Source: Capillimicrobium parvum
Lineage (GTDB): Bacteria > Actinomycetota > Thermoleophilia > Solirubrobacterales > Solirubrobacteraceae
Assembly (NCBI RefSeq): GCF_021172045.1
Contig: NZ_CP087164.1
Span: forward strand, 4,278,001-4,342,000
Direction: 5' to 3'
Length of the DNA stretch: 64,000 nucleotides
Positions 1 to 64,000 of this stretch are shown piece after piece. The position numbers and the translations under genes were made by a program. Every line of letters starts with the position of its first letter. Position 1 is the first letter of the stretch. The notes beneath the pieces are model-generated. The model did no database searches and had not been told where the DNA came from. It saw only the letters and a program-made list of their open reading frames with translations.

Positions 1-2
1 AC

Positions 3-140
3 ACCCCCGAGCCGGTGTCGGCCTACGACGGCTGCCGGACGCTGATCGCCGCGCTCGCCGTCCGGGAGTCCGCCACGCACCGGCGCCCCGTCCAACTGCT
101 CGACATGCCCGCCCCTGCCCGCGTCCGCGTCGCCGCCTGA
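3..140 (+). CDS. C-terminal end of a probable Gfo/Idh/MocA-type oxidoreductase (partial)
   Basis: An open frame enters from the left edge and stops at TGA 138-140, three bases before the next start codon. Only the last 45 residues are visible. The segment around YDGCRTLIAALAVRESA resembles the C-terminal helix with which Gfo/Idh/MocA sugar dehydrogenases usually end. That fits the sugar-nucleotide setting and the complete paralogue at 35778-36881. The family call rests on this short tail and is weak; what is firm is that a coding frame ends here just upstream of a glycosyltransferase. Confidence 0.4.
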   Translation, partial: TPEPVSAYDGCRTLIAALAVRESATHRRPVQLLDMPAPARVRVAA

Positions 141-143
141 ACC

Positions 144-992
144 ATGATCCGATTCGTCATCCCCGCATACAACGAGGTCGAGAACATCCCGGCCCTCATG
201 GCCGACCTCGGCCCCCGCGCCGCCGCGCTCGGCGCCCGCATCATCTTCGTCGACGACGGCTCGACCGACGGGACTGCCGAGGCGATCGAGGAGCACCGCG
301 ACGGCCTGCATCTGGCGATCGTGCGCCACCGGGTCAACCGCGGCCTCGGGACCGCGATCAACTCGGGCCTGCGCGCGGCGCTGGGCGAGGCCTCCGACGA
401 CGACGCGATCGTGACGATGGAGGCCGACAACACCTCCGACCTCGACGACCTGCCCCGCATGATGGAGCGCTTCGCCGCCGGCTCCGACATCGTGCTCGCG
501 TCGGTCTACGCGCCGGGCGGCGAGATCATCGGCGTGGCGCGGTGGCGGCTGGCCGCGTCGCGAGCCGTCTCGAACACGTTCCGCTGGATCGGCGGGCTCG
601 AGGAGATCCACACGCTCAGCTCCCTGTTCCGGGTGTACCGCGCCGGGACGCTGCGCCGCGCGGCGGAGACGTACGGCTACCTGCTCGTACGGGAGCCCGG
701 CTTCGCGGCCAACGTCGAGCTCCTGCTCAAGCTCTACAACGCCGGCGCGAACGTCGCCGAGGTGCCGACGGTCAACGACTGGTCCAAGCGGCAGGGCGTC
801 TCGAAGATGTCCCTGCGGCCGACCATGCTGGCCTACGGGCGCCTCGTCGCCGCCCAGCTCGTCGGCCGCATCCAGCCGCCGCCGATGTCGCCCCTCGACG
901 AGCTGTCGCCCACCCCGGCCCTGGCCTCGCCGCAGCGCGCGCGGGCCCTCCAGGCCCGGCCCGAGCGGGCCGAGCTGCCCGCGGCGCGATGA
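144..992 (+). CDS. Family 2 glycosyltransferase (dolichol-phosphate-mannose-synthase-like)
   Basis: A 282-residue GT-A fold glycosyltransferase without membrane segments. The N-terminus MIRFVIPAYNE leads to the nucleotide-sugar motif VDDGSTDGT (about residues 36-44), and an acidic metal-binding region (EADNTSD) follows near residue 95. The C-terminal third (WSKRQGVSKM) is typical of DPM1-like enzymes that add a sugar to a polyprenyl phosphate or a growing glycan. The ATG lies 3 bp after the upstream stop, and the 3' end overlaps the next gene by 4 bp (ATGA), so it is part of a coupled operon. The sugar donor cannot be read from sequence. Confidence 0.85.
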   Translation: MIRFVIPAYNEVENIPALMADLGPRAAALGARIIFVDDGSTDGTAEAIEEHRDGLHLAIVRHRVNRGLGTAINSGLRAALGEASDDDAIVTMEADNTSDLDDLPRMMERFAAGSDIVLASVYAPGGEIIGVARWRLAASRAVSNTFRWIGGLEEIHTLSSLFRVYRAGTLRRAAETYGYLLVREPGFAANVELLLKLYNAGANVAEVPTVNDWSKRQGVSKMSLRPTMLAYGRLVAAQLVGRIQPPPMSPLDELSPTPALASPQRARALQARPERAELPAAR

Positions 993-2332
993 CGACCGGC
1001 GCGCGCCCACGCGCGGCCATCGTGGGCGGCGGGGTGCTCGGCACGGTGCTCACGCTGCGCCTCGCGCAGGCGGGGTGCGACGTCACGCTGCTCGAGCGGG
1101 CCGAGACGCTCGGCGGTCTGGCCGGGACCTTCGACTTCGACGGCCACCGCGTCGACCGCTTCTACCACGTGATCGTGCCGTCCGACGCACGCATGATCGG
1201 CCTCGCGGAGGAGCTGGGCCTGGGCGGCGAGCTGCGGTTCCGCCCGGTGGAGGCCGCGTTCTGGGCCGGCGGGCGCATGTACCCGCTCGACGGCGTCGGC
1301 GACCTCCTGCGCTTCGGCCTGCTCTCGCCGTCCGCGCGCCTGCGCCTGGCGTGGTTCGTCGCCCAGTGCCAGCTGCGGCGCCGGTACGAGTCGCTGGAGG
1401 ACGTCCCGCTGGAGCGATGGCTGCGCCGCCACTGCGGAAGGCAGGTCGTCGAGCGCATCTGGCGCCCGCTGCTGGACTCGCGCTTCGACGGCCGTCACGA
1501 CGAGCTTCCGGCGACATACCTGTGGGCGCGCACGAACCGGATGCGCAGCGCGCGATCGCAGGGAGGCTCCGAGACCATGGGCCACCTCGTCGGCGGCCAC
1601 GAGCGCCTCATCGAGGCGGCCGGCGCCGCCGCCCGCGAGCTGGGCGCCGACATCCGCCTCGGCGCGGGCGTGGAGACGCTGGCGACCGACGGCGGCCGCG
1701 TGACCGGCGTGGTCGTCGACGGCGAGACCGAGCGCTTCGACCTCACGATCCCGACGCTGCAGGCCCCCGCGCTCGGCCGCCTGCTCCCGGAGGAGCTGCA
1801 GGACCTCATGGCCGCCTACCCGAGCCGCCACCTCGGGGTCGTCTGCCTCATCCTGAAGCTCCGGCGCTCGGTCATGCCGTGCTACGCCGTGAACATCTGC
1901 GAACCGACGCCGATCACCACGGTCGTCGAGACGTCGCACGTCCTCGGCACCGAGCACACCGGCGGACTGCGCCTGGCCTACCTGCCGAAGTACTGCGAGC
2001 GCAGCGCGCCGGAGTTCACGGAGGACGACCACTCGATCTACACCCGGTTCACCGGCATGCTCGAGCGCCTCGCACCCGGCTTCGACCACGCCGACGTCGC
2101 CGCCTGGACGGTGCAGCGCGCCCCGATCGTCGAGCCGGTGCACGCGCTCGGCCATCGACCGCGCATCGCTCCGGTGTGGGCGGGGATCGACGGGCTCGCG
2201 CTGGCCTCCGCCGGGCAGATCTATCCGCGGCTGCTCAACGGCGACTCCGTGATCGGCTTCGCCGAGGACGTCGCCGACCAGGCGGCCCGGCGCCTGCGGC
2301 CGCTTCCGGTCCGCGAGCCCGCGGTACGGTGA
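989..2332 (+). CDS. FAD-dependent amine-oxidase/protoporphyrinogen-oxidase-like protein
   Basis: A 447-residue flavoprotein. A Rossmann FAD-binding motif GGGVLG sits at residues 13-18, followed by the second-strand acid (LLERAETLGG) that binds the ribose. Proteins of this type (NAD(P)/FAD-dependent oxidoreductases related to HemY and UDP-galactopyranose mutase) are common in surface glycan clusters, where they are thought to oxidise or isomerise sugar intermediates. The ATG at 989 is chosen because it makes a 4-bp ATGA overlap with the glycosyltransferase and starts immediately before the FAD motif. An in-frame extension upstream to 542 is just read-through of the previous gene in another frame. 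The substrate is unknown. Confidence 0.8.
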   Translation: MTTGARPRAAIVGGGVLGTVLTLRLAQAGCDVTLLERAETLGGLAGTFDFDGHRVDRFYHVIVPSDARMIGLAEELGLGGELRFRPVEAAFWAGGRMYPLDGVGDLLRFGLLSPSARLRLAWFVAQCQLRRRYESLEDVPLERWLRRHCGRQVVERIWRPLLDSRFDGRHDELPATYLWARTNRMRSARSQGGSETMGHLVGGHERLIEAAGAAARELGADIRLGAGVETLATDGGRVTGVVVDGETERFDLTIPTLQAPALGRLLPEELQDLMAAYPSRHLGVVCLILKLRRSVMPCYAVNICEPTPITTVVETSHVLGTEHTGGLRLAYLPKYCERSAPEFTEDDHSIYTRFTGMLERLAPGFDHADVAAWTVQRAPIVEPVHALGHRPRIAPVWAGIDGLALASAGQIYPRLLNGDSVIGFAEDVADQAARRLRPLPVREPAVR

Positions 2333-2339
2333 CGCGCGC

Positions 2340-2368
2340 GCGAGAAACGCCGGGTCCCAGCCGTTGCT
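2340..2368 (+). promoter_or_regulatory. EPS-type promoter motif (GCGAG-N17-CGTTGCT)
   Basis: GCGAG at 2340-2344, a 17-bp spacer and CGTTGCT at 2362-2368, seven bases before the ATG of the flippase gene at 2376. It matches the motif found at ten other places in this locus and implies a nearly leaderless transcript. It starts at the very end of the preceding oxidoreductase gene, so the flippase may have its own promoter besides read-through. Confidence 0.6.
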
Positions 2369-2375
2369 TGGGACG

Positions 2376-3932
2376 ATGAGCTCCCAGACGCTGCGGGCCC
2401 CCGCCGATGCCGCTGTGCCGTCCCTCCCCGGAGCGGCGCCGCCGGCCAAGGTCGCGACCGCGCGCGCTGGGTTCGCCATGGCGATCGCCACGTTCGCCAT
2501 GGCGGGGGCATCGGCGGTCCAGGCGGTGCTCTACCTGAGCCGCTTCGGCGTCGACGGGCGCACCGACGGGTTCTTCGTCGCCTTCGCCCTGTACACGACG
2601 TTCGGCGTCTTCGGGCAGAGCATCCGCCTGACCGCCGTGCCCCTGCTCGTCGGCCGGACGCCGCGTCTCACCGCGCGCGAGTTCGCGCTGGCCCTGGTCG
2701 TGGTCGCCGTCCCGGTCATCGTGCTCACCTGCGGCCTCGCCGGCCCGCTGGCGCGCATCCTCGCCCCCGGGCTGTCCGCGGGAGACCGCGCGGTGACCTC
2801 CTCCGCACTGCCCGTGCTCGGCTGCGCGATGGCGCTGCAGCTGTGGGCGTCGGGCGGCGCGACGCTGCTCGCCGTGCGGTCGCGCTTCTCGGCGATCGCC
2901 GCGGCGTACGTGGCCGGCGCCGGATCGGGCCTCGTCGCGTTCCTCGCCCTCATGGGCTTCGCCGGCGAGCTCACGCTCGGGTGGTCGATGCTGACGATGG
3001 CCGTGGTGACGTGCGGCTCGATGCTCGTCGCCGTGCAGCGCAGCGGCGGCCTGCCCGCCGGCGATCACGCCCTCCGCGCGGCGCGGGTGCTGCGGATGAC
3101 CGGCCGCCTGCTCGGGCGCACCGTGATCTACCTCGCGGTCAACGCGCTGTTCATCGTGACCCTGGCCTTCGCGAGCCACTCGACCACCGGCGACACCACG
3201 GTGCTCTCCTACGCGTACCTGTTCTGCAGCTACCTCGTCGCCGGCACCGGCATGGCGCTCGGGATGTCGCGGATCGCCGACATGTCCCGCGCCAGCGGCG
3301 AGGAGCGCCGCGCCACCATCGTCGCGACCGTCCCCGCCGGGTTCCGCTACGCGCTGTTGATCGTCGCTCCCGCCCTCGCGCTGCTCATCGTCGGGGGCGC
3401 GCCGCTCGTGCACGCCGTCCTGCCGGGCAGCCTCGACGCCGACGGCGTTCGCTCGCTGCAGATCTTCACCCTCCTGCTCGTGCCGTGGACCGCCGCGGCG
3501 CTGCTCGTCAGCCTGCTCATGCCCGCCATGCTCGCGCTCGACCGGGCCGTCCTGCTCAACGCACTCGCCGCACCACTCGTGGTTCTGCACGTCGTGGCGA
3601 CGCTCGTGGGCAACGCCCTCTTCGGCGTCGAGGGCAGCGTCGGCGCGATGTGGGTGGCGCCCACCTGCTTCGCGGCAATCATGGTCGTCTGCCTGGCCGG
3701 CTCCCAGAGCGGGCGCGTCCTGCGCGAGACCGCGGGCGGAAGCCTGCGCTTCCTCGGGCTCGCAGCGGCCGCGTACGGCGCCGCCGCCGCCATCACCGCC
3801 GCGGTGCCCTCCACCGCGGCTGCGGCGGCGGCGTCCGTGCTCGGCACCTTCCTCTACCTCGGGGGCGCGCTGCTCGTGGCCCGCAGCCAGCTGGGCCTGC
3901 TCGCCGGCGCGCTCCGCCCGCGACCCACCTGA
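2376..3932 (+). CDS. MurJ/Wzx-like lipid-linked glycan flippase
   Basis: A 518-residue polytopic membrane protein with about 12-14 hydrophobic segments spread over its length and almost no soluble domain, as in the MOP exporter superfamily (MurJ, Wzx). The early segment with RTDGFFVAFALYTTFG resembles the MurJ/MviN N-terminus. It would flip undecaprenyl-diphosphate-linked repeat units across the membrane. ATG 2376 is preferred over an in-frame TTG at 2364 because TTG lies inside the promoter-like element. A second, unrelated-looking flippase is encoded at 20328-21869. The gene is followed by a strong hairpin and a convergent gene. Confidence 0.75.
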   Translation: MSSQTLRAPADAAVPSLPGAAPPAKVATARAGFAMAIATFAMAGASAVQAVLYLSRFGVDGRTDGFFVAFALYTTFGVFGQSIRLTAVPLLVGRTPRLTAREFALALVVVAVPVIVLTCGLAGPLARILAPGLSAGDRAVTSSALPVLGCAMALQLWASGGATLLAVRSRFSAIAAAYVAGAGSGLVAFLALMGFAGELTLGWSMLTMAVVTCGSMLVAVQRSGGLPAGDHALRAARVLRMTGRLLGRTVIYLAVNALFIVTLAFASHSTTGDTTVLSYAYLFCSYLVAGTGMALGMSRIADMSRASGEERRATIVATVPAGFRYALLIVAPALALLIVGGAPLVHAVLPGSLDADGVRSLQIFTLLLVPWTAAALLVSLLMPAMLALDRAVLLNALAAPLVVLHVVATLVGNALFGVEGSVGAMWVAPTCFAAIMVVCLAGSQSGRVLRETAGGSLRFLGLAAAAYGAAAAITAAVPSTAAAAAASVLGTFLYLGGALLVARSQLGLLAGALRPRPT

Positions 3933-3974
3933 GGGCACGTCCCCGGTCTCGGTCCCGCGGCCGGGGCCGGGGGC

Positions 3975-4012
3975 GCACGACGAGGCCGCGGCGCGCCGCG
4001 TCCTCGTCGTGC
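3975..4012. terminator. Hairpin terminator between convergent operons
   Basis: The arms GCACGACGAGG (3975-3985) and CCTCGTCGTGC (4002-4012) are perfect 11-bp complements around a GC-rich loop that can itself pair. It lies between the stops of the flippase gene (3932) and the convergent ATP-grasp-like gene (4017) and can act on both strands. No U-tract follows, as is common in high-GC actinobacteria. Confidence 0.7.
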
Positions 4013-4016
4013 CGCG

Positions 4017-5222
4017 TCAGCTCCAGCCGGACCGGCCGGCCGCTGCGTCGGCGAGGGTGGCGACGGTGCCGCGCAACAGTACGTCCGGCGCGCTGCGGCG
4101 CCAGTTGCACCACCGCTCGCCCCGGCCGACGGACAGGACCCCGCGCACCGCCGAGCGCCGCGAGGGCCACTCGAAGGCGACGGCTCCCGGCGGCGGACCG
4201 CGCAGAACCCGCACGACGTGCAGGATCTCCCGGCCCAGATGGCGGCACGTCACGATGTCGGGGCACGGGCGGCGCGGAGGGACGCGCACGGGCACCCCGA
4301 GGAGGTCCGCGACGGCGAGCGCCGGATACTCCAGCCCGCAGTGGCGCGGCAGGGCCAGGCTCTCGGGGCAGCAGCCGTGCAGGCCGATGAACCACGGGCA
4401 GCCGTCGTGGTCGCGGAGGAACTCCAGCGCGAACGGGCCGCGCCAGCCGGCCTCGCCCAGCAGGGCCTCGCAGCGGTCGAGCAGGTCCTCGTCGGGCGTC
4501 AGGGAGCGGTAGGCGCTCGGGCACGATCCGGCCGGGTCGGCCATCCGCACCGCGGTCTGCGCGCTCCAGGCGTCGAAGCCCGTCGCCGTCGCCAGGCCGC
4601 AGATGAGCTCGGTGTGTCCCCGCAGCAGCGGCTGGGCCAGGAGGGAGACCCGCTCGTCCCACCCCTCGGCCGCACGCTCGAGCGCGCCCGGGCGCAAGCA
4701 CCGCAGGCTGCGCGGCCGCATCAGACGCCCCGCATCCTCGTGGACGGTCAGGGCGGGGCGCAGGAGGACCGGGGCGGACAGCCCGAGGACGTCCGCGCGA
4801 GTGCGGCAGGGCACGGTCGGCGGCACGGCCAGGCCGACGAGCTCAGCGCCCGCGAGCTGCATACGGCGATCGAGCGCCAGGGCGGTGAGACGGCCGGTCG
4901 GCCCCGCCAGGGGGGCACCCAGATCGCCGTCGCCGGTGCCCGCCACCCGCAGCGCCATGTCATCGAGGGCGAGCACGGCGACGGGCCGCACGAGGCGCAC
5001 GAGGCTCATGATGTCCTGGCGGCAGCGGTCGGCGTCGTGCTCCGGGGCCGTAACCGAGATGACGCGCACCCCGCGCAGCAGCCGGGCCTCGCTCCGGCGA
5101 CCGGCTCGCGCGAAGACAACGACGGAGAACCCGGCATCGAGAAGGCTCCACGCCGCCTCGACCCCGCACGCGGACTCGCCGAAGCCGATCAGGACGGGCC
5201 CCGGCGCGGCCGGCCCGGTCAT
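4017..5222 (-). CDS. ATP-grasp-like protein of the polysaccharide locus
   Basis: A 401-residue protein. The N-terminal part (VLIGFGESACGVEAAWSLL) looks like the pre-ATP-grasp Rossmann domain of carboxylate-amine ligases. The C-terminal part has the ATP-grasp pattern GPFALEFLRDHDGCPWFIGL, then a Leu-rich helix ending LGLEYPALAVADLLG-like, as in uncharacterised CarB-like ATP-grasp enzymes. Some metal-binding Glu/Asn positions of the classical EINPR motif are replaced here (GLHGCC), so catalytic activity is uncertain. ATG 5222 overlaps the polymerase gene's stop by 4 bp, indicating translational coupling. A role in attaching an amino or carboxy substituent to the glycan is inference from context. 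Confidence 0.55.
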   Translation of the reverse strand: MTGPAAPGPVLIGFGESACGVEAAWSLLDAGFSVVVFARAGRRSEARLLRGVRVISVTAPEHDADRCRQDIMSLVRLVRPVAVLALDDMALRVAGTGDGDLGAPLAGPTGRLTALALDRRMQLAGAELVGLAVPPTVPCRTRADVLGLSAPVLLRPALTVHEDAGRLMRPRSLRCLRPGALERAAEGWDERVSLLAQPLLRGHTELICGLATATGFDAWSAQTAVRMADPAGSCPSAYRSLTPDEDLLDRCEALLGEAGWRGPFALEFLRDHDGCPWFIGLHGCCPESLALPRHCGLEYPALAVADLLGVPVRVPPRRPCPDIVTCRHLGREILHVVRVLRGPPPGAVAFEWPSRRSAVRGVLSVGRGERWCNWRRSAPDVLLRGTVATLADAAAGRSGWS

Positions 5223-6814
5223 CGCAACCGCTTCGACCCGGTGCGCGCCGCGCCGGCCGCCAGGGCGAACACGCTGACCACGAGCGCCGTGGTCGCGCTC
5301 GGCAGCAGACCGCGCCCGGACCGGCGCCGGCCCGACACGGCGGCCGCGCCGTCCGGCGGGGCCGCCGCCAAGGCCACGCCGAGCGCACGGGCGGGGGCGG
5401 GGCGGACGCCGAGGCGGGCCGGCCCCGGCATGGGCACCGGCCGCGTGCGGCGGCGCCGGGCGGTCTCCCCGGCTGCGCGCGGCAACCCGGTGGCGGCGAC
5501 CGTGCACACCGCCCCCGCGAACAGGAAGAGGTAGGGGGCCTGGGGGAAGGACAGGATGTCGAACAGGGCGCTGGCGACCGCGAACGCGAGCGCCGCCGCC
5601 ATGCCGGCCAGCGCCGGAGAGGCGCGCGCGGGGTCGCGCGAGCGGATCGCGGGGCGAGCGATGAGCGCCGCCGCCAGGGCCATCGCCAGGTAGGCCGCCA
5701 CGCCGAGGAACCCCACCTGGAGCAGCTGGCCGAGGTACTCGTTGTCGAGGATCCGGTACGTGTCGGCCTGGCTGATGTCGAGCGAGCCATAGCCGAAGCC
5801 GATCACCGGCCGGGTCACCACGTCGGGCGCGATCGCTGCGTAGTCCGACGTGCGGCCGGCCGACGAATCCGTGTTGAGGAAGCCCGAGAGCGACGAGATG
5901 GTCCCGAGCGCGCCGGGCGACGCAACGTGGATGAACACCGCGAGCACGAAGACCAGCGGCCACAGCCGCAGCATCTCACGCGTGCGGTACACCAGGAGGA
6001 CGGCCACCACGACGAGCGGCACGACGACGCCGGTCTTGCGCTCGGTCGACATCGCGCCGGCAATGATCAGCCCGACGGCCAGGCCGTACGCGATGCGGTG
6101 ACGCGGCACGCGCGCGTCGAGGAGGCCGAGCAGGGCGAACGGCAGGGCGATCGACAGCATGGTCGTCACGGCCAGCCCGTGCTCGGTCGGGCCCACGATC
6201 AGGGGCCGGTCGATGCGCAGCGGGTCGGGATGGATGAGCGTCGGAGACGGCTCGACGGTCGCGATGGGCTTGAGGATCACGCGACTGAACTCGTAGAACG
6301 CGTTGTAGCCCGTCTTGCGCTCGACCACGACGCCGAGCGCACAGATCGACGCCAGGACCACCGTCAGGACCGAGAACCCCCGCAGCTCCGACGGCCGCAT
6401 CGCGGCGACGGCGAACCACGCGAACAGCGCGAAGGCGACCAACAGCGCGAGCTGCCGCTGCGAGAGGTCGAGCTCGCCAAGCCGGATGACCCGCGGCAGG
6501 TTGACGATGAGGCTCGTGAACGCCACGCCGACGAAGACGGCGATCGCGCCGAGGAACCACGGCGGCCGGCGTCCGCGGGGCCGCCGGTCGCCGCCGAACA
6601 GCACCCAGCCCGCTATGAGCGCCGCAATCGCGAAACGGTCGATCTTCGAGTCCACCGGGAGGCTGACGCGGACGTCGACCGCGTTGATGGGGATCAGCCA
6701 CAGCATGACCAGGAAGCCGGCGAGCATCCACGGCAGCGGGCGCGACGTGTACGGCCAGTCGTCGGCGACCGCGCGCCGCAGCGCGACGGTCGGCTCTGCG
6801 CCCTGGGGCGTCAC
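5219..6814 (-). CDS. O-antigen ligase/polymerase-like (Wzy/WaaL) membrane protein
   Basis: A 531-residue protein with roughly 12 predicted membrane helices and a larger hydrophilic loop near residues 185-230 (YNAFYEFSRVILKPI through DRPLIVGPTEHGLAV), the arrangement seen in Wzy_C / O-antigen ligase proteins. The segment RPVIGFGYGSLDI resembles the conserved periplasmic motif of that family. It would polymerise or ligate lipid-linked glycan units outside the membrane. The start is GTG 6814, overlapping the Wzz-like gene by 4 bp (GTGA), and its own stop overlaps the ATP-grasp-like gene. The three genes therefore form a tightly coupled operon. Confidence 0.75.
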   Translation of the reverse strand: MTPQGAEPTVALRRAVADDWPYTSRPLPWMLAGFLVMLWLIPINAVDVRVSLPVDSKIDRFAIAALIAGWVLFGGDRRPRGRRPPWFLGAIAVFVGVAFTSLIVNLPRVIRLGELDLSQRQLALLVAFALFAWFAVAAMRPSELRGFSVLTVVLASICALGVVVERKTGYNAFYEFSRVILKPIATVEPSPTLIHPDPLRIDRPLIVGPTEHGLAVTTMLSIALPFALLGLLDARVPRHRIAYGLAVGLIIAGAMSTERKTGVVVPLVVVAVLLVYRTREMLRLWPLVFVLAVFIHVASPGALGTISSLSGFLNTDSSAGRTSDYAAIAPDVVTRPVIGFGYGSLDISQADTYRILDNEYLGQLLQVGFLGVAAYLAMALAAALIARPAIRSRDPARASPALAGMAAALAFAVASALFDILSFPQAPYLFLFAGAVCTVAATGLPRAAGETARRRRTRPVPMPGPARLGVRPAPARALGVALAAAPPDGAAAVSGRRRSGRGLLPSATTALVVSVFALAAGAARTGSKRLR

Positions 6815-7671
6815 CGGACGGGCTCGGCCTCGCGCCGCTCCCCGGCGCGGTCTTCCTCACCATCGGCGGCCGGCGGGCGCTCGCCCGGCCCGCTGGGCGA
6901 GCCGGGCCAGCCACCCTCCCCCTGCTCGACGATCCGTCCCGCCGCGCGCCAGTTGGAGACCAGCCGCGAGATGACGAGCAGCGCCGCACACCACACGACG
7001 AACACGAGGAAGAAGATCAGGACGCCCATCCGCATCCCCACGCCGCTGTTGACCGTCCGCGCGGCAGGCTGGCCGAGCTGGCGGATCTCGACGCGCTGGG
7101 CGGCGGGGACCAGGCGGGCCAGCTGGAGCTGGCGCACGTAGGCCGAGAGGCCCTGCGCCGCGCCCGTGGCGAGGCGGTTGGCCTCGTCCGTCGTCGGCGC
7201 CTGGGCGAAGATCGTGATGATCGGCAGCTCCGGGCTCGACTCGAACTGCAGGCGGTAGGAGTTCGTCTCGCCGACGATCTGGCTGGAGCGCTGCTCCGCC
7301 GTCGGCTCCTGCTCAGCCCGCGGCTGGTTGGTCTCGAACGGCCCCTGCGCGAAGATGAGGCCGGGGTTCACGCCCGCCTCCCGCCCGATCACGCGAAGCG
7401 CGTCGGGACTGGTCAGCAGCCGGGAGTACACCCCCGCCCGCACGATGAGCGGGTTGAGGTCCGTGCCGAGGTCGGCGAGCGACGAGTCCGGCGCGTCGAC
7501 GATGACCTGCGTGCGCGCGGTGGCGTAGGACAGCGATCGGCTCTTGAGCGCCGGTGGCGCGAAGGAGACGTGGTCGACCCGGAGAATCGCCGCGGCCAGG
7601 GCGACGAGCACGCCGAGCGTGACGAGCCACTTGCGGCTCCAGAGCGCTCTGAGGAGAAGTGCGAATTCCAT
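6811..7671 (-). CDS. Wzz-like chain-length determinant / YveK-type capsular protein
   Basis: A 286-residue protein with the classical Wzz layout: a membrane helix near the N-terminus (WLVTLGVLVALAAAIL), a long extracytoplasmic domain and a second helix near the C-terminus (GVLIFFLVFVVWCAALLVI). A Glu/Pro/Gly-rich cytoplasmic tail follows, and no kinase Walker motifs are present. It should regulate polymer length together with the coupled Wzy-like gene downstream. ATG 7671 was chosen because MEFALLLRALWSRKW is the usual start of this family; the longer frame upstream runs antisense-like through the previous gene. There is no obvious Shine-Dalgarno sequence. Confidence 0.75.
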   Translation of the reverse strand: MEFALLLRALWSRKWLVTLGVLVALAAAILRVDHVSFAPPALKSRSLSYATARTQVIVDAPDSSLADLGTDLNPLIVRAGVYSRLLTSPDALRVIGREAGVNPGLIFAQGPFETNQPRAEQEPTAEQRSSQIVGETNSYRLQFESSPELPIITIFAQAPTTDEANRLATGAAQGLSAYVRQLQLARLVPAAQRVEIRQLGQPAARTVNSGVGMRMGVLIFFLVFVVWCAALLVISRLVSNWRAAGRIVEQGEGGWPGSPSGPGERPPAADGEEDRAGERREAEPVR

Positions 7672-7736
7672 GTCGTCCGAGGAACGGCCGTCCGCGGCCG
7701 CAACTTTCGTCGGCGGCGATATGCGGGCGTGCCCGG

Positions 7737-8966
7737 TCAGGAAGCGTTCAGGCTCGACTTCAGCTTGACGCTGAGGGCGGGGCCCACGCGCTGCGCGACG
7801 GCCCGCACCCCGAGGGCGATCCCGGCCGCCACGCACGGGACCAGCACGAGCTCGTAGCGGAAGCCCGAGAAGGTCGGCCCGAGCGCCAGCAGCGCCAGGT
7901 AGCCCAGCGGGATCCCCCACAGGAGCAGGAAGAACGGGTCGCGGCGGTCGCCGAGGACGTACAGCAGCACGAGACCGGCGGCGAAGACGAGCATGACGAG
8001 CGGATGGGCGGTGGCGTAGTCGCCGTACCCCCGCGCCATGTCGCGCAGCACGCCCCCGTAGTGGTCCACGATGAACGACCAGCTCGTGTCCGGCGGGATC
8101 GTGCGGTCGTTGGCCACGAACGCGAGCTGGCCGCGGGCGTCCGCCCCGAAGAGCAGCGGCGCCGGCAGCGAGGCGAGCATGCCCGTGGCCGCGAGGGCGA
8201 CGCTGCGCCGGGATCGCACGGCCACGGCGAGGACCACCGCGGCGGCGACGAGCACGAACGAGCTGTCGCGGGTGATCGACAGCGCGAGGATGGCGGCGAA
8301 CCAGCCGCCCAGCCAGCCCGGGCTGCGTTCGATCGCGGCGAGGCCCGCCAGCAGCGCCGCGAGCATGAGCGCCACCCCCCAGCTGTCGGTGAGCGGGATC
8401 ACGCTCCAGTCACGCAGGGGCGCGAGCGCCAGCGCGCCGAGCGCGACCGCGAAGCTCGTTGCGGCCCCGAAGCGGCGGCGCAGCAGCAGGAAGAGCAGCG
8501 GCGCGACGGCCACGTACCCGAGCAGCGACCACGTGCGCAGGCTCTCCTGGCCGAGCACCGGATAGGTGGCGGCGGCCAGCGCCGGAAGCAGCCAGCGCCG
8601 GCGGTAGTACTGGCTGGCGAAGTCGACCCAGCGCGGATCGGTCACACGCCGCGGCTCGCCCGGCTCGTCAGCGTCCAGCGACCGGGCCCGGGCCCCCAGG
8701 GGGCCGAAGAAGAGCTCGTGGCGCGCGGTCTGGGCGTCCGTGCCGCGCAGCTCGAGCGTCTGGGACTGGTACATGAGCGAGTCGGGGTCCCACAGGACCG
8801 GGCCGTTCCACTGGCGCGCGAGCGACAGGGCCGCGACCACCGCCAGCACCAGGCACAGCAGGGCGGGACGCGCGGCCGTCCACCGCCAAGTCGATCCAAG
8901 GCGCGCGACCATGCCGGTCGCGGGCGGACGGGCACGGAGCGAGTCGATCCCGGTGGCGTCGGACAT
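7737..8966 (-). CDS. Polytopic membrane protein, GT-C-like
   Basis: A 409-residue protein with about 10 hydrophobic segments. After the first helix it has an extracytoplasmic loop with acidic residues (LWDPDSLMYQSQ), a position where GT-C glycosyltransferases (ArnT/PMT type) keep their catalytic Asp. I see no decisive family motif, so GT-C is a suggestion only. ATG 8966 lies 5 bp downstream of a CGTTCGT -10-like element, so the transcript is probably leaderless. It is the first gene of the leftward operon that continues with the Wzz-like gene 65 bp downstream. Confidence 0.5.
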   Translation of the reverse strand: MSDATGIDSLRARPPATGMVARLGSTWRWTAARPALLCLVLAVVAALSLARQWNGPVLWDPDSLMYQSQTLELRGTDAQTARHELFFGPLGARARSLDADEPGEPRRVTDPRWVDFASQYYRRRWLLPALAAATYPVLGQESLRTWSLLGYVAVAPLLFLLLRRRFGAATSFAVALGALALAPLRDWSVIPLTDSWGVALMLAALLAGLAAIERSPGWLGGWFAAILALSITRDSSFVLVAAAVVLAVAVRSRRSVALAATGMLASLPAPLLFGADARGQLAFVANDRTIPPDTSWSFIVDHYGGVLRDMARGYGDYATAHPLVMLVFAAGLVLLYVLGDRRDPFFLLLWGIPLGYLALLALGPTFSGFRYELVLVPCVAAGIALGVRAVAQRVGPALSVKLKSSLNAS

Positions 8967-8971
8967 GCTGC

Positions 8972-9000
8972 ACGAACGTGGCGCGCCCGCGCGGGCTTCC
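8972..9000 (-). promoter_or_regulatory. EPS-type promoter motif (GGAAG-N17-CGTTCGT)
   Basis: Read on the minus strand: GGAAG at 9000-8996, a 17-bp spacer, CGTTCGT at 8978-8972, then exactly 5 bp to the ATG at 8966. It lies back to back with the plus-strand copy at 9005-9033, so the intergenic gap holds two divergent copies of the same motif. Confidence 0.65.
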
Positions 9001-9004
9001 GCGC

Positions 9005-9033
9005 GCAAGACCGGCGGGCGCGCGCGCGTTCAT
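9005..9033 (+). promoter_or_regulatory. EPS-type promoter motif (GCAAG-N17-CGTTCAT)
   Basis: GCAAG at 9005-9009, a 17-bp spacer and CGTTCAT at 9027-9033. Five bases later a GTG (9039) opens an 8-codon mini-ORF that overlaps the start of the giant surface protein gene. Confidence 0.65.
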
Positions 9034-9038
9034 CCAGC

Positions 9039-9065
9039 GTGACCCCCGGATGCGCGCTGCCATGA
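9039..9065 (+). CDS. Candidate leaderless 8-codon leader ORF
   Basis: GTG at 9039 sits 5 bp after the -10-like element and opens a frame of eight codons (M-T-P-G-C-A-L-P) that stops at TGA 9063-9065, overlapping the ATG 9062 of the surface protein gene. The same geometry, with GTG 23 bp before the downstream ATG, occurs at 23057-23083. It probably couples translation on a transcript that has no Shine-Dalgarno site. This is inferred from layout only. Confidence 0.4.
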   Translation: MTPGCALP

Positions 9066-12000
9066 CCGTCCATCGCCCCGCATGGATCGGACTGGCTGTG
9101 CTGGGCGCGATTCTCGCATGCGTGCTGAGCCGGCCACCGGTCGCCGCCGCCGTGACGTGCCCGGCCGCCAACCCGGTGGTCAACGAGAACAACTGCAAGG
9201 GGACGGGATCGACCGGCTGGCGGCTGACGAACTACGACAACAACGGGGTCGCCGGCTTTGCGGCGCAGCCGAGCGTGAACGTCGGCAGCCCGGTCACCCT
9301 CGACATCGGCGCCTTCGACACGAACAACGACCGCGTCGACATCTCCGTCTATCGCATCGGCTACTACGGCGGGACCGGCGGCCGGCTCGTGCACACCGCC
9401 ACGAACGTCGCGGTCAACAACCCCTACGGGTGCGGTTCGCCGGACTCGACCACCGGGCTCGTGGCCTGCGACGGCTGGGCTCCGACCTACACGATCCCCG
9501 CCTCGGCGCTGACCACGTCGGGGGTCTACATCGCGCGCCTGCGCGCCACGGAGAGCGGCAACGAGAACGCCGTCCTGTTCGTCGTCCGCGACGACGGCCG
9601 CCAGGCCGACGTCCTCTACAAGCTGCCCACGGCGACCTACCAGGCGTACAACAACTGGGGCGGCAAGTCGATGTACGACTGGAACTCGTTCGGCTCGACC
9701 ACCGTCACCGGAGGACCCCGCGCCGCCAAGGTCTCGTTCCTGCGCCCCCTCGCCGACCTGCGCGTCGGCGACAACTGGTTCCAGAAGTCCGACTACGCGA
9801 TGGTGTTCTGGCTCGAGAAGCAGGGCTACGACGTCTCCTACACCGAGGACGTCTCGGTCAGCCAGCAGCCGTCGCAGCTCCTGGGCCACCGCGTCGACAT
9901 GGTCGCCGGGCACGACGAGTACTGGACCGGCGAGGAGATGCACGGCTACAAGGCGGCCCGCGACGCGGGCGTCTCGGTGGCCTCGTTCAGCGGCAACACG
10001 GCGTACTGGAAGACCCGCCTCGAGGACGGCGGCGACACGCTCGTCACCTACAAGACCGTGCAGGGCTCGGGCACGAACGGCGCCGCCGGTCAGAACGACT
10101 GGGGCCCGGACGGGGTCAAGAACACCGCCGACGACGCGCTGGGCCTCGACCGGATCGCCGGCACGGCCGACGACCGGCCGCAGAACGCCACGACGACCTG
10201 GCGCGACAACGGCGCGCCATCTGGCTCGCCCGACGCGCCGGCCGGCGGACGCGTCGGACCCGACGAACCCGAGAACTCGCTGTTCGGCAACATGTACGTC
10301 GGCGACAACGACTCGGTCAGCTACCCGCTCGGCGTCCCCGCCGGCAACGCCCAGAACTGGTACGCGGCCGACCGCATCTGGCGGCACACGGGCATCACGG
10401 CCGCGACCGGCGGCTCGATCGGCTCGAAGCTCGTCGGCTGGGAGTGGGACGCCATCCCGACCAACCCGCAGTACCTGGCCAAGCAGCCGGCCGGCGTCGT
10501 CCCGGTCACCGCCAGCGACACGACGAACCTCGGCTCGGAGTGGCTGATGGACGAGGGCCGCGTCTACGGGTCCTCCCCGCCGGCCGGGCAGCCCGGCACG
10601 CCGGAGGCGGTCAAGTACCGGGCGGCAAGCGGCGCATGGGTGTTCTCGGCCGGCACGAACCAGTGGAGCTGGGGCCTCGGCCCGCACTGGATCGACCAGC
10701 CCGGCAGCGGCCAGTCCTTCCAGGATCCGCCCACCGACTCGACGGACGCCCGCATCTCGCAGGCGACGTACAACATGCTCTCGGACATGAACGTGCAGCC
10801 CATCACCCCGGTGGGCCTCACGCTCGACTCCGGCAACCAGCCGCCGTCCGCATCGTTCACCGTCTCGCCGAACCCGGCGCTGACCGGGCAGACCGTGACG
10901 TTCGACGCCTCGGCGTCCACCGACACGGACGGCACGATCGCGCAGTACGAGTGGGACCTCGACGGCAACGGGACATACGAGAAGACGACGACCACGCCGA
11001 CGACCACCACGACGTACAGCACCGCCGGACCGGTGACCGCCGGCCTGCGGGTGACCGACAACGGCGGCGCGTCGACCACCACCAGCCGGAGCGTGAGCGT
11101 CTCCAGCGGCGAGCTCGGCCCGTACCCGCAGGCCGTCGTCGCCGGCGGCGCGAGCGACTACTGGCGGCTCGGGGACGTCGGCACCACGACCCTGATCGAC
11201 CAGCTCGGCGGCGCGAACGCCACGGCGCGCAACGGCGTGACCCTCGGCGTCCCCGGCGCCCTGAGCGGCGACAGCGACACGGCCGCGCGATTCGACGGCG
11301 TCAACGACGCGGCCACCGCCCCGGTCAACCTGTCGGCCACGAGCAAGCTGACCGTCGAGTTCTGGCTGAAGTGGAGCGCGTACGCCAACGACGACCGCCT
11401 GGCGATGGAGCTCACGGCGAACTTCAACCAGAACGCGGGCGGCTTCCTCGTCGACCCCAACTCGCCGCAGAACGGCGGGACGTTCGGCGTGGCGCTGGGC
11501 ATCGGCACGTCGCGCAACAACGTCTACTTCGCGCGGCCGAGCGCCGGGGCATGGCACCACTACGCGTTCGTGATGGACACGACGGCCCCGGCCGCGACCC
11601 AGATCACGCCCTACGTCGACGGCGTGGCCGTCCCCTACGCGAAGGTCGACAGCGGCACGGGCGCCGGTGCGTTCGCGAACGCGACGCTGAACATGATGTC
11701 GCGCAACGCCGCGAGCCTGTTCGGCGCCGGCGACCTCGATGAGGTCGCGCTCTACCCGACGACGCTGAGCGCCGGGACGATCGCCGGCCACTTCACGAAG
11801 GGTGGAGGGACGCTGGTCAACCAGGTGCCGACGGCGTCGTTCACCGTCTCGTCCAACCCGGTCGCGACCGGCCAGCCGGTCTCGTTCGACGCGACCGGCT
11901 CGGCCGATCCCGACGGCACCATCGCCCGGTACGAGTGGGACCTCGACGGCAACGGGACGTATGAGACCGACACGGGCACCACCCCGACGACCACCAACAT

Positions 12001-15000
12001 CTACTCCAGCGCCGCGACGGTGAACGTCGGGCTGCGGGTCACCGACAACGGCGGGGCCACCGCGACGACCACGCGGACGCTGACCGTCCAGGGGCCGGCC
12101 AACCAGCCTCCCGCGGCGTCGTTCACGATCGCGCCCAACCCGGCGACGGCGGGCCAGCAGGTCCTGTTCGACGCCGGTGCCTCCGCCGACCCCGACGGCA
12201 CCATCGCCAAGTACGAGTGGGACCTCGACGGCAACGGCACCTACGAGACCGACACCGGCACCACCGCCACCACCACCCACACGTACGCCGCCGCGGGCCC
12301 GGTCGCGGTCGGCCTGCGCGTCACCGACAACGCCGGCGCCACGGGGACCACCTCCCGCACCCTCACCGTCAACCCGCAGCAGCAGACCAGCCCGTATCCG
12401 CAGGCGATCCTGGCGACGACGGGCCTGTCCGGCTACTGGCGCCTGGGCGAGGCGTCGGGCACGACGCTGGCCAACCAGCTCGGCTCGCCGAGCCTGACCG
12501 CCCAGGGCGGCGTCACGCTCGGCGTCCCCGGTGCGATCACCGGCGATGCGAACACCGCTGCGCGCTTCGACGGCGTCAACGACGCGGCCACCGCCCCGGT
12601 CAACCTGTCGGCCACCAACAAGGTCACCGTCGAGTTCTGGCTGAAGTGGACCGCCTACGCCAACGACGACCGCCTCGCCATGGAGCTCACCCCGAACTTC
12701 AACACCAACGCCGGCGGGTTCATCGTCGACCCCAACGACGCCAGCGGCCGCTTCGCCGTGGGCATCGGCCGCTCGGGCAGCACGCGCAACAACGTCCTGT
12801 TCACCCGCCCCAGCGCCGGCACCTGGCACCACTACGCGTTCGTCATGGACTCCAGCGCTGCCGCGGCCACCCAGATCACGCCCTACGTCGACGGCCAGGC
12901 CGTCACCTACACCAAGCTCAACAGCGGCACCGGCGCCGGCAACTTCGCCAACGCCACGCTCAACGTCATGAGCCGCAACGCCGCCAGCCTGTTCGGCACC
13001 GGCGACCTCGACGAACTGGCCATCTACTCGACCACGCTCACGTCGGCGACGGTCGCCGCGCACTACAGCACCGGCCACAACGGCGGCGCCAACCAGGCAC
13101 CCACCGCATCGTTCACCGCGTCGCCGAACCCGGCCACCACGGGCCAGCAGGTGACCTTCGACGCAAGCGCCTCCAGCGACTCCGACGGCACCATCAGCCA
13201 GTACGAGTGGGACCTCAACGGCGACGGCACCTACGAGACCACGACCACCGCGCCGACGACCACGCGCACGTACACGAGCGCGGCGACGGTCACGGTGGGG
13301 CTGCGCGTGACCGACAACGGCGCGGCGACCGCCACGACGACGCGCACGCTGACCGTCCAGACGCCGGCCAACCAGCCGCCCACCGCGTCCTTCACCGCCA
13401 CGCCCAACCCGGCCACCACCGGACAGACGGTGACGTTCGACGCCTCCGCCTCCGCCGACTCGGACGGCTCGATCGCGCTCTACGAGTGGGACCTGGACGG
13501 CAACGGCACCTACGAGACGTCGACGACCACGCCGACGACGACGCGCTCCTACGCGAGCGCCGCGTCGATCACCGTCGGCCTGCGCGTCACCGACAACAGC
13601 GCGGCCAACGCCACGACGACGCGGACGCTGACCGTCCAGTCGCCCGCCAACCAGCCGCCCACCGCCTCCTTCACCGCCACGCCCAACCCGGCGACCACCG
13701 GCCAGACCGTGACGTTCGACGCCTCCGCCTCCAGCGACCCCGACGGCTCGATCGCGCTCTACGAGTGGGACCTCGACGGCAACGGCACCTACGAGACGTC
13801 GACGACCACCCCGACGACCACCCGCTCCTACGCAAGCGCCGCGTCGATCACAGTCGGCCTGCGCGTCACCGACAACAGCGCCGCGACCGCGACGACCACG
13901 CGGACGCTGACCGTCCAGTCGGTGACCGGCCAGCCGCCCACCGCGTCCTTCACCGCCACGCCCAACCCGGCCACCACCGGCCAGACCGTCGCGTTCGACG
14001 CCGGCGCCTCCAGCGACCCCGACGGCACCATCGCCAAGTATGAGTGGGATCTCGACGGCAACGGGACCTACGAGACCGACACCGGCACCACCGCCAACAC
14101 CACCCGCTCCTACACGAGCGCCGGATCGGTCACCGTCGGCCTGCGCGTCACCGACAACAGCGCGGCGACCGCCACGACCACGCGGACGCTCACGGTCCAG
14201 CTGCCGGCCAACCAGCCGCCCACCGCCTCCTTCACCGCCAGCCCCAACCCGGCCACCACCGGCCAGACCGTCGCGTTCGACGCCGGCGCCTCCAGCGACC
14301 CCGACGGCACCATCGCCAAGTACGAGTGGGATCTCGACGGCAACGGGACCTACGAGACCGACACCGGCACCACCGCCACCACCACCCGCTCCTACACGAG
14401 CGCCGGATCGGTCACCGTCGGCCTGCGCGTCACCGACAACAGCGCCGCGACCGCCACGACCACGCGGACGCTGACCGTGACGAGCAGCCAGCCGTCCAGC
14501 CCCTACGCGCAGACGGTCCTCGCGACGACCGGGCTCACCGGCTACTGGCGCATGGGCGAGGCGTCGGGCACGACGCTGGCCAACCAGCTCGGCTCGCCGA
14601 GCCTGACGGCCCAGGGCGGCGTCACGCTCGGCGTCCCCGGTGCGATCACCGGCGATGCGAACACCGCTGCGCGCTTCGACGGCGTCAACGACGCGGCCAC
14701 CGCCCCGGTCAACCTGTCGGCCACCAACAAGGTCACCGTCGAGTTCTGGCTGAAGTGGACCGCCTATGCCAACGACGACCGCCTGGCGATGGAGCTCACC
14801 CCGAACTTCAACTCCAACAGCGGCGGGTTCATCGTCGACCCCAACGACGCCAGCGGCCGCTTCGCCGTCGGCATCGGCCGGCCCGGCGGCACGCGCAACA
14901 ACGTGCTGTTCACCCGGCCCAGCGCCGGCACCTGGCACCACTACGCGTTCGTCATGGACTCCAGCGCTGCCGCGGCCACGCAGATCACGCCCTACGTCGA

Positions 15001-16600
15001 CGGCCAGGCCGTCAGCTACACCAAGCTCAACAGCGGCACCGGCGCCGGCAACTTCGCCAACGCCACGCTCAACGTCATGAGCCGCAACGCCGGCAGCCTG
15101 TTCGGCACCGGCGACCTCGACGAGCTCGCCATCTACTCGACCCCGCTGAGCGCCGCGACGATCGGCGGCCACTACGCCGCCGGGGCCAACCAGCCCCCGA
15201 GCGCGTCGTTCACGGCCACGCCCAACCCCGCCGACACCGGCCAGCAGGTCACGGTCAACGCAGGCGCGTCCAGCGACCCCGACGGCACCATCGCCAAGTA
15301 CGAATGGGACCTCGACGGCAACGGCACCTACGAGACCGACACCGCCACCACCGCCACGACGACCCGCACCTACGCGAGCGCCGGCTCGGTGACCGTCGGG
15401 CTGCGGGTGACCGACGACCGCGGGGCCACGGCCACGACGACGCGCACGCTGACCGTGCACGCCGCCAACCAGCGGCCGACGGCGTCGTTCACCGCCACGC
15501 CCAACCCCGCGACGACCGGCCAGCAGGTCGCGTTCGACGCCGGCACCTCCGCCGACCCCGACGGCACCATCGCCAAGTACGAGTGGGATCTCGACGGCAA
15601 CGGGACCTACGAGACCGACACCGGCACCACCGCCGCCGCCACCCACACCTACGCCACCGCCGGCGACGTCACGATCGGGCTGCGCGTGACCGACAACGCC
15701 GGCGCGACGGACACCACGACGCGCACGCTCACGGTCCAGGGCCCGGCGCCGGCGCCGGCGCTGCCCTCCAACCAGCCGCCCACCGCCTCCTTCATCGCCA
15801 CCCCGAACCCGGCGCAGACGGGCAGCGCGGTGATCTTCGACGCCACCGGATCCGGCGATCCCGACGGCGCCATCGCCACGTACGAGTGGGACCTCGACGG
15901 CAACGGGACCTACGAGACCGACACGGGTGCCGTCGCGACCGCGAGCCACGCCTATGACACGGCCGGCGCCGTGACCGTGGGGCTGCGCGTCACCGACAAC
16001 GGCGGCGCCACCGCGACGCAGACCGTCGCGCTGACGGTCGAGGCAGCGCCTGCCCCGGCGCAGGCGCAGGCCCCGGCGCAGGCCCCGGCGCAGGAGCAGG
16101 CCCCCGCGCAGGAGCAGGCCCCGGCGCAGGAGCAGGCCCCGGCGCAGGAGCAGGCCCCGGCGCAGGAGCAGGCCCCGGCGCAGGAGCAGGCGCCTGCGCC
16201 GCTTGCGGCCGAGCAGCCCCTGTCCTCGCCGCTGCTGACCCTGACGGCCCCGGGCGCCGACGGCGCGCACGCGGGCACCGTGCGGCTGGCGGGCGAGCGA
16301 CGGGCCCAGGTCGAGTCCGGGCGGACGGTGACGGGTTCCGTCGTCGCCGCCGGGGCCGCGCCCGGCACCTCGGCGCTGGTCCGCATCGAGCGGCCGCGCT
16401 GCACCTCGCATGGCTGCCGCTGGGTCGCCGTGCGCACGTTCACCGTCCCGCTCGACGCCGCTGGACGCGGCCAGATGCGCGTCGTGCTGCGCCGGCCCGG
16501 CGTGGTGCGCGCCTGGGCCCAGGACGCGAGCGCACCGCCGGGCGAGGCGCCGCCCGACGAACGCTACGCGTACGTCGTCGTGCGCCGGCCGCCACGATGA
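9062..16600 (+). CDS. Giant secreted protein: dimethylformamidase-like domain, 11 PKD and 3 LamG domains
   Basis: A 2512-residue protein with an N-terminal Sec signal (hydrophobic WIGLAVLGAILACVL, Ala-rich cleavage region). Residues of about 35-580 resemble the large-subunit C-terminal domain of N,N-dimethylformamidase (YRIGYYGGTGGR, QAYNNWGGKSMYDWNS, GHDEYWT). Then follow PKD1, LamG1, PKD2-3, LamG2, PKD4-8, LamG3 and PKD9-11. PKD copies start with [NG]QxPxASFTxxPNP and contain YEWDLDGNGTYE. An Ala-Pro-Gln-Glu linker and a beta-rich tail close the protein; there is no LPXTG or final membrane helix. It is likely exported and glycan- or matrix-binding. ATG 9062 is preferred over ATG 9050 because it overlaps the mini-ORF stop. 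The 3' end overlaps the FTR1-like gene by 4 bp. Confidence 0.85.
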   Translation: MTVHRPAWIGLAVLGAILACVLSRPPVAAAVTCPAANPVVNENNCKGTGSTGWRLTNYDNNGVAGFAAQPSVNVGSPVTLDIGAFDTNNDRVDISVYRIGYYGGTGGRLVHTATNVAVNNPYGCGSPDSTTGLVACDGWAPTYTIPASALTTSGVYIARLRATESGNENAVLFVVRDDGRQADVLYKLPTATYQAYNNWGGKSMYDWNSFGSTTVTGGPRAAKVSFLRPLADLRVGDNWFQKSDYAMVFWLEKQGYDVSYTEDVSVSQQPSQLLGHRVDMVAGHDEYWTGEEMHGYKAARDAGVSVASFSGNTAYWKTRLEDGGDTLVTYKTVQGSGTNGAAGQNDWGPDGVKNTADDALGLDRIAGTADDRPQNATTTWRDNGAPSGSPDAPAGGRVGPDEPENSLFGNMYVGDNDSVSYPLGVPAGNAQNWYAADRIWRHTGITAATGGSIGSKLVGWEWDAIPTNPQYLAKQPAGVVPVTASDTTNLGSEWLMDEGRVYGSSPPAGQPGTPEAVKYRAASGAWVFSAGTNQWSWGLGPHWIDQPGSGQSFQDPPTDSTDARISQATYNMLSDMNVQPITPVGLTLDSGNQPPSASFTVSPNPALTGQTVTFDASASTDTDGTIAQYEWDLDGNGTYEKTTTTPTTTTTYSTAGPVTAGLRVTDNGGASTTTSRSVSVSSGELGPYPQAVVAGGASDYWRLGDVGTTTLIDQLGGANATARNGVTLGVPGALSGDSDTAARFDGVNDAATAPVNLSATSKLTVEFWLKWSAYANDDRLAMELTANFNQNAGGFLVDPNSPQNGGTFGVALGIGTSRNNVYFARPSAGAWHHYAFVMDTTAPAATQITPYVDGVAVPYAKVDSGTGAGAFANATLNMMSRNAASLFGAGDLDEVALYPTTLSAGTIAGHFTKGGGTLVNQVPTASFTVSSNPVATGQPVSFDATGSADPDGTIARYEWDLDGNGTYETDTGTTPTTTNIYSSAATVNVGLRVTDNGGATATTTRTLTVQGPANQPPAASFTIAPNPATAGQQVLFDAGASADPDGTIAKYEWDLDGNGTYETDTGTTATTTHTYAAAGPVAVGLRVTDNAGATGTTSRTLTVNPQQQTSPYPQAILATTGLSGYWRLGEASGTTLANQLGSPSLTAQGGVTLGVPGAITGDANTAARFDGVNDAATAPVNLSATNKVTVEFWLKWTAYANDDRLAMELTPNFNTNAGGFIVDPNDASGRFAVGIGRSGSTRNNVLFTRPSAGTWHHYAFVMDSSAAAATQITPYVDGQAVTYTKLNSGTGAGNFANATLNVMSRNAASLFGTGDLDELAIYSTTLTSATVAAHYSTGHNGGANQAPTASFTASPNPATTGQQVTFDASASSDSDGTISQYEWDLNGDGTYETTTTAPTTTRTYTSAATVTVGLRVTDNGAATATTTRTLTVQTPANQPPTASFTATPNPATTGQTVTFDASASADSDGSIALYEWDLDGNGTYETSTTTPTTTRSYASAASITVGLRVTDNSAANATTTRTLTVQSPANQPPTASFTATPNPATTGQTVTFDASASSDPDGSIALYEWDLDGNGTYETSTTTPTTTRSYASAASITVGLRVTDNSAATATTTRTLTVQSVTGQPPTASFTATPNPATTGQTVAFDAGASSDPDGTIAKYEWDLDGNGTYETDTGTTANTTRSYTSAGSVTVGLRVTDNSAATATTTRTLTVQLPANQPPTASFTASPNPATTGQTVAFDAGASSDPDGTIAKYEWDLDGNGTYETDTGTTATTTRSYTSAGSVTVGLRVTDNSAATATTTRTLTVTSSQPSSPYAQTVLATTGLTGYWRMGEASGTTLANQLGSPSLTAQGGVTLGVPGAITGDANTAARFDGVNDAATAPVNLSATNKVTVEFWLKWTAYANDDRLAMELTPNFNSNSGGFIVDPNDASGRFAVGIGRPGGTRNNVLFTRPSAGTWHHYAFVMDSSAAAATQITPYVDGQAVSYTKLNSGTGAGNFANATLNVMSRNAGSLFGTGDLDELAIYSTPLSAATIGGHYAAGANQPPSASFTATPNPADTGQQVTVNAGASSDPDGTIAKYEWDLDGNGTYETDTATTATTTRTYASAGSVTVGLRVTDDRGATATTTRTLTVHAANQRPTASFTATPNPATTGQQVAFDAGTSADPDGTIAKYEWDLDGNGTYETDTGTTAAATHTYATAGDVTIGLRVTDNAGATDTTTRTLTVQGPAPAPALPSNQPPTASFIATPNPAQTGSAVIFDATGSGDPDGAIATYEWDLDGNGTYETDTGAVATASHAYDTAGAVTVGLRVTDNGGATATQTVALTVEAAPAPAQAQAPAQAPAQEQAPAQEQAPAQEQAPAQEQAPAQEQAPAQEQAPAPLAAEQPLSSPLLTLTAPGADGAHAGTVRLAGERRAQVESGRTVTGSVVAAGAAPGTSALVRIERPRCTSHGCRWVAVRTFTVPLDAAGRGQMRVVLRRPGVVRAWAQDASAPPGEAPPDERYAYVVVRRPPR
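12411..13040 (+). repeat. LamG-domain repeat, copy A (inside the giant surface gene)
   Basis: This segment, encoding LamG2, is nearly identical at DNA level to 14520-15149 (LamG3), offset 2109 bp, with long runs of unbroken identity including synonymous sites. LamG1 (about 11130-11790) is clearly more diverged. The pattern indicates recent duplication or gene conversion between copies A and B. Confidence 0.8.
13090..14480 (+). repeat. Five consecutive PKD-coding repeats of about 280 bp
   Basis: Five tandem PKD units (starting near 13090, 13369, 13650, 13926 and 14209) share most of their DNA sequence, including the segments for YEWDLDGNGTYE and VGLRVTDN. Six further units lie at about 10840, 11818, 12100, 15187, 15466 and 15769. 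The block is prone to copy-number change and to assembly collapse. Confidence 0.85.
14520..15149 (+). repeat. LamG-domain repeat, copy B (inside the giant surface gene)
   Basis: Second member of the near-identical pair with 12411-13040. Differences are few, for example in the segment just before the invariant TRNNVLFTRPSAGTWHHYAF coding region. Confidence 0.8.
16051..16198 (+). repeat. 18-bp tandem repeat coding for an Ala-Pro-Ala-Gln-Glu-Gln linker
   Basis: About seven units of GCGCAGGAGCAGGCCCCG, preceded by shorter degenerate units, encode (APAQEQ)n between the last PKD domain and the C-terminal domain. This is a flexible, probably length-variable stalk in an exported protein. Confidence 0.85.
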
Positions 16601-19380
16601 GCGTGCGGCATCTGGCCCTCGCTCTCGTCGCGGTGATCGCCACGGGAGGACTGACCGCCTGCGCGAGCACCGAGGCAGGCGGCGCTCACGGCACGGCGGC
16701 GGCGACGACGGCCTACGAGCCGCCGCCCACCCTCTCGCCCGCCGCGACCCGCACGATGTCCGACGGCCTGGGCCGGCTCGCCGCCCGGCTGGCGACCGCC
16801 GCGCAGTCCGCCGGCGGACCCGGGTTCGACGCGGCGATCGGGCGCAGCCGCACGGAACTGGCCGCCGTCCTCGCCGTCGCCCGCGCACAGCAGGGCCGCG
16901 CGGCCGCGCACCCCGCGCTGCTCGTCGCCGGCCTGGGGCGGCTGCGGCAGGTGGTCGACCTCGCCGCGAGCGGCGGGCCGGCGCCGCCCGCGACGCGGAC
17001 CATGGCCGTGGCCGATGCCCAGCGGATCGCGGCGGATCTGCGCGCCCGCGTCGACCGCCGGGAGCCCGGCCTCGCGGCGAGCGGGCCGCAGGCGACCGCT
17101 CCGCCCGCCCCCGGGCCCTACCTCGCGGCCACGGCGCTGTCCACCGACCTGCTGCGGGCGCGCTGGGAGACCGCCGCCCGCAGCCCCGGCCGCGCGAGCG
17201 CCGCCGTGGCCGACGCGCGCCGGCAGGCGGCAGGCTTGACCCCCGCGATCCCGGGCCTGAGGCGCGAGCTGCGGCGCGCCGCCCAGGCGGCCCGGGCGGG
17301 CGATGACGTCACGCTCGCGAGCGCCCGCGGCGCCGCGCTGGCTACCATCGCGCGAGCGGGCCAACTCCGTGCCGAGCGCGCCGCCGCGGCCGGCGACGGG
17401 CGCGGCGCCGAGCGGTGGGCGACGCTGCGCGATCTCGGCCCGACGACGACGGCGCGTCGCGTCCGCGACGACGCCGCGCGGGCGGCCGCTGCCCTGCGCG
17501 ACGGCCGGATGCGGCCCGCCGCAGCGGCGCTCGCGGTGCGCCGCGACGGCCTCGACGCCCTCCAGCGCCGGACCACCGTACTCGTCCAGCAGGCGGCGCT
17601 CGCCGCGTACGGCGGCCGGGGAGCCGATCGCGCCGAGGCAGCCGCCACGGCGGCCGGATACTGGGCCCTGCTGGCGCCCGAGTATGCGCGCCGTTCCGGC
17701 CCGGCCGCCGCGGTCCGGGCCGGCCGCGCGTTCGCGGCGCTGGCGGTGCCGGTGCCTCCGGGGCTCGGGCCGGGATTCGCGCTCGACGCCAAGGTCGCGG
17801 CGGCGGGGGCCGCCCTCGGCGCCTTCACCGCCGCGCCGCCCACCGCCGCCGAACGCGCGAGCCGCATCCGCCGCCTCGTCCGCCTCACCGCCCAGACCAC
17901 GTCGCAGCTGTGTGACCGCAACGCGCCGGCCCGTCGCCCGGGCGGCGACGCCGGCGAGGGCGCCGTCGGGCCGGCCGCCATCGCGCGGCTGATCGCCGAC
18001 GTCCGGCCCGGCCTCCCGGCGGCCGACAGCGCGCGCCTCGCCGCGATCCTGCCCGACCTCGCCGCGCTCCCGCGCACCGCCGGCATCCTCGGTGAGGAGG
18101 GCGCCCCGCCGCCCACCGCCGTCCCGCCCGCGGCCGGCGCCATGTGCGATCGCGTCCGGGCCGCGGTCCAGGACGTGTTCCCCGACGCCTGGCGGCGCCT
18201 CGACGGCGACGAGGACATCGACCGCATCGAGGCCCAGCTGGCCCGCATGGAGCGCGCGGCGGCCGCGGGGCGCTGGGGCGAGGCCGACCAGGCGCGGCGC
18301 ACCGCGTACGCGATCTTCGAGCTCGGGCCCGAGCCGCGGCTGCGCGCCTTCGCGCCCGACCTCGTCGTCCGTCTCGAGAACCTCTTCTGGGCCGCCGCGC
18401 CCGACGGCCCGAACCTCGCCGACGTCCTGGCCGAGGGCACGCCGCCCGCCGTCGTACGCGAGCGGCGCCTGGCGACCGTCGCCGCGCTCGAGCAGGCGCG
18501 GGCCGCGCTGGACCGCCCGCGCAGCGGCGGCGCCGTCGTCGTCAACAGCGCGATCGTCGTGTTCCGCGAGGGCCTCGAGGCCGCGCTCGTCCTCGCCGCC
18601 CTCATCGCCAGCTTCGCCGTCGGCGGCCGCGCCTGGCGCCGGCCGCTGGTGGCCGGGATGCTGGCCGCCGTCCCGGCGACCGTGGTGACCTGGTTCCTCA
18701 CCTCGGCCGCCGTACGGTCGCTCTCGGGCTGGGGGCTCGCGCTCGAGGCGGCCGTCGACCTGGCGGCGCTCGTCGTGCTCGCCGTCATCCTCGCGTGGTT
18801 CTTCCAGCGCTTCTGCTGGACGCGGTTCGTGGTGCGCCAGCAGGCGCGCCACCGCCGGCTGCTGGCCCCCGGCTCGGGCGTCTGGCCGGCGGTCGCGCTC
18901 GGCCTGCTCGGCTTCACGGCGATCTACCGCGAGGGCTTCGAGACCGTCGTCTACCTGCAGGCGCTGCGGCTCGACGCGGGCACCGGCACGGTGCTGCAGG
19001 GCGTCGCGCTCGGCCTGGCGCTGACGGCGGCCTTGGCGCTGCTCATGCTGCGCCTGCGCCGGCGGCTGCCCTACCGGGCCATCGTGGTCGCCGCCGCGAG
19101 CGGCATCGCGCTGCTGACCGTGATCCTCGCCGGTCAGGCGGCCCGTGCGGCCCAGGCCGCCGGCTGGATCGCCGTCGACCCGGTCCACCTCCGCCTGCCG
19201 GCCTGGACCGGGCCGTGGCTCGGCCTGTACCCGAGCACCCAGACGCTGGTCGCCCAGGTGCTGGCCGTCGTCGGGATCGTGATCCTCGGCCTCGTGGTGC
19301 GGGGGCGGCGCGAGCAGCGCTCCGCGCGGCGGATGCAGGCGGCCCGCGCGCGCCGGGCCCGGCCCAAGACGACCGCCTGA
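16597..19380 (+). CDS. FTR1-family permease with a large N-terminal lipoprotein-like domain
   Basis: A 927-residue protein. The N-terminus has a signal with a lipobox-like LTAC (about residues 20-23). An Ala-rich, mostly helical extracytoplasmic region runs to about residue 640. The last ~280 residues form about seven membrane helices carrying the FTR1 signature twice: REGLEAALV and, 120 residues later, REGFETVVYLQ. FTR1 proteins carry the REXXE motif for ferric iron transport with a partner oxidase or EfeO-like protein; here the extracytoplasmic part may replace the partner. ATG 16597 overlaps the surface protein stop (ATGA). No efeO/efeB gene is nearby. The 3' end is duplicated in tandem. 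Confidence 0.8.
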   Translation: MSVRHLALALVAVIATGGLTACASTEAGGAHGTAAATTAYEPPPTLSPAATRTMSDGLGRLAARLATAAQSAGGPGFDAAIGRSRTELAAVLAVARAQQGRAAAHPALLVAGLGRLRQVVDLAASGGPAPPATRTMAVADAQRIAADLRARVDRREPGLAASGPQATAPPAPGPYLAATALSTDLLRARWETAARSPGRASAAVADARRQAAGLTPAIPGLRRELRRAAQAARAGDDVTLASARGAALATIARAGQLRAERAAAAGDGRGAERWATLRDLGPTTTARRVRDDAARAAAALRDGRMRPAAAALAVRRDGLDALQRRTTVLVQQAALAAYGGRGADRAEAAATAAGYWALLAPEYARRSGPAAAVRAGRAFAALAVPVPPGLGPGFALDAKVAAAGAALGAFTAAPPTAAERASRIRRLVRLTAQTTSQLCDRNAPARRPGGDAGEGAVGPAAIARLIADVRPGLPAADSARLAAILPDLAALPRTAGILGEEGAPPPTAVPPAAGAMCDRVRAAVQDVFPDAWRRLDGDEDIDRIEAQLARMERAAAAGRWGEADQARRTAYAIFELGPEPRLRAFAPDLVVRLENLFWAAAPDGPNLADVLAEGTPPAVVRERRLATVAALEQARAALDRPRSGGAVVVNSAIVVFREGLEAALVLAALIASFAVGGRAWRRPLVAGMLAAVPATVVTWFLTSAAVRSLSGWGLALEAAVDLAALVVLAVILAWFFQRFCWTRFVVRQQARHRRLLAPGSGVWPAVALGLLGFTAIYREGFETVVYLQALRLDAGTGTVLQGVALGLALTAALALLMLRLRRRLPYRAIVVAAASGIALLTVILAGQAARAAQAAGWIAVDPVHLRLPAWTGPWLGLYPSTQTLVAQVLAVVGIVILGLVVRGRREQRSARRMQAARARRARPKTTA

Positions 19381-19485
19381 GCGGTCGCCGCGGGCGCGGC
19401 GCGAGCAGCGCTCCGCGCGGCGGATGCAGGCGGCCGCGCGCGCCGGGCCCGGCCCAAGACGACCGCCTGAGCGGTCGCCGCGGGC
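19305..19485 (+). repeat. Tandem duplication of the 3' end of the FTR1-like gene
   Basis: Copy 1 (19305-19395) covers the last ~24 codons, the stop and 15 bp beyond; copy 2 (19396-19485) repeats it with a single C missing in one run, so its frame is broken. Copy 2 fills most of the gap before the convergent methyltransferase gene. Confidence 0.9.
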
Positions 19486-19492
19486 GCGGGCG

Positions 19493-20296
19493 CTACCGGA
19501 TCGCGACCGCGTGCAGGTACGCGGCGTAGACGGGGTCCCGGCCCAGCAGACGCCATGCCATGCGGCGGCCGACGCGGCGGGCGAACGACCGCACCAGCGG
19601 CAGATCCAGGCCCCGGCCGGTGAACGCGGCGGAGGCGTCGGCCGCGCGGAACTGCCCGATGAACGGCGTGTGGCCGTACACGTGGCACTCCGCGTAGTCG
19701 GCGAAGGCCTCGCGCAGCGCGCTCACGGACTGGTAGTTGATGTGCGTCTTGTCCGGGTCCGTGAACCCGGGCGTGAAGACGTTCCAGAACGCGTTGTCGA
19801 GGTAGTTCGGCGTCGCGAAGAAAGCCAGGCCGCCGGGGCGCAGCACGCGGTGCACCTCCTCGACGCAGCGGGCGGCGAGGTCCGGATCGAGATGCTCGAT
19901 GACGTCGATCGCCGTGACGAGGTCGAAGCGCGCGTCGGGGAACGGCAGCTCGCTGACGGACCCGACCTGCAGCGTGGCGACGCCGCGCGCGCGGCCGCGG
20001 GCGACGGCGTAGTCGGAGATGTCGATGCCGTGCGCGTCCCAGCCGTCGGCGGCCAGCCGCTCGACGTAGAAGCCCATCGCACAGCCGACGTCGAGGCTCG
20101 AGGGGGTCCGGCCCGCCGGCCGGGCGGCCGCCGCGTACTGGCGGATCGACGGCATGAACGCCTCGTCGATGGCCGCCTCGGCCTCGCGCTCGTAGTCCTG
20201 GTAGTTGCTCTTCGTGCCGCCGGTGAAGTACGCCTCGTCGAACACCGTCGTGCCTGCGGCCATGTGCGTCGCCTCCCGCTGCGGGTCGTGATCCAT
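19493..20296 (-). CDS. Class I SAM-dependent methyltransferase
   Basis: A 267-residue methyltransferase of the UbiE/Methyltransf_11 type. Motif I is DVGCAMGFYVERLAADG, followed by the acidic residue that binds the ribose (GIDIS). Motif II/III is FDLVTAIDVIEHLDP and LRPGGLAFFATPN is post-motif III. It probably methylates a glycan or a lipid-linked sugar, given the cluster. ATG 20296 lies exactly 5 bp after a CGTTGGT element, suggesting leaderless expression. An internal ATG (20263) has a GGGAGG ribosome site 9 bp upstream and could be a second or the true start. Confidence 0.8.
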   Translation of the reverse strand: MDHDPQREATHMAAGTTVFDEAYFTGGTKSNYQDYEREAEAAIDEAFMPSIRQYAAAARPAGRTPSSLDVGCAMGFYVERLAADGWDAHGIDISDYAVARGRARGVATLQVGSVSELPFPDARFDLVTAIDVIEHLDPDLAARCVEEVHRVLRPGGLAFFATPNYLDNAFWNVFTPGFTDPDKTHINYQSVSALREAFADYAECHVYGHTPFIGQFRAADASAAFTGRGLDLPLVRSFARRVGRRMAWRLLGRDPVYAAYLHAVAIR

Positions 20297-20301
20297 ACCC
20301 G

Positions 20302-20329
20302 ACCAACGGCCCGGGCGGCGCGTTCTTCT
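20302..20329 (-). promoter_or_regulatory. Variant EPS-type promoter motif (AGAAG-N16-CGTTGGT)
   Basis: On the minus strand AGAAG (20329-20325), a 16-bp spacer and CGTTGGT (20308-20302), with 5 bp to ATG 20296. It is the weakest of the set (spacer one base short, -35 half imperfect), but the distance to the start codon is the same as at the best sites. The -35 half overlaps the end of the upstream flippase gene. Confidence 0.45.
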
Positions 20330-21869
20330 ATCGCGAGGGCGCGGGCGCCGCGGGGACGAGCGGGGCGCGCGACGCGTCCGGCGGCGGCCGTCGCAGGAGG
20401 CTGCGCACGAGCAGCTCCAGATCCGACCAGGCGGCAGGGAACAGCGTGCGCAGCGCGACCAGGTACACCGCGGCGCAGGCCAGCGACACGACGACGACGA
20501 ACGGCAGCGCCGGCAGCGTGCCGGTGAGCGTCCGGGCCAGCGGCCAGCCCACGACCACCAGCGCCAGCGAGCAGAGACCCGCCGGCGCCACGTCGCGCGC
20601 CAACTGGCGCAGCGGGACGCCCACCATCGGCCCGAGCATGACGGCGTATGCGGCGCACAGCGCCACGACCTGGAAGCCGCTCACCGCCGCCGCGACCGCG
20701 GTCAGACCCGCGAAGGACGCCGCCCACACGGTCCCCGCGTACGCCACGGCCTCGACGACGCAGAAGCCCAGCAGCGCCCGCGGATGGCCGGCGGCGAGGA
20801 TGAGCGGGCTCGTGCCGTTGCGCAGCGTGGAGGCCATGCCGGCGACCGCCAGGAACTGGGCCGGCACGACGGCGGGCTCCCAGCGCGCGCCGAAGATCCA
20901 GGGCACGGCGACCGGCGCGATGACGATGAAGCAGGCCAGCAGAGGCCAGACGAGGGTCGCGTTGAGGCGCACGATGCGCAGCCGCAGGCTGCGCAGGTGG
21001 TCGAGGTCCTCGGTGCGCGAGTACAGCGGGAACGTGACGCGGGCGAGCACCCCGGTGAGCTTGGCCTCGTACTCGACGCCGAGCGTGTAGGCCCGGTAGT
21101 AGTAGCCGGCCATCAGCGGCCCGAGGCGCCCGCCGATGACGATGTAGTCGACGTTGCGGTACCCGATCCCGGCCAGCCCGGCCGCGGCGGCGGGGACGCC
21201 GAAGCGCCGGATCTCGCGGGCCTCGCGCCGGTGCCAGCGGGGCAGCGTGCGCGGGACGCTGGCCTGATAGCCCACCGCGAGCACCGCGAGGCCGGTGAGC
21301 ATGCCGAGCACGTACGCCTTCGCCTCGAGGCCGGCGAACGCGAGGCCGAGCGACACCGCCGCGCTGGCCAGCACGCCGCACACCTCGATGGTGCCGATCC
21401 GCCGGAAGCGCAGCTCGCGCTGCAGCTGCGCCAGCGGGACGATCATGATCGCCACGAGCAGGAAGGATGGCGAGAACAGGCGGAACAGCTGGGTCGTCTC
21501 GGCGCCGAACAGCGGCGTCGTCGCCAGCGGCACGACGAGCAGCGTGAAGAGCGACAGGGCCAGGCCCATGCCGAGGGCGAGCATGACGCCCGCTTCGAGA
21601 TGGGCGCGGCCGATGTCGCGGCGCTGCACGAGCGGGCTGCCGACGCCCTCGTTGGCGGTCATGAGCGCGAGCTCGCGCACGATCACCGCCACGGCCAGCA
21701 TGCCGAACTGACGCGGGGAGACGAGGTGCGCGAGCACGATCGACGAGCTCACCGTGAGCATCTCCGCGGCGAGCCGGGCGAGCGCCATCCAGCGCACGCC
21801 CTCGATCGCGGCGACCTTCAGCGTCGCCCGCGACAGGTTGTGGTGCTCAGGAGGCTGCGGCGCGGGCAA
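20328..21869 (-). CDS. Wzx-type oligosaccharide flippase
   Basis: A 513-residue polytopic protein with about 12-14 membrane segments. It has the polysaccharide-export pattern IVLAHLVSPRQFGMLAVAVIVREL near the N-terminus and GYRNVDYIVIGGRLGPLMAGYYYRAY in the middle, characteristic of the PST/Wzx branch of the MOP superfamily. There is no ATG near the expected N-terminus. TTG 21869 is chosen because GGAGG stands 6 bp upstream and it leaves the usual cytoplasmic lead-in before the first helix. It then overlaps the upstream glycosyltransferase gene by 23 bp, so the two are coupled. Confidence 0.8.
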   Translation of the reverse strand: MPAPQPPEHHNLSRATLKVAAIEGVRWMALARLAAEMLTVSSSIVLAHLVSPRQFGMLAVAVIVRELALMTANEGVGSPLVQRRDIGRAHLEAGVMLALGMGLALSLFTLLVVPLATTPLFGAETTQLFRLFSPSFLLVAIMIVPLAQLQRELRFRRIGTIEVCGVLASAAVSLGLAFAGLEAKAYVLGMLTGLAVLAVGYQASVPRTLPRWHRREAREIRRFGVPAAAAGLAGIGYRNVDYIVIGGRLGPLMAGYYYRAYTLGVEYEAKLTGVLARVTFPLYSRTEDLDHLRSLRLRIVRLNATLVWPLLACFIVIAPVAVPWIFGARWEPAVVPAQFLAVAGMASTLRNGTSPLILAAGHPRALLGFCVVEAVAYAGTVWAASFAGLTAVAAAVSGFQVVALCAAYAVMLGPMVGVPLRQLARDVAPAGLCSLALVVVGWPLARTLTGTLPALPFVVVVSLACAAVYLVALRTLFPAAWSDLELLVRSLLRRPPPDASRAPLVPAAPAPSR

Positions 21870-22980
21870 TCTCGGCCTCCAGTGCGCGCAGCGCGTCCGT
21901 GCGGTCGAAGCGCTTGGCGATGTCGATCCGGCCGCGTGCGGCCATCGCCCGCGCGCGCGCCGGATCGGCGACCAACTCGCCCACCCCGGCGGCGACCGCT
22001 GCCGGGTCGCCGGGCGCGACGAGGATGCCCGTCTCGCCGTCGCGGACGATGTCGGGCACCCCGCCGACGCGCGTGGCGACCACGGGCGTCTCGCGGGCCA
22101 GCGCCTCCATGATCGTGAGGCCGAGCGGCTCGCTGTGCGCGCAGGACAGCAGGATGTCGCTGCTCGCGAGCACGTCGCCGACCCGGTCGCTGACGCCGGC
22201 GAGCCGCACGCGATCGGCGACGCCCCGCGCCGCGGCTCGCTGCGCCAGCGCCGCCGCGCTCGTCTCCTGCTGGATCGGCCCGACGAGGTCGAGACGGACA
22301 TCGACGTCACGCTCTGTCAGCCGGGCGACCGCGTCGATCGCCACGTCCTGACCCTTGCGCCCGTCGCGGTTGACCGTCCCGACCAGGCAGAGGCGCAGCG
22401 GAGAGCCGAAGCCTTCACGCGGGGCGGGCACGGGCGGGATCGGGATCCCGTCCGAGATGCGCACGACCCGCGCGCCGCGTGCCCCGGCGAACGCCGACTC
22501 GACGGCGCTGGAGACGGCCACGACGGTGTCGGCGAACGCCCCGAGCAGACTGAACAGCAGCCGCGACCGGCGATCGGGCGGCAGCTCCCGGGCATAGACG
22601 ACGACGGGCACCCGCGCCAGCCAGGCACCGATGACCGGGCCGAGCAGCACCGTGCTGTTGGTGTGGACGACCCGGATGCGGTGCCGGCGGACGTAAAGGG
22701 CGATCCGCGGGGCATCGAGCACCGAGCGCGCGAGCTCGAGCAGCCAGCGCCGGCGGCTCCCCCACCCGAACGTCATCGTCGGGCTCGCCCGCATCGGCCG
22801 GCCGGCTGCGGCGAACCGCTCGTACAGCGGGCCGCGCCGCACGGCGATGTGCAGCTCGTGGCGGTCGGCCAGCCAGCCCGCGGCGTCGAGCGCCATGAGC
22901 TGGGCGCCGCCGACCCGGGCGCTGTGCACCGCGAGCAGGATCGGGGTGCGGCGCCGGTCCGCCGCGGAGCGTGGTCTCAC
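21847..22980 (-). CDS. Family 4 (GT-B fold) glycosyltransferase
   Basis: A 377-residue GT-B enzyme with the Glycos_transf_1 domain in the C-terminal half: the EX7E-type motif EPLGLTIMEALARE near residue 295, followed by the TPVVATRVGGVPDIVRDGETG block. The N-terminal half starts LLAVHSARVGGAQLMAL, the usual donor-side loop. The start is GTG 22980, exactly 5 bp after CGTTGAT on the minus strand, so it is probably translated from a leaderless transcript. It heads an operon with the Wzx gene, with the methyltransferase downstream on its own promoter. Confidence 0.85.
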   Translation of the reverse strand: MRPRSAADRRRTPILLAVHSARVGGAQLMALDAAGWLADRHELHIAVRRGPLYERFAAAGRPMRASPTMTFGWGSRRRWLLELARSVLDAPRIALYVRRHRIRVVHTNSTVLLGPVIGAWLARVPVVVYARELPPDRRSRLLFSLLGAFADTVVAVSSAVESAFAGARGARVVRISDGIPIPPVPAPREGFGSPLRLCLVGTVNRDGRKGQDVAIDAVARLTERDVDVRLDLVGPIQQETSAAALAQRAAARGVADRVRLAGVSDRVGDVLASSDILLSCAHSEPLGLTIMEALARETPVVATRVGGVPDIVRDGETGILVAPGDPAAVAAGVGELVADPARARAMAARGRIDIAKRFDRTDALRALEAEIARAAAS

Positions 22981-22985
22981 GCCCC

Positions 22986-23014
22986 ATCAACGGCAGTCCG
23001 CGGCGACGTCTTGC
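22986..23014 (-). promoter_or_regulatory. EPS-type promoter motif (GCAAG-N17-CGTTGAT), leftward
   Basis: Minus strand GCAAG at 23014-23010, a 17-bp spacer, CGTTGAT at 22992-22986, then 5 bp to the GTG at 22980. It is paired with a divergent copy at 23022-23050 in the same 99-bp gap. Confidence 0.7.
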
Positions 23015-23021
23015 GGGCGGC

Positions 23022-23050
23022 GCAAGCCCGGTCCCGCATCAGCCGTTGAT
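23022..23050 (+). promoter_or_regulatory. EPS-type promoter motif (GCAAG-N17-CGTTGAT), rightward
   Basis: GCAAG at 23022-23026, a 17-bp spacer and CGTTGAT at 23044-23050. The first start codon downstream is GTG 23057 (6 bp), which opens an 8-codon frame overlapping the glycosyltransferase ATG. Confidence 0.7.
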
Positions 23051-23056
23051 GCAGCA

Positions 23057-23083
23057 GTGTCCGGCACCGCTCCGAGCCGATGA
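23057..23083 (+). CDS. Candidate leaderless 8-codon leader ORF
   Basis: GTG 23057 plus seven codons (S-G-T-A-P-S-R) end at TGA 23081-23083, overlapping ATG 23080 of the next gene by ATGA. Length, overlap and the 23-bp offset are the same as for the mini-ORF at 9039-9065, while the encoded peptides are unrelated. This argues for a translation-coupling role, not a peptide function. Confidence 0.4.
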   Translation: MSGTAPSR

Positions 23084-23997
23084 CGGTCAAGGCGAGCGTC
23101 GACGCCGTCATCGTCAGCTACCGCAGCGCGCGCACGCTGCGCGAGAGCGTAGGTCCGCTCGCGGCGGTGCCGGGCGCGCACGTCGTCGTCGTCGACAACG
23201 CGTCCGACGACGACTCGCTCGCCACGATCGCCGACCTCGCCGTCGACGCGGTCCGCGCGCCGCGCAACGGCGGCTTCGCCTACGGCTGCAACCTCGGCAT
23301 CGCCCGCGGTGAGGCCCCGTACGTGCTCCTGCTCAACCCGGACGCGGTGCTCAGCGCCGCCGACCTCGACGTGCTCGTCGGCGTGCTCGAACGCGAGCCG
23401 CACGTCGGGCTCGTGGCCCCGCGCATCATGGACGCCGACGGTCATCTCGTCGCGAGCCGGCGGCGCTTCCCGGGCGTCGCGACGGCGTGGGGGCAGGCGC
23501 TGATGCTGCACCGGCTCATACCTCGCACTGACGAGCTGCTGCACGGCGGCGGCGACCTCGCGAGCGAGCCCGACTGGGTGTCGGGCTCCTGCATGCTCGT
23601 GCGCCGCGAGGTGCTCGAGCGCATCGGCGGCCTCGACGAGGGCTTCTTCCTCTACAGCGAGGACACGGACGTGTGCCGGCGGATCCGCGACGAGGGGCTG
23701 ACCATCCGGTATGAGCCGCGGGCGACCGCGACCCACGCAGGCGGAGCCTCCGCGCCGCGGCAGGATCTCCTCCCCGCGCTGGCCCGCAGCCGCGTGCGCT
23801 ATGCCCGGCTGCATGCGTCGCCGGCGTCCGCGGCGCTGCAGATCGCCGCGATCGCCGTCGGCGAGGCGACGCACGCGGTCGCAAGAGCGGGCCGCGGCTA
23901 CGCCCGCGGCCACCTCGCCGCGCTGCTCGCGGTCCTGCGCGCCGAGGACGCCGCGCGCGGGCTGGGGCCGCCGCGCACGGATCCGGGATGGCGCTGA
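23080..23997 (+). CDS. Family 2 glycosyltransferase (rhamnosyltransferase-like)
   Basis: A 305-residue GT-A enzyme. The N-terminal block AVIVSYRSARTLRESV leads to VVDNASDDDSL (nucleotide binding), the DXD-equivalent LLNPDAVL appears near residue 88, and the C-terminal acceptor-domain signature GGLDEGFFLYSEDTDVCRRIRD follows. These are hallmarks of WbbL/RfbF-like rhamnosyl and related transferases. ATG 23080 follows the mini-ORF described above. The gene overlaps the next one by 10 bp, so the two are co-translated. Confidence 0.85.
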   Translation: MTVKASVDAVIVSYRSARTLRESVGPLAAVPGAHVVVVDNASDDDSLATIADLAVDAVRAPRNGGFAYGCNLGIARGEAPYVLLLNPDAVLSAADLDVLVGVLEREPHVGLVAPRIMDADGHLVASRRRFPGVATAWGQALMLHRLIPRTDELLHGGGDLASEPDWVSGSCMLVRREVLERIGGLDEGFFLYSEDTDVCRRIRDEGLTIRYEPRATATHAGGASAPRQDLLPALARSRVRYARLHASPASAALQIAAIAVGEATHAVARAGRGYARGHLAALLAVLRAEDAARGLGPPRTDPGWR

Positions 23998-25529
23998 CCG
24001 TGCTCGCCCTCCTGCTGTCGCTCGTGCTCTCGGCCAACGGGGGCGGCCCTCCGCAGTTGCACGTCGACCGCAGCTCCGGGACGTGCAGCGACGACCGCAC
24101 CGCCACTGCGGCCGCGTCGCCGGCCACGCCGCTGTGCTCGATCCCGCGCGCGCTGGACCTCGCCTCCGCGGGCGACACCATCGTCGTGCACGGCAGCGAC
24201 TACCCCCAGCTCAAGGTCGACGGATACCACCGCGATGCGACCGTGACGGTCCTCGCCGCGCCCGGCGCGCCGGTCACGCTCGACGGCGTCGAGCTCTCGC
24301 GCAGCGACCACCTGCGCATCCAGGGGTTCCGGGTGACGTCGCGCTTCGACGTGCTCCAGTCCGGCGATCACCTGCAGATCGTCGGCAACGACATCGGCAA
24401 CCAGCGCAGCGGGCTCTACCTGTACGGGTGGGTCGACCCGGCCGGCCTCGTCAGCGACGTCCTGATCGCCGGCAACACGATCCACGACATCGACTACACC
24501 GGCGAACAGGGCGTCGCCGAGGGCTACGGCATCACGATGGCGGGCAACGTCGCGCGCATCGAGATCACCCACAACACGATCCGCAGCGTCGGTGAGGACT
24601 ACATCCAGGGCGGCGGCAGCTTCATCACGGTCACCGGCAACACGTTCCTCGGCCCCAGCCTGGCGGGCTCGCACCCCGACGCCCACGCCGATCTGTGGCA
24701 GGTCTTCGGCACATCGGACCACCTGACGTTCACCGACAACGTCGTTCGCCACACCGGGACCTCCTCCGGGCTGCTGCTGCAGTTCTCGTCGGCCGCCCAG
24801 CCGCACCGCGACGTGCTCATCGCGAACAACCTCTTCGACCACGGCTCCGACGGCTACGAGATGCAGCTCTACAACACGACCGGGCTGCGCGTCATCGGCA
24901 ACACCATCCTCAACGACTCGTACGGCATCGTCTTCCGCCGCGACGACCGAGTGCCGGACGGCAGCGGCTACGTGATCGCCAACAACATCGTGCGGGCCGC
25001 GGCCGGCCACCGGGCGATCAGCTACGAGGCGCTCTGGGGCACCGAGGACTTCAACTGGATCGTGACGCCCGGCTCGGGGCCGAGCCGCTGGGGCCGGCAC
25101 GACATCGTCGGCGGCATGCCCCGCTTCGCCGATGCCGCCGCCGGCGACTTCCACCTCGTCACGGGCAGCCGCGGCACGGGCGCAGGCGACTCGGCGGTCG
25201 GGATGCCCACCGACCTCGCGGGCCGCAGCCGCGGCGACGGGCCCGATCTCGGCGCCTACCAGTCGTCTCCGGCCGGGCCCGCGCTCGACGCCATCGGGCT
25301 GACGTCCAGCAGCGTCCGCGGGTACGCCGGCGCCGCCGCCGCCCTGCGCGTCTCGATCGAACCCCAGGCGGGCCGGTCGCGCTCGCTCACGACCCAGGTG
25401 CGCGATCGCGGGATGTGGTCCGCACCGCTGGGCCGCCGCCTGGCCCCGGGGACCTACGTGGTCACCGTGCGCGCCACGGCGCGCCGCGGCGGCCGTTCGC
25501 AGGCCATCCGCACCGTCCGCATCCCCTGA
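23988..25529 (+). CDS. Secreted right-handed parallel beta-helix protein
   Basis: A 513-residue protein. The hydrophobic N-terminus LTVLALLLSLVLSANG is a short signal or anchor. From about residue 60 to 400 it shows successive beta-helix coils (ITVTGNTFLG, VLIANNLFDHG, LRVIGNTILND, YVIANNIVRAA), as in polysaccharide lyase/epimerase and pectate-lyase-like folds. The last ~110 residues form a separate beta-rich domain. It probably binds or cleaves the polymer made by this locus. No catalytic triad can be assigned. ATG 23988 gives a 10-bp overlap with the glycosyltransferase. Confidence 0.75.
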   Translation: MALTVLALLLSLVLSANGGGPPQLHVDRSSGTCSDDRTATAAASPATPLCSIPRALDLASAGDTIVVHGSDYPQLKVDGYHRDATVTVLAAPGAPVTLDGVELSRSDHLRIQGFRVTSRFDVLQSGDHLQIVGNDIGNQRSGLYLYGWVDPAGLVSDVLIAGNTIHDIDYTGEQGVAEGYGITMAGNVARIEITHNTIRSVGEDYIQGGGSFITVTGNTFLGPSLAGSHPDAHADLWQVFGTSDHLTFTDNVVRHTGTSSGLLLQFSSAAQPHRDVLIANNLFDHGSDGYEMQLYNTTGLRVIGNTILNDSYGIVFRRDDRVPDGSGYVIANNIVRAAAGHRAISYEALWGTEDFNWIVTPGSGPSRWGRHDIVGGMPRFADAAAGDFHLVTGSRGTGAGDSAVGMPTDLAGRSRGDGPDLGAYQSSPAGPALDAIGLTSSSVRGYAGAAAALRVSIEPQAGRSRSLTTQVRDRGMWSAPLGRRLAPGTYVVTVRATARRGGRSQAIRTVRIP

Positions 25530-25568
25530 GCCTGCAACGGGGAGACCGCCGGTCCGGCGGCTGAGGGG

Positions 25569-25826
25569 TATAGTCCACGCCCGCGTCGTCCGCAGACACC
25601 TCGTCCGCGGGTGACGTGACCGTCCTGCCGAGGCCGAACGCCAAGGGTGCCGGACGGTCGTCCGGTCGCTCGAGCGCCGGACAGTAGGACAGTGGTGCTC
25701 GTCGCGCGGGAGGCGAGCAAAACAGACGGCACCAGCCCCCCTGGCGATCTTCAGACTTCCGGCGCGATGCGGGAGGTCGAGTCGTTGGCGGCCGCGGTGC
25801 CGCCAACGCAGGGGAAAAAACCGCAT
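25569..25826 (+). promoter_or_regulatory. Promoter and long structured leader of the second beta-helix gene
   Basis: The 297-bp gap starts with a TATAGT -10-like box (25569-25574) and then ~250 bp without a convincing gene before ATG 25827. It contains several self-complementary blocks. The clearest is TTGGCGGC (25785-25792) pairing with GCCGCCAA (25799-25806) across a 6-base loop, followed at once by an A-rich ribosome-binding region. This arrangement could control translation. It does not match the c-di-GMP-I or ydaO consensus closely enough for a riboswitch call. The EPS-type motif is absent here. Confidence 0.4.
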
Positions 25827-27347
25827 ATGCGATTCTCGATCAAGCCGGCTCTGCTGAGCCTGCTGCTCATTGGCGCCGTCGCTCCGGCGGCGGCATCGGC
25901 CGCACCCACGGCGAGCTTCAGCTACTCGCCATCCACCCCGGTCGCCGGACAGGCGGTCACGTTCAGCGCACCGGCGAGCAACTGCGACGCCGGACCGTGC
26001 ACGTACACCTGGAGCGACGACGGGCCGGACGGCCGCGGCGGCGTGAGCTGGCCGCTGGGCACCGGCCGCACCATCCAGTTCACGTTCAGCGATCCCGGCA
26101 CGAAGTCCGTCCGGCTCCTCGTCCGCAACGCGTCGGGCGCCGGCGCGACGGGGGTGCGCAACGTGACGGTCGCCGCAGCGAGCCCGACTCCTACGCCGAC
26201 CCCGACCCCGACCCCGACTCCGACTCCGACCCCCACGCCGGTCCCATCGGGCTGCACCGTCACCACCGCCGCGCAGATGCAGGCGCGAGCGGCCGACAGC
26301 GCCGGGAAGGTGTGCACGGTGTCAGGCAGCATCGGGAGCGTCACGCTCACGGCCCGCCCGGGCCAGCGCGTGACCTTCCAGGGCAACGGGACGGCGAGCT
26401 TCGCGAACGTGACGTTCGACGGAGCGGCCAACATCACGCTCGACCGCGCCCGGGTCACCGGCGGCATCTCGTTCCCGGACCGCTCGGGGCGTACGCACGG
26501 CTCTGACATCGTGCTGAGCAACCTCACCGTCGGTGGCACGCGCGCGGCCAGGACGATGCCGACCGCCCTGCTGTCGGTCCGCGGCGGCAACGACCGCATC
26601 ACCCTCCAGCACAGCGAGCTGGCGTGGACGAACGCCGGCAACTCGGGCAACGCGGGCTATGCGATCCGCGCCGTCAACGGCAACGGAGAGCCGATCAACG
26701 GGCTCAACGTCATCGACAACAAGATCCACCACATCGGAGCCGACGGGATGCAGCTCGCCGGTGTCGCCGCGCTGCGCGTGGAGCGCAACGAGATCGCGTA
26801 CGTGGCGGCCGAGCCCGGGTCCAGCGAGCACTCGGACTCGCTGCAGATCATGAGCCTCGCGGGGAGCGCCCAGGCGCGGATCCTGCGCAATCACATCCAC
26901 CACGTCGGCTACTACGACGAGACCGCCACGCCGGCCGACGGCTACCCGGCCGGGCAGCTGCTCGTGCACGGCTGGTCGGACGTGCCGGTGCTCTTCCAGG
27001 ACAACCTGATCCGGGAGAACCGCAACTACTCGCCGATGTTCAAGGACGAGTCCGACGGCTCGGTGGCCGACAACTGGACGATCGACCACAACACGATCAT
27101 CCGGCAGGGACCGCCGCAGCCGAGCGCGAACCGGTCAGGGTACTTCCGGGGGCGTCACGTCCTGACGAACAACATCCTGGCCCGCGTCGAGGGCACCGCC
27201 ACGTGGACGAAGGCCTCGGGCAACGTCGTGCAGTACGGCACGGTGGCCGGCGGCGTGACCGACTCGGCCCTGACGTTCAGCACCGCCTGGCTGAGCACCG
27301 ACCATCCGGCGGCGGGCATCCGCCAGCGCGCCGGCACGAGCTGGTAG
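25827..27347 (+). CDS. Secreted PKD-like plus parallel beta-helix protein with Pro-Thr linker
   Basis: A 506-residue protein. Sec signal MRFSIKPALLSLLLIGAVAP with an AAASA-A-type cleavage region. One PKD-like domain covers about residues 31-112 (ASFSYSPSTPVAGQAVTFSA). A (Pro-Thr)n linker encoded by 26182-26243 follows, then a beta-helix with repeated N-x-I/L-x-N coils (INGLNVIDNKIHHIG, ARILRNHIHHVG). It is related in design to the neighbouring beta-helix gene but has its own promoter region. AGGGG about 10 bp upstream supports ATG 25827. It is likely matrix-associated; enzymatic activity is not evident. Confidence 0.75.
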   Translation: MRFSIKPALLSLLLIGAVAPAAASAAPTASFSYSPSTPVAGQAVTFSAPASNCDAGPCTYTWSDDGPDGRGGVSWPLGTGRTIQFTFSDPGTKSVRLLVRNASGAGATGVRNVTVAAASPTPTPTPTPTPTPTPTPTPVPSGCTVTTAAQMQARAADSAGKVCTVSGSIGSVTLTARPGQRVTFQGNGTASFANVTFDGAANITLDRARVTGGISFPDRSGRTHGSDIVLSNLTVGGTRAARTMPTALLSVRGGNDRITLQHSELAWTNAGNSGNAGYAIRAVNGNGEPINGLNVIDNKIHHIGADGMQLAGVAALRVERNEIAYVAAEPGSSEHSDSLQIMSLAGSAQARILRNHIHHVGYYDETATPADGYPAGQLLVHGWSDVPVLFQDNLIRENRNYSPMFKDESDGSVADNWTIDHNTIIRQGPPQPSANRSGYFRGRHVLTNNILARVEGTATWTKASGNVVQYGTVAGGVTDSALTFSTAWLSTDHPAAGIRQRAGTSW

Positions 27348-27351
27348 CCGG

Positions 27352-28932
27352 TCAACCCGGACGCGGACGCGGGCGCGCGAGCGCCCGCGTCCCTGCGGCC
27401 CGCAGCGGCGCGATCCTGTCGCGACCCTCGGTGACGATCCGCCGGACGATCGCGGCCACGGGCGCGCGAAGGCGGTCGCCGGGGGGCATGCGCGCGCCGA
27501 TCGACAGCTCCGCCACGCCGGGCCCCTCGAACGGCACCGCCCGCGGCTCCCAGGCGCCGGCCGAGTGCGACACGACGAGCTCGCGGACGCCGTCGGGCAC
27601 CTCCACGCGCGCGCATCGCGCAGACAGCCGCACGAACATCCGCGCGCCATCCCGGCGCGTGTCGAAGCTCCGGCGCGCCAGGCACTCCATCGACCCCCAG
27701 CGAACGGGACCCAGCGCGTTGATCTGGGCGGCCGCCTCGCGCAGGCGGTCGAGGCCGCCCGCGAGCTCCTGCTGATGTCCGTAGAGCACGAGCGGCTGGT
27801 CGAGGAACGCCCGCAACACGAGATCCTCCCGCGGATGGTCGAACCCGTTGCGCAGGAGGACCGGCAGGCCCCCGGCGACCTGGTCGGTGGTCTCCCAGCC
27901 GACGAGCGGCCCGCCTCCCGCCGGCTGCGCCAGCCAGTCGCCCTCGACCCACGGATAGGGCCGCGACATCGTGACGGCCTCGAAGCCGCCGGCCATCAAG
28001 CCGACCGCCGCCGCCTCCGACAGCCGCTCGTGCGGCGGCGCCATGACGCGCGCGATCCGCAGCCCCGCCCTCCGCTCGAGCCTGGCCACGCGGTGCAGGG
28101 CGTCGTGGGCCCAGCTCGTCGCCGCAGCCGGGTCCCGCAGCCGGCCCAGCTCCGGACCGTGATGCAGCCGGCCGTGAACGAGCAGCGACAGCCGGCGGTC
28201 GTGGCGGCGGAAGACCCCGCACGCACGCGGGTGGGCGAACCAGCCGTCGAGCGGAGTCGTCGCCATCGCGACGTGGTACCCGTGCCGCTCGGCGTCCCCG
28301 GCCAGCTCGGCGAAGTCGACATGGCCGTACGTGGGCCAGTGGAGGTTGGGGTCGTCGAGGATGAACGCGGCGCGCAGCGGCGGAGGCGACCAGAGGGCGC
28401 CCGAGCACACGCCGCGCAGGAAGTGCACGAGCGCCAGAAGGCCCAGACACCGGCCCGGCACCAGACGGTGGCGCAACGTCTCGTGGGCTGCCAGCTCACA
28501 CGGTGCCATCGCGACCCGTTCGCACCGACCGACCCCACGGGCCCAGAGCACGTCGTCGCCGCGGCGGGCCATGGGCATCGCCGGCCCGGTCAGCCGCAGC
28601 GGGGCGACGGTGGCGGCCGGGCCGTCGGTCAGCGTCGCACCGCAGAGCCGTGCGTCGAGCCCGGCCCCCGGCTCCAGCCGGACGGGCACCGGGCGGCCCC
28701 CGTCAGGCCGCTCGTCGGCAGCGGCGTCGAGGCACGGCCGCCCCGGGGGCGGCGGTGCCTCGACCCCGACGCGAACGAGCCCATCGAGCCCGTCGGCATC
28801 TCCCGGCTCGCGCGGCTCGAAGCGCACCGGAAGCGCGCACTCGAGCGCCGCGAGCAGGCGCGGGCGCGCGGCGAACGCCGCCGCCGGAACGATGCCGACC
28901 ACCGCCGGGGCGGCTCTCGTCGAGGCGTCCAT
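27352..28932 (-). CDS. Polysaccharide-deacetylase-like (NodB/DUF2334-type) protein
   Basis: A 526-residue cytoplasmic-looking protein without a signal peptide. The central block LRAAFILDDPNLHWPTYGHVDF carries the double Asp typical of the NodB/DUF2334 fold, and a later VMAPPHERLSE with a His is compatible with a metal site. The N-terminal ~170 and C-terminal ~110 residues match nothing I recognise. It ends the five-gene operon that includes the adenylation enzyme, carrier protein and acyltransferase, so a role in editing the acyl/acetyl decoration of the glycan is plausible. ATG 28932 starts 2 bp after the upstream stop. Confidence 0.5.
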   Translation of the reverse strand: MDASTRAAPAVVGIVPAAAFAARPRLLAALECALPVRFEPREPGDADGLDGLVRVGVEAPPPPGRPCLDAAADERPDGGRPVPVRLEPGAGLDARLCGATLTDGPAATVAPLRLTGPAMPMARRGDDVLWARGVGRCERVAMAPCELAAHETLRHRLVPGRCLGLLALVHFLRGVCSGALWSPPPLRAAFILDDPNLHWPTYGHVDFAELAGDAERHGYHVAMATTPLDGWFAHPRACGVFRRHDRRLSLLVHGRLHHGPELGRLRDPAAATSWAHDALHRVARLERRAGLRIARVMAPPHERLSEAAAVGLMAGGFEAVTMSRPYPWVEGDWLAQPAGGGPLVGWETTDQVAGGLPVLLRNGFDHPREDLVLRAFLDQPLVLYGHQQELAGGLDRLREAAAQINALGPVRWGSMECLARRSFDTRRDGARMFVRLSARCARVEVPDGVRELVVSHSAGAWEPRAVPFEGPGVAELSIGARMPPGDRLRAPVAAIVRRIVTEGRDRIAPLRAAGTRALARPRPRPG

Positions 28933-28934
28933 TC

Positions 28935-29426
28935 TCAGATCGGCCGCAGCTGGCGGTAGAAGGTGCGCAGCGGGATGTCGCGGCGCAGCGGCGTGCCGCA
29001 GCGGGCAACCGGTTCGGCCGGGTTGCCGCGCACCATGGTCAGCGGCGCGACCGAGCGCGTGACGACGCTCCCGGCGTGGACGACGGCGCCGCGGCCCACC
29101 GTCACGTGCGGCAGCAGGATCGCGCCGGGCCCGATATAGGCCTCGTCCCCGATGCGCACGGACACGTCGCCCGGGCGCACCGGTTCGCCCTGCTGATGGG
29201 CGACGATCATGGTGCGAGCGCCGATCTCGACCCGGTTGCCGATGTGGACGAGCTGGGGGTGCGCCGTCTCGATCATGACGTCGGTGCCGATGAAGACCGC
29301 CTGCCCGATGGCCACCCCCCGCCGCCGGTGCAGCCACACGCGCACGGACTCGGCACCGGGTGCATAGAGCGCGAGCGCCCCGAGCACGCGGCGCTGAAGC
29401 GCCGGCAGCAGCGACTCGGTCCTCAC
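28935..29426 (-). CDS. Hexapeptide-repeat (left-handed beta-helix) acyltransferase
   Basis: A 163-residue LbH acyltransferase of the maltose/galactoside acetyltransferase type. The coil pattern is visible through AVFIGTDVMIE, VHIGNRVEIGARTMI, VRIGDEAYIGPGAILLPH and VTVGRGAVVHAGSVVTRSV, with the conserved His in the loop after MIVAH. It would transfer acetyl from acetyl-CoA or, here, possibly the acyl group loaded on the adjacent carrier protein. Start GTG 29426 overlaps the carrier protein's stop (GTGA). Confidence 0.8.
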   Translation of the reverse strand: MRTESLLPALQRRVLGALALYAPGAESVRVWLHRRRGVAIGQAVFIGTDVMIETAHPQLVHIGNRVEIGARTMIVAHQQGEPVRPGDVSVRIGDEAYIGPGAILLPHVTVGRGAVVHAGSVVTRSVAPLTMVRGNPAEPVARCGTPLRRDIPLRTFYRQLRPI

Positions 29427-29713
29427 GACGCCGCTCGCACGCCGTCCGGCGTGGCTGCGCGCGCGCCGAGCTCGACGAGCGCGCCCACCACGGTCAGCCG
29501 CTCCGGGTCCAGGCGATCGAGATCGAGCTCGATGCCCAGCCGCTCCTCGAGCGTCACCACCAGCTCGACGAAGCCGAGCGAGTCGACGATGCCGGCCTCA
29601 CGGAGATCCAGGTCGTCGCCCGCCGTCTCCGGGGTCAGGCCGACCGCCGCCAGCCCGTCACCGCAGGCCTCGAGCAGCGCCCGGCGGACCTCGTCAGCCG
29701 ACGGCGGGAACAC
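29423..29713 (-). CDS. Acyl/peptidyl carrier protein
   Basis: A 96-residue carrier protein with the phosphopantetheine site GIVDSLGFVELV (Ser45) and the acidic helix LEERLGIELDLDRLDPE. GTG 29713 is supported by GGAGGA 5 bp upstream. It overlaps the adenylation gene by 20 bp and the acyltransferase gene by 4 bp, so the three products are made in fixed order. The stand-alone format fits loading by the adjacent adenylation enzyme, as in the Dlt system. Confidence 0.85.
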   Translation of the reverse strand: MFPPSADEVRRALLEACGDGLAAVGLTPETAGDDLDLREAGIVDSLGFVELVVTLEERLGIELDLDRLDPERLTVVGALVELGARAATPDGVRAAS

Positions 29714-31313
29714 GCGGCTCCTCCAGGCTGCGCAGCAATGCGCCCCGATCCATCTTCCCGTTCGCGTTGAGCGGGATCTCGGCCAGGACGCGCAGCTCGC
29801 GGGGCACCATGTACGACGGCAGCCGGCCGCGGACGAGCTCCAGCACGCGATCGCCGTCGATGGTCGTGTCGCCGATGAAGCCGATGATGCCCGTGGCGCC
29901 CGTGGCCGTGCGCGGCCAGCCCACGGCGACGACGGCGTCGACGCCCGACGCGTCGCGCAGCACCGCCTCCACCTCGCCGAGCTCGACGCGATGCCCGAGC
30001 ACCTTGATCTGGTGGTCGCGGCGCCCGAGGAAGCACAGAGGGCCGTCGCCCACCGGGCGCCGCGCCCGGTCTCCGGTGCGATAGTGCACCTCGCGGCGAC
30101 CCGGTGGGACGACGAACGCGGCCGCGGTCCGCTCGGGATCGCGCCAGTACCCGGCGCTGACCTGCGGCCCGGCCATGAGCAGCTCGCCCTCGCCTCCCGG
30201 AGGGACCTCGAGCAGATCGTCGCCGGCGACGAGCGCGCGCATGCCGGGCAGCGGAGCGCCGATGGGCACCACGCCGTGCAGCGCCTCGGCGGGGCCCGAC
30301 TCCGGGTCCCACGTGTAGACGGTGCAGGCGATCGTGGCCTCGGTCGGCCCATAGAGGTTCTCCACCACCGATCTGGGGGCGGCGGCGGCCCACGCCGTCG
30401 CGACCTCCGCCGGCAGCGGCTCGCCACAGAACAGGCTCAGGCGCAGGGACGGGAACGCGCCGGGGCGAAGCAGGCCCAGCCGGCGGGCGAAGACGCCCAC
30501 GGACGGCACCGAGAACCAGACGGTCAGGCGGTTCTCGCGGATGAACCGTCCCGGGGCCATGAGATCGCGCTCGCCCGGGCAGCACAGGCAGGCGCCGCGC
30601 TGCCAGGACACGAACATGTCGAACGCCGACAGATCGAACGTGAGGTCGAACATCTGCGACAGGCGGTCGTCGGGCCCGATCGCGTACCGGTCGACGGCCG
30701 CATCGACGAACGCGCGGACGTTGCGCTGCGTCACCATGACGCCCTTCGGCGTCCCGGTGCTGCCGGACGTGAAGAGCAGATACGCGAGCGCATCCGGCTC
30801 GACGGCGACCGGCTCGAGCGCCGCAGCCGGCGCCATTGCGGCGGCCGCCAGGATGGTGTGCTGCGGCCAGCGCCGGCCCAGCCGCGCGGCCTCGGCGCCG
30901 TCGTCGTCCGGCAGAAGGATGACCAGCGCCTGGTCCAACCCGTGCAGCAGCGCGTCGAGGCGCCCGGTCGCACCCGCGTCGGCGATGACTGCGCGGCAGC
31001 CGGCGCGCTCGAGCATGGCCCGGCACCGCTCCGCGGGATGGTTGGGGTGCAGGGGCACGTAGCCGTGGCCGCGCATGAGCGCGCCGAGAACGCCGGCGAA
31101 CGCCGTCGCGCTTCGCGCCCCGAAGACCGCGGTCAGCGGTGGCCCGTCGCCGGTGTCCATGCGCTGGAGCGTCGCGGCGAGCGCCGCCGCGCGGTCGTGC
31201 AGCGCGAGGTAGGAGAGGGTCTCGCCACGCACATGCAGCGCGGGACGGCGGCGGTCGCGCCGCACCGACTCGAGAAAGCCCTCCAGCAGAGGGATGCAGG
31301 AATGCGTCGTCAC
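29694..31313 (-). CDS. Stand-alone adenylation (AMP-forming) enzyme, DltA/NRPS-A-domain-like
   Basis: A 539-residue ANL-superfamily enzyme with all core motifs: A3 LLFTSGSTGTPKG, A4 region FDLTFDLSAFDMF, A5 NLYGPTEATI, A7 YRTGDRA, A8 around GRRDHQIKVLGHRVELGEVE and A10 NANGKMDR with the catalytic Lys. Residues around A4 (Asp in FDLSAFD) look like amino-acid-activating domains, but the specificity pocket cannot be read with confidence. It should activate a small acid or amino acid and load the carrier protein encoded next. Start GTG 31313 overlaps the upstream gene (GTGA) and lies 5 bp after an internal EPS-type promoter motif. Confidence 0.8.
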   Translation of the reverse strand: MTTHSCIPLLEGFLESVRRDRRRPALHVRGETLSYLALHDRAAALAATLQRMDTGDGPPLTAVFGARSATAFAGVLGALMRGHGYVPLHPNHPAERCRAMLERAGCRAVIADAGATGRLDALLHGLDQALVILLPDDDGAEAARLGRRWPQHTILAAAAMAPAAALEPVAVEPDALAYLLFTSGSTGTPKGVMVTQRNVRAFVDAAVDRYAIGPDDRLSQMFDLTFDLSAFDMFVSWQRGACLCCPGERDLMAPGRFIRENRLTVWFSVPSVGVFARRLGLLRPGAFPSLRLSLFCGEPLPAEVATAWAAAAPRSVVENLYGPTEATIACTVYTWDPESGPAEALHGVVPIGAPLPGMRALVAGDDLLEVPPGGEGELLMAGPQVSAGYWRDPERTAAAFVVPPGRREVHYRTGDRARRPVGDGPLCFLGRRDHQIKVLGHRVELGEVEAVLRDASGVDAVVAVGWPRTATGATGIIGFIGDTTIDGDRVLELVRGRLPSYMVPRELRVLAEIPLNANGKMDRGALLRSLEEPRVPAVG

Positions 31314-32605
31314 GCCGGATCAACGCGCGCCGTCGCGGCGTCCTTCCACCGGGGCGCCGCGTGCGCCATCCGCATGCTCGCCTGCGACGCGTAGTAGGAC
31401 GTCGCGCCGGCCATGAGATCGGCCAGCTCGCGGCCGGGGCCGGTCCGCCGCGGCGCGGGCCTCGAGCGCAGGGCGGCGCGCAGCGTGGCGGCGACGGACG
31501 TCCAGCGCCGCTCGTCGGCCAGCTTCCGGCCGGCCTGGCGCGCCGCGTCGAGCGCGCGGGGGTCGTCGGCGAGCGCCAGCACGGCCCGCTGCACCGCGTG
31601 CGGGTCGCCGGGATCGACGAGCGTCGCGAACCCCGCTTCGGCGAACTCGCCGGCGGTCTCGTCGCCGCGGCCCAGCACGCACGGCAGCCCGGCCCACAGG
31701 TAGTCCATGTACCGCGCCCGCGCCGCCAGGTGGGCCTCGGCCGAATCGAGCGGCAGCGTGATGCCGAGGTCGGCATCGGCCAGCACCTCGTGGCGCTCGT
31801 CGTAGGCGATCCAGTCGTCGACGAAGAAGACGCTGCGGTCCAGCACGCCCAGCGAGTGCGCCAGCGCCCGCGCCTCGCCGGCCGCCTCGAAGCGGTCGCC
31901 GCCCCCGGACGGCACGCGGCCCGCGGTGATGACCAGCTTGACGTCCGGACGCCGCGCGGCGATGGCCGCGATCGCCCGGATGGCCGTCGCCGCGTCGAGC
32001 CAGCGCCAGATGCTGCCCCACCAGAGCACGACCGTGTCGTGCTCGCCGATCTGCGCAAAGCGCTCGCGCAGCGGACGCCGCCGCGGTGGCGGGGGCGCCG
32101 GCGGGATGCCGAAGGGGATCACGATCGGCGGGGGCGCGGTGGCGCCGTCGGGCCACACCTCCAGCAGGGCCTCCCGCTGACGGACGCCGGCACAGAGCAC
32201 GAGGTCGGCGTGACGCAGCTGAAGCCGGCGCACGGCGGTCGCGGCGCGCATCTCGCGGTCGCGGGCACGGTCGCTCGCGAGCGTGGCCAGCTCGAGCTCC
32301 TGCGGGTCGTACTGGTCGGAGATCGCCACCGTCCGGTGGACGGGCTTGACGGCCAGCAGGAACGGCGGCAGGCAGGACGACAGCACCGCGTCGTGGCGCA
32401 GCGCCTCCCCGAACACGCGCCGCCGCGTCCACGGCACGAGGCGCACCCCGTCCCGGTGGCCCGAGACGGGTGCCCGGACGGCCGCGGTCACGTCGTGGTC
32501 GGCGGCGAGCCCGCGCGCGAGCTCCCAAGCGCGGATCTCGGGGCCGCTGAGGCGGTCCCCGAGCGCACCGGGGACGAGGACGAGGACGCGATGGGGGCGG
32601 GTCAT
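31310..32605 (-). CDS. Family 4-like glycosyltransferase
   Basis: A 431-residue GT-B fold protein. The N-terminus RVLVLVPGALGDRLSGPEIRAWELARGL is a typical acceptor-side Rossmann strand with the G-x-x-x-R/E pattern, and the C-terminal half has VLWWGSIWRWLDAATAIRAI and ADADLGITLPLDSAEAHLAAR in place of the usual EX7E region. The family assignment to Glycos_transf_1 is therefore good, the active-site details less so. ATG 32605 lies 9 bp after the EPS-type -10 element. The product acts just before the decoration genes. Confidence 0.75.
   Translation of the reverse strand: MTRPHRVLVLVPGALGDRLSGPEIRAWELARGLAADHDVTAAVRAPVSGHRDGVRLVPWTRRRVFGEALRHDAVLSSCLPPFLLAVKPVHRTVAISDQYDPQELELATLASDRARDREMRAATAVRRLQLRHADLVLCAGVRQREALLEVWPDGATAPPPIVIPFGIPPAPPPPRRRPLRERFAQIGEHDTVVLWWGSIWRWLDAATAIRAIAAIAARRPDVKLVITAGRVPSGGGDRFEAAGEARALAHSLGVLDRSVFFVDDWIAYDERHEVLADADLGITLPLDSAEAHLAARARYMDYLWAGLPCVLGRGDETAGEFAEAGFATLVDPGDPHAVQRAVLALADDPRALDAARQAGRKLADERRWTSVAATLRAALRSRPAPRRTGPGRELADLMAGATSYYASQASMRMAHAAPRWKDAATARVDPA
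31319..31347 (-). promoter_or_regulatory. EPS-type promoter motif (GGAAG-N17-CGTTGAT) inside the end of the upstream gene
   Basis: Minus strand GGAAG (31347-31343), a 17-bp spacer, CGTTGAT (31325-31319), 5 bp to GTG 31313. It lies within the last codons of the glycosyltransferase gene, so the decoration operon can be started separately from the upstream gene. Confidence 0.65.
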
Positions 32606-32614
32606 GTCTGCGCC

Positions 32615-32643
32615 ATCAACGCGCTCCGAGGCCTGGCTCTTGC
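32615..32643 (-). promoter_or_regulatory. EPS-type promoter motif (GCAAG-N17-CGTTGAT), leftward
   Basis: Minus strand GCAAG (32643-32639), a 17-bp spacer, CGTTGAT (32621-32615), 9 bp to ATG 32605. It forms a divergent pair with 32647-32675. The spacers also share an inverted CTCCGAGG/CCTCGGAG block, so the whole 61-bp region is an imperfect palindrome. Confidence 0.65.
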
Positions 32644-32646
32644 AAC

Positions 32647-32675
32647 GCGAGGAACGCCCCCTCGGAGCCGTTGAT
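32647..32675 (+). promoter_or_regulatory. EPS-type promoter motif (GCGAG-N17-CGTTGAT), rightward
   Basis: GCGAG (32647-32651), a 17-bp spacer, CGTTGAT (32669-32675), then 6 bp to ATG 32682. It is the same -35 variant as the site at 2340. Confidence 0.65.
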
Positions 32676-32681
32676 CTCGCG

Positions 32682-34610
32682 ATGTGTGGAATTGCCGGAC
32701 AACTGCGCCACGACGGGCGGCCCGTCGATCCTGGTCTCGTCGACCGGATGTCGGCCGCCCAGGAGCACCGCGGGCCCGACCAGCGCGGATCGCACTTCGA
32801 CGGACCCGTCGGTCTGGGGATCCAGCGCCTGGCGGTCGTCGACACCGTGCACGGCGACCAGCCGGTGGCCAACGAGGACGGCTCGGTCGTCGTCGTCCTC
32901 AACGGGGAGATCTACGACTACCAGTCGCTGCGCCGGCGGCTGCGGCAGGCCGGCCACCGGTTCTCGACCGGCGGCGACACCGAGACGATCGTGCACCTCT
33001 ACGAGGACTACGGCGTCGACTGCGTCAAGCACCTGCACGGCATGTTCGCCTTCGCGCTGTGGGACGCGCGCCGGCGACTCCTGCTCCTCGCGCGCGACCG
33101 CGTCGGCAAGAAGCCGCTGTTCTACGCCCCCGGGGACGGGGCGCTCACGTTCGCCTCCGAGCTCGGCGCGCTGATGCAGGACCACGAGCTGCCGCGGCGC
33201 CTCGACCCCGTGGCGATCGACCGGTACCTGGCGTTCGGCTACGTGCCCGCGCCGCTCAGCGCGTTCGCCGGAGTGCGCAAGCTCGAGCCCGGCCGGCGCC
33301 TGATCGCGCAGGATGGGCGGCTGTTCCTGGATCGCTACTGGCAGCTCGACTTCGGCTCCCCGCTGGACGTCGGCGACGAGCACGAGCTCGAGGAGCGCAT
33401 CCGCGAGGAGCTGCGCGCCGCGACGCGACGCCGGATGGTGGCCGACGTCCCGATCGGCGCCTTCCTCTCCGGCGGGATCGACTCGTCGGCCGTCGTGGCC
33501 GCCATGGCCGAATGCAGCAGCGCGCCCGTGCGGACGTTCTCGATCGGGTTCGACCACGAGCCCTTCGACGAGCTGCCCCAGGCGCGCCGCATCGCCCAGC
33601 TGTTCGGCACCGACCATGAGGAGTTCGTCGTCCGCCCGGACGCGATCGCCATCGTCCCCCGCATCGTCCGCCACTACGGCGAGCCGTTCGCGGACTCCTC
33701 CGCGATCCCCACCTTCCTGCTCTCGGAGCTGACGAGCCGCCACGTGACGGTGGCGCTCACCGGCGACGGGGGCGACGAGTGCTTCGCCGGCTACACGCGC
33801 TTCGTGGCCAACACGCTCGCGGCGCGGCTCGACGGGCTGCCGGCCGGCGTCCGCCGTGCGGCCGCACTGCTGGCGCGTCGCCTGCCCGCCGGCGAGTCGG
33901 CGCCCGCCGCCGTCGCGCGGGCGCGCCGCCTGGGCGTCACGCTCGGCCTCGACCCGGCACAGCGCTACGCCGCGTACGTCCTGCGGTGCGACGCCGCTCA
34001 GCGCCGGGCCCTGTACGACCCGGCGTTCCTGGGTGAGCTCGGGTCGGCCGCCCCCGCCGAATCGGTCATCACCCGCGTCTGGGACCAGGCCTCCGGTGAT
34101 GACGTCCTGGCTCGCATGCTGGAGGTCGACGGCGCGACGCACCTCCCCGACGACCTGATCGCCAAGGTGGACATCGCCACCATGGCTCACGGGCTAGAGG
34201 CGCGTTCGCCATTCCTGGACGCCGACCTCATGCAGCTTGCGGCCTCGATCCCGTCGGACCTGAAGATCCGGGGCCGCGAGAAGAAGTGGATCTTGCGCCG
34301 GGCCCTGCGCGGCTGGATCCCGGACGAGATCCTCGACCGCCCCAAGCAGGGCTTCTCCGTGCCGATGGGCGACTGGCTGGCCGGAGAGCTGCATGCCGAT
34401 GTGCGCGAGGTCCTGCTCGACCCCGTGACCCTCGGCCGCGGGATCTTCGACGAGAAGGGGATCCGGGCGATGCTCGGCCGCGTGGTCGCCGGCGATCAGC
34501 GGGCCGGCTTCCGCGTCTGGAGCCTGTACATGCTCGAGACCTGGCAACGCGAGTTCCTCGATCGCGCGGCGCCGGCGCCCGTGCCCGCCGCGGCGGTGTC
34601 GTCGGCGTGA
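32682..34610 (+). CDS. asnB: Asparagine synthase-type glutamine amidotransferase
   Basis: A 642-residue class II amidotransferase. Cys2 of MCGIAGQLR is the N-terminal nucleophile that hydrolyses glutamine. The synthetase half has the PP-loop LSGGIDSSAVVAAM near residue 268 and the later GDGGDECFAGYTRF and KVDIATMAHGLEARSPFLD blocks that define AsnB. Length and motifs are complete. AsnB paralogues in surface-glycan loci often amidate sugar carboxyl groups, not aspartate; that specialisation is inferred from location. ATG 32682 is fixed by the need for Cys2. It overlaps the next gene by 4 bp. Confidence 0.9.
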   Translation: MCGIAGQLRHDGRPVDPGLVDRMSAAQEHRGPDQRGSHFDGPVGLGIQRLAVVDTVHGDQPVANEDGSVVVVLNGEIYDYQSLRRRLRQAGHRFSTGGDTETIVHLYEDYGVDCVKHLHGMFAFALWDARRRLLLLARDRVGKKPLFYAPGDGALTFASELGALMQDHELPRRLDPVAIDRYLAFGYVPAPLSAFAGVRKLEPGRRLIAQDGRLFLDRYWQLDFGSPLDVGDEHELEERIREELRAATRRRMVADVPIGAFLSGGIDSSAVVAAMAECSSAPVRTFSIGFDHEPFDELPQARRIAQLFGTDHEEFVVRPDAIAIVPRIVRHYGEPFADSSAIPTFLLSELTSRHVTVALTGDGGDECFAGYTRFVANTLAARLDGLPAGVRRAAALLARRLPAGESAPAAVARARRLGVTLGLDPAQRYAAYVLRCDAAQRRALYDPAFLGELGSAAPAESVITRVWDQASGDDVLARMLEVDGATHLPDDLIAKVDIATMAHGLEARSPFLDADLMQLAASIPSDLKIRGREKKWILRRALRGWIPDEILDRPKQGFSVPMGDWLAGELHADVREVLLDPVTLGRGIFDEKGIRAMLGRVVAGDQRAGFRVWSLYMLETWQREFLDRAAPAPVPAAAVSSA

Positions 34611-35527
34611 CCGACCGAGTCCTCGTCATCTCGCCGGTGCACAACGAGGCGGCGCACATCGAGCGCGTCGTCCGGGCGATGGCGGCGCAGGAGCATCCGC
34701 CGGAGCGCTGGATCGTCGTGGACGACGCCTCGACGGACGACACCCCGCGCATCCTGCGCGAGCTCGCGCCCGAGGTCCCGTTCATGGACGTCGTCAGCCG
34801 CGAGCCGTCGCCCGACCTGGACGCCGCGCCTGACCGGCTGGCCCTCGCGGCCGCCCCGCGCGCGTTCAACGCCGGGTTGCGCGTGGCCGGAACGGCCGGG
34901 TTCACGCACGTCATGAAGCTGGACGGCGACATCGAGCTCCCGCCCTCGTACCTGCGCGAGCTCCTCGCGGCGTTCGCCCGCGAGCCCCGGCTGGGACTCG
35001 CCGGCGGCGTCCTCGTCGAGCCGATCGGCGATCGGCTCGTGCCGATCCGGATCGCCCCCGACCACGTCCACGGCGCGGTCAAGTGCTACTCGGCCGCCTG
35101 CCTGGAGGCCATCGGCGGCATTCCGGAGTGCCTCGGCTGGGACACGCTCGACGAGGCCTACGCCCGGATGCGCGGCTTCGACCCGCGGCACCTGCCGCAG
35201 CTCGTGGCCACCCATCACCGGCCGATCGGCAGCGCCGACGGAACCCTGCGCGGCCACGCCCGTCATGGCGCGTGCGCGTACCTCGCCCACTACCCCGCCT
35301 ACTGGGTCGTGGCGCGCTCCGCCCGCGTCGCCCGCCGCCGGCCGCGGGCCATCTCGGGCGCCGCGTTCATCGCCGGATACGCAGCGGCGGTGCTCCGGCG
35401 CCAGCCGCGGATCGACGACCCCGAGCTGCGGCGCTTCGTGCGGCGCCAGCTCCGCCTGCGGGTCCGGCGCGAGGCCGGCGCGGCGGTCATGGCCGTACTG
35501 GTCGGCCGGCGTCCGCGTCGCGCGTAG
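34607..35527 (+). CDS. Family 2 glycosyltransferase
   Basis: A 306-residue GT-A enzyme. VLVISPVHNEAAHIERVV is followed by WIVVDDASTDDTPRIL, and the acidic motif is KLDGDIELP near residue 106. The C-terminal region with YLAHYPAYWVVARSARVA is basic and amphipathic and may rest on the membrane. GTG 34607 is the only start giving the complete N-terminal strand; it overlaps asnB by GTGA, so the two are coupled. The gene is followed by an unusual tandem repeat array. Confidence 0.85.
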   Translation: MTDRVLVISPVHNEAAHIERVVRAMAAQEHPPERWIVVDDASTDDTPRILRELAPEVPFMDVVSREPSPDLDAAPDRLALAAAPRAFNAGLRVAGTAGFTHVMKLDGDIELPPSYLRELLAAFAREPRLGLAGGVLVEPIGDRLVPIRIAPDHVHGAVKCYSAACLEAIGGIPECLGWDTLDEAYARMRGFDPRHLPQLVATHHRPIGSADGTLRGHARHGACAYLAHYPAYWVVARSARVARRRPRAISGAAFIAGYAAAVLRRQPRIDDPELRRFVRRQLRLRVRREAGAAVMAVLVGRRPRRA

Positions 35528-35537
35528 CGCCGGCGAG

Positions 35538-35737
35538 ACGCGGGTCAACCCGCAAGGCGCGGGTCAACCCGAGGCGCGGGTCAACCCGAGGCGCGGGTCA
35601 ACCCGAGGCGCGGGTCAACCCGAGGCGCGGGTCAACCCCGCAAGGCGCGGATCAACCCCGCAAGGCGCGGATCAACCCCGCAAGGCGCGGATCAACCCCG
35701 CAAGGCGCGGATCAACCCGTAAGGCGCGGATCAGCCG
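35538..35737. repeat. Tandem array of 17- and 20-bp units between convergent genes
   Basis: About five units of GAGGCGCGGGTCAACCC (17 bp) are followed by about five of GCAAGGCGCGGATCAACCCC (20 bp, last copies degenerate). Each unit holds a short dyad CGGGT-CA-ACCCG. There are no unique spacers, so it is not a CRISPR. The units resemble the terminal sequence of the adjacent oxidoreductase gene (GCGAGGTGCGGGTCAGCC), suggesting they arose from it. Confidence 0.9.
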
Positions 35738-35820
35738 GCGACGGCGTCCGTCGCGCGTCGCGCCCGCGAGGTGCGGGTCAGCCGGCGACCGCGTCGCGCG
35801 TCGCGCTGGCGAGGTGCGGC
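35731..35820 (-). repeat. Imperfect duplication of the 3' end of the oxidoreductase gene
   Basis: Copy B (35778-35820) is the true end of the gene including its TGA; copy A (35731-35777) repeats it downstream with a few substitutions and small indels. Both start TCAGCCGGCGAC on the plus strand. Confidence 0.8.
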
Positions 35821-36881
35821 AGGGCGACCGGCGCGCCATGGCGGGCGACGGACGTCTCGGCCGCCTCGAGGACGCCGACGACCTCGAGGCCGAGCTCGGC
35901 GTGTGACTGCGGCTGGGCGCCCGTCACGATGGCGTGGGCGAAGTCCGCCAGCTCGAGGCTGAGCGGCTCGGCGGGCTCCACGCGGGGAATGACCACCTCG
36001 CCGGTGCGATACGTGAGCTGGTACTCGCCGAAGTTGGCCGGCGGCGGCCCGAAGTCCATCCCGCGGTCGTAGATGCGCACGGGCTCGTCGGATGCGGTGT
36101 CGTCGTAGACGACCATGCGCCGGCTGCCGACCACGACCATCTGGCGCACCTTGCGCGGAGCCAGCCACGACACCTGGATGTTGGCGGTGGCGCCCTCCGC
36201 GAAGCCGACGGTCATGAACGCCGTCTCCGCGACGTCGCTGCGGTAGACGCTGCAGCCCGACGCCGACACCCGGACCGGACACTGGTCCAGCCAGCTGAAC
36301 AGGATCGACAGGTCGTGCGGCGCCAGATCGCAGAGAACCCCGTCGTTCTGGTACTTGCCGAGGTTCATGCGCGAGGACGTGACGAAGTAGACGTCGCCCA
36401 CGACGCCGTCGCGGATCAGCTCTCCCACGAGACGAACCGCGGGGCTGTAGATGAACGTGTGACCGGGCATGAGGACGCGACCCGCGTTCCGCGCGGCCGT
36501 GATCAGGTCGCGCGCCTCGGCCGTCGTCCTGGCCATCGGCTTCTCGACGAGCACGTGCTTGCCCGCCAGCAGCGCGCGGCGGACGAGCGCATGATGCGTG
36601 CGCGGGGCCGTCGCGACGAGGACGGCGTCGATCGAGGGATCGTCCAGTACGCGGTCGAACTCGGTGACCGTGGCGAGCCCCGGATGGCGGCGCTCGCAGG
36701 CGTGCCGGCGGACCGGGTCGGTGTCGCACATCACGCGCATCTCGAGCTCCGGGCGCTCGATGACGTTGCGGACGAGGTTCGGCCCCCAGTAGCCGTAGCC
36801 GACCACCGCGGTGCCGATCGGGGGTGTGTCCGCGAGCGGCGACGCTACCGTGGTCTGCGAGCCTGCGGCGACGAGCAGCAC
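35778..36881 (-). CDS. Gfo/Idh/MocA-family sugar-nucleotide oxidoreductase (WlbA-like)
   Basis: A 367-residue NAD(P)-dependent dehydrogenase. N-terminal Rossmann motif VVGYGYWGPNLVRN, the family signature HVLVEKPMA with the catalytic Lys near residue 116, and the C-terminal alpha/beta domain including GHTFIYSPAV. The YWGPNLVRN form is shared with UDP-N-acetyl-hexosamine(uronic acid) 3-dehydrogenases such as WlbA, which would pair well with the DegT aminotransferase at 40780. GTG 36881 gives a ~28-residue lead before the Rossmann strand; no better start exists. The gene lies ~200 bp downstream of an EPS-type promoter motif. Confidence 0.8.
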   Translation of the reverse strand: MLLVAAGSQTTVASPLADTPPIGTAVVGYGYWGPNLVRNVIERPELEMRVMCDTDPVRRHACERRHPGLATVTEFDRVLDDPSIDAVLVATAPRTHHALVRRALLAGKHVLVEKPMARTTAEARDLITAARNAGRVLMPGHTFIYSPAVRLVGELIRDGVVGDVYFVTSSRMNLGKYQNDGVLCDLAPHDLSILFSWLDQCPVRVSASGCSVYRSDVAETAFMTVGFAEGATANIQVSWLAPRKVRQMVVVGSRRMVVYDDTASDEPVRIYDRGMDFGPPPANFGEYQLTYRTGEVVIPRVEPAEPLSLELADFAHAIVTGAQPQSHAELGLEVVGVLEAAETSVARHGAPVALPHLASATRDAVAG

Positions 36882-36884
36882 CGG

Positions 36885-37082
36885 TCAGCGACCCCGCCCG
36901 GATGAGACGAAGCCGCAAGGCACGGCGGCGGCGCCGAAGCGGCCGCCGTCGCGTGCGTCACGGCGGGTCGTGACGCCATCGACCGGGCGGCCGGCACCCG
37001 ACCGCGGGCGGCGGCGGCGATCGCGCACACCGCTCCGCTGATCTTCGGCGCCGTGCGCCACCAGGTCGATCCTTGCGTCCAT
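36885..37082 (-). CDS. Possible leaderless small ORF upstream of the oxidoreductase
   Basis: ATG 37082 lies 6 bp after the EPS-type -10 element and opens a 65-codon Arg-rich frame that ends 3 bp before the oxidoreductase GTG. No homologue is recognised, and the composition (many Arg, Gly, Asp) is what any GC-rich frame would give. It may be a leader ORF or simply an untranslated leader. Apart from this frame I see nothing in 36882-37163. Confidence 0.25.
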   Translation of the reverse strand: MDARIDLVAHGAEDQRSGVRDRRRRPRSGAGRPVDGVTTRRDARDGGRFGAAAVPCGFVSSGRGR

Positions 37083-37088
37083 CATCGG

Positions 37089-37117
37089 ATCAACGTCACC
37101 GGAGGCGCAGGGCTTGC
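37089..37117 (-). promoter_or_regulatory. EPS-type promoter motif (GCAAG-N17-CGTTGAT)
   Basis: Minus strand GCAAG (37117-37113), a 17-bp spacer, CGTTGAT (37095-37089). It is oriented toward the oxidoreductase gene, whose start is 207 bp away, and lies just downstream of the stop of the regulator gene at 37164-37889. Confidence 0.6.
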
Positions 37118-37163
37118 GCGGACCGTCGCCGACGTGCTTCTGGCGCCGCCGCGCTGCCGGCCG

Positions 37164-37889
37164 CTAGGCGGCGACGAGCGACGTCCGCACGACGCGGTCG
37201 GCGATCGCGACGACGTCGGCCCGGCGATGGACTCCGAGCTTGCGCATGACGTTCTTGAGATGCCGGTACACCGTCTCCCGGGTCAGGAAGAGGTCGTCGG
37301 CCACCTCGCTCGGCGACGCGCCCGCCCGGAACAGATCGACGATCTCCCATTCCCGGTCGGTCAGCGGGCTGTCCACGGGACGCAGGCCGCGGGCCGCGGT
37401 CTGCACGGTCCGCATCCGCTCGATCAGGCTCGCGGTCAGCGTGCGGGGGATGACGACCTCGCCCCGGGCGACCACGTGCAGCGCGCGGATCATGCTGTCG
37501 ACGCCCTGCGCCTTGGAGACGACGGCTGCCGCGCCGGCCCGCAGGAGGTCGAGCAGCACGTCGTCGTCCGTCACCGCCGTGAACACCACGACGATGGTCC
37601 CGGGAGCATGCTCCGCGATCTGACGGATGGCGACGGCCGCATCCTGTCCCGGCATGCGCGCCTCGATCACCGCGAAATCGGGGCGCTGCACGCAGACCAT
37701 CTCGACCGCCTTGGCGCCGTCGCCCGTCTCGGCGCCGACCATGAAGTCGTGGGTCGCGATCAGCGCGCGCCGGATGACCTGACGCGAGATCGGATCCGGG
37801 TCCGCCAGCACCGTCCGGCGGGCATCACGCGCCGACCGGCGGATGGGAGATGACGGGGCTCTACGTTCGATCGTCTGCATGGCTGGCAT
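37164..37889 (-). CDS. NarL/LuxR-type response regulator with Glu in place of the phospho-acceptor Asp
   Basis: A 241-residue two-domain regulator. The receiver domain (about 24-145) keeps the Thr and Lys (VVVFTAV, VVSKAQG), but RPDFAVIEARMPG has Glu76 where Asp is expected, and the acidic pair reads ADPDP, not ADDHP. The C-terminal GerE/LuxR HTH runs from LTDREWEIVDLF to TRETVYRHLKNVMRKLGVHRR. It probably works without phosphorylation. It is divergently transcribed from a paralogue at 38095 and surrounded by EPS genes; no kinase gene is adjacent. ATG 37889 or 37880 could be the start. Confidence 0.85.
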   Translation of the reverse strand: MPAMQTIERRAPSSPIRRSARDARRTVLADPDPISRQVIRRALIATHDFMVGAETGDGAKAVEMVCVQRPDFAVIEARMPGQDAAVAIRQIAEHAPGTIVVVFTAVTDDDVLLDLLRAGAAAVVSKAQGVDSMIRALHVVARGEVVIPRTLTASLIERMRTVQTAARGLRPVDSPLTDREWEIVDLFRAGASPSEVADDLFLTRETVYRHLKNVMRKLGVHRRADVVAIADRVVRTSLVAA

Positions 37890-37929
37890 GGTCCGAGGAC
37901 TCCCGGTATCGGCATCGCTCGGTCGTAAC

Positions 37930-37959
37930 TTGACACCCGTTCGTCAAGATGACTATAAG
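37930..37959 (+). promoter_or_regulatory. Sigma-70-like promoter with an overlapping inverted repeat
   Basis: TTGACA (37930-37935), an 18-bp spacer and TATAAG (37954-37959), unusually close to consensus for this genome and lying in a relatively AT-rich stretch. ACTTGAC (37928-37934) and GTCAAGA (37943-37949) form an inverted repeat over the -35 box, a likely operator. It drives the regulator gene at 38095, leaving a ~130-nt leader. Confidence 0.65.
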
Positions 37960-38094
37960 TATCAACACACGGCGGGTAAAGGGCCTGCATCCACGCGGCG
38001 GGGAAAGCAGTTCCGCGGGATGCATCGGCCTTCACAGGATGTTCTCAACCTCTCCGCCAGATGCCGGAATACCCGAAATTCGGCGGGTTCCTCC

Positions 38095-38799
38095 ATGTAT
38101 GAAAACACTCATGTTTCCAATTTTCCTCCGCGCCCCGGCGACCCGGTGCGCCTCATCGTCGCCGACCGTGAGCCCGTCCGGCTCCGGACGGCCCGACAGG
38201 TGATCGAAGGCGCCCGGTTCCGCGTGGTGGCGGAGGCGGGTGACGGAGTCGAGGCGGTCGAGCTCGCCCGCTACTGCCGCCCGCAGATCCTGCTGCTGCT
38301 GAGCCCCGACCTCGGCCGGCGCGACGCGGTCAGCGTCGTGGGCGAGCTGGCCCGGACCGCGCCCGGCGTCCGGACCGTCGTGCTCTCCGCGCAACCGGAC
38401 CCTGAGCTCGAGGAGCGAGTTCTCCTGGCGGGCGCCAGCGGATACATGACCCAGCCGGTCTTCGACGAGACGCTGCTGCGGGCGCTCGAGGGCGTCGCGT
38501 GCGGCGAGGTCATCAGCTCGCGCCAGGTCATCGATCGGATGGTCCACCGCCTGCAGGCCCTTCCCCGGGCGGGTCAGGGCATACGCCCGGTCCGCAGCCG
38601 GCTGAGCGACCGCGAGTGGCAGGTGCTCGACCTGCTGAGCGCCGGATGCGCCCCCGCGGAGGCGGCCGACCAACTGGGGCTCTCGCCCGACACGATCGAC
38701 AGCCATCTCCGGAGCGCGGAGCGCAAGCTCGGCGTGCGCGGGCGCGAGGCCGCCATCGCAGCGGCGGGCGACCTCATCGACGCGGTACTGGCGTCCTGA
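38095..38799 (+). CDS. NarL/LuxR-type response regulator with degenerate receiver
   Basis: A 234-residue paralogue of the regulator at 37164. In the receiver the phospho-acceptor position is Leu69 (CRPQILLLLSPDLG), the acidic pocket is ADREP, and the conserved Lys is lost (GYMTQPVF), so phosphorylation is very unlikely. The HTH domain is intact (LSDREWQVLDLLSAGCAPAEAADQLGLSP). The linker GIRPVRSRL is shared with the sister proteins. ATG 38095 is the first Met before the receiver. The last 26 bp overlap the convergent glycosyltransferase gene. Confidence 0.85.
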   Translation: MYENTHVSNFPPRPGDPVRLIVADREPVRLRTARQVIEGARFRVVAEAGDGVEAVELARYCRPQILLLLSPDLGRRDAVSVVGELARTAPGVRTVVLSAQPDPELEERVLLAGASGYMTQPVFDETLLRALEGVACGEVISSRQVIDRMVHRLQALPRAGQGIRPVRSRLSDREWQVLDLLSAGCAPAEAADQLGLSPDTIDSHLRSAERKLGVRGREAAIAAAGDLIDAVLAS

Positions 38800-40039
38800 G
38801 CTCCAGCGGCGGCCACGCCGTACGCCACCGCCGGGAGGTCCGCGCGACCCGCCGCGCGACGAGGTCATCGACCGTCGCCAGATACCCGCGCCGCTGCTCG
38901 TCCCAGCGCAGGGTGCGCATCCGCTCCGCGGCGCGCGCAGCGCGTGCCGCGGCCGCCTGCGGGTCCGCGCACAGCTCCGCGAGCGCGTCGGCGAGCGACG
39001 CCGGTGAGCCGGGATCCGCGTAGCGCAGCTCCTCGCCGGTGAAGTACCGCTCGATCCCGGCCAGCCGCGAGCTCGCGACCGGAAGGCCCATGTGCACGTA
39101 CTCGAGGAGCTTGACCGGCAGCAGGAGGTTCGTGAACGCGTCGCTGAGCGTGGGCACCACGCCGATGTGCGCGGCCTCGAGCTGCGCCGGGATGTCGGTG
39201 AAGGCAACCGGCCTCGGCGCGACCGACACGCGGCCGGGCGCGACGCCGGCCGCAAGCGACGCGAGCGCATCCCGTTCGTCGCCGGACCCGAGGACGCTCA
39301 ACCGCAGGCGCGGCACCCGCTCGCCCAGCGCGCCGACGGCCCGGATGAGCACCTCCACGCCGAACCGCTCGGGCAGGCCGCCGTGATAGATCGCGCGGAC
39401 CTCCCCCGCGTCCGGAACGGACACCGGCGGCCGCGGCGGCCCGAAGACGCGCTCGTCGGGCGAGTTCATCACCACGACGGTCCGGTTCACGCCGACCCCC
39501 CGGGCCGCGAGCACGGCCTTCGCCTCCTCCGTCACCGTGATGACGGCATCGGCGGCCGCGGCCGAAAGACGCTCCTCGAGCCGCAGCAGGCCGCCTCCGC
39601 GCACGCCGAAGCGCGTCTCGAACAGCTCGGGCAGCGTGTCGTGCACGTTGAGGATGAGCGGCACGCCGGCGAGCCTCGGCACGAGCGCCGCGGCCACGAG
39701 CGCGTCCGGCATGTTGTGCGCCTCGACGAGATCCAGGCGGCGGCGCGCGTGCAGCGTGGCGACGCATCGCATGGCCGCGGCCGTGAACCCGGCGTAGCCG
39801 TGCAGAAGGGCCCGCGCCGAGCCTCGCCGCCGGTCCGGCGCGAGCGCGTGGATCTCGACGCTCCCGTGCCCGCGGATGGTCCGGCCCGACGCGCCGACGC
39901 CGACGGCGTGGACCTCGTCGCCACGCTCGGCCAGGGCCCCCGCCAGCCGCTGGATGCGCGAGTCGGTGCGGTAGTCGGAGTAGTGGACCATGCAGACGCG
40001 CAGCGGGCGCCGCGTCCCTGGAGCGCCGACCGGCGTCAT
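38774..40039 (-). CDS. Family 4 (GT-B) glycosyltransferase
   Basis: A 421-residue GT-B enzyme. VCMVHYSDYRTDSRIQRLAGAL is the N-terminal donor-loop region, AHNMPDALVAAALVPRLAGVPLILNVHD follows, and the C-terminal Rossmann half has YHGGLPERFGVEVLIRAVG and DAFTNLLLPVKLLEYVHMGLPV at the place of the EX7E motif (E in KLLEY). It is coupled to the sugar transferase gene by an ATGA overlap, so it may add the second sugar to the primed lipid carrier. Its 3' end overlaps the convergent regulator gene. Confidence 0.85.
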   Translation of the reverse strand: MTPVGAPGTRRPLRVCMVHYSDYRTDSRIQRLAGALAERGDEVHAVGVGASGRTIRGHGSVEIHALAPDRRRGSARALLHGYAGFTAAAMRCVATLHARRRLDLVEAHNMPDALVAAALVPRLAGVPLILNVHDTLPELFETRFGVRGGGLLRLEERLSAAAADAVITVTEEAKAVLAARGVGVNRTVVVMNSPDERVFGPPRPPVSVPDAGEVRAIYHGGLPERFGVEVLIRAVGALGERVPRLRLSVLGSGDERDALASLAAGVAPGRVSVAPRPVAFTDIPAQLEAAHIGVVPTLSDAFTNLLLPVKLLEYVHMGLPVASSRLAGIERYFTGEELRYADPGSPASLADALAELCADPQAAAARAARAAERMRTLRWDEQRRGYLATVDDLVARRVARTSRRWRTAWPPLELRTPVPRR

Positions 40040-40767
40040 GCCACGCCGCGGCGCGCGACCACGACCCAGAGCGTCTTGAACAGGATCACGCAGTCGCCGC
40101 GCAGCGTGGTCGTCAGCGCATACTCGACGTCGAAGCTCACCATCTCCTCGTACGTGCGCTCGTTGCGGCCGCTGACCTGCCACAGGCCGGTCATCCCGGG
40201 GCGCACCCGGAAGCGGTCGAAGTACCACTCGGGGTACCGCTCGACCTCGTAGGCGATCACCGGGCGGGGGCCGACGAGCGACATGTCGCCGCGCAGGACG
40301 TTCCAGAGCTGGGGCAGCTCGTCGAGGCTCCAGCGGCGGAGCGAGCGGCCGATCCCGGTGACCCGGTCGTCGCCCGCAAGCTTGTACAGACCCTGGCGCG
40401 GACCGTCGGGCGTCCCCGCGATGAGGCCGCTCACGTACTCACGATGAGCCGCCGCGTCGCTGTCGGTCCACATCGTGCGGAACTTCAGGACCGTGAACGG
40501 CCTCATGCCGCGCCCGATGCGCTGCTGGCGGAAGAGCGCCGGCCCCGGCGAGCTCAGACGGACGGCGATCGCGATGACCGCCATCACGGGCGAGAGGAAG
40601 AGGAGCACGATGGCCGCTCCCGTGACGTCTCGCGCCCGCCGGGCGGCCGCCGACCACCACGGCTCGCCGATCCGGTCCGGCATGGCGTCCCAGTTGGGGA
40701 CGGGCGTCGGAGGGGCGCCGGCGGTGAGCGACGTCCCGGCGTGGGTGACAGGTGCTTCGGCGGCCAT
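40036..40767 (-). CDS. Polyprenyl-phosphate sugar-1-phosphate transferase (initiating enzyme)
   Basis: A 243-residue monotopic/short PGT of the WcaJ/RfbP C-terminal-domain type: one membrane segment (DVTGAAIVLLFLSPVMAVIAIAVRL), then LFRQQRIGRG, KFRTM, the catalytic-site block DELPQLWNVLRGDMSLVGPRP and RPGMTGLWQVSGRN. It transfers a sugar-1-phosphate onto undecaprenyl phosphate and so starts repeat-unit assembly. The large N-terminal membrane domain of WbaP-like enzymes is absent. ATG 40767 lies exactly 5 bp after an EPS-type -10 element. It overlaps the downstream glycosyltransferase. Confidence 0.92.
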   Translation of the reverse strand: MAAEAPVTHAGTSLTAGAPPTPVPNWDAMPDRIGEPWWSAAARRARDVTGAAIVLLFLSPVMAVIAIAVRLSSPGPALFRQQRIGRGMRPFTVLKFRTMWTDSDAAAHREYVSGLIAGTPDGPRQGLYKLAGDDRVTGIGRSLRRWSLDELPQLWNVLRGDMSLVGPRPVIAYEVERYPEWYFDRFRVRPGMTGLWQVSGRNERTYEEMVSFDVEYALTTTLRGDCVILFKTLWVVVARRGVA

Positions 40768-40772
40768 GCCGA

Positions 40773-40801
40773 CTCAACGTCAGACGGCGACCCGCGCTTG
40801 C
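40773..40801 (-). promoter_or_regulatory. EPS-type promoter motif (GCAAG-N17-CGTTGAG)
   Basis: Minus strand GCAAG (40801-40797), a 17-bp spacer, CGTTGAG (40779-40773), 5 bp to ATG 40767. Its -35 half and spacer lie in the final codons of the aminotransferase gene. Confidence 0.65.
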
Positions 40802-41916
40802 GCGCTCACGTGCTCGTCCACTGCATCGGCGACCCGATCGATCTCCTGCGCCGTCATGCCGGGGAACAGGGGCAGCGTGCAGATGCGCCGGGCAAGGCCT
40901 TCGGCGACCGGCAGGCTGCCTTCCGGCAGGCCGGCAGAGGCGTACGCGGGAGTGAGGTGGATCGGCGTCGGATAGTGCACCCCGGTCGCGATGCCACGGT
41001 CGTGCAGATGCGTGCGGAGCGCGTCGCGGTCGTCGCAGCGGACCACCAGGAGGTGGAACACGTGGTCACCGGGCGGCGCCGGGCTCGCGGGCAGGTCGAC
41101 CCCGAGTGCGGCCAGCCGCCCTCGCAGCGTCCCGGCGACGAGCCGGCGGTCCTGTGTCCGGGCGTCGAGGTCCCCCAGCTTCGCGCCCAGCACTGCCGCC
41201 TGCAGCCCATCCAGGCGCGCCGTCCCGCCCACCACGCGGTGGTGGTAGCGGGGACGCTCCCCGTGGGAGCGAAGCAGCCGTATCCGGTCGGCGAGGTCCT
41301 CGTCGTCGGTCACGACGGCGCCCGCGTCCCCCCAGGCCCCCAGGTTCTTGGCCGGATAGAAGCTGAAGCAGCCCGCGTGCCCGAGCGTTCCCACCCGCCG
41401 GCCGCGGTACCGCGCGCCGTGGGCCTGGCAGGCGTCCTCGATCACCCACAGGCCGGCGTCGCGGGCCACGGCGAGGATCGGGTCGAGATCGACGGTGGCC
41501 CCGAAGAGGTGCACCGGGATGACCGCGCGCGTGCGCGGCCCCAGCGCCTCGCGCACGTGCTCCGCCGTCATGAGATGCGTCTGCGGATCGACGTCGACGA
41601 AGCGCGGCGTGGCGTTGACGTGGCTGACGGCCTCAGCGGTCGCGATGAAGGAGTTCGCCGGAACGATCACCTCGTCGCCGCGGCCGACGCCGAGCGCGCG
41701 GAGGGCGAGCATCAGCGCGTCGGTGCCGGACGAGACGCCGACCGCAGTCGACGCCTCGCAGTACGCGGCGAAGTCACGCTCGAACGCCTCGACGAACGGG
41801 CCGTGCGTGAAGGCCCCTGACCGGGCCACCTGCTCGACGACGGCCAACAGTCGCGCGAGCAGCTCCGGATCGGCCGCGTCCATCCGGGCCAGAGGGACCT
41901 GCTGGACGGAACTCAC
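40780..41916 (-). CDS. DegT/DnrJ/EryC1 PLP-dependent sugar aminotransferase
   Basis: A 378-residue aminotransferase: VGVSSGTDALMLALRALGVGRGDEVI (PLP phosphate binding), VIEDACQAHGARYRG (Asp contacting the PLP ring) and FSFYPAKNLGAWGDAGAVVT with the Schiff-base Lys. Such enzymes aminate 3- or 4-keto nucleotide sugars, so a diamino- or amino-sugar is expected in the polymer. The Gfo/Idh/MocA dehydrogenase at 35778 could supply the keto sugar. GTG 41916 overlaps the sigma-factor gene's stop by GTGA, which ties its translation to the regulator. Confidence 0.9.
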   Translation of the reverse strand: MSSVQQVPLARMDAADPELLARLLAVVEQVARSGAFTHGPFVEAFERDFAAYCEASTAVGVSSGTDALMLALRALGVGRGDEVIVPANSFIATAEAVSHVNATPRFVDVDPQTHLMTAEHVREALGPRTRAVIPVHLFGATVDLDPILAVARDAGLWVIEDACQAHGARYRGRRVGTLGHAGCFSFYPAKNLGAWGDAGAVVTDDEDLADRIRLLRSHGERPRYHHRVVGGTARLDGLQAAVLGAKLGDLDARTQDRRLVAGTLRGRLAALGVDLPASPAPPGDHVFHLLVVRCDDRDALRTHLHDRGIATGVHYPTPIHLTPAYASAGLPEGSLPVAEGLARRICTLPLFPGMTAQEIDRVADAVDEHVSAQARVAV

Positions 41917-42533
41917 GCCGAGGCCGTGGACGGACCGGCGTTCATGCGCAGCAGCTCCTCGCGCAACGCGCGACGGCCACGGTGGTGCAGTCCGTGCACC
42001 GAGCTCTCGGTGCGCCCCATACGCCCGGCGATCTCGCCGGGCGTGAGCCCCACCACGTGGCGCATGAACACCACGTCGCGCTGCTGGGAAGGCAGGCTCC
42101 CCAGCGCGGCCGAGACGGTCAGCGTGAGCTCTCCGCCGTCGGTGGGCGCCCGCTCGTCGGTGCCCCGCACCTCCTCCACCGGCACGACGCGCCGGCTGCG
42201 GATGTGGTCGATCGCGGTGTTGTGTGCGAGGCGCAGCAGCCAGCCGAAGAACGGCACCGACCGCTGCTCGTACCGCTCGAGGACGGTCATCAGCTTCATG
42301 AAGACGATCTGGGTGACGTCGTCGGCATCGTGGTCGTCGCCCACGATGCTGCGCACGTAGCTGTGGATGTTGCGCGAGTAGCGCACGTAGAGGAACTGCA
42401 GGGCCTCACGATCGCCGTCCTTGGCGCGCGAGACCGCGAGGGCGACGACACGAGCCATCTCCGGCGATTCCTCCGGCGCCGTCCGTGACGAAGTGCGCGG
42501 CCTCTGGGCACGCATGTGCAGCTCGGGGACCAA
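41913..42533 (-). CDS. ECF-like RNA polymerase sigma factor of the EPS locus
   Basis: A 206-residue sigma-70-family protein with only regions 2 and 4. Region 2 includes FLYVRYSRNIHSYVRSIV, DADDVTQIVFMKLM (core binding and -10 recognition) and PFFGWLLRLAHNTAIDHIRSRR. Region 4 is LPSQQRDVVFMRHVVGLTPGEIAGRMGRTESSVHGLHHRGRRAL. No anti-sigma gene is adjacent. TTG 42533 is preferred because AGGAGG stands 4 bp upstream; the first ATG is six codons inside. It is translationally coupled to the aminotransferase gene and is the natural candidate to read the G[CG]AAG-N17-CGTT motif. Confidence 0.88.
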   Translation of the reverse strand: MVPELHMRAQRPRTSSRTAPEESPEMARVVALAVSRAKDGDREALQFLYVRYSRNIHSYVRSIVGDDHDADDVTQIVFMKLMTVLERYEQRSVPFFGWLLRLAHNTAIDHIRSRRVVPVEEVRGTDERAPTDGGELTLTVSAALGSLPSQQRDVVFMRHVVGLTPGEIAGRMGRTESSVHGLHHRGRRALREELLRMNAGPSTASA

Positions 42534-42702
42534 TTTCCCTCCTAGGTCCGGGCATGGGCAGCGGCCCGGCCACCAGCACGTCCGTGGCGGTGGGCCTCTC
42601 TGATTCCGGTCCGAGCGGTGCCTTCACCGCCCGACCGCGATGCGAGTCTCGCCATCGGCCGGGGGGTGACTCAGGGGGAAGATCTTGATGCTGATGGGGA
42701 GA

Positions 42703-42726
42703 TTCGTCCCCCCATGGGGGGACGAA
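42703..42726. terminator. Perfect 24-bp palindrome, terminator- or operator-like
   Basis: The arms TTCGTCCCCCCA and their exact complement meet at CATG. It starts 5 bp past the stop of the response regulator gene (42732), so it most likely ends that transcript. It could also be an operator for the sigma-factor gene that starts 170 bp further on. No T-run follows. Confidence 0.5.
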
Positions 42727-42731
42727 CTCCG

Positions 42732-43466
42732 TCAGTCGCGCCGCCGGCGGTCGGCGGACGCCGACATCGCCTCGACGGCCGCGATCGCCTCCGCGCGGGA
42801 GTGCGCGTCGAGCTTGCGCAGGATGCTCTTGACGTGGCTGTAGACCGTCGCCTCGGAGAGCACGAGCTTGTCCGCCATGGCGCGGGTCGTGTGGCCGGCG
42901 GCCATGAGGTCGAAGATCTCCCACTCGCGCGCCGTGAGCGTGCTGCGGACGGGCCGCATCCCGCTGGCGCGCCGCCGGGCCAGCCGGAGGAACTCGACGA
43001 TCCGCATCGTGTCGACGCGCGTGATCGCCACCTCGTCGCGGAGGACTGCGTGGACGGATGCGACAAGGGACTCCGTGCCCGATTCCTTGTGGACGAACCC
43101 GCACGCGCCCGCGCGCAGGGTGTCGAGCATCACCTCGGTGCCCGTGATGCGGGAGAAGGGCAGCACGCGGGGCGGCGACGGCAGCGCGCCGAGCGCGGCG
43201 ATGAGGCCGCGGCCGTGGTCGTCGGCCACGTCCACCTCGACGACCACCAGGTCGGGGGTCACGGCGGCGCAGACCTTGAGCGCGGCCTCCGGCGAGGCGG
43301 CGTCGCCGACGACCTCGAGCAGGTCGCCCGCGGTGAGCGCGTCGCGCGTGGCCGACCGCGCGAGCGGATCGCCGTCGACGACGACGACCGTCCTGATCCG
43401 CGCGGCGTCGGAACTGCTCGACGCGGCGACGTGTCCGTTGGCGTTATGCGGTTCGTTCAGCGGCAT
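42732..43466 (-). CDS. NarL/LuxR-type response regulator, Glu at phospho-acceptor position
   Basis: A 244-residue member of the local regulator family. Receiver: VVVVDGDPLAR (second pocket acid lost), TPDLVVVEVDVADDHG with Glu77 at the acceptor site, and Ser and Lys conserved (LPFSRITG, FVHKESG). The linker GMRPVRSTLTAREWEIFDLMAAG leads into a complete LuxR HTH (MADKLVLSEATVYSHVKSILRKLDAHSR). It lies between the sigma-factor gene and another paralogue, all on the minus strand but with separate gaps of 200 and 77 bp. The name of its target set is unknown. Confidence 0.85.
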   Translation of the reverse strand: MPLNEPHNANGHVAASSSSDAARIRTVVVVDGDPLARSATRDALTAGDLLEVVGDAASPEAALKVCAAVTPDLVVVEVDVADDHGRGLIAALGALPSPPRVLPFSRITGTEVMLDTLRAGACGFVHKESGTESLVASVHAVLRDEVAITRVDTMRIVEFLRLARRRASGMRPVRSTLTAREWEIFDLMAAGHTTRAMADKLVLSEATVYSHVKSILRKLDAHSRAEAIAAVEAMSASADRRRRD

Positions 43467-43543
43467 GGCCCTACCACGTGCCTCGCTGAAGCACTGGTTC
43501 CCTTGATTAGTCTGTTCGCCCTGACTTGAGGGCCGTCCCTGCC

Positions 43544-44296
43544 CTACATCAACGCTTCTCGGAAGCGGAACCGCTCGCGGGCGAGCATGATCGCCTCCTC
43601 ACGGCTGTGGGCGCCGAGCTTGGCCATGACGTGCTTGACGTGGCTCTTGACCGTCGCGGGCGCCACCTGCATGGACTGCGCGACCGCGGCGGGGGTGGCA
43701 CCGGCGCACAAGGCGTCGAGCACCTCCCATTCGCGGCCGGTCAGCGTGCTGTGGATGGGCCGTACGCCGGACCCCACCTCCGGGATGTCGCGCAGCTGCT
43801 CCACGAGCCGCCGGGTCACCGTGCGGGAGGTCGCCGCCTCGCCGCGGGCGATCCCGAGCAGTGCCTGGATGACGCCGTCGAACGGCGTGTCCTTCGACAG
43901 CACCCCGCACGCTCCCGCGTGCATGACCTCGAGGTGGACCGAGCTCCGGCGCTCCGTCGAGAGGAACAGGACGCGGATCTCGGGCGAGCGGGCGTGAATG
44001 CGCCGCATCGCCTCGACGCCGTCGATCTTCTCGAGGTGCAACTCGGAGAGCACGATGTCGGGGCGGTAGTAGACCGCCAGCTCGACGGCCTCTATGCCGT
44101 CGCGCGCCTGCCCGACGACGACCACGTCCTGCACCTCGTGCAGCCTGTCGCTCAGCCACCGCCGCGTGACCGGATCGCCGTCCGCGAGCAGGACGCGGAT
44201 GCTCCGCCCGGCCCGGCCGGCCTGCAGGTCGCCGGTGCTCGGCTCCGCGTTGTCGGTCGTCGGATCGGGCTGCCTCGGGATGAGCTCAGGATCCAT
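43544..44296 (-). CDS. NarL/LuxR-type response regulator, Glu at phospho-acceptor position
   Basis: A 250-residue paralogue. Receiver VLLADGDPVTRRW and YRPDIVLSELHLEKIDG with Glu85 in place of Asp; FLSTERR and VLSKDTP keep the Ser and Lys. HTH: LTGREWEVLDALCAGATPAAVAQSMQ, then VKSHVKHVMAKLGAHSREEAI. ATG 44296 is preferred to an upstream in-frame start (44383) because GGAGG lies 8 bp before it. The ~30-residue N-terminal extension before the receiver is Pro/Asp-rich and unlike the sister proteins. Confidence 0.85.
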   Translation of the reverse strand: MDPELIPRQPDPTTDNAEPSTGDLQAGRAGRSIRVLLADGDPVTRRWLSDRLHEVQDVVVVGQARDGIEAVELAVYYRPDIVLSELHLEKIDGVEAMRRIHARSPEIRVLFLSTERRSSVHLEVMHAGACGVLSKDTPFDGVIQALLGIARGEAATSRTVTRRLVEQLRDIPEVGSGVRPIHSTLTGREWEVLDALCAGATPAAVAQSMQVAPATVKSHVKHVMAKLGAHSREEAIMLARERFRFREALM

Positions 44297-44602
44297 CCAT
44301 GTCCCCTCCTCGTGGTACTGACAGGTCGCCAGTATCGGGAGATCGTCGAGAACAGATTGGGCAGAAACCTCCCCCTGGCGCATCGAACGTCCTCAGTTCG
44401 CAGGGACAACTGATGAACACCGAACGCGTCGGGGCCACGCCGGCTTCCGGCCGGCGGTGCGATGCGCCGCGGTCGCGTCGATGCATGCGCCATACCCCGC
44501 TTTCCGGATCTTCGCTCGCCGCGATCAGGAGCGAGACAGCGGCATCACGGCTCCCCAGGGCCCTCCGAAGGGCAACTTGGCGCGTTGACGCTAAACTCGC
44601 AC
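44297..44602. other. 306-bp intergenic region, no gene seen
   Basis: It separates the regulator gene at 43544 from the shorter receiver gene at 44603. The only signals I see are a GATACT-like -10 on the minus strand (44336-44331) with the strong ribosome site of the downstream gene, and a GGCTTCCGGCC-type dyad near 44445. No HTH-coding remnant that would complete the truncated receiver gene is present. Confidence 0.5.
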
Positions 44603-45049
44603 TTAGCGGAAGTCGTCACCCAGGCCGCGCAGCTGCTCGAGCAGCATCGCCTGCGTCGAACGCGGCACCGCCGCCTCACCGGCCGCGACGCCGTAGACCG
44701 TCCGCGACAACGCTCGGGCGGAGACGTCGCGTCGGAGCACACCGGCGGCGCCCGCCAGCAGGGCGTCGTGCATGGCCGCGTCGTCGACGTGGTCGCTGAG
44801 GAGGATGATCGCGCTCTGCGGGACCGCGTCGGCGAACTGCGAGGCGATCCGCTCCGCGTCGCGTCCCGCGCCATCGATGTCGATGACCACGACGTCCGGC
44901 TCGAGCGCCTCGGCCACGCTCGTCGCACATGAGTCGTCGACCGTCGTCTCCGCGCCGAGGCCGGCGAGGGCGTGCTCCAGCGCGTCACTGGCCTTCGCCT
45001 CCATGCGAAGGATCAGGACGCGGCACGGCTTGGCGCTCACCGTGGGCAC
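44603..45049 (-). CDS. Receiver-only homologue of the local response regulators (no HTH)
   Basis: A 148-residue protein that aligns with the receiver and linker of its neighbours and then stops: AVPRSTQAMLLEQLRGLGDDFR ends where the others continue into the HTH. It keeps the acceptor Asp57 (EPDVVVIDIDG), but the N-terminal acidic pair is gone (CRVLILRMEA). It could be a phosphorylation sink, a dimer partner for the DNA-binding paralogues, or a decaying gene. Start GTG 45049, with GTG 45040 as alternative. Confidence 0.7.
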   Translation of the reverse strand: MPTVSAKPCRVLILRMEAKASDALEHALAGLGAETTVDDSCATSVAEALEPDVVVIDIDGAGRDAERIASQFADAVPQSAIILLSDHVDDAAMHDALLAGAAGVLRRDVSARALSRTVYGVAAGEAAVPRSTQAMLLEQLRGLGDDFR

Positions 45050-45210
45050 CGAGAGGGTCGGAATCGAGATCGGAGGGGGATGGTCGTAGGGGTGGGTCGG
45101 GGCGGCGCCGGGCGGGGGCGCGTGTACGCCGCCGGACAGAGGTGAAGCGTCATTGTGCTGTATCGAGCGGCGGTTGCGTGGGGAGAAATCCGCCGAAGTA
45201 CCGGATTCGC

Positions 45211-45228
45211 ACCCCCCGAATGGGGGGT
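45211..45228. terminator. Hairpin downstream of ispH
   Basis: ACCCCCC (45211-45217) pairs with GGGGGGT (45222-45228) around GAAT, 42 bp past the ispH stop on the minus strand. It resembles the C-run/G-run palindrome at 42703. It is probably a terminator; the plus-strand copy has TTT directly after the stem. Confidence 0.5.
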
Positions 45229-45269
45229 TTGGCGGGCCGCAGTGACGTCTTGCGGACGGGGAGAGGGGC

Positions 45270-46220
45270 TCAGGTGCCCTGGGCGGCCAGCGCCTGGCGG
45301 ATGCTCTTGGGGAGCATGAACCGCACGTCCTCGGAGACGACCTCGAACTCCGAGACGTCGTCGACGCCGCGATCGCGGAAGAAGCCGACGAGCTGCTGCA
45401 CGAGCTCCTCCGGGGCGCTGGCGCCCGAGGAGATCCCGACCGTCTCCTTGCCGTCGAGCCACGCCTCCTGCACCTGCGTCTGGTTGTCGATCAGGTGGGC
45501 CTCGGCGCCGTAGTCGCGTGCGACCTCCACGAGGCGCTGCGAGTTCGAGGAGTTCCGGGAGCCGATGACGAGCACGAGATCGCATTCGCCGGCCATCTGC
45601 TTGACGGCCGCCTGGCGATTCGTCGTGGCGTAGCAGATGTCGTCGGTGCGCGGCCCGGTGATGTGCGGGAACTTCTCGCGCAGGCGGACGATGATCGAGT
45701 GGGTCTCGTCGACCGACAGCGTCGTCTGCGAGATGTAGGCGACCCGCTCGGGATCGGCGATCTCGAGCGCGTCGACGTCCTCCTCGCTCTCGACGAGGAC
45801 GATGTGGTCCGGCGCCTCGCCCATCGTGCCCTCGACCTCCTCGTGGCCGCTGTGGCCGATGAGGACGATCGTGTAGCCCTCGCCGGCGAACTTGACCGCC
45901 TCGCGATGGACCTTCGTGACGAGGGGGCACGTCGCGTCGATAGTCCGCAGCTCGCGGGCCGCGGCGTTCGCGTGGACCGCAGGCGAGACGCCGTGGGCCG
46001 AGAAGACGACCGTCGAGCCCTCGGGAACCTCGGTCTCCTGCTCGACGAAGACCGCCCCGCGCTCGCGCAGCTTCTCGACGACGTGCTTGTTGTGCACGAT
46101 CTCCTTGCGCACGTAGACGGGGGCGCCGTAGAGCTCGAGCGCGCGCTCGACCGTCTGCACGGCGCGGTCGACGCCGGCGCAGTAGCCGCGCGGCGAGGCG
46201 AGGAGGAGTCGCTTGACCAT
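45270..46220 (-). CDS. ispH: 4-hydroxy-3-methylbut-2-enyl diphosphate reductase
   Basis: A 316-residue enzyme (LytB/IspH), the last step of the non-mevalonate isoprenoid pathway, giving IPP and DMAPP. Three Cys for the 4Fe-4S cluster are visible in [13 protein letters not shown] (Cys14), [16 protein letters not shown] and [11 protein letters not shown]. The substrate-binding [10 protein letters not shown] and [15 protein letters not shown] blocks are present. Length is normal. It lies 2 bp downstream of the M28 peptidase gene and is probably co-transcribed. A hairpin follows the stop. The isoprenoid link to undecaprenyl phosphate is a functional connection to the EPS genes, not evidence of co-regulation. 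Confidence 0.95.
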
Positions 46221-46222
46221 CG

Positions 46223-47161
46223 CTACCTCAGTGTACGAACGAGCTCGAGCACCGTCTCACCGGAGGCGTCGAGCGAGCGGACGTCGAGCTTGTCCATCGT
46301 GTCGCAGGGCTTCTGCCAGCAGGGGTAGTCGAAGTCGATGAGGTCGATCGCCGGGATGCCGCGGCGGGCGAACGGCGTGTGGTCGTCGGTGATCTCGCCG
46401 CGGCTCTCGTCCGGGAAGACGCGGGCGACGCCGACCCGCCGCGCCGCGGCGCGCAGCCGCTCCCAGAGCTGGGGATCCGAGCCCTGCTCGCGCTCGATGC
46501 GCAGGTCCTTCTGGGCGATGAAGTCCAGCACGATCACCTGGCCGGCGCGCGAGGTCCGCGCCGCGGCCTTCGAGCCGCGCAGGCCCTGCTCGTAGAAGTC
46601 GCCCTTCGGCGGGTGGTCCGGCGCCTCCTCCCCGTCGGTGAGCAGGAAGTGCACGGGCCGGCGCGACTGCGGCGGCCAGCGCCGCAGCGATCTCGCCAGC
46701 TCGATCACCGCGCCCACCCCGGCGGCGCTGTTGTTCGCGCCGACGTATCCGGGGACGGGCGTCGTGTCGTAGTGGGCGACGAGGAGGATCGGGCGTCCCC
46801 GGCCCGGAAGGGAGCCCTCGATGTTGCGCAGGGGTGGGTGGGACGAGTTCGTGGGTCCGAGTTCGACGAAGCGGCCGGCCGGCAGCGCCGCGCGCAGGAG
46901 CTCGCCGGCCTGGCGCTGGGCGTCCGAGCCCGCCGGTCGCGGGCCAAGCGCGACCTGACGGCGCGCCCAGTCCATCGCCCGGTCCGCGTCGAAGCGGTCC
47001 ACGCGCGGCTCGGGCACCGCGGGTGCGACCGCCGCCGGCTTGCCGGTGTCGCCGCCGCCCTCGTCGCGAAACAGCGAGAAGTCGTTCGCCGCCTGCCAGA
47101 TCAGCAGCCCGCCGAGGACGACCTGGATGCCGAGCGCCCAGAACAGCAGCTTCGGCGTCAT
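46223..47161 (-). CDS. M28-family zinc metallopeptidase (membrane-anchored)
   Basis: A 312-residue protein with an N-terminal membrane anchor ([18 protein letters not shown]) and an extracytoplasmic M28 domain. Metal ligands are visible in [25 protein letters not shown] (His, Asp), LTDGEEAPD (Glu-Glu) and [22 protein letters not shown] (His). The last block also resembles glutaminyl-peptide cyclotransferases of the same fold, so either aminopeptidase or cyclotransferase activity is possible. ATG 47161 is used; ATG 47182, seven codons earlier, is an alternative. It forms a two-gene unit with ispH. Confidence 0.82.
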
Positions 47162-47222
47162 GGGACTCGAGGAGCTCGCCATCCGGTGGTTGAGGCTAGT
47201 CCGCAGAGGGCAACCGTCCGCC

Positions 47223-48281
47223 ATGAAGGTCGTCGTCACCGGCGCCACCGGCAACGTGGGAACCGCCGTCGTGCGCGCCCTCGGATCGGACGAGCGCATC
47301 GAGGAGATCGTGGGCGTCGCGCGCCGCCGCCCGCCGGACCTGCAGCTGCCGCGCACCGTCTGGCGCCAGGCCGACGTCGCGCAGGACGACCTCGCGCCGC
47401 ATCTCGCCGGCGCCGACGCCGTCATCCACCTCGCCTGGCTGATCCAGCCGTCGCGCGACGAGCGCGCGACGCACCGCGTGAACGTCGAGGGCTCGGCCCG
47501 GGTGTTCGAGGCCGCCGCCCGAGCCGGCGTCGGCACGATCGTCTACGCGTCGTCGGTCGGCGCGTACTCGGAGGGGCCGAAGGACCGCGCGGTCGACGAG
47601 TCGTGGCCGACCGAGGGCATCGAGTCGTCGTTCTACTCGCGCCACAAGGCGGCGGTCGAGCGGATCCTGGACTCGTTCGAGGCGGCGCACCCCGGTGTGC
47701 GGGTCGTCCGCCTGCGGCCCGGGCTCATCTTCCAGCGCGAGGCGGCCTCGGAGATCCGGCGGCTGTTCGCCGGTCCGCTGCTGCCCAGCGCCCTGCTGCG
47801 CCGCAGGCTCATCCCGGTCGTGCCGAGCCATCCCCGGCTGCGCTTCCAGGCCGTGCACACGCACGACGTCGCCCAGGCGTACCGGCTCGCCGTGCTCGGC
47901 GACCACGCGCGCGGCGCCTACAACGTCGCCGCCGATCCGGTCCTCGACGGCGAGCGCCTCGCGACGCTCCTCGGCGCGCGCGCGGTGCGTGTGCCCGCCG
48001 CGGTGCTGCGCGCCGGCGCGGACCTGACGTGGCGAGCGCGGCTGCAGCCGACACCGGCGGGCTGGGTCGACATGGGGCTCGGCGTGCCGATCATGGACGC
48101 CTCCCGCGCCCGCTCCGAGCTGGGCTGGAACCCGGCCCGCACGGGCGAGGAGGCCTTCATGGACCTGTTCGAGGGCATGCGCGACGGCGCCGGGTTCGCC
48201 ACGCCGCCGCTGGACCCCGGCACGGGCGGCCCCGCCCGCGGCGGCGAGGTTCTCACCGGCGTGGGCGCGCGCAACCCGTAG
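47223..48281 (+). CDS. Extended-SDR NAD-dependent epimerase/dehydratase
   Basis: A 352-residue protein beginning MKVVVTGATGNVGTAVVRAL (TGxxGxxG NAD motif). The active-site segment is VYASSVGAYSEG, with YSRHKAAVE as YxxxK. RPGLIFQREAASEIRRLF and the C-terminal substrate part complete the extended-SDR fold. The substrate is not predictable; members of this type act on nucleotide sugars or on small metabolites. It is divergent from the M28/ispH unit across a gap of about 60 bp. The C-terminal ~25 residues are Gly/Pro-rich. Confidence 0.8.
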   Translation: MKVVVTGATGNVGTAVVRALGSDERIEEIVGVARRRPPDLQLPRTVWRQADVAQDDLAPHLAGADAVIHLAWLIQPSRDERATHRVNVEGSARVFEAAARAGVGTIVYASSVGAYSEGPKDRAVDESWPTEGIESSFYSRHKAAVERILDSFEAAHPGVRVVRLRPGLIFQREAASEIRRLFAGPLLPSALLRRRLIPVVPSHPRLRFQAVHTHDVAQAYRLAVLGDHARGAYNVAADPVLDGERLATLLGARAVRVPAAVLRAGADLTWRARLQPTPAGWVDMGLGVPIMDASRARSELGWNPARTGEEAFMDLFEGMRDGAGFATPPLDPGTGGPARGGEVLTGVGARNP

Positions 48282-48372
48282 CGTGCCGCCGCCCACCGCC
48301 CCACCCCGCGGCGAGCGCCCCGGACCGCCGTCGCTGGGCACGGCGCCGAGGCTGTAGGTTGCGGGCGAGGAG

Positions 48373-49809
48373 ATGGGACAGCAGCACGGAGACCGGCTCA
48401 GCGCGACCGACGCCTCCTTCCTGGCCCAGGAGGGACCGACCTCGCACATGCACATCGGCGGCCTCTCGGTCCTCGAGGGCCCGCCGCCGGACTTCCGCGA
48501 GCTCTGCGACCTGTTGCGCGGCCGCCTGCACCTCGTCCCGCGCTACCGCCAGAAGCTCGCCACCCCGCCGCTCGGCACGGGCCGGCCGCTGTGGGTCGAC
48601 GACCCGAGCTTCAACCTCGAGTACCACGTGCGCCAGACCGCGCTGCCCTCCCCCGGCTCGGAGGAGCAGCTGCTGAACCTGACGTCGCGGGTGTTCTCCC
48701 AGGCGCTCGACCGGTCCAAGCCGCTGTGGGAGATGTGGATCGTCGAGGGGCTCGCGGACGGGCGCTGGGCGATCCTCTCCAAGACGCACCATTGCCTGAT
48801 CGACGGCATCAGCGGCGTCGACCTGGCGACCGTGCTCTTCGACCTCGACCCCGTCCCGCGCGACGTGGGGGGCGCCGGCACGGCCTGGACGCCCCGCCCC
48901 GAGCCCACGGGCGCCGAGCTCCTCGCGCGCGGCCTGACGGGCTTCGTGCGTACGGGCCTTCGGCTCGCGGACGGCGCGCTGAGCGCGATCTCCCACCCCG
49001 AGCGCTCGGTGTCCGGCGGGCTCGAGGCCCTCGAGGGCGTCGGCGAGATCGCCTGGGCGGTCGCCAACCCGGCCCCGGCCACGCCGCTGAACGTGGAGAT
49101 CGGCCCGCACCGTCGCTTCGTCGGGGTCCGCAACCGGCTCGAGGACTTCAAGGAGGTCAAGGCCGCGTTCGGCACGACGGTCAATGACGTGGTGCTCGCC
49201 GTGGTCGCGGGGGCCCTGCGCGACTGGCTGCACTCCCGCGGCGTGCGGACCGAGGGGCTCGAGCTGCGCGCGCTCGTCCCGGTGTCGATCCGCACCGCCG
49301 ACGACCAGGGCCAGCTCGGCAACCGCCTCGCGGCCATGCGCGGCCCGCTGCCGGTCTACATCGCCGATCCGGTCGCCCGGCTCATGGCGGTCAAGCAGGC
49401 GATGACCGGCATCAAGGAGTCCAAGCAGGCGGTCGGGGCCGAGGTGCTCACGAGCGTGCAGGACTTCGCGCCGCCGACGATCCTCGCCCAGGCCTCGCGG
49501 CTGAACTTCTCCACGCGGCTGTTCAACATGATCGTCACGAACGTGCCGGGGCCGCAGCTCCCGCTCTACGTGTACGGCCGCGAGGTGCTCGACGTCTTCC
49601 CGATCGCGTTCCTGCCCAGGCGCCACGGGCTAGCGGTCGCGATCATCTCCTACAACGGCGCGGTGAACTTCGGCCTGCTCGGCGACCTCGACGCGCTTCC
49701 GGACATCGACGTCCTCGCCGGCGGCCTGCAGGATCAGCTCGCCGAGCTCAGCCGGCTCGCGGACGAGCGGCGCGCGGCCGGCGCCGAGACCGAGGGCGCC
49801 CCGGCCTGA
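48373..49809 (+). CDS. Wax ester synthase / diacylglycerol acyltransferase (WS/DGAT)
   Basis: A 478-residue bifunctional acyltransferase of the actinobacterial WS/DGAT family. The catalytic motif is HHCLIDGISG (HHxxxDG) near residue 138. The N-terminus LSATDASFLAQEGPTSHMHIGG and the later TVNDVVLAVVAGALR and VTNVPGPQLPLYVYG blocks are diagnostic. It makes storage wax esters or triacylglycerol from acyl-CoA and an alcohol or diacylglycerol. GGCGAGGAG directly precedes ATG 48373. It ends 1 bp from the convergent subtilase gene. Confidence 0.92.
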   Translation: MGQQHGDRLSATDASFLAQEGPTSHMHIGGLSVLEGPPPDFRELCDLLRGRLHLVPRYRQKLATPPLGTGRPLWVDDPSFNLEYHVRQTALPSPGSEEQLLNLTSRVFSQALDRSKPLWEMWIVEGLADGRWAILSKTHHCLIDGISGVDLATVLFDLDPVPRDVGGAGTAWTPRPEPTGAELLARGLTGFVRTGLRLADGALSAISHPERSVSGGLEALEGVGEIAWAVANPAPATPLNVEIGPHRRFVGVRNRLEDFKEVKAAFGTTVNDVVLAVVAGALRDWLHSRGVRTEGLELRALVPVSIRTADDQGQLGNRLAAMRGPLPVYIADPVARLMAVKQAMTGIKESKQAVGAEVLTSVQDFAPPTILAQASRLNFSTRLFNMIVTNVPGPQLPLYVYGREVLDVFPIAFLPRRHGLAVAIISYNGAVNFGLLGDLDALPDIDVLAGGLQDQLAELSRLADERRAAGAETEGAPA

Positions 49810-49810
49810 C

Positions 49811-51445
49811 TCAGACCGTCGCGACGCGCGTGCGCGCGTCCGGGCTCTGCGGGGCCGGCTCGAGGTTGCCGGCGCGATCGACCGCCTGCGTGTAGAACGC
49901 GTAGCGACCACGACTGGGGACGCGGACGCGCAGTCGGCGCGAGGTGGTCGTGGTCACCAGGTGCGCCGCGCCCCCGTTGCGCGAGCGGTACACGCGCACG
50001 CTGCGCACGCCGGCGACCCGCACACCGGGCGCCGCGGTGTCGGTCGCGGTCACGCGCAGCACCAGGCTGCGCCCGCTGGTGGTGGACGGGGCGAGGACGC
50101 TGGACGTCGGCGGCCGCCGGTCGAGCCGCAGCGCCCCCTGCACCGCCGCACCGGCATCGACGATGCCCCATCCCAGCCCGTCGGTCCATCCCCCGCCGCC
50201 GGGCCGCCGGGCCGTGCGCTTGAGCACCTGCATGACGTCGGCGGGACCGAGGTCCGGGTTGGCGTCGCGGACCAGCGCGGCCGCCCCCGCGACGATCGGC
50301 GTGGCCATCGAGGTGCCGGCCAGGAAGGCGTAGCGGGCGTCCCCCGCGAGCGTCGTGCGGCAGTTGCACGGCTTACCCGACGCGCCGAGCTCGATCTCGT
50401 TCGGCCCGGCCGTGAAGGCGCCGAGCACGCCATCCGCGCCCGGGCGGCTGAACGCGCCGTACGCGGCGATCGAGATCTGCGAGCCGTCGCCGGCGAAGCT
50501 CGCCGCCTCGTCGGTGAAGTCCGCAGCCGTCACGGACAGCCCCTTGCCGGCGGCGATGTCCGGGCCGGTGCCGGTCGGCTGGAGGATGTTCGCCGGGAAG
50601 CCCTGCTCGGTGGTGCGCTTGTCGGCGGCCGCGGCGACCAGGACGGCCCCGCGGTCGTAGGCGTAGCTCACGGCGTCGATCATGGCCTGCGGCGCGCGCG
50701 AGCGGTCGTCGGTGCCGAAGCTCATCGAGATCACCGAAGCCCCCCGGTCGGTCGCGTCGACGATCGCGCGCACGACGCTCGAGTTCGTCAGGTCGGACTT
50801 CTCGACGAGCAGCCCGCAGTCGAAGCCGGCGCCGGCGAGGCCGATGCCGTTGCCCGGCTGCGCGCACGCCAGCGAGGCGACGTGGGTGCCGTGGCCCGCC
50901 TCGTCCTCGGTCGCCGGGCCGTGCCCCGGATCCGAGTCGAAGTCGACCGCGGCGCGGATCTTGCCGGCCAGGTCGGGATGCGAGATCTCGACGCCCTGGT
51001 CGATGACCGCCACCGTGACGCTGTCGCCGTCGGCGCGGTCCCAGGCGGCGGGGAAGTTCTCGCGCACCGCCCACCAGGCGAGCGTCTGACCCGCCGCGGC
51101 CGGGTCGGGCGTCGAGAACACCGGGTCGTCCGGGACCAGGCGCGGTGTGGCCCGATGCTCGGCGTCGACCGCGCGCACCGCCGGGTCGCGCCGCAGGCGG
51201 GCCGCGAGGGCGCGCAGCGTCTGCCCGGCGCGCGGGCGCACCGTGACCATCCCGACCTGCGTCACGATCCGGCCGGCGGGGACGGCGCCGGCGCGGGCGG
51301 CGACGGCGCTCGCGGCGGTGGCGGCCGTCGCGTGGCCGCTCGGCGTGGCGCGCAGCGAGACGAGCAGCCGGCCGGTCGTGGCGGCACCGGCGGAGGCGGG
51401 CAGGCCCAGAGCCACCGCGAGGCAGACCAGGACGAGTCGCCGCAT
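49811..51445 (-). CDS. Secreted S8 (subtilisin-family) serine protease
   Basis: A 544-residue preproprotein: Sec signal LVLVCLAVALGLPASAGA, an I9-like propeptide (about 25-105, GRLLVSLRATPSG) and the peptidase domain with the complete triad: Asp in VAVIDQGVEISHPD, His in GHGTHVASLA, Ser in LAGTSMATPIVAGAAAL. A ~110-residue beta-rich C-terminal domain (LVLRVTATDTAAPGVRVAGV) follows, as in many exported subtilases. ATG 51445 puts the signal peptide first; frame extension to 51547 is upstream read-through. Confidence 0.92.
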   Translation of the reverse strand: MRRLVLVCLAVALGLPASAGAATTGRLLVSLRATPSGHATAATAASAVAARAGAVPAGRIVTQVGMVTVRPRAGQTLRALAARLRRDPAVRAVDAEHRATPRLVPDDPVFSTPDPAAAGQTLAWWAVRENFPAAWDRADGDSVTVAVIDQGVEISHPDLAGKIRAAVDFDSDPGHGPATEDEAGHGTHVASLACAQPGNGIGLAGAGFDCGLLVEKSDLTNSSVVRAIVDATDRGASVISMSFGTDDRSRAPQAMIDAVSYAYDRGAVLVAAAADKRTTEQGFPANILQPTGTGPDIAAGKGLSVTAADFTDEAASFAGDGSQISIAAYGAFSRPGADGVLGAFTAGPNEIELGASGKPCNCRTTLAGDARYAFLAGTSMATPIVAGAAALVRDANPDLGPADVMQVLKRTARRPGGGGWTDGLGWGIVDAGAAVQGALRLDRRPPTSSVLAPSTTSGRSLVLRVTATDTAAPGVRVAGVRSVRVYRSRNGGAAHLVTTTTSRRLRVRVPSRGRYAFYTQAVDRAGNLEPAPQSPDARTRVATV

Positions 51446-51485
51446 CGCGCCCCAGGATAGTGACAGTGCGTGTACCGTTTCGCAC

Positions 51486-51716
51486 ATGCCTGTCGACGAC
51501 GCAGACCTCATCGGGCCGCGTGACACGGCGTACCGGCTCGACCTCACGCCGGCTCAGCTGAAGGTGACCTGGACAGCGCTGAAGACGTTCTTCGACGGTC
51601 TCGGCCACGACGAGCACGACGTCCGCGCCGTGATCGGCGAGGTGCTCGAGAAGCTGCCGAGCGAGCACGACATCCGCGCGATCGATCTCGATCTCGAGCG
51701 GCGCCGCGCCCGGTAG
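51486..51716 (+). CDS. Small conserved-looking hypothetical protein
   Basis: A 76-residue acidic protein, MPVDDADLIG..., predicted to be helical (LTPAQLKVTWTALKTFFDGL, DVRAVIGEVLEKLP). I recognise no family. It is accepted as a gene because it is the best coding frame in a gap between two genes, begins with ATG just after the divergent subtilase start, and has a protein-like composition. Function unknown. Confidence 0.55.
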   Translation: MPVDDADLIGPRDTAYRLDLTPAQLKVTWTALKTFFDGLGHDEHDVRAVIGEVLEKLPSEHDIRAIDLDLERRRAR

Positions 51717-51796
51717 CCGGGCCGCAGCGCAGCCGCACCCGGCGTCACCGGAATCCGGCTCGACGAGCCCCGCATCACCGGTCCTGCGCCGCGAGT

Positions 51797-51810
51797 AGAG
51801 TCGCGACTCT
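51797..51810. promoter_or_regulatory. 14-bp perfect palindrome upstream of the ArsR-like gene
   Basis: AGAGTCGCGACTCT lies 29 bp before the ATG at 51839, in the position of a core promoter. A perfect dyad there suits self-repression by the winged-helix regulator it precedes. Confidence 0.45.
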
Positions 51811-51838
51811 CACGACACCGACCGCAGTGAGCTGATCC

Positions 51839-52441
51839 ATGCCCGACAACGCCGTGGCCCGCGCGCGCCTGACCGCGCCGGCCGCCAGTCGACTCGCCCA
51901 GGCGCTGTCGCACCCGCTCCGCGCCCAGTTGCTCGCCCTGCTCAACGAGCGCCCGGCGAGCCCGAACGAGCTCGCCCGCCAGGTCGACGAGCGCCTCGAG
52001 AACGTCGCCTACCACGTCCGGGTCCTGCGCGACCTCGGCTGCATCGAGCTCGTGGACACCGCCCAGCGGCGCGGCGCGATCGAGCACTACTACCGGGCGA
52101 TCGAGCGCTCCTACCTCTCCGACGACGAGTGGGCCGGCATGCCTGCGGAGGTGCGCCAGAGCCTCGCCGGGCAGTGGTTCGAGGCGACCGCGGTCGACAT
52201 CATGACCGCGCTCTCGGCCGGCACCTTCACCACGCGCGACGACCCCCACTGGTCGTTCACGCGCGTGCAGCTCGACGAGGAGGCATGGACCGCGCTCCAC
52301 GACAAGCTCCAGGAGGTGCTGGACCTCGCCTTCGAGCTCGAGGCCCAGAGCGTGAGCCGCAGCGTCGAGAGCGGCAGGCCGCTCACGCCGTCGCGGCTGG
52401 CGATGGCGCACTACGAAGGAGGGCGCCGTGGCGGTTCGTGA
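51839..52441 (+). CDS. ArsR-like winged-helix transcriptional regulator
   Basis: A 200-residue regulator. The N-terminal wHTH is ALSHPLRAQLLALLNERPASPNELARQVDERLENVAYHVRVLRDLGCIELV (about 21-72), a typical ArsR/HTH_20 pattern without metal-binding Cys. The C-terminal half is helical and may bind a ligand. It overlaps the HSL-type hydrolase gene by 14 bp, so it probably controls that enzyme and itself. Ribosome site is not obvious. Confidence 0.82.
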   Translation: MPDNAVARARLTAPAASRLAQALSHPLRAQLLALLNERPASPNELARQVDERLENVAYHVRVLRDLGCIELVDTAQRRGAIEHYYRAIERSYLSDDEWAGMPAEVRQSLAGQWFEATAVDIMTALSAGTFTTRDDPHWSFTRVQLDEEAWTALHDKLQEVLDLAFELEAQSVSRSVESGRPLTPSRLAMAHYEGGRRGGS

Positions 52442-53432
52442 CCGGATCGATCCCGACGCGCGAGCCGCGCTCGACGCGTTCCTCGACCTCGTCGGCCCGG
52501 GCGGGCTCAACGGCATCGCCGACATCCCGGCGCGGCGGGAGAAGTTCACCGAGGTGCTCACGGGCCTCGCGGCGACGCTGCCGCCGGTCGAGGGGGTGGA
52601 GAGCGCGGACCGATGGATTGCGGGCCCACCTACCCCCGCCGGCGCGCCCGACGTCCCCGTGCGGATCTACCGGCCCTCGGAGGGCGACGGGGCGCGGCCG
52701 GGCCTGCTCTTCATCCACGGCGGCGGGATGGTCGTGGGCAACCTCGAGACCGAGGATCTCGTGGCACGGATCCTCACGAAGGACCTGGGTTGCGTGACGG
52801 TCTCGGTCGACTACCGCCTGGCCCCTGAGCACCCGGACCCCGCGCCGGTCGAGGACTGCTACGCGGCGCTCGCGTGGATGGCGGGTGCGGCCGGCGAGCT
52901 CGGCATCGATCCGGAGCGCCTGGCCGTGTACGGCGGCAGCGCCGGCGGCGGGCTGGCGGCGGGCACGGCGCTGATGGCGCGCGACCGCGGCGGTCCCGCG
53001 CTCGCGTTCCAGATGCTCATCTATCCGATGATCGACGACCGCGACCGGACGCCGTCGGTCCACGAGTTCACCGACATCGGCATCTGGGACCGCGACGCCA
53101 ACCTCGAGGGCTGGCGCTGCCTGCTCGGAGACCGCGTCGGCGGCGACGACGTCTCGATCTACGCCGCCCCGGCGCGCGCCACCGACCTCGCCGGCCTGCC
53201 GCCGGCGTACATCGACGTCGGCGAGCTCGACCTCTTCCGCGACGAGGACATCGACTACGCGGCGCGGCTGCTGCGCGCCGGCGTGCCGACCGAGCTGCAC
53301 GTGTTTCCCGGCGCGTACCACGCGGCCGAGCTGCAGGCGGTCGGCTCCGCGCTCGCCAACCGCGTGCTCGGCTGGCGCCTCGACGCCCTGCGGCGCGCGC
53401 TCGGGGTGCCGGCGCCCGCGGCGGTCGCCTAG
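52428..53432 (+). CDS. Alpha/beta hydrolase of the hormone-sensitive-lipase (HSL) family
   Basis: A 334-residue esterase: oxyanion motif FIHGGGMVVGN, nucleophile elbow YGGSAGGGLA (Ser; the usual Asp of GDSAGG is Gly), acid in YIDVGELDLFRDED, and His in FPGAYHAAE. The N-terminal ~85 residues form the cap. Start GTG 52428 is supported by GGAGG 5 bp upstream, inside the regulator gene. It is likely an exporter-independent, cytoplasmic carboxylesterase, since no signal peptide is seen. Confidence 0.88.
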   Translation: MAVRDRIDPDARAALDAFLDLVGPGGLNGIADIPARREKFTEVLTGLAATLPPVEGVESADRWIAGPPTPAGAPDVPVRIYRPSEGDGARPGLLFIHGGGMVVGNLETEDLVARILTKDLGCVTVSVDYRLAPEHPDPAPVEDCYAALAWMAGAAGELGIDPERLAVYGGSAGGGLAAGTALMARDRGGPALAFQMLIYPMIDDRDRTPSVHEFTDIGIWDRDANLEGWRCLLGDRVGGDDVSIYAAPARATDLAGLPPAYIDVGELDLFRDEDIDYAARLLRAGVPTELHVFPGAYHAAELQAVGSALANRVLGWRLDALRRALGVPAPAAVA

Positions 53433-53519
53433 GCAACAGCGCGGCTGCTCGGCCTCCTCCTGGGGTTCGGCGAACGGGTTGCGAGCGAGCAGACGCGCAT
53501 CTGGGACGTCAATCCCAGA

Positions 53520-55934
53520 CTATGCGCTTGCCTTTGCGCGGCGGATGAGCTCGAGGACCTCGTTGGGTCCGAGCGGGTTGGTCGTGATCTCGACCTTGCC
53601 GAAGGCGCTGATGGCGTCGGCGATCGCGTTGAGGACGGCGGTGCCGGCGGCGATGTTGCCGGACTCACCCATCCCCTTGATTCCGCCCTCGGTGACCGTC
53701 GATGGCGTCTGGATGTGCCCCACCTCGATCGGCGGGACTTCGCACGTCGTGGGGTACAGGTAGTCCATCAGGCTGCTGGACAGGAACTGCCCCGTTTCGT
53801 CGTAGGCGAGGCTCTCGTACATTGCGCCGCCGATGCCCTGGGCGATGGCGCCCTGCATCTGGCCCTCGACGACCATCGGGTTGAGCATCGTGCCGCAGTC
53901 CTCGCAGCAAGCGATGTGCTGCAGGTCGACCTTGCCGGTCTGTGCGTCGATCTCGACGGTCGCGAGGATCGTGCCGTTGGAGTATGTCTCCGGAGGGTCG
54001 TAGGAACGCGTGGCGGCAAGCATCGGCTCTGCGTCAGGCGGCCGCGCCGACCCCCCGTAGTACGCGAGGAAGCCCAGCTGCTGCATGGTCATCTGCTTGT
54101 CCGGAACGCCCTTGACGGTGGCGACGCCGTCGGCGAGGTCGATGTCGTCGGGGCTGACTTCCATCGCGTGGGCGGCCAGCCGGATGATCTTCTCGCGCAC
54201 CTCCTTGCCCGCACGCATGATCGCGCCGCCCGCGACGACGGCTACGCGGCTGGCGAACGTGCCGGACCCGTAGACGGCCCGCTCCGTGTCGTTCTCGATG
54301 ACGCGCACGCTCTCGAACGGCGCGCCGAGCGTATCGGCCGCGACCTGCGCCAGCGTCGTGTAGTGCGCCTGCCCGTGGTTGTGACAGCCGGTGGTGACGG
54401 TGATCGAGCCGTCGGGCTCGACGGTCAGGCTCGCGGCGTCGAAGAACTCGGAGTTGAAGCCGTTGGCCTTCGCCATCTCGGTGCCCCACGCGGTCGGCTC
54501 CACCCAGGGACTCCAGCCGATGCCGAGGTAGCGGCCCTCCTTGCGCAGCTCTACCTGCCTCGCACGCAGCGCCTCGTAGTCGACCATCTCCTTGACCTTG
54601 CGGATCGCGCCTGCGTAGCTGCCGCCGTCGTACTTCATCCCCGTTACGGACACGAAGGGCTTGTCGGGGATCAGGTTGCGCAGGCGCAGCTCTATCGGGT
54701 CCTGGCCCAGTTCACGAGCGATGTCATCGATGAGCGTCTCACGCGCCGCGTGGCCGGCGGTCCACCCGACACCGCGGTAGGCGCCGGACGGGCAACGGTT
54801 CGTCATCGGCGCATCGACGACGTAGCCCACCGCCCGTATGTCGTAGAGGCTGGGCAGCAGGGTCGCCGCGGGCAGCGGGTCGAGCAGCGGCGTCCAAGGA
54901 TGCGACGGGTGTGCGCCACCGACTCCGATGTAGTGGCCCCGGAAGGCGAGGAAGCGACCGTCGGCGTCCATCGCGATCTCGAGCTCGATGATGACGTCCT
55001 TGGAGTGCAATGACGCAGCGAGGTGCTCGTAGCGGTCCTCCGTCCACTTCACCGGCGCGCCGACCACCTTCGCGGCGGCCGGGATCAGGTGGTCCTCGTC
55101 GAACGCATGCGCCTTCAGCCCGAACCCACCGCCGACGTGGTCGGCGATCACGCGCATCTTGTTGCCCGCGATCCCGAGTGGGGCGCCGAGAAAGGTGCGC
55201 AGCATGTGCGGGTTCTGATTGGAGCTCCACAGTGTCAGATCCCCTGACACCTGGTCCCAGTCAGCGATCACGCCGCGATTCTCCAACGGCGCCGCCGAGC
55301 AGCGCCCGTGGTGGAACCGCTTCCTGAACACTCGATCGGCGTTCGCGAACAGATCGTCGACCTCGCCGCGCTGAAACTCGATGTGGGCGAAGTTGTTCGT
55401 CGTCATGTCCTCGCGCACGAGCGGGGCGTCGGGCTCCAAGGCGCGCTCAGCGTCCAGCAGCGGCTCGCGTGGCTCCCAGTCGACGTCGAGGGCGTCGACG
55501 CCGTCCTCGGCCAAGTAGCGGGAGGTGCCTACGACGATCGCGATCGGCTGCCCGACGTAGCGCGCAACCCTCGAGTCCAGCGCCGGCCGCGTGACGGGCA
55601 CCACCTCCGGGCGCGCCAGTGCCGTGGTTATCGGACCGACGACGCCGTCCAGATCCGACTGTGTGATGACAGCCCTGACCCCCGGGATACCCATCGCACG
55701 CTCGGTACCGATGTTGCGTACGCGCGCGTGCGGATGCGGACTGCGCAGAAACGCCGCGTGCAGCATCCCGGGCAGCTGGACATCGTCGGTGTACTTCGCG
55801 CGACCCATGAGGTACACCGGGTCCTCGGTGCGCAGCACGTTCATGCCGATGTACTTGCGGCGCTCGAGGATGTCCGTCGCCTCGGCATCCGGCTGCACGT
55901 TCGTGCCTTGGTTCAGCACCTCGCTGTCAGCCAC
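53520..55934 (-). CDS. Xanthine-dehydrogenase-family molybdopterin-binding (large) subunit
   Basis: An 804-residue protein of the CoxL/XdhB aldehyde-oxidase family. The N-terminal a/b hammerhead (GMNVLRTEDPVYLMGRAKYTDD) is followed by cofactor-binding regions HVGGGFGLKAHAFDED, PSGAYRGVGWTAGHAARE and the active-site Glu segment EGGIKGMGESGNIAAG. The CO-dehydrogenase-specific AYXCSFR loop is not seen, so it is an aldehyde/heterocycle hydroxylase type. GTG 55934 is backed by GGAGG 7 bp upstream. The FAD (CoxM) and 2Fe-2S (CoxS) subunit genes are missing on both sides. Wobble positions look less G/C-biased than in neighbours, which may indicate transfer. Confidence 0.88.
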   Translation of the reverse strand: MADSEVLNQGTNVQPDAEATDILERRKYIGMNVLRTEDPVYLMGRAKYTDDVQLPGMLHAAFLRSPHPHARVRNIGTERAMGIPGVRAVITQSDLDGVVGPITTALARPEVVPVTRPALDSRVARYVGQPIAIVVGTSRYLAEDGVDALDVDWEPREPLLDAERALEPDAPLVREDMTTNNFAHIEFQRGEVDDLFANADRVFRKRFHHGRCSAAPLENRGVIADWDQVSGDLTLWSSNQNPHMLRTFLGAPLGIAGNKMRVIADHVGGGFGLKAHAFDEDHLIPAAAKVVGAPVKWTEDRYEHLAASLHSKDVIIELEIAMDADGRFLAFRGHYIGVGGAHPSHPWTPLLDPLPAATLLPSLYDIRAVGYVVDAPMTNRCPSGAYRGVGWTAGHAARETLIDDIARELGQDPIELRLRNLIPDKPFVSVTGMKYDGGSYAGAIRKVKEMVDYEALRARQVELRKEGRYLGIGWSPWVEPTAWGTEMAKANGFNSEFFDAASLTVEPDGSITVTTGCHNHGQAHYTTLAQVAADTLGAPFESVRVIENDTERAVYGSGTFASRVAVVAGGAIMRAGKEVREKIIRLAAHAMEVSPDDIDLADGVATVKGVPDKQMTMQQLGFLAYYGGSARPPDAEPMLAATRSYDPPETYSNGTILATVEIDAQTGKVDLQHIACCEDCGTMLNPMVVEGQMQGAIAQGIGGAMYESLAYDETGQFLSSSLMDYLYPTTCEVPPIEVGHIQTPSTVTEGGIKGMGESGNIAAGTAVLNAIADAISAFGKVEITTNPLGPNEVLELIRRAKASA

Positions 55935-56134
55935 CGCACTGCCTCCTCGTTGACCTCGAGACCCGGCTCGCATGGCCACCGGCTTCGCAGATCCGCCTAC
56001 CGGCAAGCCTACGGCCGACTGCATCCGAAGACAACCTGCGCGCTCTGCTCTGCGCTACGCCTTCCGCGGCTCCTGCGCTGCCGACTTCGCCTGCTCCGCC
56101 GCGGGTCCCGCCAGGGCGACGACCGTGCATCGAC

Positions 56135-56148
56135 GCCGCCTTGGCGGC
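56135..56148. other. Palindrome in the gap between the hydroxylase and SufT-like genes
   Basis: GCCGCC-TT-GGCGGC lies about 43 bp past the stop of the minus-strand gene at 56191 and may be its terminator. The rest of 55935-56190 shows no gene that I can support. Confidence 0.3.
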
Positions 56149-56190
56149 AACCGCGTGCTGGAGGCGCCGGAGCGGTGTCGCGATCGGTTC

Positions 56191-56487
56191 CTAGAAGCCG
56201 AGGGCGAACTTCGCGTCTTCCGACATCCGGTCCGGGCTCCACGGCGGCGTGAACGTCATCGTGGACTCGACCGCGTCGACATCGGGCAGCTCGCCGACGA
56301 ACTCCTCGATCTGCTCGGTGACCTGCGGGCCGATCGGGCAGCCGGGGGTCGTTAGCGTGAACGTGACGTGGACGTCGCCGCCCTGGATCTCGACCCCGTA
56401 GATCAGCCCAAGCTCGACGAAGTCGAGCCCGAGCTCCGGATCGATGACGTTGGCCAGCGCCTCTTCGACCTCTTCGACAGTGGGCAT
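56191..56487 (-). CDS. MIP18/DUF59-family iron-sulfur assembly factor (SufT/PaaD-like)
   Basis: A 98-residue protein with the DUF59 pattern: VIDPELGLDFVELGLIYGVEI, FTLTTPGCPIGPQVTEQIEEFV (conserved Thr-x-Cys) and a C-terminal FTPPWSPDRMSEDAKFALGF, the typical W-x-P-D-x-[ML]-[ST]-E end of bacterial SufT-like proteins. It helps insert Fe-S clusters. The molybdopterin hydroxylase upstream belongs to enzyme complexes that contain Fe-S subunits, but the two genes are 256 bp apart and need not be linked. Confidence 0.88.
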   Translation of the reverse strand: MPTVEEVEEALANVIDPELGLDFVELGLIYGVEIQGGDVHVTFTLTTPGCPIGPQVTEQIEEFVGELPDVDAVESTMTFTPPWSPDRMSEDAKFALGF

Positions 56488-56531
56488 GCCGTCAGTCTAG
56501 AGGGCTCTCTCCCTACCCTCTGTGAAGAGCC

Positions 56532-57005
56532 ATGGTCCCGCTGCTCCTGCTCCTGATCTTCATCGTCATCCCGCTCGCGGAGCTGTACGTGATCATCCAG
56601 GTCGGGCAGGCGATCGGCGTGTGGCCGACGATCGCGATCCTGCTCGCCGACGCGGTGATCGGCTCGATCCTGCTGCGCGCGCAGAGCCGGGTCGCGTGGC
56701 GGCGCTTCACGGCTGCGGTCTCCGAGGGGCGCGTGCCGACGAAGGAGGTGCTCGACGGGGTGCTCGTCATCTTCGGCGGGGCCTTCCTGATCACGCCGGG
56801 CTTCATCACGGACGTCTTCGGCATCCTCTTCCTGCTGCCGCCGACACGCGCACTCGCCCGGCGGCTGATGCTGCGCAACGTCGCGGCCCGGATGGCGGCG
56901 TCGGCCACGAACTGGGGCGCCGGCCGTGTCGCCGGCCGCCGGATGCCGACCCCGTACGACGTCGAGGGCACGGCGAGCGAGCGCGAGCCGGAGCGGCTGC
57001 CGTGA
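56532..57005 (+). CDS. fxsA: FxsA-family membrane protein
   Basis: A 157-residue protein with three to four hydrophobic segments: LLLLLIFIVIPLAELYVIIQVG, TIAILLADAVIGSILL and LVIFGGAFLITPGFITDVFGILFLLPPTR, the last two being the FxsA signature. In E. coli FxsA is known for relieving phage T7 exclusion by the F plasmid; its normal role is unknown. It overlaps the next gene by GTGA. Confidence 0.88.
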   Translation: MVPLLLLLIFIVIPLAELYVIIQVGQAIGVWPTIAILLADAVIGSILLRAQSRVAWRRFTAAVSEGRVPTKEVLDGVLVIFGGAFLITPGFITDVFGILFLLPPTRALARRLMLRNVAARMAASATNWGAGRVAGRRMPTPYDVEGTASEREPERLP

Positions 57006-57865
57006 CGATCGACGCCGGGCTGGAGACGCCGCGCCCGCCGGCCGGACGCGGGTTCTCGGATGCGATCACGTTCGCGTTCGGCGACGAGGCCGCGGACGTG
57101 TACGGGCTCGCGCGGGTCGGACTGGCCGACGGCGCCGGCAGCGGGCTCGGCGTGCTGTTCGCGGGGCGCTCGACCGCGGCCGCGCGGGCAGAGGGCGGCG
57201 TCGCGGTCTCCGGCGACGGCTGGGAGGGGGTGGCGGCCGGCGGCGTGACGACGGCGACCGCCGAGCCGCTGCAGCGCTGGACGGTCGCGTTCGACGCGGA
57301 CGCCGACGGGGCGTTCGCGCTCGAGTTCACCGCGCTCGGGTTGCCCGCAGAGATCGAGGGCGGAGGGATGACGGGCTACGAGCAGTTGTGCCGCGTGTCG
57401 GGGACAGCGCGGGTCGCGGGCCGCTCGGTGGCGATCGACTGCCTCGGCCAGCGCGGGCACTCGTGGGGCTCGCCGGATTGGGACCGGATGTCGATGGCGC
57501 GGACGGTCGGCGCCTGGCTGGATCCGGCGCTCGCCGTGGTCATCAGCGCGATCCGGCCCTCGAAGGCGTCCGACCACGCGCACGACGACGTGCGGGCCGT
57601 CGTGCTCGAGGGCTCGCCGCCCGCGCCGGTGGCGGTGGGCGAGCCGCGGCTGTCGACCGCCTTCGACGCCGACGGCCACCAGCGGCGGGCCGGCTGGGAG
57701 CTGTGGCCCGACGACGAGGAGGGCTACGCGCGCCGCGGCGCCGGCGAGGTGCTGTGCGGCACGTCCCTCGACCTCGGCCGGCTACGGCTGGACTGCGCGT
57801 TCTTCCGGTTCCGGATGGACGGGCGTGAGGGCGTCGGCCGCTACGACGTCCTGCGGCGCACTTGA
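57002..57865 (+). CDS. Conserved hypothetical protein, possibly AttH/CrtC-like beta-barrel
   Basis: A 287-residue protein rich in predicted beta strands with no signal peptide or membrane segment. CLGQRGHSWGSPDWDRM near residue 155 recalls the G-x-R-x-x-[WH]-G motif of AttH/hydroxyneurosporene-synthase-type and DUF7065-like proteins, which bind hydrophobic ligands, but the match is loose. GTG 57002 overlaps fxsA's stop, and TTGA couples it to the HAD gene behind, so the three form one operon. Confidence 0.6.
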   Translation: MTIDAGLETPRPPAGRGFSDAITFAFGDEAADVYGLARVGLADGAGSGLGVLFAGRSTAAARAEGGVAVSGDGWEGVAAGGVTTATAEPLQRWTVAFDADADGAFALEFTALGLPAEIEGGGMTGYEQLCRVSGTARVAGRSVAIDCLGQRGHSWGSPDWDRMSMARTVGAWLDPALAVVISAIRPSKASDHAHDDVRAVVLEGSPPAPVAVGEPRLSTAFDADGHQRRAGWELWPDDEEGYARRGAGEVLCGTSLDLGRLRLDCAFFRFRMDGREGVGRYDVLRRT

Positions 57866-58491
57866 GCATCGAGGCGGTCGTCACCGACTGGGGCGGCGTG
57901 CTGACGTCGCCGATGACCGCGTCGTTCGTGGCGTTCGCCGAGGACAGCGGGTTCCCGCTCGAGGCTCTGGGCGAGGCGATCGCGGCGCGGACGGAGCGTG
58001 AGGGCGTCAATCCCGTCCACCGGCTCGAGGTGGCGGCGATCACCGAGCAGCAGTTCCTCGACGAGCTGGCCGACGACCTCGCGGCGCTCGGGCATGCGGT
58101 GCGGCTCGGCGGGTTCGCCGCGGGCTACTTCGACCGCCTGAGCGCGAACGCGGCGATGATCGCGGCGCTCGAGGACTGGAAGGCGCGCGGCTTTCGCCTG
58201 GCGCTCTGCACGAACAACGTGGCCGAGTGGGAGCCGCACTGGCGGGCGATGCTCCCGGTCGACGAGCTGTTCGAGGTCGTCGTCGACTCCGCCTTCGTCG
58301 GCGCCCGCAAGCCGGATCCGCGGATCTACGAGATCGTCGTGGAGCGGCTGGGGCTCGACGCCTCGGCGTGCGTGTTCGTCGACGACCGGGCCGACAACTG
58401 CGAGGGCGCGCGCGCCGCGGGCATGCACGCCGTGCACTTCGTCGACACGGCCGCCGCGATCGCGGAGATCGAGGCGGCGCTGAAGCGCTAG
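57862..58491 (+). CDS. HAD-superfamily (subfamily IA) hydrolase
   Basis: A 209-residue phosphatase-like protein. Motif I is VVTDWGGVLTS with the nucleophile Asp, but a Trp-Gly where DxD-type phosphatases have a second Asp. Motif II is LALCTNN, motif III VGARKPDPRIYE, motif IV VFVDDRADNCEGARAAGMHAVHF. The DWGGVL form is common in epoxide-hydrolase-N-terminal-like and YihX-like HADs. TTG 57862 overlaps the preceding stop (TTGA). Substrate unknown. Confidence 0.87.
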   Translation: MSIEAVVTDWGGVLTSPMTASFVAFAEDSGFPLEALGEAIAARTEREGVNPVHRLEVAAITEQQFLDELADDLAALGHAVRLGGFAAGYFDRLSANAAMIAALEDWKARGFRLALCTNNVAEWEPHWRAMLPVDELFEVVVDSAFVGARKPDPRIYEIVVERLGLDASACVFVDDRADNCEGARAAGMHAVHFVDTAAAIAEIEAALKR

Positions 58492-58668
58492 CCCGCGGGC
58501 CGCCCGGTGCACCCGGGCCGCGCCGCTGCGCCCCGTCGTCGACCTCCGTCCCGCCCGCCGGCCCACCAAGCGCGCCCACCGAGCCCGCGCCCCACCGAAG
58601 GACGTTTGGTCGTCTGTTCCCGCTGAGCGGATCCAGATGACCAGACGTCGCCGTGACGCCATGGGTAC

Positions 58669-58697
58669 TTGACACTTCGACCTGTTGCGATATATCG
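58669..58697 (+). promoter_or_regulatory. Promoter with PadR-type operator palindrome
   Basis: TTGACA (58669-58674), a 16-bp spacer and TATATC (58691-58696). The -10 box lies inside the perfect palindrome CGATATATCG (58688-58697), and a related half-site ATCGTGATA follows at 58705. AT-rich dyads of this kind are typical operators of PadR regulators, so autoregulation of the next gene is expected. The rest of 58492-58668 shows no gene. Confidence 0.7.
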
Positions 58698-58733
58698 TTA
58701 CTGCATCGTGATACTCAACAGAGGAGCAGTTTC

Positions 58734-59465
58734 ATGCACGCAATGCATACGCGTTGTGAAGATCCGCGAGTCATCGGATGGCTCGCGATGAGCGGCCGCG
58801 GAGGGCCGGGCCGCCACGGACACGGACACGGACGCCACGGACACGGCTCGGGCCGCGGATCCTGGAGCGGCGGGCCGCCCTTCGGCTTCGGCGGGCCGGG
58901 GCGCGGGGGCCCGATGGGCTTCCGCAAGCGGATGCGCCGCGGGGACGTCCGGGCGGCGCTGCTGGTCCTGCTCGAGGAGGAGCCGCGCAACGGCTACGGC
59001 CTCATGCAGGAGCTCGAGGCGCGCAGCCAGGGCGTCTGGCGGCCGAGCCCCGGCTCGGTCTACCCCGCGCTCGCGCAGCTCGAGGACGAGGGTCTCGTCC
59101 GCGCCGACGAGACGGAGGGGCGCAAGCTCTTCTCCCTCACCGACGCCGGCAAGGCGCACGTCGACGAGCACCGTGAGGAGCTCGGCGTGCCCTGGGAGGC
59201 CGTGAGCGAGGACGTCGGCGAGGGCGCGATCGACCTGCGCAACCTCGTCTGGCAGGTCGGCGCCGCGACCATGCAGGTCCTCCAGGCGGGCACGGAGGCG
59301 CAGGTCGACAAGGCCCGCGAGGTCCTCGCCGAGGCGCGCCGGTCGCTGTACCGGATCCTCGCCGACGACGTGCCGGCCGGCGACGAACCCGCCGGCGAAG
59401 CGCCGGCCGGCGACGACCGGACGGGCGACGAGCCCGCCGGCTACGACGCGCCGAACGCCGGCTGA
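58734..59465 (+). CDS. PadR-family transcriptional regulator with His/Gly-rich N-terminus
   Basis: A 243-residue regulator. Residues 20-60 are an unusual Gly/His/Arg-rich stretch (GRHGHGHGRHGHGSGRG, then FGFGGPGRGGPMG) that could bind metal. The PadR wHTH is RRGDVRAALLVLLEEEPRNGYGLMQELEARSQGVWRPSPGSVYPALAQLEDEGLV (about 68-122), followed by dimerisation helices and an acidic tail of AGDE repeats. GAGGAG 7 bp upstream fixes ATG 58734. It is monocistronic with its own operator-like promoter. Confidence 0.9.
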   Translation: MHAMHTRCEDPRVIGWLAMSGRGGPGRHGHGHGRHGHGSGRGSWSGGPPFGFGGPGRGGPMGFRKRMRRGDVRAALLVLLEEEPRNGYGLMQELEARSQGVWRPSPGSVYPALAQLEDEGLVRADETEGRKLFSLTDAGKAHVDEHREELGVPWEAVSEDVGEGAIDLRNLVWQVGAATMQVLQAGTEAQVDKAREVLAEARRSLYRILADDVPAGDEPAGEAPAGDDRTGDEPAGYDAPNAG

Positions 59466-59548
59466 TCGGGAGTCCCGGGCCGGCGCGACATCAGTCCGCC
59501 GGCCCGGTCCAGTCCGGCCCGCCCCAGCGCGCGCTCAGCGAGCGCGCG

Positions 59549-60004
59549 TCAGTTGTCGCAGCCGAGCCGGTCCCACATGTAGAGCTCCAGGCACTCGCCG
59601 GCGAGCTCCATCGCGCGCTCGCGGCTGAGGCTGGGCAGGACCGTCTCGAGGGCCTGCTCCTCGGCGACGCCGGCGTCGAACGCCTCCTCGCCGCGGAACC
59701 CCGCGGCGATCTTCAGGGCCTCCCGGCGGTTCTCGCCGAGGCTGCCGAAGACGTTGACCAGGAACTCGCGGTTCGGGATCGGATGCCCGACCTCCAGCGA
59801 CGCATGCCACGCGGCCAGCATCGAGAGGTCGTGATCGTCAAGGTCGGCGACCGCCTGCACGTAGTGGCGCTCGAGCTCGCGCTCCGGGATCTCGTCGACC
59901 CACGCCCGGACGACCTCGCCGACCAGCTGTCGACGCGCCTCGCGCCCGATGGACTCGGCGACGACACGGATGGCGTCCTGCGGTTCGATGAAGCAGAGGG
60001 GCAT
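59549..60004 (-). CDS. Hypothetical protein
   Basis: A 151-residue acidic, mostly helical protein (EPQDAIRVVAESIGREARRQLV, VLPSLSRERAMELAGECLELYMW) with no signal peptide and no family I recognise. Composition and length look genuinely protein-like. ATG 60004 is preferred to ATG 60016 because GGGAG lies 5 bp before it. It stands alone on the minus strand between the PadR gene and a repeat block. Confidence 0.55.
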   Translation of the reverse strand: MPLCFIEPQDAIRVVAESIGREARRQLVGEVVRAWVDEIPERELERHYVQAVADLDDHDLSMLAAWHASLEVGHPIPNREFLVNVFGSLGENRREALKIAAGFRGEEAFDAGVAEEQALETVLPSLSRERAMELAGECLELYMWDRLGCDN

Positions 60005-60090
60005 GAGAGCTCCCATGGGGCCGGCTGACTGATCGCGCGTCACTGTAAGCGCCGGGGTGGACGGCAAACTTCCGCGCGGGCGGCGGTTCA

Positions 60091-60205
60091 GGCAGCGGGC
60101 CGAGCAGACCGTCCGATGCCGGACGCCGGACGCCGGACGGCAGCGGGCCATGCAGACCGCCGGACGCCGGACGCCGGACGCCGGACGCCGGACGCCGGCC
60201 GGCCG
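60091..60205. repeat. GGACGCC heptamer tandem repeat with a ~48-bp direct duplication
   Basis: Two direct copies start GGCAGCGGGCC at 60091 and 60139. Each ends in tandem GCCGGAC heptamers (about three in the first, six in the second). The block lies just past the stop of the sigma/anti-sigma fusion gene (60214). Confidence 0.85.
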
Positions 60206-60213
60206 GGCGCCGC

Positions 60214-61719
60214 TCAGCCGCCGAACTCGCCGGTGCGCGAGCCGCCGGCGCCGCGCGTGCCGCCTTCGACGACCGGCGAGCCGGCGGCGCCCACCGTGGC
60301 CGGCGAGAACTCGGCGCCGCTCGTGCTCGAGCTCCCGCCCGTGCTCGTGCTGCTCATCGAGCTCGGCCGGGGCGAGGCGCCCGCGGCGCTGGACGTCGTG
60401 GTCGAGAGGGCCCGCGGCATGCCCGCCGTGCGGAACTCGGACACGCCCGCGGCGCGGCCCGCCGAGCGCGCCGCCCGGAACTCGGACACGGATGCGCGGG
60501 CGCGCGGCGCGCGGAACTCGCTCACGCCGCGGCCGCTCGTGCGCGGCGCCCGACCGCCGAACTCGTTCGCCCGAGCCGACGGTGACCGCCCGGGCCCGCC
60601 GCCCGTCCCCTGGGCGCGACCGCCCGGCGACCCGGCCGCGCCGGGCCCGGTCCGCAGCCCCACGACCGCGCCCGTCCTGGAGCGCAGCGCCACGACCCGC
60701 GCCGCCCCGCCGGCCACGCCGGCGCTGCCCTCACGCGGCCCCGGGTCGGCGGGCGCGGACGACGCGGCGACCGGCCGCGCGTCGCGCACCGAGTGGATCG
60801 TCATCGCGCCGCCCCCGGCCAGCGCCGCCGCCGACGCCGCCACGGCCGCGGCCTTGCCGCCCGTCGCCACCTCGCCGGCCATCTGCGCCTTCACCGCCCA
60901 CGCGCCGAACCGCTCCTGCAGCGTCGCCGCCGCGCTCTCGGCGCCGCGCAGGAAGGAGTCGAAGCGGCCGGAGCCCAGCCCGCCACCGGCCGATGCCACC
61001 GCTCCCGCACCGGCCATTCCGGCGCCGACGAGCCCCGGCCCGGGCCCCGGCAGCACGCCCGCCATCCGCGGTCCCGCCGCATGCAGCTCGCGCAAGGTCG
61101 CCTTGCACGCCGAGCACCGCCGCAGATGCGGCCGGGCCGCCGCCATCTGCTCCGCGCTCGCCTCGCCGTCGATCAGCGCCGACAGCACCGGCGACCACCG
61201 CCGGCACTCGTCGCCGGCCTCGATGCCGGCGTAGCGCTCGAGGAACGCCCGCCGCCCCTCGGTGATGCACCGGTTCACCTTCGTGTACGTCCACGACTGG
61301 CGCTCGGCGATCTCCGCGTACGACAGCCCCTGCGCCTTCAGCCAGAGTGCCGTGACCTCCTGCGGCTTGAGCCGCTGCAGCGCCTCCGCCGACCGCGACA
61401 GCCGGTCGAAGCGCATGAGCCGCTCGTCCACGTCCGGCTGCGCCTCGGCCGGGCGCCCGTCCAGATCGACTTCGTCCGCGGCCACGAGCTGCTGGCGCGA
61501 GCGCCGCACCGCCTGCGCCTCGTGCTTGACGACCACGTGCAGCCACCGGTCGACCGTCGCGGGCTCCAGCGACGACGCCCGGCGCAGGAAGATCTCGAGC
61601 GCCCGCTGGTAGGCGTCATGGGCGTCGTCGGCACAGAGCGAGTGGCGCCGCGCGGTCCGCAGCAGCGCGCCCGCGTGCTCGCGGATCGTCCGCACGACCA
61701 GGTCGTGAGAGGAGTCCAT
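60214..61719 (-). CDS. ECF sigma factor fused to a zinc-finger anti-sigma domain and a repeat tail
   Basis: A 501-residue protein. Residues 1-160 are sigma regions 2 and 4 (SSHDLVVRTIREHAGALLRTARRH; LKPQEVTALWLKAQGLSYAEIAERQSWTYTKVNRCI). Residues 170-215 hold a ZAS motif Hx3Cx2C in ARPHLRRCSACKATL, typical of anti-sigma factors. A weakly hydrophobic Ala-rich segment (AAAVAASAAALAGGGAMTI) may be a membrane helix. The ~170-residue C-terminal tail is disordered and repeats SEFR/AEF/GEFGG about six times. Single-chain sigma plus anti-sigma fusions with extracellular tails are known in actinobacteria (ECF52/53-like). ATG 61719 is used. Confidence 0.82.
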   Translation of the reverse strand: MDSSHDLVVRTIREHAGALLRTARRHSLCADDAHDAYQRALEIFLRRASSLEPATVDRWLHVVVKHEAQAVRRSRQQLVAADEVDLDGRPAEAQPDVDERLMRFDRLSRSAEALQRLKPQEVTALWLKAQGLSYAEIAERQSWTYTKVNRCITEGRRAFLERYAGIEAGDECRRWSPVLSALIDGEASAEQMAAARPHLRRCSACKATLRELHAAGPRMAGVLPGPGPGLVGAGMAGAGAVASAGGGLGSGRFDSFLRGAESAAATLQERFGAWAVKAQMAGEVATGGKAAAVAASAAALAGGGAMTIHSVRDARPVAASSAPADPGPREGSAGVAGGAARVVALRSRTGAVVGLRTGPGAAGSPGGRAQGTGGGPGRSPSARANEFGGRAPRTSGRGVSEFRAPRARASVSEFRAARSAGRAAGVSEFRTAGMPRALSTTTSSAAGASPRPSSMSSTSTGGSSSTSGAEFSPATVGAAGSPVVEGGTRGAGGSRTGEFGG

Positions 61720-61949
61720 GACCGCCACGAGGACCAGGCTGGCAACGTCTCGCCCCACCCGGCGCACCGACTGGACGGACGTCCGAGCCCTGGGCTCCGC
61801 CGTGCGGCGGCCACGTGATCCGCTCGCCACGCATGCGGGCCGGCCCGCGGCCGTCACACGGTCTCGTCAGCCGTGATGTGGCCCGCGCCGCGTCGTCATC
61901 CGCATGGGGTGATGCGTGAGCCGCCGCGGCGCGGTGGGGTGCGGGCGAC

Positions 61950-62774
61950 GTGAGCGTGACGTGGGCTGTCCTTTCCGTCGGCGCGGCCACGGCGGTCGCC
62001 GTGGCCGCGATGCTGTTCGTGCGCGGTCGCGCTCCGAAGGGCGGCTACTTCGCGGACGGGGATCGGGCGGCCGGGTTCTTCGGCGTGCTCGCCACCGGCT
62101 TCTCGGTGCTGCTGGGCCTGATCGTGTTCTTGGCGTTCACCAGCTACGACCAGGCGCGCGCGGGTGCCGAGACCGAGGCGGCGCTGGTCGCCCAGCAGTT
62201 CGAGACCGCGCAGTTCATGCCGCCGGCGGTGCGCAGGCAGCTCGGCGACGAGCTCGTCTGCTACGGCCGCTATGTCGTCCATCAGGCGTGGCCGAGGATG
62301 TCGGACGGGAGCTTCGGCGATTCGCTCAACCCCTGGGCCGTCGCCATGTTCCGGACGCTGAAGCGGACCAACCCCGAGACGAACGCCGAGCAGAGCGCCT
62401 ACGACGCCTGGGTCGACCGGACGGCCGACCGCGAGATCGCGCGCCGCGACCGCGTCCACGGCGCGGTCGGCGTCATACCGGACCCGCTGTGGGCGGTCCT
62501 GTTCTTCATCACCGGCGTGATCTTCGTCTTCGCGCTGTTCTTCGCCGACTCGGCCGAGCGGCGCCGTTCGCAGGCCATACAGATCGGCTCCGCGATCGCG
62601 GTCATCGCGGCGATGCTGTGCCTGATCGGCTTCCTCGACCACCCGGTCCGAGCGGGCTGGGGCGGTCTGGAGCCGGTGGCGATGCAACGCACCCTGCGGA
62701 TCCTCGACGAGGAGCGCCGGATCGTCGGCCAGACCGGCCCGCTGCCGTGCATCGCGACCGGACTGCCGGCATGA
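61950..62774 (+). CDS. DUF4239 (bestrophin-like) membrane protein
   Basis: A 274-residue protein. One N-terminal helix (WAVLSVGAATAVAVAAMLF), a second (FFGVLATGFSVLLGLIVFLAFTSYDQAR) and two C-terminal helices (PLWAVLFFITGVIFVFALFF, IGSAIAVIAAMLCLIGFL) enclose a soluble central domain, the DUF4239 layout. The TSYDQARAGAETEAALVAQQF segment is characteristic. Function unknown; ion-channel-like activity is only suggested by the bestrophin relation. GTG 61950. Divergent from the sigma fusion gene. Confidence 0.75.
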   Translation: MSVTWAVLSVGAATAVAVAAMLFVRGRAPKGGYFADGDRAAGFFGVLATGFSVLLGLIVFLAFTSYDQARAGAETEAALVAQQFETAQFMPPAVRRQLGDELVCYGRYVVHQAWPRMSDGSFGDSLNPWAVAMFRTLKRTNPETNAEQSAYDAWVDRTADREIARRDRVHGAVGVIPDPLWAVLFFITGVIFVFALFFADSAERRRSQAIQIGSAIAVIAAMLCLIGFLDHPVRAGWGGLEPVAMQRTLRILDEERRIVGQTGPLPCIATGLPA

Positions 62775-62862
62775 CGCGGAACGTCCACCGGCTCGCGTGT
62801 CGCTTCCCGCCGGCGCCGAGCCCGGGGATCAGGGCCGCGGCCGGTCAGGCGGCCGACCAGGC

Positions 62863-63264
62863 GTGCCGTGGATCACCACGGACCTGGTGCTCATCGCGCT
62901 CGCGGCGATGGTGTCGCCGACGACGCTGTCGCCCTGTGTGTTCGCGCTCGTCGTCGGCGACCGGCCGCGACGCACCGGGGCATGGTTCTACGCGGGAGCG
63001 CTGAGCGCGACGCTGGCCGTGGGCGTGGTCGCCGCCTTCGTGATCGGCGACGTGGCGGCCTCGTCGGAGCCCGCCGCGCCCAGGACCCGGGTCGCGATCG
63101 TCGGCGCGGGCGTGATGGTGGTCGTGGCGCGGGACGCCTCGCGACGGACGCTCGAGTCCGTCCGCGGCCGGCTGGAGCGCCACGCACGCACAGTCGCCGC
63201 GATCATCGTCCTTCTGCTCGCCGCGGCGCTGCTGCGCAACGGCATCGCCGGCCTGATCGGCTGA
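62863..63264 (+). CDS. Small membrane protein, Sap/GAP-like (LysE-related)
   Basis: A 133-residue protein with three to four membrane segments (LVLIALAAMVSPTTLSPCVFALVV, GALSATLAVGVVAAFVIGDV, IIVLLLAAALLRNGIAGLIG). SPTTLSPCVFALVV resembles the SP-x-x-LxxxL motif at the start of GAP/Sap export proteins, which are usually ~220 residues, so this one is short. GTG 62863 is chosen to start directly before the first helix; GTG 62797 is an in-frame alternative. Confidence 0.55.
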   Translation: MPWITTDLVLIALAAMVSPTTLSPCVFALVVGDRPRRTGAWFYAGALSATLAVGVVAAFVIGDVAASSEPAAPRTRVAIVGAGVMVVVARDASRRTLESVRGRLERHARTVAAIIVLLLAAALLRNGIAGLIG

Positions 63265-63278
63265 CGGCGGTCAGCCGA

Positions 63279-63980
63279 TCAGCTGCCGCTCGGACGCCCG
63301 CCGATGCCGCCGTCCGCCCTCGCGTCCGCGAGGAACATCAGCGTCGCCTTGACGCGGCGGCTCACGTCCTCGTCGGTGACGAGGTTCAGCTTCATGAAGA
63401 TCGAGTTGATGTGCTTCTCGACCGCTCGCTTCGTCAGCACCAGCGAGTCGGCGATCGCCGCGTTGCTCTTGCCCTCGGCGAGGTCGGCGAGCACCTCGCG
63501 CTCGCGCGCGGTCAGGGCGGCGAGCGGCGAACGCTCGTTGCTGATCCGCGCCGCGATCAGCGGCTCGATGATCATCGGGTCGACCATCGACCCCCCGACC
63601 GCGACCGCGTGGATGGCGGACACGAGCTGCGCGCGGTCGTGGACGCGCTCCTTGAGCAGATAGGAGCGCCCGGGCACGCCCGAGTCCAACAGGGCGACGG
63701 CGTAGGCCGGATCGGCGTAGTTGCTGAGCACGACGACCCCGATCGTCAGTCCGCGTTCGGCCAGCGATACGGCCGCGCGGATGCCCTCGTCGGTGTGCGT
63801 CGGCGGCATCCGGATGTCGGTGACCACGACGTCCGGCTGATGCTGCTCGACCGCCTCGATCAGGGAATCGAAGTCGGCGCACAGACCGACGACCTCGATC
63901 TCCGGTTCGCCCGCGAGCAGGCCCGCGATGCCCTCCCGGACAATGAGGCTGTCCTCCGCGAGGACGACGCTGATCGCCAT
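63279..63980 (-). CDS. NarL/FixJ-family response regulator (conventional)
   Basis: A 233-residue regulator with an intact phosphorylation site: acidic pair in VVLAEDSLIVRE, acceptor Asp in QPDVVVTDIRMPP, Thr/Ser and Lys in VVVLSNY and SYLLKER. The LuxR HTH runs LTAREREVLADLAEGKSNAAIADSLVLTKRAVEKHINSIFMKL. It serves as a useful contrast with the four regulators at 37-44 kb that lack the Asp. Its kinase may lie beyond the window, upstream of 63980. ATG 63980. Confidence 0.92.
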   Translation of the reverse strand: MAISVVLAEDSLIVREGIAGLLAGEPEIEVVGLCADFDSLIEAVEQHQPDVVVTDIRMPPTHTDEGIRAAVSLAERGLTIGVVVLSNYADPAYAVALLDSGVPGRSYLLKERVHDRAQLVSAIHAVAVGGSMVDPMIIEPLIAARISNERSPLAALTAREREVLADLAEGKSNAAIADSLVLTKRAVEKHINSIFMKLNLVTDEDVSRRVKATLMFLADARADGGIGGRPSGS

Positions 63981-64000
63981 GCCTCGAAACCCTATTGCGG

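What the first reader, a model, noticed from the sequence alone, without database searches (positions are those of the whole stretch)
9039..23083. Two 8-codon leaderless mini-ORFs with identical geometry
At 9039-9065 and 23057-23083 a GTG 5-6 bp after the -10 motif opens exactly eight codons, whose TGA overlaps the ATG of the structural gene (23 bp offset in both). The peptides differ, but the spacing does not. These are the two motif-driven genes here with a longer leader and no Shine-Dalgarno site, so ribosomes could enter leaderless and reinitiate at the overlapped ATG.
Basis: inference. Interest (0 to 1): 0.62.

Follow-up and report, generated by a model that had tools for sequence, protein, structure and literature searches.

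The report
Tiny leaderless ORFs feeding sugar-coat genes
In a soil bacterium's polysaccharide gene cluster, two genes that share one kind of promoter each begin with an eight-codon mini-gene that probably loads ribosomes at the very start of the mRNA and passes them to the real gene, an arrangement already known from mycobacteria and now seen in a distant class of actinobacteria.

Summary
In detail: GTG, eight codons, then a TGA overlapping the ATG (ATGA), at 9039-9065 and 23057-23083. The "motif" is an ECF-type promoter (NNAAG-N17-CGTTSNT) in a cluster with an ECF sigma gene (41913-42533). In the window and in related Solirubrobacterales, most genes behind this promoter start 4-11 nt after the -10 box (43 of 75 sites), so they look leaderless. 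The two GTGs sit exactly there. Among the 32 sites whose gene starts later, 9 carry a start codon at +4..+11 opening a short ORF that ends at the gene start; shuffled leaders give 1.1 (P about 5e-7; without the window 7 versus 1.0, P about 3e-5). Criteria were partly post hoc, and a small held-out set (8 sites) had none. Two of five ortholog pairs that keep the promoter keep the mini-ORF while the peptide diverges; three do not. The two window loci cannot be tested: no ortholog with the promoter was found. Likeliest reading: leaderless ribosome entry plus termination-reinitiation, as described in mycobacteria. Eight codons is not a fixed rule (8-17 elsewhere). A new member of a known kind; transcript starts and translation remain unmeasured.

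The parts
9005..9033 (+). ECF-type promoter GCAAG-N17-CGTTCAT upstream of mini-ORF 1
9039..9065 (+). mini-ORF 1: GTG + 7 codons + TGA (VTPGCALP), GTG 5 nt after the -10 element
9062..16600 (+). structural gene 1: 2512-aa secreted-type protein (DMFA2_C, PKD and Laminin_G_3 domains); alternative in-frame ATG at 9050
23022..23050 (+). ECF-type promoter GCAAG-N17-CGTTGAT upstream of mini-ORF 2
23057..23083 (+). mini-ORF 2: GTG + 7 codons + TGA (VSGTAPSR), GTG 6 nt after the -10 element
23080..23997 (+). structural gene 2: family 2 glycosyltransferase, 305 aa
8972..9000 (-). divergent partner promoter (GGAAG-N17-CGTTCGT) whose gene starts directly at ATG 8966 (+5)
22986..23014 (-). divergent partner promoter; GT4 gene starts directly at GTG 22980 (+5)
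2340..2368 (+). ECF-type promoter; MurJ-like flippase gene starts at ATG 2376 (+7)
7680..7708 (-). ECF-type promoter; gene starts at ATG 7671 (+8)
31319..31347 (-). ECF-type promoter; AMP-binding enzyme gene starts at GTG 31313 (+5)
32615..32643 (-). ECF-type promoter; glycosyltransferase gene starts at ATG 32605 (+9)
32647..32675 (+). ECF-type promoter; asparagine-synthase-like gene starts at ATG 32682 (+6)
37089..37117 (-). ECF-type promoter followed by ATG at +3/+6 and a roughly 65-codon ORF
36885..37082 (-). possible third, longer uORF at the leaderless position; its stop is 3 nt before GTG 36881 of a MocA-type oxidoreductase gene
40773..40801 (-). ECF-type promoter; sugar transferase (Bac_transf) gene starts at ATG 40767 (+5)
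41913..42533 (-). ECF sigma factor, the presumed reader of these promoters

Best explanation
The two mini-ORFs are leaderless upstream ORFs that give ribosomes an entry point on mRNAs made from a cluster-specific ECF-sigma promoter. Transcription is inferred to start at or within a few nucleotides of the GTG, because most genes behind this promoter begin exactly there. A ribosome binds the 5'-terminal GTG, translates eight codons, terminates at TGA and reinitiates at the overlapping ATG of the structural gene, which has no Shine-Dalgarno site. The architecture matters and the peptide sequence does not. Shown here: the sequence geometry, the promoter family, the leaderless position of most of its genes, and the enrichment of short ORFs ending at the gene start. 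Inferred: the transcription start, that this sigma factor reads the promoters, translation of the mini-ORF, and reinitiation.
For: The promoter is real and local: GCAAG-N16-18-CGTTGAT occurs 5 times in 5.95 Mb, 4 of them in this cluster. The looser AAG-N17-CGTTSNT gives 33 hits against 5 for the reversed control. An ECF sigma gene lies in the cluster and its close orthologs are confined to Solirubrobacterales-type genomes. 43 of 75 sites with a downstream gene have the gene's start at +4..+11, and reversed sequence gives no sites at all. Of the 32 other sites, 9 have an ATG/GTG at +4..+11 whose ORF stops within -6..+10 of the gene start; 1.1 expected, P about 5e-7. Without the window: 7 against 1.0, P about 3e-5; start at +5/+6 with NTGA overlap: 2 against 0.1, P 0.003-0.008. 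The orthologous sulfotransferase genes of G149 and G147 both keep ATG at +6 and an NTGA overlap with 8 versus 9 codons and different peptides. The orthologous O-antigen-ligase genes of G105 and G107 both keep a start at +5 and 17 codons although ATG became GTG. In mycobacteria a 5'-terminal ATG/GTG is necessary and sufficient for leaderless initiation, and RTGA-coupled leaderless ORFs are over-represented (PMC4633059). Reinitiation at AUGA from a uORF 'landing pad' was shown for ppe2 (PMC11260477).
Against: No transcription start or ribosome data exist for this organism. The enrichment criterion was partly fixed after seeing examples, and a held-out set of 8 non-direct sites had no coupled case (0.24 expected by chance, about 2 if the first rate held, so weak either way). 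In three ortholog pairs that keep the promoter the mini-ORF is not kept. The nine closest orthologs of the 23080 gene have no such promoter. Coupled genes do not have significantly weaker Shine-Dalgarno sites than the other non-direct genes (P 0.5).
Confidence: 0.6

Rival explanations
1. Ordinary short-leader genes: transcription starts near the GTG, but the GTG and the in-frame TGA are chance features of a GC-rich leader. The structural gene is translated from its own ATG without help.
For: ATGA is common at gene starts and GC-rich leaders rarely contain stops. Leaders without any start codon at +4..+11 also exist at this promoter (20 of 32 non-direct sites). Three ortholog pairs lose the mini-ORF, and the held-out sites show none.
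Against: Start codons at +4..+11 occur in 12 of 32 non-direct leaders against about 4 expected, and their stops fall at the gene start in 9 against about 1. Two ortholog pairs keep the arrangement with diverged peptides.
Confidence: 0.25
2. The GTG is the true leaderless start of the structural gene, and a one-base frameshift (a sequencing error or a real mutation) separates it from the gene's frame.
For: At site 1 the GTG is followed by a run of five C (9043-9047); one extra base there would put GTG in frame with the ATGs at 9050 and 9062. Most genes behind this promoter start directly at this position.
Against: Site 2, L170 and L169 have no such homopolymer, and the same arrangement recurs in independent assemblies. 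The 2512-aa frame downstream is intact, which argues against a high error rate.
Confidence: 0.08
3. A regulatory leader peptide or attenuator, in which the peptide's codons sense a metabolite and control the gene.
For: Leaderless cysteine-rich uORFs are proposed attenuators in mycobacteria (PMC4633059).
Against: VTPGCALP and VSGTAPSR share no codon theme, the peptides are not conserved where the architecture is, and the 23-nt leader leaves no room for a terminator or anti-terminator.
Confidence: 0.05

Closest known systems
Leaderless 'coupled' small ORFs of mycobacteria (Shell et al. 2015, PMC4633059)
   Same: ATG/GTG expected at the mRNA 5' end, a short ORF in another frame, RTGA overlap with the gene start, and architecture kept while the peptide diverges
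   Different: Here in Solirubrobacterales, tied to one ECF-sigma promoter class and a polysaccharide cluster; no transcript-start or ribosome data
uPPE2-PPE2 AUGA termination-reinitiation in M. tuberculosis (PMC11260477)
   Same: An SD-less gene whose ATG overlaps the stop of an out-of-frame uORF proposed as a ribosome landing pad
   Different: uPPE2 lies behind a riboswitch and is entered through a Shine-Dalgarno site; here the entry is inferred to be leaderless
5'-terminal uAUG uORFs of E. coli (PMC4965119)
   Same: Start codon at the mRNA 5' end upstream of a gene, affecting the downstream gene in some cases
   Different: The E. coli genes have Shine-Dalgarno sites of their own; the two window genes do not
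ATGA/TGATG-overlapping gene pairs (Huber et al. 2019, PMC6728339)
   Same: The same two overlap types are seen here (ATGA in the window and L170, TGATG in L109)
   Different: Those are pairs of full genes, not eight-codon entry ORFs

Membership tests
Leaderless coupled small ORF (Shell et al. 2015) | ATG or GTG at the very 5' end of the transcript | tested here: inconclusive
   Position matches that of 43 directly started genes behind the same promoter; no transcript 5' ends available
Leaderless coupled small ORF (Shell et al. 2015) | ORF of 5-50 codons in a frame other than the gene's | tested here: met
   Eight codons, offset 23
Leaderless coupled small ORF (Shell et al. 2015) | Stop and start overlap as RTGA | tested here: met
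   ATGA at 9062 and 23080; for gene 1 only if the start is 9062, not 9050
Leaderless coupled small ORF (Shell et al. 2015) | Architecture kept between orthologs more than peptide sequence | tested here: inconclusive
   Kept in 2 of 5 ortholog pairs with retained promoter; not testable at the two window loci
Leaderless coupled small ORF (Shell et al. 2015) | 70S ribosome occupancy | not testable with these tools
   Needs ribosome profiling
ECF sigma-70 factor (for the gene at 41913-42533) | Sigma70 regions 2 and 4 only | tested here: met
   PF04542, PF08281; TIGR02937 89 bits, above its cut-off 42.9
BldN-family ECF sigma (TIGR02952) | Score above the curated cut-off | tested here: not met
   85.4 bits against a cut-off of 206
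Attenuating leader peptide | Regulatory codon run and an alternative terminator before the gene | tested here: not met
   No codon theme in VTPGCALP/VSGTAPSR; the mini-ORF overlaps the gene start, leaving no room for a terminator

The most novel reading that the evidence does not exclude
One ECF sigma regulon is translated almost wholly by leaderless initiation, and where a gene cannot start at the transcript's first codon, selection installs a short (8-17 codon) leaderless entry ORF whose stop touches the gene start: a regulon-wide, SD-independent ribosome-loading rule.
Probability: 0.25. Interest if true: 0.55.

Novelty: new member of a known kind. Interest (0 to 1): 0.4.

Why it matters
It extends leaderless, RTGA-coupled entry ORFs from mycobacteria to another class of Actinomycetota and ties them to one sigma factor's promoters. 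That makes the idea testable as a set: the same promoter drives directly leaderless genes and genes with entry ORFs in one cluster. Gene finders miss ORFs this short, and start sites in such clusters may be mis-annotated.

Tried and rejected
Strict motif search in 20 relatives: hits scattered and close to the control, so not used as regulon evidence. Orthologs of the 23080 glycosyltransferase: nine clear ones (51-59% identity), none with the promoter, so no direct conservation test. Orthologs of the 9062 protein: only distant matches (33-39%). Genome-wide pattern for start at +4..+9 with ATGA in 146 genomes: mostly unrelated chance matches, with the window pair and G149 as the only coupled hits recognised inside ECF clusters. 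Weaker Shine-Dalgarno sites as a signature of coupled genes: not significant. Held-out test on about 0.76 Mb of new sequence: 16 sites, 8 non-direct, none coupled; too small to decide. Literature searches for a leaderless/ECF link in Thermoleophilia found nothing specific.

Full report
OBSERVATION. Both mini-ORFs are exactly as described: 9039-9065 (VTPGCALP*) and 23057-23083 (VSGTAPSR*), each GTG plus seven codons plus a TGA that shares bases with the ATG at 9062 or 23080. The GTG lies 5 or 6 nt after the motif's 7-base -10 element. Only 6 of 3206 ATG/GTG triplets in the window open eight codons ending in ATGA. Two cautions: gene 1 has another in-frame ATG at 9050, and site 1 contains a run of five C where an indel would change the frame.

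WHAT THE MOTIF IS. A scan with fixed spacing shows NNAAG-N17-CGTTSNT, always with 17 nt between the halves. In the whole 5.95-Mb genome the strict form occurs five times, four of them in this cluster. The loose form occurs 33 times against 5 for the reversed control. The shape (AAG-type -35, CGTT-type -10, 16-18 nt apart) is that of an ECF sigma promoter (own knowledge of the family), and an ECF sigma gene lies in the cluster at 41913-42533. Its close orthologs (about 50-60% identical) are found in Solirubrobacterales-type genomes only. That this sigma factor reads these promoters is inferred from position and co-occurrence. Many of the genes behind the promoters belong to polysaccharide synthesis: glycosyltransferases, sugar transferase and flippase, with asparagine-synthase-like and AMP-binding enzymes among them.

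MOST OF ITS GENES ARE LEADERLESS. Across the window and about 1.6 Mb around ECF orthologs and related clusters, 75 sites have a coding gene downstream, and the reversed sequence has none. In 43 the gene's start codon is at +4..+11, most often +5 or +6. With transcription starting there, these mRNAs begin with the start codon. In the window the directly started genes are those at 2376, 7671, 8966, 22980, 31313, 32605, 32682 and 40767.

THE MINI-ORFS SIT AT THE SAME POSITION. In 32 sites the gene starts later. Nine of these have an ATG/GTG at +4..+11 whose ORF ends between -6 and +10 of the gene start; shuffling the leaders gives 1.1 on average (P about 5e-7). The nine lengths are 8, 8, 8, 8, 8, 9, 10, 10 and 17 codons; junctions are ATGA, GTGA, TGATG, a one-base gap, and three longer overlaps. 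Two longer candidates fall outside the automatic count: 28 codons in L092 and about 65 codons at 37082-36885 in the window. I set the criterion after seeing some of the cases, so the P values are optimistic. A test with the criterion frozen on new sequence had only 8 non-direct sites and no coupled one; this neither confirms nor refutes.

CONSERVATION. The two window loci cannot be tested: the nine orthologs of the 23080 gene have no such promoter, and the 9062 gene has no close ortholog. Elsewhere, with the promoter retained in both genomes: G149/G147 (sulfotransferase next to the ECF gene) keep ATG at +6 and NTGA with 8 versus 9 codons and peptides MTDAYRRS versus MTAEHRIHP; G105/G107 (O-antigen ligase) keep a start at +5 and 17 codons although ATG became GTG, with a weaker match to the promoter (GCAAA-N17-CGTTTGA) in G107. 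Three pairs do not keep it: L093/L096, L171/L259 (both with a Shine-Dalgarno site) and L109/L102. In a third species of the G147/G149 genus (G148) the promoter itself is missing.

MECHANISM. Most likely ribosomes bind the 5'-terminal GTG, read eight codons, stop at TGA and reinitiate at the overlapping ATG, which has no Shine-Dalgarno site (-3.3 and -1.7 kcal/mol). In mycobacteria a terminal ATG/GTG suffices for leaderless initiation, and RTGA-coupled leaderless ORFs are over-represented and sometimes keep their architecture rather than their peptide (PMC4633059). AUGA reinitiation from an upstream ORF is shown for ppe2 (PMC11260477), and strict coupling at ATGA/TGATG pairs is shown in 13 of 14 tested pairs (PMC6728339). 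Across all non-direct genes, coupled ones do not have weaker Shine-Dalgarno sites, so the need for an entry ORF is not proven.

NOVELTY. The arrangement is a new member of a known kind. What is added is its tie to one ECF promoter class and its occurrence in Solirubrobacterales.

Noticed in passing
8972-9033, 22986-23050, 32615-32675: Three divergent pairs of the same ECF promoter lie back to back with their -35 elements only 3-7 bp apart; both mini-ORF genes are the plus-strand members of such pairs.
   Followed up: partly
36885-37117 (-): A third motif-driven gene (MocA-type oxidoreductase, GTG 36881) has a leader of about 200 nt filled by an ORF of about 65 codons that starts at the leaderless position and stops 3 nt before the gene.
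   Followed up: partly
41913-42533 (-): ECF sigma of a family confined to Solirubrobacterales-type genomes, ending in a conserved GLHHRGR segment; the two adjacent genes checked on its 3' side encode a DegT-type aminotransferase and a sugar transferase, so no anti-sigma factor was seen there, though other neighbours include response regulators.
   Followed up: partly
L331 (own genome 1408255-1408303): Another site with the strong motif in the same genome: ATG at +5, four codons, ATGA; no coding gene was recognised at that ATGA.
   Followed up: partly
9062-16600: A 2512-aa secreted-type protein with a DMFA2_C domain, 11 PKD-domain stretches and laminin-G-like domains inside the polysaccharide cluster.
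   Followed up: no
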